Part shown: positions 1 through 21,356 of the stretch, piece by piece | How positions within the stretch are numbered: position 1 is the stretch's first letter | How the letters are laid out: each line of letters starts with the position of its first letter | Source of the DNA: a virus | IMG/VR virus record: IMGVR_UViG_3300009164_000415 | Coordinates: 1 to 21,356 of that record | Direction: 5' to 3' (one strand) | Length of the DNA: 21,356 bases | Made by a program: the position numbers and the translations under genes | The notes under the pieces: model-generated | The model's database searches: none | What the model was told of the DNA's origin: nothing | What the model saw: the letters and a program-made list of their open reading frames with translations, nothing else

Positions 1-108
1 ATTCCTGCTGATTACGAAGTGTCAATTTCAAGTAAAAAGATATCTCGGTTCACACATGGTAATAATGTTTACTTTATCGCAGTTGAGGCTGACTCTACAT
101 TTGAATAA
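1..108 (+). CDS. 45: Sliding clamp gp45, C-terminal 35 residues (5' end outside window)
   Basis: The window opens inside a reading frame that ends at TAA 106-108. The last residues (NNVYFIAVEADSTFE) closely match the C-terminus of T4 gp45, which from memory reads ANYVVALEADSTHDF. gp45 is the trimeric ring that tethers DNA polymerase to the template and, in T4, also activates late transcription. The position directly before a gp44 clamp-loader gene agrees with the T4 order 45-44-62-regA-43. Only the final strand of the clamp fold is visible, so nothing can be said about the rest or about its promoter. Identity rests on a short but distinctive match plus synteny. Confidence 0.88.
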   Translation: MPADYEVSISSKKISRFTHGNNVYFIAVEADSTFE

Positions 109-125
109 ACTATTTGGGATATATT

Positions 126-419
126 ATGCATTTGCGAAAAGAAAATTTAGCAATAGTCACACGTGAGATAGCAGAAGACAGGTGGGTTACTAATTTAGAT
201 TCTACAAAATCTAGAGCAGTCTCATGGTGTAAATGTTGTCGCGAAAATAAACCTCTTAGTGCGTTCTATCTAAAACCAAAAAGAGATAGGAAACATTTAA
301 ATGATGTTCGTTCATATTGCTGTGTTTGTTTTGATATTCAAGTGAAACATTCTAGAGACATACGAGAACAAAAAAACGTGGATAATTCTTTAAATAAATT
401 ATTTTGCTTTCTTGAATAG
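126..419 (+). CDS. Small CxxC-CxxC zinc-finger-like protein between clamp and clamp loader
   Basis: A 97-residue protein of unknown function. Two cysteine pairs, C35/C38 (WCKCC) and C65/C68 (CCVC), are 26 residues apart and flank a KPLSAFY segment. This is the layout of a zinc ribbon or treble-clef finger, as in the zinc-binding part of HNH/endonuclease VII-like phage proteins, but no HNH catalytic residues are visible. I chose ATG 126 because GGGAT lies 6-10 nt upstream, like the ribosome binding sites of neighbouring genes; an in-frame TTG at 114 would add four residues. It lies 17 nt after gp45 and 9 nt before gp44, so it is probably co-transcribed with the clamp and loader genes. T4 has no gene at this exact spot. 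It could bind DNA or another replisome protein, which is inference. Confidence 0.7.
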   Translation: MHLRKENLAIVTREIAEDRWVTNLDSTKSRAVSWCKCCRENKPLSAFYLKPKRDRKHLNDVRSYCCVCFDIQVKHSRDIREQKNVDNSLNKLFCFLE

Positions 420-428
420 GATTATATT

Positions 429-1370
429 ATGAGTGACCAATATTTGTGGGTTGAGAAGTATCGTCCAGCCACGATTGATGAATGTATTCTTCCTGAGAAA
501 CTTAAACAAACTTTCAAAGAATATGTTGCAACAGGTGAGTTGCCTACCTTTCTGTTCTCAGGAACAGCTGGTGTGGGTAAGACCACAGTGGCTCGTGCGT
601 TATGTAATGAAGTTGGTGCCGATGTTTTGTTTATTAATGGATCTGATGAAGGTCGTTCCATTGACACATTACGTACAACCATTAAGGGATTTGCGTCAAC
701 TGTTTCGTTGACTGATGCTAAGAAGGTAGTTATCCTCGATGAGGCAGACTATATGACTGCTGCATCAGTACAACCAGCCTTACGTGGATTCATTGAAGAG
801 TTTTCAAACAACTGTCGGTTTATCTTTACTTGTAACTTTAAGAACAAGATTATTGAGCCATTACATAGTCGATGTGCTGTGATTGACTTTAAGATTGATA
901 ACGCAGAGAAGCCAGCTATCGCTGCAGGTTTCTTTAAACGTGTTACTCAAATTCTGAAGACAGAAGGTATTGATTATGATACAAAGGTAGTGGTTGAGTT
1001 AATTAACAAACACTTTCCTGACTATCGTCGTATTCTAAATGAGTTGCAACGCTACTCAGTATCTGGAAAGATTGATGCTGGGTTACTTGTCAATATGTCT
1101 GATGAGTCCTATAAAACTTTGGTTGACTATCTAAAGGACAAAGACTTTAAGAAAACACGACAGTGGATTGCTCAGAACTCTGACATTGAAACTAGTTCTC
1201 TATTTGATCATCTGTATGATAAAGCCAGTGATTATTTAGACCCAGCAAGTATTCCTACAATGGTTCTTGTTCTAGCCGACTATCAATACAAAGATGCGTT
1301 TGTGGCTAATCATGAACTAAATACTATGGCTGCGATGACAGAGATTATGATGCAGTGTAAGTTTAAGTGA
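429..1370 (+). CDS. 44: Clamp loader large subunit gp44 (AAA+ ATPase)
   Basis: ATPase subunit of the gp44/gp62 complex that opens the gp45 ring and places it on primer-template junctions. The 313-residue length is close to T4 gp44 (about 319). Visible motifs: the N-terminal WVEKYRP box (residues 7-13) typical of RFC-family loaders, Walker A GTAGVGKT at 45-52 (K51), Walker B VILDEAD at 101-107 (D104, E105), and the SRC motif at 147-149 whose R148 would be the arginine finger. The C-terminal helical collar region follows from about 230. The ribosome binding site AGGAT lies just before ATG 429. It sits between the zinc-finger gene and a small membrane-anchored protein, with gp62 slightly further on. 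Confidence 0.95.
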   Translation: MSDQYLWVEKYRPATIDECILPEKLKQTFKEYVATGELPTFLFSGTAGVGKTTVARALCNEVGADVLFINGSDEGRSIDTLRTTIKGFASTVSLTDAKKVVILDEADYMTAASVQPALRGFIEEFSNNCRFIFTCNFKNKIIEPLHSRCAVIDFKIDNAEKPAIAAGFFKRVTQILKTEGIDYDTKVVVELINKHFPDYRRILNELQRYSVSGKIDAGLLVNMSDESYKTLVDYLKDKDFKKTRQWIAQNSDIETSSLFDHLYDKASDYLDPASIPTMVLVLADYQYKDAFVANHELNTMAAMTEIMMQCKFK

Positions 1371-1377
1371 GAATACT

Positions 1378-1695
1378 ATGGATGACTTTATTGCATTAGT
1401 TGCTGCGCTGATTGTTGGGGGAGTAATTGGTTGGACACTGAGGGAAGTTATTGCTATAAGAAAGATACATAATTTAATACATTCTTCAGGCGACTTTTCA
1501 AGAAATATTATTAAAATTAGAATAGAACATAGTAAAGGTATATTCTACATTTACAATATGGAAACCAACGAATTTATGGCACAGGGTGACACTCGAATCA
1601 TAGTTGAGCGTAACCTCAGAGAAAGATTTCCAGATACATTGTTTGCTGCCACTAATGAAAATCTAAGAGAGGTATTTACAAATGACTCCCTTTGA
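1378..1695 (+). CDS. Small protein with one N-terminal membrane segment, unknown function
   Basis: 105 residues. Residues 4-20 (FIALVAALIVGGVIGWT) form a strongly hydrophobic, glycine-containing stretch that should be a membrane helix, followed by a basic segment (RKIHNL) that predicts a cytoplasmic C-terminus. The rest is soluble, with a small beta-rich piece (KIRIEHSKGIFYIYNMETNEFMAQGD). I do not recognise a family. It lies 7 nt after gp44 and overlaps gp62 by 14 nt, so it is inserted between the two clamp-loader genes, which are adjacent in T4. The context says only that it is expressed with the replication genes; membrane tethering of replication would be speculation. Confidence 0.75.
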   Translation: MDDFIALVAALIVGGVIGWTLREVIAIRKIHNLIHSSGDFSRNIIKIRIEHSKGIFYIYNMETNEFMAQGDTRIIVERNLRERFPDTLFAATNENLREVFTNDSL

Positions 1696-2068
1696 TTTTT
1701 TAACTGCGATAAATGACACCAAGAAAGATCTAATCAAGGAGGATCCTAGTAACGAGAAAGAGTACTCTGCATATATGGTAAATAGGGGACTGTCATATTT
1801 CCCCGATACAGTTATGTATGCGAATGAAATGAATCAAAGAACTCATATTTCCAACAAATGGCAATTTCAGTTTTTACTAAATAGTATACCAACGCAAAAA
1901 AAGAAACGATTTTCCAAGTGGTTTAAGCGTGAAGAGGAAAATAATCTTAGACTGGTCATGGATTGCTACGGCTACTCCAGTGAAAAAGCGAGACAAGTTC
2001 TTGGAATTTTAACTCCAGAACAATTGAAAACTATTGAAGAAAAACAATATATAGGTGGTAGAAAATGA
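1682..2068 (+). CDS. 62: Clamp loader small subunit gp62
   Basis: 128 residues; the non-ATPase subunit that joins the gp44 tetramer in the clamp loader. The match to T4 gp62 (about 187 aa) covers the core: YSAYMVNRGLSYFP here against YSKFMVENALSQFP in T4, then an alanine/asparagine-methionine segment, a phenylalanine-rich helix, and a basic SIPTQKKKRFSKWFK stretch against AVPRGKRYGKWAK. The protein is shorter than in T4, especially at both ends, as I would expect for marine relatives. AGAGAGG upstream of ATG 1682 is a good ribosome binding site. It overlaps the preceding gene by 14 nt and regA by 4 nt (ATGA), so translation is probably coupled. Confidence 0.88.
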   Translation: MTPFDFLTAINDTKKDLIKEDPSNEKEYSAYMVNRGLSYFPDTVMYANEMNQRTHISNKWQFQFLLNSIPTQKKKRFSKWFKREEENNLRLVMDCYGYSSEKARQVLGILTPEQLKTIEEKQYIGGRK

Positions 2069-2490
2069 CAGTTGAAATGATCTATTATGATTGGAAGCCA
2101 GAGTCCATGCTTGAAGTGATTTTGCCTGAGCCAGATAACTTTTTGAAGATTCGAGAAACCCTTACTCGTATTGGAATTGCGTCTAGAAAAGATAAGAAAC
2201 TATATCAATCTTGCCATATATTACATAAGCAAGGTAGATATTACATAGTGCATTTTAAAGAACTCTTTGCCTTAGATGGTAAAGAATCGAATATTACAGC
2301 TGGAGATATAGAACGTAGAAATACAATCTCTGGTTTGTTACAAGATTGGGGACTACTGAAGATGTTAGATTCATCTAAAGTTGAACCAAAAGCATCACTC
2401 TCCCAGATCAAAGTGGTTAGCCATAAAGAAAAGGAAGAGTGGGAATTAGTGCCTAAATATAATATAGGCAGAAAAATTAGTAATCATTAA
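2065..2490 (+). CDS. regA: RegA translational repressor
   Basis: RNA-binding protein that blocks ribosome access at the start sites of many early T4 mRNAs. The similarity is strong through the whole length: DNFLKIRETLTRIGIA, KKLYQSCHILHKQGRYYIVHFKE, LLQDWGLLKM and WELVPKYNIG all have near-identical counterparts in T4 RegA (122 aa). The 141-residue version begins at ATG 2065, which overlaps the gp62 stop and has AGGTGG upstream. T4 RegA starts at the residue equivalent to Met15 here (ATG 2107, MLEVILPEPDNF), so the true start could be 2107. A C-terminal extension of about ten residues after YNIG ends in SNH. Confidence 0.95.
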   Translation: MTVEMIYYDWKPESMLEVILPEPDNFLKIRETLTRIGIASRKDKKLYQSCHILHKQGRYYIVHFKELFALDGKESNITAGDIERRNTISGLLQDWGLLKMLDSSKVEPKASLSQIKVVSHKEKEEWELVPKYNIGRKISNH

Positions 2491-2503
2491 CTTTGGAGAT
2501 ATT

Positions 2504-2713
2504 ATGACTGAGACTGTACAACAACCCACTATTACCCTTGAATTGACACTTGACGAAGTAAATGCTATTTTAGCATCGCTTGGCAAGCATCCTTTTGATA
2601 CTATCTTTATGTTAGTTCAAAAGATTCAGCAACAGGGTTCTGCTCAGATTCAAGCAGCAGAAGCAGCAGCAAATGCTGGGACTAATACCGTAAACCCAGC
2701 AGAAATTAACTAA
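2504..2713 (+). CDS. Small conserved phage protein, unknown function
   Basis: 69 residues, with TTGGAG ahead of ATG 2504. Two parts are visible: a helical region (LELTLDEVNAILASLGKHPFD, then a second helix ending KIQQQG) and an alanine/glutamine-rich, low-complexity tail. Proteins with this TLDEVNxxLxxLGxxPF pattern are, as far as I recall, common small hypotheticals of marine T4-like phages; no function is known to me. It follows regA by 13 nt and precedes the structured hsp20 leader. The A/Q-rich tail looks like a helix that could mediate oligomerisation. Confidence 0.8.
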   Translation: MTETVQQPTITLELTLDEVNAILASLGKHPFDTIFMLVQKIQQQGSAQIQAAEAAANAGTNTVNPAEIN

Positions 2714-2716
2714 ATA
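2710..2716 (+). promoter_or_regulatory. CTAAATA box, possible late-type promoter ahead of the hsp20 leader
   Basis: CTAAATA overlaps the stop codon of the preceding gene. The same heptamer occurs 28-30 nt before three genes in the last third of the window, and it resembles the T4 late -10 element TATAAATA. Transcription starting some 6-8 nt downstream would put the whole hairpin region 2726-2828 into the 5' leader of hsp20. Without a -35 element, this rests on the box alone. Confidence 0.35.
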
Positions 2717-2725
2717 GTTTTATTG

Positions 2726-2828
2726 GCTTCACCTTAGGACCGCTAAGTAACGAAGCGTATAAAGCGGATACGACGTACGGTATCGCTGGAATCGTAACCA
2801 GCAAACTCTATGCTCAATTGAGGTAGAG
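2726..2828 (+). promoter_or_regulatory. Structured RNA leader: four consecutive hairpins upstream of hsp20
   Basis: The 147 nt between the 69-aa gene and hsp20 hold four stems in a row. (1) GCTTC 2726-2730 with GAAGC 2752-2756, enclosing CTTAG 2733-2737 with CTAAG 2743-2747. (2) GATAC 2767-2771 with GTATC 2780-2784, extendable as AGC/GCT (2763-2765 with 2785-2787) past one bulged G. (3) GCTGG 2785-2789 with CCAGC 2798-2802, 8-nt loop. (4) CTCTA 2806-2810 with TAGAG 2824-2828, with CTC/GAG (2813-2815, 2820-2822) inside. A competing stem, CGTAT 2756-2760 with ATACG 2768-2772, excludes stem 2. All pairs were read by eye. Likely roles are a cis-acting leader of hsp20 (regulator, thermometer or stabiliser) or a separate small RNA. 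The Shine-Dalgarno AGGAG at 2850-2854 is left unpaired. Confidence 0.5.
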
Positions 2829-2860
2829 TATTTTATAACCTCGCTTAATAGGAGAAAACC

Positions 2861-3358
2861 ATGGGAAACACATTTCCAAATATTGCATTGTTCGGTCAAG
2901 GTTTCAAAGACTTTGATAAATTTTTTGTTGGTTTTGAAGACTCTGCGCAACATCTGCAGAAACTACATGATGATCTAACCAAAAACATCCCCAACTACCC
3001 ACCATATAACATTCGTAAGAATGATGAAAATCATTACACGATTGAAATTGCTGTCGCTGGATTTGGTGAGTCAGAAATTGACATTACCATTGATGGTGGC
3101 AAATTAATTGTAAAGGGTAATGTGGATAGTGCGACCGATGCATTGGAAGACAATTTCTTGTTTAAAGGAATAGCTACTCGAGCATTTACTCGAGCCTTTG
3201 CTATTGATGACCACATTGAAGTTAAAGATGCAGAGTACTTTAATGGAATGCTTAAAATTGCTTTGGAGCGTATGATTCCAGACGAAAAAAAGCCAAAGAA
3301 AGTTAAGGTAAACTCTAGAACTGGTAAACAGTTACTAAAGGAAGATGCAGATGAATAA
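2861..3358 (+). CDS. hsp20: Small heat shock protein Hsp20 (alpha-crystallin family)
   Basis: 165 residues; ATP-independent chaperone of the IbpA type that holds unfolding proteins as oligomers. The alpha-crystallin domain spans about residues 45-150: YTIEIAVAGFGESEIDI, then GGKLIVKGN, the FLFKGIATRAFTRAF segment typical of IbpA (IAxRxFxRxFxL), and FNGMLKIALER with the C-terminal strand. The tail is lysine-rich (KKPKKVKVNSRTGKQ). An excellent ribosome binding site (AGGAG, 6-7 nt before ATG 2861) sets the start. Hsp20 genes are common in marine T4-like phages, often near regA and gp43 as here. The gene has its own unusual structured leader and is followed by a UUCG terminator, so it probably forms an independent transcription unit with the possible 28-codon gene. 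Confidence 0.96.
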   Translation: MGNTFPNIALFGQGFKDFDKFFVGFEDSAQHLQKLHDDLTKNIPNYPPYNIRKNDENHYTIEIAVAGFGESEIDITIDGGKLIVKGNVDSATDALEDNFLFKGIATRAFTRAFAIDDHIEVKDAEYFNGMLKIALERMIPDEKKPKKVKVNSRTGKQLLKEDADE

Positions 3359-3437
3359 CTTTTTTAAATATTGTAAAGATATATGCTATAGCATATTTGT
3401 TGGAATTGAGAAATATAGGTCTCGTAAAAAGAACTAA
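3351..3437 (+). CDS. Possible 28-residue small protein overlapping the hsp20 end
   Basis: ATG 3351 lies 8 nt inside the 3' end of hsp20, with AAAGGAAG (3337-3344) at the right distance, and the frame runs 28 codons to TAA 3435-3437. The product (MNNFFKYCKDICYSIFVGIE, then a basic tail KYRSRKKN) is an aromatic, hydrophobic helix with a strongly positive C-terminus, so it could be a small membrane-associated peptide. It fills the space up to the terminator at 3455. Evidence for it is the ribosome binding site and the overlap; the length is too short to exclude chance. Confidence 0.4.
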   Translation: MNNFFKYCKDICYSIFVGIEKYRSRKKN

Positions 3438-3454
3438 TATTCAAAATGTGGTAA

Positions 3455-3480
3455 AATAGAAAGTCTTCGGACTTTCTATT
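3455..3480 (+). terminator. UUCG-capped hairpin, probable terminator of the hsp20 unit
   Basis: A perfect 11-bp stem (AATAGAAAGTC 3455-3465 with GACTTTCTATT 3470-3480) closes the very stable tetraloop TTCG (3466-3469). C(UUCG)G hairpins are the usual loops of T4 intrinsic terminators and mRNA-stabilising elements. The following tract (TATTGTTC) is only moderately U-rich, so termination may be partial. It separates the hsp20 unit from the next gene. Confidence 0.75.
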
Positions 3481-3496
3481 GTTCATAAATAAACGT

Positions 3497-3724
3497 ATGA
3501 ACAATAAAGCAAGATACTTTCCAAACATGACTACCTTCACTGCCGTTAGGAGGGGAGAGTGGCGTTTCAAAGTATCTGTGTGTGGTAATAAGTTTGTTCT
3601 TATTGTTGCACAACATGTATATAATGGAGATGCTATTATTAAATACTTTACTACTTTTATAGACGCATCTAATTTTATTGATGCATTAGTTGAACAGGAT
3701 AATCATGACAGTAAAAATATTTAA
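3497..3724 (+). CDS. Small hypothetical protein upstream of the Sm-like gene
   Basis: 75 residues from ATG 3497. No family recognised. The sequence has a compact mixed alpha/beta look: GEWRFKVSVCGNKFVLIVAQ gives two strands, followed by a helix (DASNFIDALVEQ). None of the possible starts (TTG 3479, ATG 3497, ATG 3527) has a clear Shine-Dalgarno. CATAAATA at 3484-3491 resembles a late promoter but would start transcription at about the ATG. The end overlaps the next gene by 20 nt, which supports translation. It lies just after the UUCG hairpin. Confidence 0.65.
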   Translation: MNNKARYFPNMTTFTAVRRGEWRFKVSVCGNKFVLIVAQHVYNGDAIIKYFTTFIDASNFIDALVEQDNHDSKNI

Positions 3725-3998
3725 AATGATCAATGGTGAAGTACTCATTGCTCATATCATTACCACAGAACATGGATCAGGTCATCATGTGGTTGAAAAT
3801 GCAGCAACCATCGCCATACAAGAAAAGAATGGGAGTGTTGGTGTTGGACTTGCTCCGTACATGCCATATGCTTCTGCAAGAATTAATCTCAGAATAAATG
3901 CAATTGCATCAGAAGGTGATCCAGATCGCCAACTTGAAAATGAATACAGTAGACTCTTTGGGTCTGGTATTGTACTTGCAAACATAGTACCAAACTAA
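3705..3998 (+). CDS. Putative Sm-like (LSm/Hfq-type) small protein
   Basis: 97 residues from ATG 3705, chosen over TTG 3690 because AGGAT lies 4-8 nt upstream. The order of segments suggests a small five-stranded barrel: KIFKMINGEVLIAHII (strand-turn-strand, like the Sm1 start), NAATIAIQEKNGSVGVGLAPYMPYAS, INLRINAIAS, then a helix RQLENEYSRLFG and a final strand SGIVLANIV. Small proteins with this KxxxGEVLIA...GVGLxPYMPYA...YxxxFGSGIV pattern are, as I recall, widespread in marine T4-like phages and have been likened to the Sm fold; the assignment is tentative. If correct, it may bind AU-rich RNA. It overlaps the previous gene by 20 nt and is followed by the dexA promoter. Confidence 0.8.
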   Translation: MTVKIFKMINGEVLIAHIITTEHGSGHHVVENAATIAIQEKNGSVGVGLAPYMPYASARINLRINAIASEGDPDRQLENEYSRLFGSGIVLANIVPN

Positions 3999-4001
3999 TC
4001 C

Positions 4002-4030
4002 TTTACTTTTTTCCTACTTTAAGGTATAAT
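4002..4030 (+). promoter_or_regulatory. Sigma70-like promoter for dexA-gp43
   Basis: -35 TTTACT (4002-4007), 17-nt spacer, -10 TATAAT (4025-4030). It is one of four promoters in the window that share CTTTACTT and the perfect -10 at the same spacing. A start near 4037 leaves a leader of about 19 nt with TAAGGA before ATG 4056. The -10 lies inside an inverted repeat, GGTATA (4023-4028) with TATACC (4035-4040). Confidence 0.8.
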
Positions 4031-4055
4031 AAAATATACCTAAGGAATATTCATT

Positions 4056-4622
4056 ATGTTTATGTTTGATATCGAAACTCTTGGAGTAGAATCTACTAGT
4101 GTGATTCTTTCTGCTGCTCTCATTCATTTTGAGATTGGTAAAGATTACACTTATGAAGAACTACTCGAGAATTCACTATTTGTCAAGATAAATGTTCAGC
4201 AACAAATCAAAGAACTAAAACGTGTGGCGCAAAAAGACACCATTGATTGGTGGGGTAAACAACATGAGCATGTTCGTAACGTAAGTCTAAAGCCATTACC
4301 CTTAGATATATCTCCACTAGAAGCAGTGCGCTCTCTGCGTGAATATGCTTCTCAGTTTCCAGAGAAAGATCAAACAATTTGGGCACGTGGTTCTCTTGAT
4401 CAAATGTGTATAGATTCTTTGACAAGGCAACTTGACCAAGAACTAATTTTCCCTTATAATAACTGGAGAGATATGCGTACTGCCATTGACCTGTTAAAAG
4501 ATACAGGAAAGAATGGTTACTGTGATATCATCCACCCAACTTTTAAATCACACAACGTCATTAAACATCATCCCGTACATGACTGTGCGCTTGATATAAT
4601 GATGCTGATCTATGGAAAATAA
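4056..4622 (+). CDS. dexA: DexA-type 3'-5' exonuclease (DnaQ fold)
   Basis: 188 residues. Predicted DEDD exonuclease related to T4 DexA (exonuclease A, about 227 aa), a non-essential 3'-5' DNA exonuclease. Exo I motif FDIET gives D5 and E7; D115 in WARGSLDQ fits Exo II; H175-D176 and D180 in VHDCALDIMM fit the Exo III HD...D pattern. T4 DexA has matching blocks TIEWW (TIDWW here), WCRGMSFD, NQRDIRT (NWRDMRT) and HDCAKDILM. The protein is shorter than T4 DexA at the C-terminus. It is the first gene of a unit with its own promoter and TAAGGA ribosome binding site, and its stop overlaps the polymerase start by 1 nt (TAATG), so the two are translationally coupled. Confidence 0.88.
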   Translation: MFMFDIETLGVESTSVILSAALIHFEIGKDYTYEELLENSLFVKINVQQQIKELKRVAQKDTIDWWGKQHEHVRNVSLKPLPLDISPLEAVRSLREYASQFPEKDQTIWARGSLDQMCIDSLTRQLDQELIFPYNNWRDMRTAIDLLKDTGKNGYCDIIHPTFKSHNVIKHHPVHDCALDIMMLIYGK

Positions 4623-7108
4623 TGTATACAAACATCTATCAATATGGTAGTAAAATGCTGGTTCGTGGTTATGATGTTAAAGGAAACCAGTACAAACGCA
4701 AAGAAGATTTTCAACCTACAATCTTCGTTCCTTCAAAGACCCCAACAGATTACAAAACGCTTCAGGGTAATTACGTAGCATCATTACATCCTGGATCTAT
4801 GCGTGATACTAAAGAATACATCGATCGTTATAAAGACGTAGAAGGTTTCGAGATTTATGGAAATAATAATTTTGTTTCTCAATATATTTCTGATAACTTC
4901 AAAGGTGAATTGAAGTTTGATATTGAAAAGATTCGTATCTGGACTATCGATATCGAGACCAGTACCGAGTCTGGGTTCCCCAATATGAAAACTGCCAATG
5001 AAGAGATCCTTCTTATTACGTTGCAAGACAATGCGACAAAGAGAGTGATTACCTTTGGTAGTAAACCCTATGCTAATACTGATAAGAATGTTCAATATCG
5101 TTATTCCACAAACGAACTTGATTTGCTTCGAGAGTTTATCAACTATTGGTCATTGAACACACCAGATATTGTTACTGGTTGGAACTGTAATCTGTTTGAT
5201 ATTCCATATCTTATCCGTCGTATTGATTCAACTCTAGGCGATACCTACAGTAAGAAACTATCACCATGGGAAAGTATTCGTGAGAGTACTATTACCATTC
5301 GTGGTAATGAAGAGACTGCTTATGACATTCATGGTGTCGCTGTTCTAGATTACCTTGACCTCTATAAGAAGTACACCTACTCTGCTCAAGAATCATATCG
5401 CTTAGATCACATTGCATTTGTTGAACTTAATGAACGCAAGAAAGAAAATCCAGGTAACTCGTTCAAAGAATTCTACACTGATTATTGGAAAGAGTTCGTT
5501 GAGTATAATATACAAGACGTGGGATTGGTAGATAGACTCGAAGACAAGATGAAGTTGATTGAATTGCAAATTACCATGGCGTATAATGCTAAGATCAATT
5601 ATGAAGATGTGTTCTCACAGGTACGTATGTGGGATGCCATTATCTATAATCACTTACGTGACAAAGGTATTGTCATACCGCAGAATAACTCCAGTCGAAA
5701 AGACTCTCAGTTTGAAGGTGCGTTTGTTAAAGACCCCATCGTTGGTATGCATAAGTGGGTTGCTTCCTTTGACTTGAACAGTCTGTATCCTCACCTAATT
5801 ATGCAATATAATATCTCTCCCGAAACATTGCTTCCTGGTAAGATGAATGTCACTGTTGACCAGTTGCTAAACAAAGAGATTAATACTACAATGTTGAAGG
5901 AAGAGAACATTACGCTGACTGCCAATGGCATCTCATATACTAAAGAGAAACAAGGATTCCTACCTGCAGTTATGGGGGAGATGTATAATAATCGTTCACG
6001 TTTTAAGAAGCAGATGTTAAAGGCACAACAAGAATATGAACATGATAAGAAGAACAATGACCTACGCAAAGAGATTAGTCGACTGAATAATTTGCAGATG
6101 GCTATGAAGATTGCATTGAACTCTGCTTATGGTGCTTTGGGTAATCAATATTTCCGTTACTTTGATGTCCGTATGGCTGAGGGTATCACAACATCTGGTC
6201 AGCTGTCTATTCGTTGGATGGCGAATAAGTTAAACATCTTCATGAACAAGACATTAAAAACTACTGACAAAGATTATGTCATTGCTATTGATACTGATTC
6301 AATCTATCTTACCTTTGAAGATCTCGTTGAGCAGACCTGTGTTGGTAAAGATACTAATCAAAAGATTGCTTTCATGGATAAGATCTGTGAAGATGTATTC
6401 CAACCATTCATCGACAAAGGTTATAGTGAACTCGCTGAGTATATGAACGCATATGATCAAAAGATGCAGATGAAGCGAGAAGTTCTAGCCGATAAGGGAT
6501 TGTGGACTGCAAAGAAACGATATATACTTAATGTTCATAACTCTGAGGGTGTTCAGTATGCAACACCAAAGTTAAAAGTTATGGGTCTTGAGATGGTAAA
6601 GTCGTCAACACCACAGATCATCCGTAACAAGTTGAAAGAATCAATTAATGTTATTCTTGAGGGCGACCAGTCTGCTTTGCATAAATTTATTATTAACTTC
6701 CGTAAAGAGTTTAATCAATTGCCAGTTGAACAGATTGCATTTCCTCGTTCTGTTAATAATCTTCAACAATATACTTCTTCATCAAATATCTATGGTAGTG
6801 GTACTCCGATGCATGTAAGAGGTGCTTTACTTTACAATCACTATCTCAAGAAGAATAATCTTGAAGGTAAGTATCCTCTTATTCGAGAAGGTGAAAAGAT
6901 TAAATTTGTTTATTTAAAAGTGCCGAATATCATTCAAGAAAACATTATCTCTTTTACTAATGAGTTGCCAAAAGAGTTGGATCTACATAGATATGTAAAC
7001 TATGACCTTCAATTTGAAAAAGTATTTCTCGATGCAATACAAATTATTATTCAATCTTTAGGTTGGGGTGTTGAAGAGAAAGCATCACTGGAGAGTTTCT
7101 TTGGTTAA
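4622..7108 (+). CDS. 43: DNA polymerase gp43 (family B) with 3'-5' proofreading exonuclease
   Basis: Replicative polymerase, 828 residues against about 898 in T4. The proofreading domain shows WTIDIETS (D110, E112) and GWNCNLFDIPYLI (Exo II). Polymerase motif A is FDLNSLYPHLI (D384), motif B KIALNSAYGALGN (496-508) and motif C AIDTDSIYL (D557, D559), so all catalytic carboxylates are present. The KLKVMGLEMVKSSTP block of the thumb follows. The last residues, KASLESFFG, resemble the C-terminal peptide of T4 and RB69 polymerases that docks on the sliding clamp. It starts in the dexA stop codon, and the next gene begins inside its last eight bases. A family B enzyme complete in all motifs, with no intein or split. 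Confidence 0.98.
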   Translation: MYTNIYQYGSKMLVRGYDVKGNQYKRKEDFQPTIFVPSKTPTDYKTLQGNYVASLHPGSMRDTKEYIDRYKDVEGFEIYGNNNFVSQYISDNFKGELKFDIEKIRIWTIDIETSTESGFPNMKTANEEILLITLQDNATKRVITFGSKPYANTDKNVQYRYSTNELDLLREFINYWSLNTPDIVTGWNCNLFDIPYLIRRIDSTLGDTYSKKLSPWESIRESTITIRGNEETAYDIHGVAVLDYLDLYKKYTYSAQESYRLDHIAFVELNERKKENPGNSFKEFYTDYWKEFVEYNIQDVGLVDRLEDKMKLIELQITMAYNAKINYEDVFSQVRMWDAIIYNHLRDKGIVIPQNNSSRKDSQFEGAFVKDPIVGMHKWVASFDLNSLYPHLIMQYNISPETLLPGKMNVTVDQLLNKEINTTMLKEENITLTANGISYTKEKQGFLPAVMGEMYNNRSRFKKQMLKAQQEYEHDKKNNDLRKEISRLNNLQMAMKIALNSAYGALGNQYFRYFDVRMAEGITTSGQLSIRWMANKLNIFMNKTLKTTDKDYVIAIDTDSIYLTFEDLVEQTCVGKDTNQKIAFMDKICEDVFQPFIDKGYSELAEYMNAYDQKMQMKREVLADKGLWTAKKRYILNVHNSEGVQYATPKLKVMGLEMVKSSTPQIIRNKLKESINVILEGDQSALHKFIINFRKEFNQLPVEQIAFPRSVNNLQQYTSSSNIYGSGTPMHVRGALLYNHYLKKNNLEGKYPLIREGEKIKFVYLKVPNIIQENIISFTNELPKELDLHRYVNYDLQFEKVFLDAIQIIIQSLGWGVEEKASLESFFG

Positions 7109-7640
7109 AAATATTAGATTAGTTAGAAGCAATATTGATGTTAGCAAGATACTTGCAGAGATTAACAAGTATCCTAGCGACTGGGATATGCAAAAGAAAC
7201 TGGAGAATGCTGACCAGAATCATGAACTACAAGTGTCAGTACTTCAGTTAGTAATTGGAGCAGTAAAAGAAGCTGGTGAGCATCCAAAAGATAGTGAGTT
7301 GTCAGTTAAGACACCAATCTATAAAAAATATACGGAGACTCGTCGTTGGCTCCGCAAGAATGGATGCGCAAATTTTCATCGCCTCGCTTTTCTTAAACTT
7401 GCGATTGGTAATAGTGTCGGAACACATATTGATGAAGGTAGTTACTATCTTACAAGAGACCGATACCATTTATCAATACAAGGAGAATACAAATACAAAG
7501 TTGGAGACCAAGAAGTTATTATCAAACCTGGAACATTCTTTTGGTTTAATAATAAAGTACCCCATGGTACTCTGAATGTTGGAAATGAACCTAGAATTAC
7601 AATGGTTTTTGATTTGCCACATTCTGCTTCAAATCCATAA
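7101..7640 (+). CDS. Aspartyl/asparaginyl beta-hydroxylase-like Fe(II)/2-oxoglutarate oxygenase
   Basis: 179 residues from TTG 7101, which has GGAG at 7090-7093 and overlaps the polymerase stop; a TTG at 7068 would add 11 residues without a good binding site. The C-terminal half is a double-stranded beta-helix: GTHIDEG (H109), RYHLSIQG (H123), PGTFFWFNNKVPHGTLN (H155) and EPRITMVFD (R165). This order (first His, R-x-H, N...H, Arg) is that of the Asp/Asn beta-hydroxylase family, whose members hydroxylate side chains of proteins and use a two-His iron site. Substrate unknown. Several marine phages carry such oxygenases near replication genes. It could act on a protein or, less likely, on a nucleotide-linked substrate of the modification island downstream. 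Confidence 0.8.
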   Translation: MVKNIRLVRSNIDVSKILAEINKYPSDWDMQKKLENADQNHELQVSVLQLVIGAVKEAGEHPKDSELSVKTPIYKKYTETRRWLRKNGCANFHRLAFLKLAIGNSVGTHIDEGSYYLTRDRYHLSIQGEYKYKVGDQEVIIKPGTFFWFNNKVPHGTLNVGNEPRITMVFDLPHSASNP

Positions 7641-7648
7641 TTACATGC

Positions 7649-7677
7649 TTTACTTAAAAAGAATTATCAGGTATAAT
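7649..7677 (+). promoter_or_regulatory. Sigma70-like promoter for uvsX-gp41
   Basis: -35 TTTACT (7649-7654) within CTTTACTT, 17-nt spacer, -10 TATAAT (7672-7677). Start expected near 7684, giving a leader of about 20 nt with AAAGGA (7694-7699) before ATG 7704. A three-codon frame (ATG AAA GGA TAA, 7691-7702) lies in the leader and overlaps the binding site, probably by chance. Confidence 0.8.
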
Positions 7678-7703
7678 TATATAATACTCCATGAAAGGAT
7701 AAC

Positions 7704-8777
7704 ATGAGCATACTAGACAAAATTAAAAAGAACACAACTATCAAGGATTCTTCTGTCCTTGCGACATCAAAATTCTTTCAGAAGAAAGATATGATACCCA
7801 CTTCGATTCCTGCTATCAACGTAGCATTGAGTGGTCGTCTTGATGGTGGCTTAACTCCAGGACTCACAATGTGGGCTGGTCCAAGCAAACACTTTAAGAC
7901 TGCCTTCAGTTTATTGATGGCTAAATCTTACATGGACAAATATGAAGATGCTGCACTACTCTTTTATGACTCTGAGTTTGGTACTCCTCAGTCTTACTTT
8001 GACAGCTTTGGTATTGATACAAACCGAGTTATTCATACTCCGCTTACAAATGTTGAACAGTTGAAGTTTGATATCATGCAACAACTCGATGGTGTTGAGC
8101 GTGGCGACCATTTAATCATTGTTATTGATTCGATTGGTAATCTGGCTTCAAAGAAAGAAGTTGAAGATGCCATGGAAGGCAAGTCTGTTGGCGACATGAC
8201 TCGTGCGAAACAGATGAAGAGTTTGTTCCGTATGATTACACCTCACCTAAATCTGAAAGACATTCCCTTGGTTGTAGTTAATCATACCTACATGGAGATT
8301 GGCTTATATCCAAAGGCAATCGTTGGTGGTGGCACTGGCTCGTACTACTCAGCTGATAATATCTTTATCCTTGGTCGTCAGCAAGAAAAAGATGGTACTG
8401 AACTAATGGGTTATAACTTTATTATCAACGTAGAGAAATCTCGTTATGTTCGTGAGAAAGCGAAGATACCTGTCACTGTTATGTTTGATGGAGGTATATC
8501 TAAGTGGTCTGGTCTGCTTGAGATGGCACTTGAGTCTGGTCATGTAGTTAAACCTTCTAATGGTTGGTACTCACGTGTTGATAAATCCACTGGTGAAATA
8601 GAAGAAAAGAAGTGGCGTATTAAAGACACTGACACAAAAGAATTTTGGCTACAGGTTCTAATGGATAAATCTTTTCAACAGTGGGTAACTGAAAACTATC
8701 AGATATCATCTGGATCTATTATGCAAAATATGGATGATGATGAAATTGAAAAAGAACTAGCAAAGATCGATGATTAA
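7704..8777 (+). CDS. uvsX: UvsX recombinase (RecA family)
   Basis: Strand-exchange protein of T4-type recombination-dependent replication and repair; 357 residues (T4 about 390). Walker A is GPSKHFKT at 59-66, the unusual form seen in UvsX rather than RecA's GPESSGKT; LLFYDSEFGTP (86-95) holds the catalytic glutamate; Walker B is IIVIDSI with D142. The DNA-binding L1/L2 region follows: MTRAKQMKSLFR, PLVVVNHTYMEIGLYPKAIVGGGTG. The C-terminal tail is acidic (MDDDEIEKELAKIDD), as in RecA and UvsX. It heads an operon with the 99-aa gene (8-nt overlap) and gp41. Confidence 0.97.
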   Translation: MSILDKIKKNTTIKDSSVLATSKFFQKKDMIPTSIPAINVALSGRLDGGLTPGLTMWAGPSKHFKTAFSLLMAKSYMDKYEDAALLFYDSEFGTPQSYFDSFGIDTNRVIHTPLTNVEQLKFDIMQQLDGVERGDHLIIVIDSIGNLASKKEVEDAMEGKSVGDMTRAKQMKSLFRMITPHLNLKDIPLVVVNHTYMEIGLYPKAIVGGGTGSYYSADNIFILGRQQEKDGTELMGYNFIINVEKSRYVREKAKIPVTVMFDGGISKWSGLLEMALESGHVVKPSNGWYSRVDKSTGEIEEKKWRIKDTDTKEFWLQVLMDKSFQQWVTENYQISSGSIMQNMDDDEIEKELAKIDD

Positions 8778-9069
8778 ATATACATTTGTTGAGAAAGCTG
8801 AGGCGACTGGTGAATATACCGTCGCCTTAAAGTTTTTGGAAGGTAAGTATGAGGGAATGGTGTTCTCATATGGCAAAGTCGAATTCAAAGAACATGGTGA
8901 CGAAGATGCCGTTACTTTAAAGTTTGACTATGAGATACATAAGAATCCTGGAAACATTGACACCTTTGATAAAGACGAGGTAGAATATATTTTAGGTGGA
9001 TTCCTTCAAGAACTTATCAAAGAGCAGGTTGAAAAGAAAGAAATAATTTACACTGGTGGAACTGATTAA
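8770..9069 (+). CDS. Conserved small protein between uvsX and gp41, unknown function
   Basis: 99 residues. No recognised domain. The sequence looks like a small beta sheet (IKYTFVEKAEATGEYTVALKF, GMVFSYGKVEF, AVTLKFDYEI) followed by a helix EVEYILGGFLQELIKEQVEK. It starts within the last codons of uvsX (ATGATTAA) and its stop overlaps the gp41 start (TAATG), so the three are translated as one coupled unit. The position between recombinase and helicase suggests a replication or recombination accessory, which is inference from context only. Confidence 0.8.
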   Translation: MIKYTFVEKAEATGEYTVALKFLEGKYEGMVFSYGKVEFKEHGDEDAVTLKFDYEIHKNPGNIDTFDKDEVEYILGGFLQELIKEQVEKKEIIYTGGTD

Positions 9070-10457
9070 TGCGAATTGAAAAAACGATTCTTTCGAATCT
9101 TGTACATAATGAACAGTATTGCCGTAAGACTTTACCCTTCGTAAAGATTGATTATTTCTCTGATCGTACAGAGAAAATGGTTGCTGATGAGATTACAAAG
9201 TTTTATGAAATCTATAACAAACCAATCACATTAGAAATACTTGCTATTCAGTTAAGTAATCGAACTGATATTTCTACAGATATTAAAGAAATTGATACAT
9301 ATATTAATGAATTGGTTTTAACAGAAACAAATGAAGACTGGTTGATTCTAGAAACTGAAAAGTTTTGTAAACAGCGAGCAGTATATAATGCTATTCTAGC
9401 ATCAATCAAAATTATTGAAGGTAAAGATGACAAACGTAACCAAGAGGCTATTCCCAGCTTACTTTCTGATGCACTTGGTATTAGTTTCGATCGTCATGTT
9501 GGCCATGATTATCTTGAGGATTTTGATGGTCGTTATGATTTTTATCATAGACTTGAAGAGAAGATTGCTTTTGATTTGGAACTCTTTAATAAAATCACCA
9601 AAGGTGGGCTCTCAAAGAAAACACTAAACGTAGCATTGGCTGGTACTGGTGTTGGTAAATCTTTGTTCATGTGTCACTTTGCTGCTTCAACTTTGATGCA
9701 GGGATTAAATGTATTATACATAACTATGGAGATGGCAGAAGAACGTATCGCTGAACGTATTGATGCGAATCTTCTTAATCTTGGTATGGATGAACTGAAG
9801 GTTATCGACAAAGATATTTTCACTAATCGTATTGTAAAGGTTCAACAGAAAACACAGGGTAAACTAATCATCAAAGAATATCCAACTGCCTCTGCGCATA
9901 CTGGGCACTTTCGTTCTTTGCTTGAAGAACTAAAACTCAAACGTGACTTCCTCCCTGATGTTGTTATTATTGATTACCTTAATATCTGTGCAAGTCAACG
10001 TATGAAGATGGGCGCCAGTGTAAACTCTTATACATATATAAAGAGCATAGCAGAAGAATTGCGTGGTCTTGCAGTTGAGTATAACGTACCTTTGCTGTCG
10101 GCAACTCAGACTACTCGGTCTGGTTTTGCAAATACTGACGTAGAATTAACTGATACATCTGAATCATTTGGATTGCCAGCCACCTGTGACTTTATGTTTG
10201 CGTTAATGACCAGTGAAGAACTGGATGCGTTGGGTCAGATTATGGTTAAGCAGTTGAAGAATAGATATGCTGATCCAAATTATTATAAAAGATTTGTTGT
10301 AGGTATTGACAGATCGAAGATGAGGCTTTATAATGTAGAAGTGAGTGCGCAAGCGAATATCTCTGATGCTGGAACTGATGATGGTCCAGTATTTGATAAG
10401 TCTGACTTTGGTAAAAGACTACATAGTAATAAGAGTTTCGAAGGATTTAAATTCTAG
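9069..10457 (+). CDS. 41: Replicative DNA helicase gp41 (DnaB-like)
   Basis: Hexameric 5'-3' helicase that unwinds the lagging-strand template and works with the primase; 462 residues (T4 about 475). An N-terminal helical domain (1-150) precedes the RecA-like motor: Walker A AGTGVGKSLF (K197), the catalytic glutamate region YITMEMAEERIAERIDANLL (about 218-237), Walker B DVVIIDYLN (D302) and the SATQTTRSG sensor block, then an RSKMRLYNVEV strand with the arginine-finger region. It is the last gene of the uvsX unit, and the hypermodification island starts 8 nt later with its own strong ribosome binding site. No primase gene (gp61) is in the window. Confidence 0.96.
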   Translation: MRIEKTILSNLVHNEQYCRKTLPFVKIDYFSDRTEKMVADEITKFYEIYNKPITLEILAIQLSNRTDISTDIKEIDTYINELVLTETNEDWLILETEKFCKQRAVYNAILASIKIIEGKDDKRNQEAIPSLLSDALGISFDRHVGHDYLEDFDGRYDFYHRLEEKIAFDLELFNKITKGGLSKKTLNVALAGTGVGKSLFMCHFAASTLMQGLNVLYITMEMAEERIAERIDANLLNLGMDELKVIDKDIFTNRIVKVQQKTQGKLIIKEYPTASAHTGHFRSLLEELKLKRDFLPDVVIIDYLNICASQRMKMGASVNSYTYIKSIAEELRGLAVEYNVPLLSATQTTRSGFANTDVELTDTSESFGLPATCDFMFALMTSEELDALGQIMVKQLKNRYADPNYYKRFVVGIDRSKMRLYNVEVSAQANISDAGTDDGPVFDKSDFGKRLHSNKSFEGFKF

Positions 10458-10465
10458 GAGAAGAT

Positions 10466-11797
10466 ATGGTAAAGGTTATTGTAGCAAAACAGAAATATGA
10501 TTGTTCTGATAAAGGATTAGACCTCGCTGGTAAATTTGTTGATGAATCACATTATGATTTATTGATAGAAGAAGATTGTGATGTCTATATGCCAGTGCCT
10601 TATGGCACAGATCCAATTAATGAAAGTAATATAGTATTAAAGTTTCGCAAGAATTATTTCACTAAAGAGCAGCAAGACGCAGCTTACTTTGGCTTAAAAG
10701 AAGCTGCCACTCGTACTGAGAATCGTGGTCTTGCTTCTGGTATTAGAGATGGCATTGTTGCTTCAGAGGAAAGTCGTGAATGGGTAACTAATTATCAAGA
10801 CGAGATGATGCAAGAGATATTAATCAATCGCACTTCAGACCTCTATGGCGATAGTGATGTTATTGATGAAGTCCGTGCCAAGTATCCAACAGAAGCCGAC
10901 AGAAAAATGGCTGGTGGTTCTGGTAAAAATAACGTATGGGTAATTTCTCGCTATCGTAATGGGAAATTCGATTTTGAACAATGGATTGACAGTATTAAAC
11001 CATTAAAAAAAGAAGCAAGAGCCATTGCAACTGAAACTGTTATGGATATGATTAGTGTAACAACTTATGGGTCTCCAGTTAATTCTGGTATTGCTGGGTG
11101 GTTTGATAGATATCCTAGAATTCCTTATGGACGTGCGACTTCTTATACACGGGATAATTTTGAAAAATTTAAAATGTCATATCCATTTCTTCAGCAGTTG
11201 GCAGTCGGCTTTAAAGATTTATTGCCTGAAAGATATTCCAATCAGATGAGTGCTGCAAGTAAATTAGATTCGAGGTATCTAGTTCCAGAAACTCCATTTA
11301 CTACTATTACAGTAAATAAAACATTTCGGACTGCGGCACACTATGATGCTGGTGATTTAACAACTGGCTTATCAAACTTACTAACATTATCAAATGATGG
11401 TAAATATACTGGTGGGTATTTAATTGCGCCTGAGTATCGCATTGCAGTTAATCCACGTCCAGGCGATCTTCTACTAATTAATAACCATGAAGTTATGCAT
11501 GGCAATACTCCTATTGTTTGTGAAGAAGGATCCGAGCGCATATCACTTGTAGTATATTTCCGTGAAAAGATGCTAGAACTTGGTTCATATGAATATGAAG
11601 AATGTCGTTATGAGTTTGTTGAATCGCGAAGATTAAATAAAGAACATGCTATGCAGAGAAAATTGTGGAATGGAATTTCTGAAGGTATGTGGGAGTCAGA
11701 AGAGTGGTATAATTTCTGCCGAAATAAACTTGGAGAAGAAACGCTATTAAAGTATCATACAAATTCAAATCGTTCTACTCTTGAGGAATTCTTTTGA
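10466..11797 (+). CDS. TET/JBP-family DNA pyrimidine dioxygenase (Fe(II)/2-oxoglutarate)
   Basis: 443 residues. Predicted to oxidise the 5-methyl of thymine or 5-methylcytosine in DNA to hydroxymethyl. The core is in the C-terminal half: TFRTAAHYDAGD holds the HxD iron motif (H292, D294), the strand GGYLIAPEYRIAVNPRPGDL follows, then NNHEVMHGN supplies the distal His (H345) and SERISLVVYFREK the 2-oxoglutarate arginine (R358). The HxD with AGD, the GDLLLxNN and the EVMHGN context are those of phage TET/JBP proteins. Residues 1-200 are an extra N-terminal region of unknown fold. TAGGAGA precedes ATG 10466. The next gene starts with TTG inside the stop codon, so the two are coupled. A general 2OG oxygenase acting on small molecules is the main alternative; the company of a hmU-kinase-like gene argues for DNA. 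Confidence 0.8.
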   Translation: MVKVIVAKQKYDCSDKGLDLAGKFVDESHYDLLIEEDCDVYMPVPYGTDPINESNIVLKFRKNYFTKEQQDAAYFGLKEAATRTENRGLASGIRDGIVASEESREWVTNYQDEMMQEILINRTSDLYGDSDVIDEVRAKYPTEADRKMAGGSGKNNVWVISRYRNGKFDFEQWIDSIKPLKKEARAIATETVMDMISVTTYGSPVNSGIAGWFDRYPRIPYGRATSYTRDNFEKFKMSYPFLQQLAVGFKDLLPERYSNQMSAASKLDSRYLVPETPFTTITVNKTFRTAAHYDAGDLTTGLSNLLTLSNDGKYTGGYLIAPEYRIAVNPRPGDLLLINNHEVMHGNTPIVCEEGSERISLVVYFREKMLELGSYEYEECRYEFVESRRLNKEHAMQRKLWNGISEGMWESEEWYNFCRNKLGEETLLKYHTNSNRSTLEEFF

Positions 11798-13041
11798 ACA
11801 TACTATTATATGACTTAGATTTATCTAAGTACACTGACTGGAGATTACCAGAGAATCGGTTAGAAGCATTTAGGAGAGTTGCCTTTACTAGAATGGCTGA
11901 GGGCGATTTAGATCATTGGCATTCTGGTCATGTTATTTCTTCAGAAATGAATTTAACAAAAGAGCAGAAAGCAGTATATGCTTTAGTGTTTGGGCAGTCG
12001 TATAGGAATCATTGGGCGATGATTGTTATGCAAAAATTCCCTGATTTACTAAACACAGACCCAAGACATATTAAAGAATGGCATGACAATATTTGGAAGA
12101 AAGCGCATTATGCCAAAGACACTAAATGGGGTCTTCGTAAATTTCCAGAGTATATTGAATCAATCAAACTGAAAGTTGGTGGAAGTGCCTATGATTATCT
12201 TGAACAGAAGTCTACAGTTGGTAACACAAAGGAAAACTTCTATTCATTGAACGAAGGTATTAGAGAGTTCTTTGGTATTGGAAGAATGACTGCTTGGCTC
12301 GCTCAGCAAACTATATACGAGTTCTTTAATTTTGATATTGATCATTGGGATTTGCAGTTGTATGATGATACATGGTCTCAATATGATTCTTTGTGTTATC
12401 TATTTAACAGAGAAGATATATCAACAAAAAGAGAACTTGGCAGAGCAAAACCAAATCTTGAAGAAGTACAACTTATGGAAAAAAACTTTCAGACATTAAT
12501 GAAATATTGTAATGATAACAGTTTATTACATTTAGATGTTTATAATATGGAATCGTGTTTGTGTGAGTTTAGAAAAACGTGTGGTTCTAGTGGAAGAAAA
12601 CCAAAGGAATTTACAGGATGGACTACTGTTGAGTTAAGTGATGAGTATGATAAGATATCTTCCAAATGGCCAGAGGTTGATTGGAAACCTTACGTTGCTG
12701 GTTTGATGACAAAGGGTAGATACCTTAGTGACTTCTCAATTAATCCAGAATACTTTAGAGTTATGGTTGACTATGGTTTAAATTTAAACACACATTACTA
12801 CTTTAAAGATGAGCCAAATGCTCATGACCTCCTTGAACTAAAACAGGTACAGTCTACTGGTATAAAAACTACTTATGCAGATTGGAATTCTAAATTTACT
12901 GAGACTGAAAGATTGCAATTAATACAAAAGCATAATCCAATTAAGTATAATAGGATAAAGCCAAAGACGCATCCTGCTTGGAAAGACACTAATCTAATCT
13001 TGCAAAATGCAATTTTAAATCAGAATCCACCTTTACTTTAA
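11794..13041 (+). CDS. HhH-glycosylase-fold base-hypermodification protein (aGPT-PPlase/AADT/HMUDK_hel type)
   Basis: 415 residues from TTG 11794, which has GAGGAA (11783-11788) and overlaps the dioxygenase stop by 4 nt. REFFGIGRMTAWLAQQ (157-171) has the G-I-G-R-x-T-A signature of a helix-hairpin-helix as in DNA glycosylases, followed by acidic/aromatic DIDHWDLQLYDDTW. Residues 252-268 (MESCLCEFRKTCGSSGR) resemble the LCEFdK...GrgKpR segment that I associate with the glycosylase-like enzymes of thymidine hypermodification (alpha-glutamyl/putrescinyl-thymine pyrophosphorylase, amino acid:DNA transferase, and the helical domain called HMUDK_hel). Those proteins replace a (pyro)phosphorylated hydroxymethyl group on thymine with a nucleophile. 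The identification is from remembered motifs; the exact subfamily and the attached group are unknown. Confidence 0.6.
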   Translation: MNILLYDLDLSKYTDWRLPENRLEAFRRVAFTRMAEGDLDHWHSGHVISSEMNLTKEQKAVYALVFGQSYRNHWAMIVMQKFPDLLNTDPRHIKEWHDNIWKKAHYAKDTKWGLRKFPEYIESIKLKVGGSAYDYLEQKSTVGNTKENFYSLNEGIREFFGIGRMTAWLAQQTIYEFFNFDIDHWDLQLYDDTWSQYDSLCYLFNREDISTKRELGRAKPNLEEVQLMEKNFQTLMKYCNDNSLLHLDVYNMESCLCEFRKTCGSSGRKPKEFTGWTTVELSDEYDKISSKWPEVDWKPYVAGLMTKGRYLSDFSINPEYFRVMVDYGLNLNTHYYFKDEPNAHDLLELKQVQSTGIKTTYADWNSKFTETERLQLIQKHNPIKYNRIKPKTHPAWKDTNLILQNAILNQNPPLL

Positions 13042-13060
13042 ATAGAATATGTAGTATAAT
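13032..13060 (+). promoter_or_regulatory. Sigma70-like promoter for the inositol-synthase/HAD/kinase unit
   Basis: -35 TTTACT (13032-13037), 17-nt spacer, -10 TATAAT (13055-13060). The -35 overlaps the end of the upstream coding region. Transcription should begin near 13067, so the ATG at 13067 would have no leader; with the start at 13148 the leader is about 80 nt and contains GGCAG/CTGCC (13070-13074 with 13098-13102). Confidence 0.75.
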
Positions 13061-13147
13061 ATAGTTATGGGCAGCTACCTCTATCCGAGCCAATATCCTG
13101 CCTTGGTCTACACAAAACCTAAAACAACTGAAATGAAAAAGGAATGT

Positions 13148-14425
13148 ATGAAAAAAATCAAAGTTGCAATCGTGGGCGTAGGTTCTTGCGCCAAATCCCT
13201 AGTAGAAGGTGTTCAATATTACGTTGAGAATCCAGACGATCAGGTTGGGTTATCATACCCAGACATTGGTGGCTACACTGTTAAAGATGTAGAATTCGTT
13301 TGTGGATTCGATGTTGATATCAGAAAAGTAAATAGACCTTTAGAAGAAGCAATCCGTGCCAGACCAAATTGTTCTATGAATCACGTGGAAAAGATTAGCG
13401 ATGCTTGTATCGCAAAGGGTGCTTTAGTATATTCTGGTCCAGAACTAGATGGTGTTGCGCCTCACATGTTAGACTACCCAGAGGAAATTTCCTTTAGAAC
13501 TGGAGCAATTCCTGCTGAGTCCTTTGAGCGTGTTGTTGAATTGTTAAAGTATCATAAGGTAGATGTTGTTATTAATTACTTACCTGTTGGATCACATTTG
13601 GCATCTAAATTTTATATTGATGCTGCCGTTGAAGCCAAGTGTCACTTTGTTAATTGTATTCCAACTTTCATCTCAACTGATGAAACACAGATTGTTGAGC
13701 AAAGATTTATCAATGCTGGTTTAACTATTGTTGGTTCAGATATGCGGTCTGGCTTTGGTGCTTCTAGATTGTCTGAGATATTACAAGGCGCAATGATTGA
13801 TTCTGGTCTAATGGTTACCCAACATATTCAAATGAATATGGCTGCTGGTTCAACTCAGGGTCAGGAAAATATCAGAACTGGTAGAAGTGCTAATACAGAT
13901 TTCTTAAACATGGCAAAGGAATATCGCTTAGAGTCAAAGCATATTTCAAAGGAAAATGTTATCAAAGGGCAGAACTCTGTTCGAGATACTTCCATTGAAG
14001 GTATGACTCTTTATGCTGGTCCAAGTTTGACAGTCCTTCAGAAACCAGGAGGAACATATGTTAATTCTGATAATAAGATCGCAAATTTAGATTTAGTTGC
14101 TTATGGGTTTGCTGGTGCACGTTATGAATTATCTGCTAGACTCTCAGTTCAAGATTCTCCGAACTCTGGTTCTGTTGTAATCTCGGCACTTAGATTCTGT
14201 AAGGTTGCCTCTGAACTTGGAATTGTAGGTTTCCTTCGTGGTGCGTCACATATTACACAAAAGACTCCACCACTACAAATGAAAATGCAAGATGCTAAAT
14301 TTGAATGTGATGCTTTGGCAAGACGTATTGTTACACCTCTTACTGAACCGCAACTAAAGCGTAACAATCCAGTCGCTAAGGAACTCCCATATACCTTTCA
14401 AAAATCAGTGAGTGATTATAAATGA
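13148..14425 (+). CDS. myo-Inositol-1-phosphate synthase family protein (INO1-like)
   Basis: 425 residues from ATG 13148. The family converts glucose 6-phosphate to inositol 3-phosphate with NAD as internal cofactor. Visible: Rossmann start VAIVGVGSCAKSLVEG (from residue 6), SDMRSGFGASRLSEIL aligned with the DxKSGxTxLxS block, ANTDFLNM (about 248-255; family GNxDxxNL/NM), ESKHISKENVI matching the RSKEISKSxVI catalytic segment (K264, K268), and QDSPNSGSVVISALRFCKVA aligned with the DSPxSAGxVIDxxRxxK block. The lysine of DxKSG is replaced by arginine. I prefer 13148 (AAGGA at 13139-13143) over ATG 13067, which lies at the expected transcription start and adds 27 residues unlike the family; ATG 13133 is a second option. 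Stop overlaps the HAD gene by 4 nt. Confidence 0.85.
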   Translation: MKKIKVAIVGVGSCAKSLVEGVQYYVENPDDQVGLSYPDIGGYTVKDVEFVCGFDVDIRKVNRPLEEAIRARPNCSMNHVEKISDACIAKGALVYSGPELDGVAPHMLDYPEEISFRTGAIPAESFERVVELLKYHKVDVVINYLPVGSHLASKFYIDAAVEAKCHFVNCIPTFISTDETQIVEQRFINAGLTIVGSDMRSGFGASRLSEILQGAMIDSGLMVTQHIQMNMAAGSTQGQENIRTGRSANTDFLNMAKEYRLESKHISKENVIKGQNSVRDTSIEGMTLYAGPSLTVLQKPGGTYVNSDNKIANLDLVAYGFAGARYELSARLSVQDSPNSGSVVISALRFCKVASELGIVGFLRGASHITQKTPPLQMKMQDAKFECDALARRIVTPLTEPQLKRNNPVAKELPYTFQKSVSDYK

Positions 14426-14826
14426 ACTCCTTTGATATAGATGGAGTTATATACATAGACAAAAAGAATAACGGAGTGTTCCCTGGAAAAGATGATGTTA
14501 TAATTACAGGTAGATCTTTCGAGGAACGTCCAGAAACTTTGTCTATGTTAAACGCAAGAGGCATATATAATGTGGTGCATTTTAATCCTATGAAGTTTGA
14601 TGCGAAGACTAGAGAATCTTCTGGTATACATAAAGCACTTGTTTTGAATAAGTTAAAAACCGAAGGAACTACTATTGGTATTCACTTCGAAGATGATGAA
14701 ATTCAAATAGAGCAAATTAAAAAATACTGCCCTTGGGTTAATGTTGTTCATATGGTTCATGAACTTACTAATAAAGAAAATGTTAGGCATTCTGAAACCG
14801 ACTATCATTTAAGACATCTGGAATAA
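14422..14826 (+). CDS. Small HAD-superfamily phosphatase-like protein
   Basis: 134 residues. HAD motifs are complete in a minimal form: motif I FDIDGVI (D5, D7), motif II IITGRS (T29), a lysine in SSGIHKALV (K71) and motif IV HFEDDEIQ (D91, D92). There is hardly any cap domain, as in small phage or polynucleotide phosphatases. It overlaps the inositol-synthase stop (ATGA) and precedes the P-loop kinase by 2 nt, so it is made together with both. By context it could dephosphorylate inositol phosphate or a phosphorylated base intermediate; the sequence does not distinguish these. Confidence 0.78.
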   Translation: MNSFDIDGVIYIDKKNNGVFPGKDDVIITGRSFEERPETLSMLNARGIYNVVHFNPMKFDAKTRESSGIHKALVLNKLKTEGTTIGIHFEDDEIQIEQIKKYCPWVNVVHMVHELTNKENVRHSETDYHLRHLE

Positions 14827-14828
14827 TT

Positions 14829-15371
14829 ATGAAGAAACTGATTGCTGTTGGCGGTAGACCTGGAACTGGTAAAACTACACTATTCCGCAAATTTATGGAA
14901 GATAAAACATGGGAGAGGGTTGAGCCAAGCAAAACTCTTTCTGCATTGTATTCTAAAGAATTAGATCTTTATGTCCTAGGTAAATATGAGGATGGTGAAG
15001 TTTTCGCTGGAACTGATAGGCTGTCAATGGCAGTTCAGCCAGTTGCGCAAAGTTTCGTCTCTGAAACCACTTCAAATATCCTATTTGAGGGTGATCGCAT
15101 ATTCAATCAGAGTTTCCTAGAGTTTGCCATGAATACCCCAAATATAGATCTTCAGATATTATATCTTAAAGTGCCCGAAGAAACTCTCAAAACTAGATAC
15201 GTTGAGAGGGGTTCTGATCAATCTGAGACTTTCTTAAAAGGAAGAGCGACTAAATATAATAATCTGCTGTCAAACTTCGAGTTGGCTCCATATATTACAG
15301 AGTTTGTAAACACTAATTTAGAGGAACAAACGAAAATTCTTGCATTTATGGACTCTCATTTGAAGAAGTAA
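14829..15371 (+). CDS. P-loop kinase of the 5-hydroxymethyluracil-DNA-kinase type
   Basis: 180 residues. Walker A GRPGTGKTT (9-17, K15) opens the protein. Further blocks are VLGKYEDGEVFAGTDRLSMA (50-69), ILFEGDRIFNQSFL (Walker B-like, with D in GDR), an LKVPEETLKTRY strand-lid region and the basic RGSDQSETFLKGRATKYNNLL segment. I associate the GKY...F.GTDRLSMAVQP and FEGDR pattern with the P-loop kinases encoded next to base-hypermodification genes, where they phosphorylate hydroxymethyluracil in DNA to activate it. Here it is a free-standing domain, while the helical partner is the 11794 gene. It ends the block. Alternative: a nucleotide or small-molecule kinase such as an inositol-linked one. 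Confidence 0.72.
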   Translation: MKKLIAVGGRPGTGKTTLFRKFMEDKTWERVEPSKTLSALYSKELDLYVLGKYEDGEVFAGTDRLSMAVQPVAQSFVSETTSNILFEGDRIFNQSFLEFAMNTPNIDLQILYLKVPEETLKTRYVERGSDQSETFLKGRATKYNNLLSNFELAPYITEFVNTNLEEQTKILAFMDSHLKK

Positions 15372-15402
15372 TTTGGCAAGTGTTTTCTAGGTATATACTA
15401 TA

Positions 15403-16104
15403 ATGACTTTCCTAGAGACTGCAAATTTCGACTGGATTGAGATGCTCAATTTCTATGAGCGTCCATTTAAAGCCAAACTAATTCCATCTCAAATTTGGAA
15501 AGATCTAGACAAATATAAGAATGATTCGTCTGGACTGTCTAATTATGTCAAAAAATGGCGCACGAAATTAATCTGGATAAAAGTACTTCCAAAGAAAAAA
15601 TCCTACGAAAAAAATGTATATGTAGCTGGTGAATATGCGCCAGAAAATCGACAGTGCGCTCTTATAGTTTATGCTCGCGATTTTAATACATTTGAGTTCG
15701 ATACAGTAAAGTGGAATAATTTTAAGTTTCGAATTATTCAAACTCTAATGCATGAGGTCATTCACTTCATGCAGTACGACCGAAGATGCGATGAGTGGAG
15801 CAACTATATTGTTCCCTATAAGAAGGTCGGTATTGCCAAGAAAGATGCCGAGAGACGATACCTCTCTGAATTTGATGAGATTCAGGCATATGCTCACTGC
15901 GTATTTTTAGACTACAAAATGCGTAAACCACGAGTCCCAATAGAAACTCTGCTGGCTCGATGCAAAACGCATAAAGATTCATCCACCCTTCACTATGTCT
16001 TAAAGACATTCAACTACGACTTCACTAACAATGGAGCTCCTCGGAAAATCATTGACCAAATCGGTAAATGGGATAGGAAGTATTCCAAGCGTAATCTTGC
16101 CTAA
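15403..16104 (+). CDS. Predicted zinc metallopeptidase (HExxH)
   Basis: 233 residues. The zincin motif HEVIHFMQYD gives H117, E118 and H121; a conserved-looking SEFDEIQAYAH (155-165) 35-45 residues later offers E156 or E159 as third ligand. An N-terminal region of about 100 residues has no recognised fold, and the C-terminus is lysine/arginine-rich. Metalloproteases of this kind occur, as I recall, as unassigned proteins of marine T4-like phages; the substrate is unknown. Start is uncertain: ATG 15403 has no Shine-Dalgarno and falls within a TATAAT sequence; ATG 15442 (Met14) is an alternative. It separates the modification block from the late-type genes. Confidence 0.75.
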   Translation: MTFLETANFDWIEMLNFYERPFKAKLIPSQIWKDLDKYKNDSSGLSNYVKKWRTKLIWIKVLPKKKSYEKNVYVAGEYAPENRQCALIVYARDFNTFEFDTVKWNNFKFRIIQTLMHEVIHFMQYDRRCDEWSNYIVPYKKVGIAKKDAERRYLSEFDEIQAYAHCVFLDYKMRKPRVPIETLLARCKTHKDSSTLHYVLKTFNYDFTNNGAPRKIIDQIGKWDRKYSKRNLA

Positions 16105-16107
16105 ATA
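16101..16107 (+). promoter_or_regulatory. CTAAATA box, candidate late promoter of the 403-aa gene
   Basis: CTAAATA ends 28 nt before ATG 16136, the same arrangement as at 18893 and 20160. It resembles the T4 late -10 box TATAAATA and has no matching -35. It overlaps the stop codon of the metallopeptidase (TAA 16102-16104) and a 20-nt palindrome. Confidence 0.5.
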
Positions 16108-16123
16108 AGTAATATTACTTATT
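16104..16123 (+). repeat. Perfect 20-nt palindrome downstream of the late-type box
   Basis: AATAAGTAAT followed by its exact reverse complement ATTACTTATT. As RNA it can fold into a hairpin of about 8 bp; as DNA it could be a site for a dimeric protein. It overlaps the CTAAATA box and would include the transcription start, so it may be part of the promoter or of the 5' end of the message. Confidence 0.6.
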
Positions 16124-16135
16124 GATGGATGACAC

Positions 16136-17347
16136 ATGGCAAAAATTGCTAACGAATTGGATCTTACCGCAGTTAAAGCGAAATTAACAGCTGCTTCAAA
16201 AAAGCAATGGGGAGAGATATTCAATAAATTCTCTGCGCAACAACAAACAGTTATTAAATATCTGTTTACTACACAAGCAGTGACTTGTCATATTTTTGCT
16301 GGTAGTATTACATTTAGAATTGGTAAAGGTTCTGTAAAAAATTTAGCAATAAAACCAGAAGGGTTTAAGGGTGGTATTCCACCTGGTAAAACTGCTAAAG
16401 ATATTTTTTTAAATACCATTTATACTGCAGCTTCATATGACCCAAAAACATCAGTAGACAAATTTATTGTTGCGTGTGCGTATTATTTTTTAATAAATGC
16501 ACCTAGCAGAATACATACAGAATCAGATAAAACAGAAGCCGCAGAAGGGCAACAAGTTCTAGCAACTCAGTCTGCGCTAAAAACGATATTAGGCAACACT
16601 GGAGAGATAAGATTAAAAATTGGAAATAGCACATATCAAGTTGATGAGTTTTCTCAGTATACGGCAGGACGACCAAAAGCGGATGCGACTTTTAAGTATA
16701 AAGGTAAAGATGTAATTTGGTTATCTCTAAAGAAGGGTACTAAAGCAGGAGACTTTCAGCAATATGGCGGATCGACTGACCTCGGAATTAGTGGAACTGA
16801 TTTTGGTCAGTATGCAGAAATTAAAAAGTTTGCTCAAAGTATAGAAAAGGTATGTGCTGCTCTTGGTATTAAAAAGAAAAATGGAAAATATGATTTTTGG
16901 GATTTAGCGAAGGGTTCATATTTTGGAGAACCATTAAAAGTTCCAAAGACTGCAGCGATTGTTATGTTTGGTAAAGATTTTGGAACAAAGAATTTTGGTA
17001 TTAATAACTGTAACTGCGCCATTGATGGTGACATTGTTTTTAAGACAACACGTAGCGCAAATACATATGAATTAACTGGTCAATATCATATAAGTGTTAA
17101 TCCTTATGAATATACATCTCCATCATACCCAGCATATTCCGCCAGTGATATATACTCTCCAGTATTAATGTTAGTCAAAGCTGATAATGTTAGTCAAATT
17201 GGATTTGCCCATGCTCGGTTTTATATATGGCCACAAAACGTTCCAGCGAAAACAGGTATATCAAATCTGTCAACTGCCCTTACCGCAATAAACACTAAGA
17301 GTAAAGCTGGAATCGCAGCATTAAAGAGTAAATACTTACCAAAGTAA
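16136..17347 (+). CDS. 403-aa protein with a possible PD-(D/E)XK nuclease core
   Basis: Function not recognised with certainty. The middle contains GRPKADATFKYKGKDVIWLS followed by LKKG: D183 and S197-L-K199 have the D-X(13)-(E/S)-X-K spacing of restriction-endonuclease-like nucleases, E171 could be the upstream acid, and FQQYGG follows as often in such families. Residues 50-75 form a beta hairpin region, and the C-terminus is alanine/lysine-rich and helical. A late-type CTAAATA box and a palindrome stand before it, so it is probably expressed late and may be a virion or packaging component. No capsid-targeting start is present. Alternatives: a structural protein of unknown type. The nuclease idea needs structure prediction. 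Confidence 0.7.
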   Translation: MAKIANELDLTAVKAKLTAASKKQWGEIFNKFSAQQQTVIKYLFTTQAVTCHIFAGSITFRIGKGSVKNLAIKPEGFKGGIPPGKTAKDIFLNTIYTAASYDPKTSVDKFIVACAYYFLINAPSRIHTESDKTEAAEGQQVLATQSALKTILGNTGEIRLKIGNSTYQVDEFSQYTAGRPKADATFKYKGKDVIWLSLKKGTKAGDFQQYGGSTDLGISGTDFGQYAEIKKFAQSIEKVCAALGIKKKNGKYDFWDLAKGSYFGEPLKVPKTAAIVMFGKDFGTKNFGINNCNCAIDGDIVFKTTRSANTYELTGQYHISVNPYEYTSPSYPAYSASDIYSPVLMLVKADNVSQIGFAHARFYIWPQNVPAKTGISNLSTALTAINTKSKAGIAALKSKYLPK

Positions 17348-17383
17348 GTTTTAAGTCATTGATTTTAAAGATAAAAATAATGC

Positions 17384-17412
17384 TTTACTTTAATTCAAAA
17401 ATAGGGTATAAT
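17384..17412 (+). promoter_or_regulatory. Sigma70-like promoter close to the 17421 start codon
   Basis: -35 TTTACT (17384-17389) within CTTTACTT, 17-nt spacer, -10 TATAAT (17407-17412). Transcription is expected near 17419, which is almost the A of ATG 17421, so the message would be essentially leaderless although AAAGG (17413-17417) lies in front of the ATG. Either the start site is further upstream or the gene is mainly translated from read-through RNA. Confidence 0.65.
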
Positions 17413-17420
17413 AAAGGTAT

Positions 17421-18035
17421 ATGTTAGGGTTTAAAGAATACTTGTTGGAAGAAACTGGAACTGGAAGTCTATCGATTTTCGATATTGACGACACTCTTTT
17501 TCACACCACAGCTCAGATAGCAGTAGTCAAGGATGGTAAGGTTGAGAAGAAATTGACCAACCAAGAATTTAACAACTACAAACTTGATGCTGGTGAATCT
17601 TTTGACTTCTCGGAATTCCGTGATGCTCATAAATTCTATCATGAGTCAAAACCAATCGGTAGAATGTTAGCCAAAGCGAAAGCAATCTTGGCAAATTCAC
17701 AGAAAAATCCTCAGAGTAAAGTTATCATTATCACTGCCAGAGCAAACTTTGACGACAAGGAAAAGTTTCTAGCAACCTTTCGCAAGTATGGTTTCGATAT
17801 CGACAAGGTTCATGTTGAACGTGCAGGTGAGTTAGAGGGTAACGAAATTCCAGCTGTTAAGAAAGCAATCATCGTAAGTAAGTATCTAAGTACCAAACAG
17901 TTTGGTAAGATAAGATTGTTCGATGACTCAATGAGTAATCTGAAAGAATTCTTAAAGTTAAAAACTAAATTTGATGAGGTACAGTTTGAAGCATACTTCG
18001 CTTTACCGAATGGTTCAATTAAGACTATTAAGTAA
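17421..18035 (+). CDS. HAD-family phosphatase with capsid-targeting-like N-terminus
   Basis: 204 residues. After an N-terminal MLGFKEYLLEE, which resembles the T4 capsid-targeting sequence (MKTYQEFIAEA), comes a HAD fold: motif I FDIDDTLF (D21, D23), motif II IIITARA (T105), a motif III lysine in AVKKAII (K147/K148) and motif IV LFDDS (D168, D169). The DIDDT form and the cap of about 75 residues are like phage polynucleotide 3'-phosphatases and similar enzymes. In T4 the targeting peptide is cleaved after (L/I)xE by the gp21 protease; LLE (8-10) would be the site here. Its stop overlaps the next gene by 1 nt. Substrate unknown; perhaps DNA ends. Confidence 0.8.
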   Translation: MLGFKEYLLEETGTGSLSIFDIDDTLFHTTAQIAVVKDGKVEKKLTNQEFNNYKLDAGESFDFSEFRDAHKFYHESKPIGRMLAKAKAILANSQKNPQSKVIIITARANFDDKEKFLATFRKYGFDIDKVHVERAGELEGNEIPAVKKAIIVSKYLSTKQFGKIRLFDDSMSNLKEFLKLKTKFDEVQFEAYFALPNGSIKTIK

Positions 18036-18937
18036 TGATTAAATTTAAAGAATTCATAGCTGAATCATTTACAGTTCCTATGCATCTTCCTCTTGCGTCT
18101 AGCACATTATCTGGCAAAGTAAAAGAACGATTTGAGGCATCACTAATTAATCTGCAGATGGCAGTTAAAGAAGGCACTATTCGTAAAGCAGATTTAGAAA
18201 TAATCAAAAATGATTTAAATCGTGCCTGTGAAATTGCTTGGGAGAATCTATATTCTAAACCCCATATGTGGGGACAGGGTAGTAATCCAAACATTACTAA
18301 AGAAGAGCATGAGTTATATTATAAGGATAAGGGTTTTAGAACTATGCCGAGTATAGTTAAGAACTATACTAAATTCGCAGGCAGTTCTAAAATCGTAGCA
18401 GTGGCTATTCAAATAGCAAGTGAGTTCGCTCCATTTAAAGATATAATGGATCATCTAAAGAGTAATATGACAACTGGTAGAATTCCTTCTACCACAGTTA
18501 AAGTAACCAATCCTAATCAAATTCGTGGCACTTGCGGGTGGTGTTTGCGAGATATTGCGATTGAACGATCTGGTTTAATGACTCATCATGGGTTTACTAG
18601 ACCTGGATACGGATATCAAACTCGCTCATGTTCTGGAATAAAGTTTAAAAATTTAGAAGTATCTCTCGATGGGTTGAAGGCAAGAATTAAAACAACTACA
18701 GAAGAAAAGAAAGACGTAGAATCAGAACTTGCCAGACTTCCAAGAATTACTTCTGTAACTATTCGTAAATCACCTGTATCAAAAGAAATGGTTGCAATAG
18801 GTAAAGAAGACCCTAGATGGGAAAAGGCATATAAGAGCACTGAATTTAGTCTAACTTCTGACATTAGAGCTCTTGCTAATGAATTGTCCTACCTAAATAA
18901 AACATTAATGGAATGGATAAAAAAACATAATGCTTAG
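18035..18937 (+). CDS. Zinc-motif protein with capsid-targeting-like N-terminus
   Basis: 300 residues. Begins MIKFKEFIAES, nearly the T4 internal-protein signal MKTYQEFIAEA, with IAE as predicted gp21-type cleavage site. The central CGWCLRDIAI (C167, C170) followed by HHGFTRPGYGYQTRSCSG (H184/H185, C199) is a CxxC...H...C zinc-binding module; the HHGxxRPGxGxxxxSCxG pattern recurs, as I recall, in uncharacterised bacterial and phage proteins. From about 205 to 300 the sequence is helical and charged, with probable coiled coil (ISxxEKKDVESELA, IRALANELSYLNKTL). The start overlaps the stop of the HAD gene; the end overlaps the next gene by 8 nt. No enzymatic role can be given; a packaged internal protein that binds DNA is a reasonable guess. 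Confidence 0.78.
   Translation: MIKFKEFIAESFTVPMHLPLASSTLSGKVKERFEASLINLQMAVKEGTIRKADLEIIKNDLNRACEIAWENLYSKPHMWGQGSNPNITKEEHELYYKDKGFRTMPSIVKNYTKFAGSSKIVAVAIQIASEFAPFKDIMDHLKSNMTTGRIPSTTVKVTNPNQIRGTCGWCLRDIAIERSGLMTHHGFTRPGYGYQTRSCSGIKFKNLEVSLDGLKARIKTTTEEKKDVESELARLPRITSVTIRKSPVSKEMVAIGKEDPRWEKAYKSTEFSLTSDIRALANELSYLNKTLMEWIKKHNA
18893..18899 (+). promoter_or_regulatory. CTAAATA box, candidate late promoter of the 18930 gene
   Basis: CTAAATA inside the end of the zinc-motif gene, ending 30 nt before ATG 18930. The spacing matches the boxes before 16136 and 20196. Because it lies in coding sequence it is less certain than the other two. Confidence 0.4.
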
Positions 18938-20153
18938 ATTAAAGGAATATCTTAAAGAAGAAAAGAATACCCATATGGAGCACCTTGAAGATTTAATCTT
19001 TAACGAAGGTGTTGCAGGCACAAAACAGGCTATCAAGTTTCTTCGAGATCTTCGTGATATGCTTGCCAGCAGCGCAAAGGCTAAAGTTACTTCCACTGTT
19101 AAGTGGGATGGCGCACCAGCAATCTTTGCTGGTATTGATCCACGTGATGGTAAATTCTTTATTGCAAAGAAGGGTATTTTCAATAAAGAGCCAAAGGTAT
19201 ATAAAACTTCTGCAGAAATCGATGCCGATACAGAGGGTTCTTTGGCAGAAAAGTTTAAAGTAGCATTGCAAGAATTTAGTAAGTTGGGAATTAAAACAGG
19301 GGTTTATCAGGGTGACTTAATGTTTACTCAATCAGACCTAAAGATAGAAACTATAGAAGGATCCAAATATGTGACCTTCCATCCCAACACTATTGTTTAT
19401 GCAGTACCAGCTGAGAGCGATCTAGCCAAACAGATTAAGAAAGCCAAGATTGGCGTAGTATGGCATACCACTTACATTGGTAACAGCTTTGAGACAATGT
19501 CCGCTACCTTTGGTAAAGGTATCGTTGAGAAATTCAAACAGGTCCCAAGTATCTGGATGGATGATGCTAACTATAAAGATTATTCAGGTGCTGCTACCTT
19601 TACTAAGGTAGAAACCAATAAACTGGATAGCATTATCGCCAAGGCAGATACTCTCGTGTCTTCTATTCAAACTGCCACGTTAAATGGTATAAGCCAAAAT
19701 CCTGATCTATTGATTCTTGTCAAAACTTTTGCTAATAGTAAGATTCGTACAGGTGAGAAGATTGCCGATACAAGCAAGTACGTCACTGACTTGTTTAATT
19801 ATATCCATGATAAACTGGAGCCAAAGCAGAAGACTGAAAAGGGTAGAGCTGCAGCTGAAGTAAAGCGTAAAGAAATTTTATCTTTCTTTGCCAATCATGA
19901 TAAGAAAGAGATCGTTAAGATATTCGATCTGGCAAATACTCTGGTCGATGCTAAACATATGATTGTAGATAAGATGAATCAGGCTGGTCATATTTCCACC
20001 TTCCTCAAGACTAATAATGGCTTTAAGGTCACTGGAGTTGAAGGTTTCGTTGCTATTGACCACCTTACAGGTGGCGCAGTTAAGATTGTTAATCGTATGG
20101 AGTTTAGCCAGTCTAACTTCTCGCCAGATATTATTAAGGGTTGGCAAAGATAA
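18930..20153 (+). CDS. Ligase-like covalent nucleotidyltransferase with capsid-targeting-like N-terminus
   Basis: 407 residues. N-terminus MLRLKEYLKEE matches the capsid-targeting pattern (LKE as cleavage site). The body has the order of motifs of DNA/RNA ligases and capping enzymes: VKWDGAPAIF as motif I KxDG (K58 would carry AMP), GVYQGDLMF as motif III/IIIa region, VEGFVAID as motif IV (E371) and GGAVKIVNRMEF as motif V (K385). The 300-residue distance between motifs I and IV is longer than in compact ligases and contains an inserted helical region (about 230-350). It could seal nicks or nucleotidylate ends or proteins. Its end is followed by a CTAAATA box. I do not know a described function for this phage family. 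Confidence 0.72.
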   Translation: MLRLKEYLKEEKNTHMEHLEDLIFNEGVAGTKQAIKFLRDLRDMLASSAKAKVTSTVKWDGAPAIFAGIDPRDGKFFIAKKGIFNKEPKVYKTSAEIDADTEGSLAEKFKVALQEFSKLGIKTGVYQGDLMFTQSDLKIETIEGSKYVTFHPNTIVYAVPAESDLAKQIKKAKIGVVWHTTYIGNSFETMSATFGKGIVEKFKQVPSIWMDDANYKDYSGAATFTKVETNKLDSIIAKADTLVSSIQTATLNGISQNPDLLILVKTFANSKIRTGEKIADTSKYVTDLFNYIHDKLEPKQKTEKGRAAAEVKRKEILSFFANHDKKEIVKIFDLANTLVDAKHMIVDKMNQAGHISTFLKTNNGFKVTGVEGFVAIDHLTGGAVKIVNRMEFSQSNFSPDIIKGWQR

Positions 20154-20159
20154 ATATGC

Positions 20160-20166
20160 CTAAATA
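20160..20166 (+). promoter_or_regulatory. CTAAATA box, candidate late promoter of the 20196 gene
   Basis: CTAAATA ends 29 nt before ATG 20196 in the 42-nt gap after the ligase-like gene. Same sequence and spacing as at 16101 and 18893, which is the main support. No Shine-Dalgarno stronger than ATGGG is seen before the ATG. Confidence 0.5.
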
Positions 20167-20195
20167 ATATTGTAAAAATTTATAGATGGGTAATA

Positions 20196-21356
20196 ATGAA
20201 GAATTACAGACAGTTAGTGAAGGAACTTCCTTCCAAGAAAGTAGTATTTGCGTTTGGTCGCTTTCAGCCACCAACGACAGGACACGAGCTTCTTGTAAAT
20301 GCTGTCAAAAAACTGGCTGGCGCAACTGCTGACCACGTCATCTATACCTCAAAAACTGAGGATAAAAAATCAAATCCCCTCCCTGTTGCTCGTAAAGTAT
20401 ACTTCCTTAAGAGGATGTTTCCGAAAACAAACTTCCTTGCCGCAAGCGCAGAAGTTAGAACATTTATTGAAGCTGCAAAAGAACTTAATAAAAAATATAA
20501 AAATATTGTTATGGTTGCTGGGAGCGACCGTATTGGTGAATACGACAAAATTTTAAACAAATATAATGGCACAGAGTTTAATTTCGACACAATTGAAGTA
20601 GTCTCTGCGGGCGAACGTGACCCAGACAGTGATACAGCATCTGGAATGTCTGGCACCAAAATGCGTGAAGCAGCAGTTACAGGCGACTTTAAGAAATTTA
20701 AAAAAGGGTTGCCACACAATCTGACTGAACTGGATGGTCGTCGTCTAATGAATGATATCCGCAAGGGTATGGGTCATCCTATTATTAAAGAACAATTAAT
20801 TATAAAGAAAGATGACCTTAGAGAGAAATACTTTAATGGTGAAATCTTTAATGTTGGCGACCTCGTAGAATCATCCGATGTTCAATATGAAATCGTAAAG
20901 CGTGGGTCGAATCACCTATTACTAAAACAAGAAGATGGATCTCTAGTTTCAAAGTGGATCCAAGACGTACAACTAGTGGAAGAGATAAAAATGAACGAAG
21001 AACTCTCAGATAAAACTATAAAAGTTACTGACAAAATTAAAGTTGCTCGAATTATTGCAAATACTCTTGGTGTTGACAATGCTGAAGCAACCAGCGATCC
21101 TACGCAGTTAGTTAACTCTGGTCTACGTAAGGTTCGTAGTAAAGCATTCAATGCTGACTCACTAAAGATTATCGGTAAGATGCTGGAGTTGGCAAGAGAA
21201 GTTGGTATTCAATACGACAATAATCTAGTTCCAACTAAGTTAAAAGAAGGCACTATTCAACCGAATGGAACTGATAAGATTGATGTAAATACCTCAGAGC
21301 CAACTAATCGTACTCGCACTGTCTACTACAAAGACTTCAAAAAGATGATTCAAAAA
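20196..21356 (+). CDS. HxGH-type nucleotidyltransferase with C-terminal extension (3' end outside window)
   Basis: Open from ATG 20196 to the last base: 387 codons, no stop. Residues 17-31 (VFAFGRFQPPTTGHE) hold the TxGH form of the HxGH nucleotide-binding motif, and SGMSGTKMREA (about 152-162) is the counterpart of ISSTxxR, so the fold is that of cytidylyltransferases, NMN adenylyltransferase and FAD synthetase. A middle module, FNVGDLVESSDVQYEIVKRG followed by SNHLLLKQEDG...KWIQDV (about 217-262), looks like a small SH3/KOW-type barrel. The start MKNYRQLVKEL is a weaker version of the capsid-targeting peptide in the three preceding genes. NAD-related or nucleotide-tail chemistry is possible; substrate unknown. 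Preceded by a CTAAATA box. Confidence 0.82.
   Translation, partial: MKNYRQLVKELPSKKVVFAFGRFQPPTTGHELLVNAVKKLAGATADHVIYTSKTEDKKSNPLPVARKVYFLKRMFPKTNFLAASAEVRTFIEAAKELNKKYKNIVMVAGSDRIGEYDKILNKYNGTEFNFDTIEVVSAGERDPDSDTASGMSGTKMREAAVTGDFKKFKKGLPHNLTELDGRRLMNDIRKGMGHPIIKEQLIIKKDDLREKYFNGEIFNVGDLVESSDVQYEIVKRGSNHLLLKQEDGSLVSKWIQDVQLVEEIKMNEELSDKTIKVTDKIKVARIIANTLGVDNAEATSDPTQLVNSGLRKVRSKAFNADSLKIIGKMLELAREVGIQYDNNLVPTKLKEGTIQPNGTDKIDVNTSEPTNRTRTVYYKDFKKMIQK

Follow-up and report, generated by a model that had tools for sequence, protein, structure and literature searches.

The 21,356-nt window (the whole stretch of phage DNA analyzed) carries five head-to-tail genes at positions 10466 to 15371 that are near certain to be a DNA hypermodification island, and we lean toward the reading that they form a closed five-enzyme pathway leading to an inositol-bearing hypermodified thymine. 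All five are on the same strand, with neighbors overlapping or spaced by 2 to 25 nt, and they occupy a variable slot with a conserved gene on either side:

9069..10457, + strand: gp41-type replicative helicase, the left border of the slot (DnaB_C, 2.2e-16)
10466..11797, + strand: TET/JBP 2-oxoglutarate/Fe(II) dioxygenase, 443 aa (PF12851)
11794..13041, + strand: ADDT-family transferase, 415 aa, TTG start (PF18724; DNA-glycosylase/glycinyltransferase fold)
13067..14425, + strand: INO1, myo-inositol-phosphate synthase, 452 aa, start possibly at 13148 (PF01658)
14422..14826, + strand: capless HAD phosphatase, 134 aa (assigned from motifs and fold)
14829..15371, + strand: P-loop kinase of the Ploopntkinase3 family, 180 aa (PF18751)
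15403..16104, + strand: conserved HExxH protein, the right border of the slot, which closes 76 TET slots

A sequence-only reading of this DNA had proposed five overlapping or near-adjacent open reading frames here, each with recognizable catalytic motifs; all five are present, the motifs are intact and conserved, and those parts of that reading that could be put to a test all held. The TTG start of the ADDT gene overlaps the TET stop codon. The block is not a chance arrangement, because many contigs carry it whole, some near-identical and some diverged; no DNA-level similarity to the island was found in the phage records. The helicase precedes TET in complete modification slots, and the HExxH protein scores above cut-off against none of the Pfam or PHROG families (Pfam matches were scored against curated cut-offs).

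The dioxygenase call, made originally from an HxD/H/R pattern, is borne out by a Tet_JBP match (PF12851; 2.2e-23, 82.8 bits against a cut-off of 34.9), and H292-x-D294, the distal histidine H345, and the 2-oxoglutarate-binding arginine R358 are at least 97% conserved among 114 unique relatives. There are 103 TET loci in all, and TET is immediately downstream of gp41 in related slots; DLP6 has TET only. Oxidation of DNA by this enzyme is inferred, and there is indirect support for thymine over 5-methylcytosine as its substrate, because Caulobacter phage Cr30 (complete) and L074 (131 kb), both with a TET cassette, lack a C5-methyltransferase. It is improbable, but not dismissible, that TET oxidizes 5-methylcytosine and that the decorated base is hydroxymethylcytosine, since many TET enzymes act on 5-methylcytosine, and relatives with INO1 and HAD in another setting (type B, below) have a gene for a T4-like dCMP hydroxymethylase, which makes cytosine their probable target. 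The missing C5-methyltransferase speaks against this, although a host enzyme is still possible given that a Caulobacter control genome matches PF00145, and so do the ADDT and kinase partners, both from thymidine hypermodification families.

The second gene, described previously as a helix-hairpin-helix transferase-like protein, can be refined to a member of the ADDT (amino acid:DNA transferase) family with a glycinyltransferase fold. It matches PF18724 (3.8e-07, 30.5 bits against a cut-off of 26.2), and its AlphaFold model (pLDDT 79.5, with the Cr30 row left out of the input) is closest to 8z2n (Z 15.7, rmsd 3.5, 246 residues aligned; next row 9.7), the solved 5-PmdU glycinyltransferase gp46/PUGT of phage PaMx11. 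A structure placing this protein outside the hypermodification families would have counted against the island, but the PaMx11 match is far above all others, and the hypermodification reading is therefore right. Foldseek gave no significant match with the same model, 8z2n being recovered only by a second-look aligner, and the ADDT profile found nothing relevant among PDB sequences. Merging ADDT and HMUDK_hel into a single family is unsupported (profile comparison probability ~1%), so the two are treated as separate.

The kinase matches Ploopntkinase3 (PF18751; 1.3e-10, 41.6 bits against a cut-off of 27), its P-loop, GTD, and EGDR motifs are conserved in 100 relatives, and it is paired with ADDT in 47/47 loci having enough upstream sequence; a search of PDB sequences returned nothing useful. 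Described earlier as hydroxymethyluracil-DNA-kinase-like, it does not qualify as a canonical two-domain 5hmdU DNA kinase (HMUDK), because the helical domain PF18723 is missing, as it is from Cr30 and L074.

The established thymidine hypermodification pathway comprises 5hmdU, a 5hmdU DNA kinase, and an amino-acid or alkylamine transferase (PMC6449724), and the window would share with phages M6, ViI, phiW-14, and PaMx11 a hydroxymethyluracil handle, a P-loop kinase that phosphorylates it in DNA, and its substitution by an enzyme with the glycinyltransferase fold. It differs in where the handle would arise (in DNA, through TET, and not in the nucleotide pool), in having a single-domain Ploopntkinase3 rather than a two-domain kinase, and in coding for INO1 and HAD where those phages have amino-acid processing enzymes. 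Neither the window, which is a fragment, nor L074 contains a pool-level dUMP hydroxymethylase; in Cr30 a thymidylate synthase is present at full score. TET systems with glycosyltransferases (as in the base J pathway) similarly decorate a TET-made hydroxymethyl pyrimidine, but in the window the hydroxyl would be activated by a kinase and then substituted, whereas sister phages with the direct glycosyltransferase route in the same slot have no kinase and no ADDT.

INO1 matches Inos-1-P_synth (PF01658; 4.7e-08, 33.6 bits against a cut-off of 27) and is homologous over its whole length to Mycobacterium tuberculosis Ino1 (1GR0; 1.6e-53), and its proposed identity is upheld by active-site residues K291, K295, D335, K337, D363, K379, and K399, which align with 1GR0 and are conserved in eight diverse sequences. 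The five-membered cyclitol-phosphate synthase 6k96 is of the same family and scores lower. INO1 is predicted to make inositol phosphate from glucose-6-phosphate, the cyclization activity being inferred, and it may start at an internal ATG at 13148, where most of its relatives begin. A 15-residue insert in the window's lineage is also found in Sediminibacterium-type enzymes, and at least two divergent lineages, with and without the insert, are linked to base modification. Unlike M. tuberculosis Ino1, that of the window is constantly accompanied by a capless HAD and by DNA-modification genes, with no lipid genes seen alongside.

The HAD protein has no Pfam match and PDB sequences gave nothing useful, but the claim of a minimal HAD phosphatase holds: DxD, T/S, K, and DD motifs and the fold are all present. 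Across 22 diverse relatives the motifs D5-x-D7, T29-G30-R31, K71, and E90-D91-D92 persist, with Asp, Gly, Arg, and Lys invariant and T29 and E90 present in at least 90%. Among PHROGs the protein falls with T4-type polynucleotide kinase/phosphatase (8e-09), and its model (pLDDT 88.4) has a Rossmann-like fold closest to PNKP 3'-phosphatase domains (Z ~12). Inositol phosphate as its substrate is inferred solely from its fixed linkage to INO1, which is upstream of HAD in 70/73 HAD-selected loci.

INO1 had been left without a place in any described pathway, a puzzle that gene neighborhoods largely resolve: the survey of INO1 and TET loci finds INO1 and HAD as a fixed pair beside base-modification genes, consistent with a role in making the attached group. 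Of the unique INO1 loci for which both flanks are available, 49 of 49 place HAD downstream and lie within four genes of a base-modification gene, and INO1 and HAD occur in the identical 18 of 50,697 phage records; these neighborhood counts are not independent events. On this linkage we reject INO1 as a lone metabolic passenger. The linkage also leaves very little room for INO1 and HAD being a conventional auxiliary metabolic pair, making inositol for lipids, osmoprotection, or host takeover, whose place beside DNA-modification genes is a coincidence; bacterial INO1 relatives do supply inositol for lipids (PMC9246714), and the Menderavirus INO1 is described as a bacteria-like acquisition, unconnected to DNA modification (PMC9025141), but the linkage extends to three kinds of base-modification genes over all loci, and is shared by the divergent INO1 lineages, and the cellular relatives examined lack a HAD partner.

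The three systems are unrelated: TET/ADDT/kinase for thymine; dCMP hydroxymethylase/HMUDK-helical for cytosine (type B); and FolE/QueC for 7-deazaguanine (type C). For the type C protein resembling TGT/DpdA there is no Pfam match, and for its Menderavirus homologue no PDB sequence match; the role given to the type C protein rests on GenBank annotation and on FolE, QueC, and QueE neighbors. An INO1 tree, which is a quick one with long branches, has ~15 chassis changes, 10 of which supported branches require for one label, suggesting that INO1 moved between the three systems about ten times or more; the ADDT tree has a single change.

Types B and C also bear on whether the phosphate is removed before attachment. 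Inositol phosphate, or inositol through a retained phosphate, could instead be joined to hydroxymethyluracil as a phosphodiester or phospho-inositol adduct, with HAD trimming or editing phosphate on the DNA or the adduct, and we regard this as unlikely but deserving of serious attention: PNKP-like enzymes are the nearest folds to HAD, HAD is always with INO1 yet has no demonstrated action on its product, and mycobacterial inositol lipid synthesis takes inositol phosphate directly (PMC9246714). However, HAD stays with INO1 in types B and C, where no Ploopntkinase3 is seen, and its constant partner is therefore INO1 and not phosphorylated thymine; moreover, the solved ADDT relative takes 5-PmdU as its substrate.

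TET loci use three mutually exclusive decoration sets, amidotransferase-amidoligase-GNAT, glycosyltransferase, or INO1-HAD, with amidotransferase/amidoligase genes in 36 of the 103, glycosyltransferases in 36, INO1 in 20, 11 unassigned, and zero overlap. Complete slots, de-replicated at 90% identity, have an ADDT-type gene and kinase in 22 cases and a glycosyltransferase with neither in 11. Quite unlikely, although amino acid transfer is the activity of both the family's namesake and its solved homologue, is that ADDT attaches an amino acid, like the PaMx11 enzyme, with inositol used separately, for example as a glycosyl or methyl acceptor or joined to the amino acid. Some INO1 cassettes do include glycosyltransferase (GT4 or TAGT) and FkbM methyltransferase genes, as this would have it, but the window's cassette and those of many relatives hold the five genes only, leaving no enzyme to join inositol, and no TET cassette combines INO1 with amidotransferase/amidoligase genes. 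The INO1-linked ADDTs are also a separate group, forming one clade on one side of a single branch of the ADDT tree with fixed differences (DLDH versus DCDP, GRM versus GRY).

In the pathway that we favor, TET would hydroxylate the methyl group of thymine in DNA to give 5-hydroxymethyluracil, and the P-loop kinase would phosphorylate its hydroxyl, also in DNA, to give 5-phosphomethyl-dU. INO1 would convert glucose-6-phosphate to inositol phosphate, HAD would release inositol, and ADDT would swap the base-linked phosphate for an inositol hydroxyl, so that a methylene (ether) bridge would tie inositol to the base. Further decoration of the inositol, in relatives, would fall to GT4 or TAGT glycosyltransferases and to FkbM methyltransferases. 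All of the reactions, substrates, and the linkage are inferred, as is escape from restriction as the purpose. Inositol is likely the attached group, but there is no chemistry yet, and none was found in the literature read for any of these phages. Against the pathway, the characterized ADDT homologue uses glycine and not a polyol, and PNKP 3'-phosphatases, which HAD most resembles, act on nucleic acid ends. Other pathway genes may be missing, since the window is a 21-kb fragment.

Cultured phages have related arrangements. Cr30 has TET, ADDT, INO1, HAD, and kinase genes, as in the window, but spread over ~9 kb and with a TAGT-like glycosyltransferase, and Menderavirus (Stenotrophomonas) has INO1-HAD inside a FolE-QueC-TGT-like-QueE cluster, with 7-deazaguanine genes and neither TET nor ADDT. 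More broadly, inositol from INO1-HAD could be a general DNA decoration, placed on thymine, hydroxymethylcytosine, and 7-deazaguanine through interchangeable systems and sometimes glycosylated or methylated, a new modification class that is possible but falls a little short of what we would assert. In the literature searched, no paper was found tying inositol to phage DNA modification, and an earlier mention is not excluded.

Phage DNA decorations known so far are mainly sugars, amino acids, and amines, and a polyol made to order would, if true, be a new chemical class. The occurrence of the same two genes with thymine, cytosine, and deazaguanine systems suggests a portable decoration module and offers a role for INO1 genes previously read as stray bacterial acquisitions, while phage TETs that carry the deposited name "SNF2 DNA repair protein" gain a corrected label. 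These are candidate enzymes for polyol labeling of DNA, and the cultured phages Cr30 and Menderavirus put the inositol idea within reach of a test.

The 21,356-base window, a complete IMG/VR record, comes from a T4-like phage. Between its helicase and a conserved HExxH protein lie five same-strand genes that overlap or are separated by gaps of 2 to 25 bases, organized as follows.

9069-10457, gp41-type helicase, left of the island
10466-11797, TET/JBP dioxygenase (TET), first of the five same-strand genes
11794-13041, same strand, amino acid:DNA transferase family protein (ADDT, PF18724)
13067-14425, same strand, inositol-phosphate synthase (INO1)
14422-14826, same strand, small HAD phosphatase (HAD)
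14829-15371, same strand, P-loop kinase
15403-16104, conserved HExxH protein, right of the island

Four of the five proteins match Pfam families above curated cut-offs (Tet_JBP, ADDT, Inos-1-P_synth, and Ploopntkinase3); a Pfam search gave no match for HAD, and it matches the PHROG of T4-type polynucleotide kinase/phosphatase. These family matches and the gene layout therefore confirm the five-gene hypermodification island proposed by the sequence-only reading. A second small HAD-like protein (17421-18035; motif DIDDTLF), weakly matching a polynucleotide kinase PHROG, lies outside the island, and an aspartyl/asparaginyl beta-hydroxylase-like 2OG oxygenase (7068-7640), conserved in ∼40 loci, lies between DNA polymerase and UvsX.

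The island genes show no sign of decay at the sequence level. In TET, the residues for metal and 2OG (H292, D294, H345, and R358) are at least 97% conserved (114 unique relatives), as are the P-loop, GTD, and EGDR motifs of the kinase (100 relatives), and 22 diverse HAD relatives show no variation at the catalytic Asp, Gly-Arg, Lys, and Asp-Asp positions and almost none at T29 and E90. The INO1 Lys/Asp set lines up with that of Mycobacterium tuberculosis inositol-3-phosphate synthase 1GR0 (E = 1.6e-53), and the window, Cr30, and Menderavirus proteins all retain it. Among clearly cellular relatives, those nearest to this INO1 are Sediminibacterium-type enzymes (56 to 59% identity), which share a 15-residue insert with the window protein.

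INO1 and HAD are closely associated. In the first INO1 scan, HAD is present in 77 of 80 loci, and ADDT or a gene with the 5hmdU DNA kinase helical domain (HMUDK_hel, PF18723) lies within four genes in 76, the other four all being truncated by contig ends. All 49 unique loci with both flanks have HAD downstream of INO1 and a base-modification gene within four genes of it. Selecting on HAD only, INO1 is directly upstream in 70 of 73 further loci, some on contigs already found by the INO1 scan. INO1 and HAD occur in the identical 18 of 50,697 phage records, which are Caulobacter phage Cr30 and Menderavirus, duplicates counted; HAD is not adjacent to INO1 in the cellular relatives examined. In DLP6, Cr30, and S-CBWM1 records (L083:10001-11347, L002:6691-8019), phage TET/JBP dioxygenases carry the label 'SNF2 DNA repair protein', and the HAD of Menderavirus (L001:13350-13721) is annotated either as phosphoribosyltransferase or as polynucleotide kinase; these are misannotations that hide such cassettes.

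INO1-HAD occurs in three base-modification gene sets, or chassis. Type A (window, Cr30) has TET, ADDT, and kinase. Type B, the most common in viral contigs, has a hydroxymethylase, a dCMP deaminase, INO1, HAD, a PF18723 helical-domain protein, and a phrog_13881 protein, often with a C5-cytosine methyltransferase. The type B hydroxymethylase best matches T4 dCMP hydroxymethylase (3e-66) and retains the Asp of the NDYAW motif, a position at which two T4 entries (6l18 and 6a9a) show Asn. The phrog_13881 protein, with a GDSHS motif (L064:12799-13779 and ∼79 loci), is tied to type B cassettes, and phrog_17781 fuses it to a region that matches the HMUDK_hel protein. In type C (contigs L097, L230, L249, and L262, and Menderavirus, which adds QueE), FolE, a TGT/DpdA-like protein, and QueC flank INO1-HAD in varying subsets. 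TET and PF18724 never occur together with PF18723 or a divergent hydroxymethylase in the 11 long records tested; a shorter locus, L234, contains both ADDT and an HMUDK_hel gene. The L097 gp41-type helicase (2684-4519) has an intein-like insert of ∼150 residues at its P-loop, and an opposite-strand TnpB-like ORF (6563-7834) lies between the TGT-like gene of L097 and INO1. An opposite-strand GIY-YIG-like ORF between ADDT and INO1 (L007:9255-9851; also L006 and L021) is probably a homing endonuclease.

The stretch from helicase to HExxH gene is an exchangeable slot, which in a TET-based scan of viral contigs begins with TET. Among 103 TET loci, the decoration set consists of glutamine amidotransferase, amidoligase-like, and GNAT genes in 36, of a glycosyltransferase in another 36, and of INO1 in 20, whereas 11 loci have no such set; the three sets never overlap, and INO1-HAD thus occupies the place that in other phages belongs to enzymes for making the attached group. 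The cassette of TET, amidotransferase, amidoligase-like, GNAT, ADDT, and kinase genes (L143:8847-14546, L191:11302-14946, and ∼30 more loci, in the same slot) is a separate, apparently peptide-like route of DNA hypermodification; that of L143 also has a B12-binding radical SAM protein. In two loci without kinase and ADDT (L139:11320-12669, L185:7777-9230), TET is accompanied by just one GT4 glycosyltransferase or by a GT-like protein and a different small HAD, and such phages probably carry glycosylated hydroxymethyl pyrimidine. Two others (L180:4987-6968 and L178) combine TET and kinase with a pair of ADDT-like proteins (343 and 280 aa) and have no recognized decoration genes.

In 51 complete slots whose TETs differ by at least 2%, an ADDT-type gene and kinase are both present in 36 and both absent in the 15 with a glycosyltransferase. 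De-replication at 90% identity leaves 22 slots with both and 11 with neither (Fisher P = 5e-9, kinship not corrected for), and a kinase-based scan places ADDT ahead of the kinase in all 47 loci that extend far enough upstream. The two genes thus work as a unit. Judged from gene content, this unit would be required for substitution but dispensable where glycosylation is direct.

With the ADDT model (mean pLDDT, 79.5) as query, Foldseek by itself gave no significant PDB match, and a structural aligner was applied to its candidate list. The top match is 8z2n (Z 15.7, rmsd 3.5, 246 residues), the 5-phosphomethyl-2'-deoxyuridine (5-PmdU) glycinyltransferase gp46 (PUGT) of phage PaMx11, followed by the queuosine salvage enzyme DUF2419 (Z 9.7) and DNA glycosylases (Z ∼8). 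The substrate of this nearest solved relative, 5-PmdU, is the predicted product of a 5-hydroxymethyluracil (5hmU) DNA kinase. For the HAD model (pLDDT, 88.4), a capless form, the nearest structures are PNKP 3'-phosphatase domains (Z ∼12).

A quick INO1 tree, whose long branches call for caution, requires ∼15 changes among the three chassis; for the type A label, 10 or more are unavoidable given the supported branches. The linkage is seen on both sides of a deep split in INO1, in the lineage that has the insert and in the one that lacks it. One fully supported branch separates all 30 INO1-linked ADDTs from the 61 amidotransferase-linked ADDTs, with fixed differences such as DLDH versus DCDP and GRM versus GRY. 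A portable inositol module with a dedicated transferase group is what would be expected if inositol is the transferred group.

The five genes could form a closed pathway, with each reaction inferred. TET would convert T to 5hmU and the kinase 5hmU to 5-PmdU; INO1 would make inositol phosphate from glucose-6-phosphate, from which HAD would yield inositol, and ADDT would let an inositol hydroxyl displace the base-linked phosphate. FkbM methyltransferase and GT4 or TAGT glycosyltransferase genes are inserted in some INO1 cassettes, and their products would modify inositol further. By analogy, an oxygen-linked substituent is suggested to be feasible in 5-PmdU-type chemistry because phage ViI DNA contains aminoethoxymethyl-dU (PMC6449724). 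Thymine is favored over cytosine as the modified base because Cr30 (complete) and L074 (a 131-kb contig with a TET cassette) have no C5-methyltransferase, although a host enzyme is not excluded.

Thymidine hypermodification via phosphorylated 5hmU is already known (PMC6449724), and the window would share that route, but makes the handle with TET, uses a single-domain kinase, and carries INO1-HAD. In Ps15, INO1 was listed as a bacteria-like acquisition, and the que genes were placed mainly under tRNA modification, with deazaguanine DNA remarked on (PMC9025141). A literature search, with two key papers outside its reach, found no paper connecting inositol with phage DNA. If the three-chassis reading is proved, inositol would be a new class of DNA decoration.

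Follow-up and report, generated by a model that had tools for sequence, protein, structure and literature searches.

Thymidine hypermodification in phages M6, ViI and phiW-14 involves 5hmdU, a 5hmdU DNA kinase and transferases (PMC6449724), and in the T4 system a dCMP hydroxymethylase and glycosylation are described, with glucosyl- and arabinosyl-hmC (PMC6024577). Aeromonas phages 44RR2.8t and 31 carry gene 42 (dCMP hydroxymethylase) and have no known glucosyltransferase (PMC2993671), and a 5hmC carbamoyltransferase of environmental phages was identified because its gene is associated with those of thymidylate-synthase-like proteins and dCMP deaminase (PMC8670742). The sequence described here (the window), 21,356 bases long, is part of a T4-like phage genome and encodes a clamp loader, RegA, a family-B polymerase, UvsX and DnaB, together with a myo-inositol-phosphate synthase (MIPS, or INO1) gene lying among putative base-modification genes. 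The best explanation, and one that we regard as reasonably probable, is that positions 13148-14826 and the preceding transferase gene together make up a cassette that can be exchanged and that provides the substituent in a phage operon for DNA-base hypermodification.

Organization of the locus

The relevant part of the window contains the following features.

10466..11797, + strand: Tet/JBP-type 2OG-Fe dioxygenase, predicted 5-methyl hydroxylase for a DNA pyrimidine (PF12851, 2.2e-23)
11734..14826, + strand: exchangeable cassette comprising the end of Tet, ADDT, MIPS and HAD (by blastn against L250, L283, L269 and L270, DNA similarity is absent and the flanks match)
11794..13041, + strand: divergent ADDT-family transferase, predicted to attach a small molecule to the base once activated, and inherited together with MIPS (PF18724, 3.8e-7)
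13032..13060, + strand: promoter-like site TTTACT-17-TATAAT ahead of MIPS (consensus scan, 10 of 12 matches; weak, such sites being frequent here)
13148..14425, + strand: MIPS/INO1 (PDB 1gr0, 1.6e-53; profile, 4.6e-93; catalytic lysines invariant)
14422..14826, + strand: capless HAD phosphatase with HAD motifs, near-obligate MIPS neighbor, predicted inositol-phosphate phosphatase
14829..15371, + strand: P-loop nucleotide kinase (Ploopntkinase3), predicted hydroxymethyl-base kinase on DNA (PF18751, 1.3e-10)

The genes are tightly packed. The Tet stop codon (11795-11797) overlaps the start of the ADDT-family gene (TTG, 11794), and MIPS begins with an ATG at 13148, with an AAGGA a short way upstream and matching the site at which homologues begin, and ends with TGA at 14423-14425; an alternative in-frame ATG is present at 13067. 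An earlier sequence-only reading had reported that the MIPS stop overlaps the HAD start and that the kinase gene follows 2 nt later, and both are as described, with an ATGA overlap placing the HAD start codon at 14422, and with HAD ending at 14826 and the kinase starting at 14829.

The Tet/JBP protein scores 82.8 bits against PF12851 (cutoff 34.9) and its Fe/2OG ligands H292, D294, H341, H345 and R358 are invariant in four homologues; comparison of the Tet profile with PDB sequences gave no match at E 0.01. The ADDT assignment is marginal (30.5 bits against a PF18724 cutoff of 26.2), and the ADDT versus HMUDK-helical profile comparison gave E 0.14, so that the two are kept as separate families in this account. 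The kinase is a 180-aa Ploopntkinase3 protein in which a match to HMUDK_hel is absent, and its assignment as a classical 5hmdU DNA kinase (5-HMUDK) was set aside, although it may still function like one.

We note that the Tet/JBP dioxygenases of Caulobacter phage Cr30 (L003, 6691-8019) and phages DLP_6 and S-CBWM1 carry the GenBank label 'SNF2 DNA repair protein', and that the gene following ADDT in Cr30 is similar to TET-associated or T-even glycosyltransferases. Elsewhere in the window there is a small aspartyl/asparaginyl beta-hydroxylase-like gene (PF05118; 7068-7640) in the polymerase/uvsX interval, and a second HAD-like protein (17421-18035; 204 aa, DIDDTLF motif) is encoded outside the MIPS cassette and is 94% identical in the amidotransferase-cassette phage L270.

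The MIPS enzyme

The MIPS protein aligns through residues 26-411 with M. tuberculosis Ino1 (PDB 1gr0, 1.6e-53), a match to the whole enzyme, and matches PF01658 at 5e-8. The mycothiol INO1 equivalog TIGR03450 also matches at 2e-63, yet the score of 214.7 bits is far under the curated cutoff of 638 and membership of that equivalog was rejected. Mutagenesis and structures (PMC5614600, PMC11348189) implicate four lysines in MIPS catalysis, K369, K373, K412 and the equivalent of K489 in yeast numbering, and the window protein keeps the corresponding lysines of its K-x-x-x-K, D-x-K and K-[ST]-P-P segments; these residues (K264, K268, K310 and K372 when the M at 13148 is residue 1) do not vary among 25 diverse phage MIPS. 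The protein is predicted to convert glucose 6-phosphate into inositol 3-phosphate.

The sequence-only reading had also noted that the lysine of the DxKSG motif is replaced by arginine (SDMRSG), and had proposed that chemistry or substrate may have shifted. The replacement is confirmed, arginine being present in 137 of the 140 phage frames scored where cellular enzymes mostly have lysine. We reject the replacement as positive evidence of changed chemistry: arginine also occurs at this site in some cellular relatives, and there is no positive sign of altered MIPS chemistry, since the DxKSG lysine lies outside the catalytic set, every member of which is kept.

The HAD phosphatase and its pairing with MIPS

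A Pfam search with the HAD protein gave no match, and only phrog_415 was found (8e-9). Motifs I-IV (DxD, T, K, DD) are nonetheless intact at D5, D7, T29, K71, D91 and D92, and a structure model of the 134-aa protein (pLDDT 91) has a capless core fold. The nearest fold is the 3'-phosphatase domain of T4 and bacterial Pnkp (Z 12.8), and because of this likeness the substrate could be a DNA-borne phosphate instead of free inositol phosphate.

The two genes are nearly inseparable. Among 50,697 phage records MIPS is present in 18, namely Caulobacter phage Cr30 (two accessions) and 16 Stenotrophomonas Menderavirus-type phages, and in cultured phages HAD is present in exactly these 18 records and in no others. 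The view that an INO1 gene is unusual in a T4-like phage thus holds for cultured phages, in which it is rare, but not for environmental T4-like phages, in which it is common. HAD accompanies MIPS in 93 of the 94 MIPS-seeded phage loci with enough flank, and among the 87 distinct MIPS of the first family whose flanks are long enough, 84 have HAD immediately next to them, so the adjacency is conserved across phages and exceeds chance. The departures are a 389-kb phage (L421) with no HAD within 6 kb of MIPS, L416 and L417, where HAD is about 3.5 kb from MIPS, and L448, where HAD precedes MIPS. This neighbor was found at none of 79 cellular MIPS loci. The sole apparent cellular pair (L330) is on a phage contig inside a MAG; this contig, assigned to Planctomycetaceae MAG TMED10, is a misbinned class B MIPS phage contig (see below) and represents contamination.

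Base-modification modules surrounding MIPS

MIPS loci were collected from three seeds (the window, Menderavirus and Cr30 proteins) and their neighbors were scored with profiles built for the analysis. All of the 119 MIPS-seeded phage loci contain one of three modules (44 class A, 71 class B, 4 class C) and none is mixed; because the loci are related, these counts describe association and not independent events. Class A loci, like the window, have Tet/JBP, ADDT and the P-loop kinase. Class B loci have an HMUDK-helical protein (PF18723), an SGNH-fold protein and usually a T4 gp42-type dCMP hydroxymethylase (7.5e-70 to T4 gp42, with the diagnostic Asp kept), as well as a dCMP deaminase and often a C5-methylase; at L064 (9646-10875) and other class B loci the C5-cytosine methylase lies beside the dCMP hydroxymethylase in one cassette. 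Class C loci have QueC, DpdA-like and QueE genes, the DpdA call being taken from record annotation, and this gene content points to probable 7-deazaguanine DNA modification. The sequence-only reading had held that its proposal would fail if INO1 were found regularly without the dioxygenase, kinase or HhH gene. Such loci are the majority (75 of 119), but 71 of these hold a different modification module and four the 7-deazaguanine genes, so MIPS can have any of several sets of partners, and the set of dioxygenase, kinase and ADDT is not obligatory.

As a control, 80 uvsX-seeded T4-like loci from the matching collection were scored. Seven have class A genes and two a hydroxymethylase only, so that any module gene is present in 9 of 80; for control loci of at least 12 kb, class A genes are present in 5 of 31. 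MIPS is present in none of the 80.

In whole-record searches of the larger records, Tet with ADDT and HMUDK_hel with hydroxymethylase are mutually exclusive. Cr30, whose genome is complete and holds Tet, ADDT, MIPS, HAD and the kinase, and a contig of 131 kb with Tet and ADDT were both examined in this way, and neither HMUDK_hel nor a C5-methylase was detected in a whole-record search of either; because no C5-methylase is detectable there, the class A target is probably thymine, by way of 5hmU, although a host methylase could alter this assignment. Class B modules, which are usually accompanied by the gp42 homologue, probably decorate 5hmC. Three loci (L438, L414 and Menderavirus L002) have MIPS-HAD inserted among the QueC, DpdA and QueE genes, which suggests that deazaguanine may be a further base to which an inositol product is joined; no transferase for such attachment was identified in these three clusters.

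Exchange of the cassette

Tet and the kinase are widespread in other loci without MIPS, where the genes between them encode a class-II glutamine amidotransferase, often an amidoligase-like protein (assigned at a score under the Pfam cutoff) and a GNAT protein, and a different ADDT. The 79 loci that span both Tet and kinase include 65 with the amidotransferase/amidoligase cassette, ten with MIPS, four with neither and none with both. We note that L178 (8910-12369) and 65 similar loci of environmental T4-like phages, with Tet, class-II glutamine amidotransferase, amidoligase-like, GNAT, ADDT and kinase genes, probably represent an uncharacterized amino-acid-type base modification, and that the amidoligase-like protein of these operons is almost absent from cultured phages.

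When the window is aligned with the amidotransferase phages L250 and L283, DNA identity is 84% across uvsX-dnaB and 75% in the 3' half of Tet; it is 73-74% in the stretch that opens with the kinase start and includes the following gene, and 84-86% beyond that. Between these segments, window positions 11734-14826 have no DNA similarity by blastn to L250, L283, L269 or L270. The opposite pattern is seen with the MIPS phages L005 and L006, where identity to the window is 92% for MIPS and 86% for ADDT but 61% for Tet and 45% for the gene after the kinase. The transferase and the maker of its substrate therefore travel together, ADDT and MIPS being closely similar despite the divergence of Tet. The window ADDT is only 24-30% identical to those of amidotransferase phages, and its type occurs in seven viral loci, six of them with MIPS and the seventh cut by a contig end. 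In a kinase tree the window kinase is nested among those of amidotransferase phages, and at least three cassette changes are needed; a dereplicated Tet tree, from which the Tet of the window is missing and whose branches are long, carries no weight in the argument.

Taken in both directions, these comparisons indicate that the transferase, MIPS and HAD entered jointly a backbone that uses amidotransferase genes in relatives. The co-transfer of ADDT and the cassette swap are the strongest evidence that MIPS-HAD supplies the group that the transferase would attach. ADDT stands for amino acid:DNA transferase, and the name implies transfer of an amino acid; the replacement of the amidotransferase genes by MIPS at this locus argues against an amino-acid substrate for the window protein, and use of a polyol is an extrapolation for this family.

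A proposed pathway and its alternatives

From this arrangement we infer the chemical steps, the identity of the base, its linkage and its protection. In a plausible scenario, Tet/JBP would hydroxylate the 5-methyl group of a pyrimidine in phage DNA, probably converting thymine to 5hmU, and the P-loop kinase would phosphorylate the hydroxymethyl group. MIPS would make inositol phosphate from glucose 6-phosphate, the capless HAD would remove its phosphate either from the free compound or after attachment, and the ADDT-like transferase would allow an inositol hydroxyl to displace the activated phosphate, giving an inositol-decorated base that would resist host nucleases. The exclusive context, mutual exclusion and clean swap, together with the matched control, support the earlier proposal that MIPS and HAD supply a substituent for the hydroxymethylated base, and point to an exchangeable cassette whose product is most likely inositol. 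That the pair belongs to a DNA-base modification pathway is very likely; that the attached group is inositol or a close derivative is probable. The class C loci count against this explanation, as 7-deazaguanine modules lack hydroxymethyl chemistry, and so does the 389-kb phage whose MIPS is without a HAD within 6 kb.

The alternatives differ in how much of this scheme they retain. It is rather unlikely that the cassette feeds base modification with a group other than plain inositol, either another cyclitol or inositol that is converted or phosphorylated before or after attachment (inositol phosphate, methyl-inositol or glycosylated inositol). MIPS relatives do make other cyclitols, and a five-membered cyclitol-phosphate synthase (PDB 6k96) matches at E 1.7e-31, but among enzymes of known structure the closest is 1gr0, an inositol-3-phosphate synthase (5e-93 against 2e-47 for 6k96 in profile comparison), and the 6k96 alignment stops before the K-[ST]-P-P segment that the phage proteins keep. 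Further processing would be in keeping with the glycosyltransferases of some MIPS loci (L008, L413 and the TAGT-like gene of Cr30) and with FkbM-type methyltransferases in MIPS cassettes (L073, 3990-4721; L448, 6666-7403) that could O-methylate inositol, but the window locus has neither type of gene; retention of a phosphate is compatible with a capless HAD that could act on inositol phosphate already on DNA.

We consider it improbable that the MIPS product is used for DNA while HAD serves nucleic-acid end repair or the kinase, as one half of a split Pnkp-like pair. The fold is nearest to the T4 and bacterial Pnkp 3'-phosphatases and a P-loop kinase is the next gene in the window; however, HAD accompanies MIPS in class B and C loci in which no kinase of that type was detected, and it was undetected in the kinase-seeded loci L248-L326 and the Tet-seeded loci L168-L247, all of which lack MIPS, and in cultured phages without MIPS. 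Least favored, and very improbable, is auxiliary metabolism, in which free inositol or inositol phosphate would serve host phospholipid, osmolyte or carbon use unrelated to DNA. MIPS is an ordinary metabolic enzyme and phages do carry metabolic genes, but none of the 119 MIPS-seeded loci is outside a base-modification module, modules of this kind are infrequent around uvsX in T4-like phages, and MIPS takes, with sharp boundaries, the place of a different supply cassette and moves together with the transferase; on the swap boundaries, the 119-locus context and the uvsX control, plain auxiliary metabolism is disfavored.

Inositol is probably a new and so far undetected DNA decoration, because the MIPS-HAD pair always lies within base-modification sets and in the slot held by amino-acid-handling genes in sister phages. 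Inositol and glucose have an identical formula, and an inositol-hmC or -hmU nucleoside has the mass of the hexosyl one; the adducts being isobaric, mass-only surveys could have misread or missed those of inositol. The neutral mass calculated for inositol on 5hmdU is about 420.14 and on 5hmdC about 419.15, with 79.97 more for a phosphorylated form. There is no report of inositol in phage DNA, and no nucleoside analysis of any of these phages, in the literature searched, a scope lying outside the Iyer et al. 2013 survey, Lee 2018/2022 and Burke 2021. The broader proposition, that inositol or a close cyclitol is covalently present on DNA bases in a large environmental T4-like group and that one MIPS-HAD pair has been combined in evolution with Tet-made hydroxymethyl pyrimidine, dCMP-hydroxymethylase-made 5hmC and 7-deazaguanine, we regard as evenly balanced. 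If it is correct, a cyclitol joins the few substituents that natural DNA is known to carry, phage DNA decoration consists of interchangeable parts that hydroxymethylate, activate, supply and transfer, and the annotated MIPS genes of Caulobacter phage Cr30 and of Stenotrophomonas Menderavirus gain a function.

Comparison with known systems

The window resembles the pathway of M6, ViI and phiW-14 in its predicted use of a hydroxymethyl pyrimidine in DNA, an activating kinase and a small-molecule transferase, and the ADDT and HMUDK_hel families found here take their names from pathways of this type. It differs in that hydroxymethylation is predicted to be performed by Tet/JBP in DNA and not through nucleotide synthesis, and in that inositol is predicted to be supplied in place of an amino acid or amine; the pathway as published includes neither MIPS nor HAD (PMC6449724). 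The system of the 5hmC carbamoyltransferase is likewise a decoration of a hydroxymethyl base in environmental phages, but with another enzyme family and another substituent, and inositol is unmentioned in its description (PMC8670742).

Class B MIPS loci resemble T4 in usually carrying a gp42 homologue (7.5e-70), but unlike T4 their modules are mostly without a detected glycosyltransferase, and SGNH and HMUDK-helical proteins are in its place. A fused SGNH and HMUDK-helical protein homologous to the class B module is present in Aeromonas phages 44RR2.8t and 31 (Biquartavirus), which differ from class B MIPS loci in having no MIPS match and in that the gene immediately before the fusion encodes an SGLT-type sodium/sugar symporter. 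This order, symporter then fusion (L086, 6408-10388, in 44RR2.8t), is shared by Biquartavirus phage avDM9-HANS (L090), and the symporter may be a means of importing a DNA decoration. Aeromonas phage AS-gz has an SGNH homologue near a UDP-galactopyranose mutase gene, and both this mutase and the 44RR2.8t/31 symporter look like other routes of decoration supply, a parallel for the idea of an exchangeable slot.

The enzyme itself is like actinobacterial Ino1 (M. tuberculosis, 1gr0) in sequence, in its NAD-binding glycine motif and in its catalytic lysines. The window-type phage family is set apart by arginine in place of the D-x-K-S lysine and by some 15 inserted residues ahead of N-T-D-F, and its genomic context and HAD partner are phage-specific.
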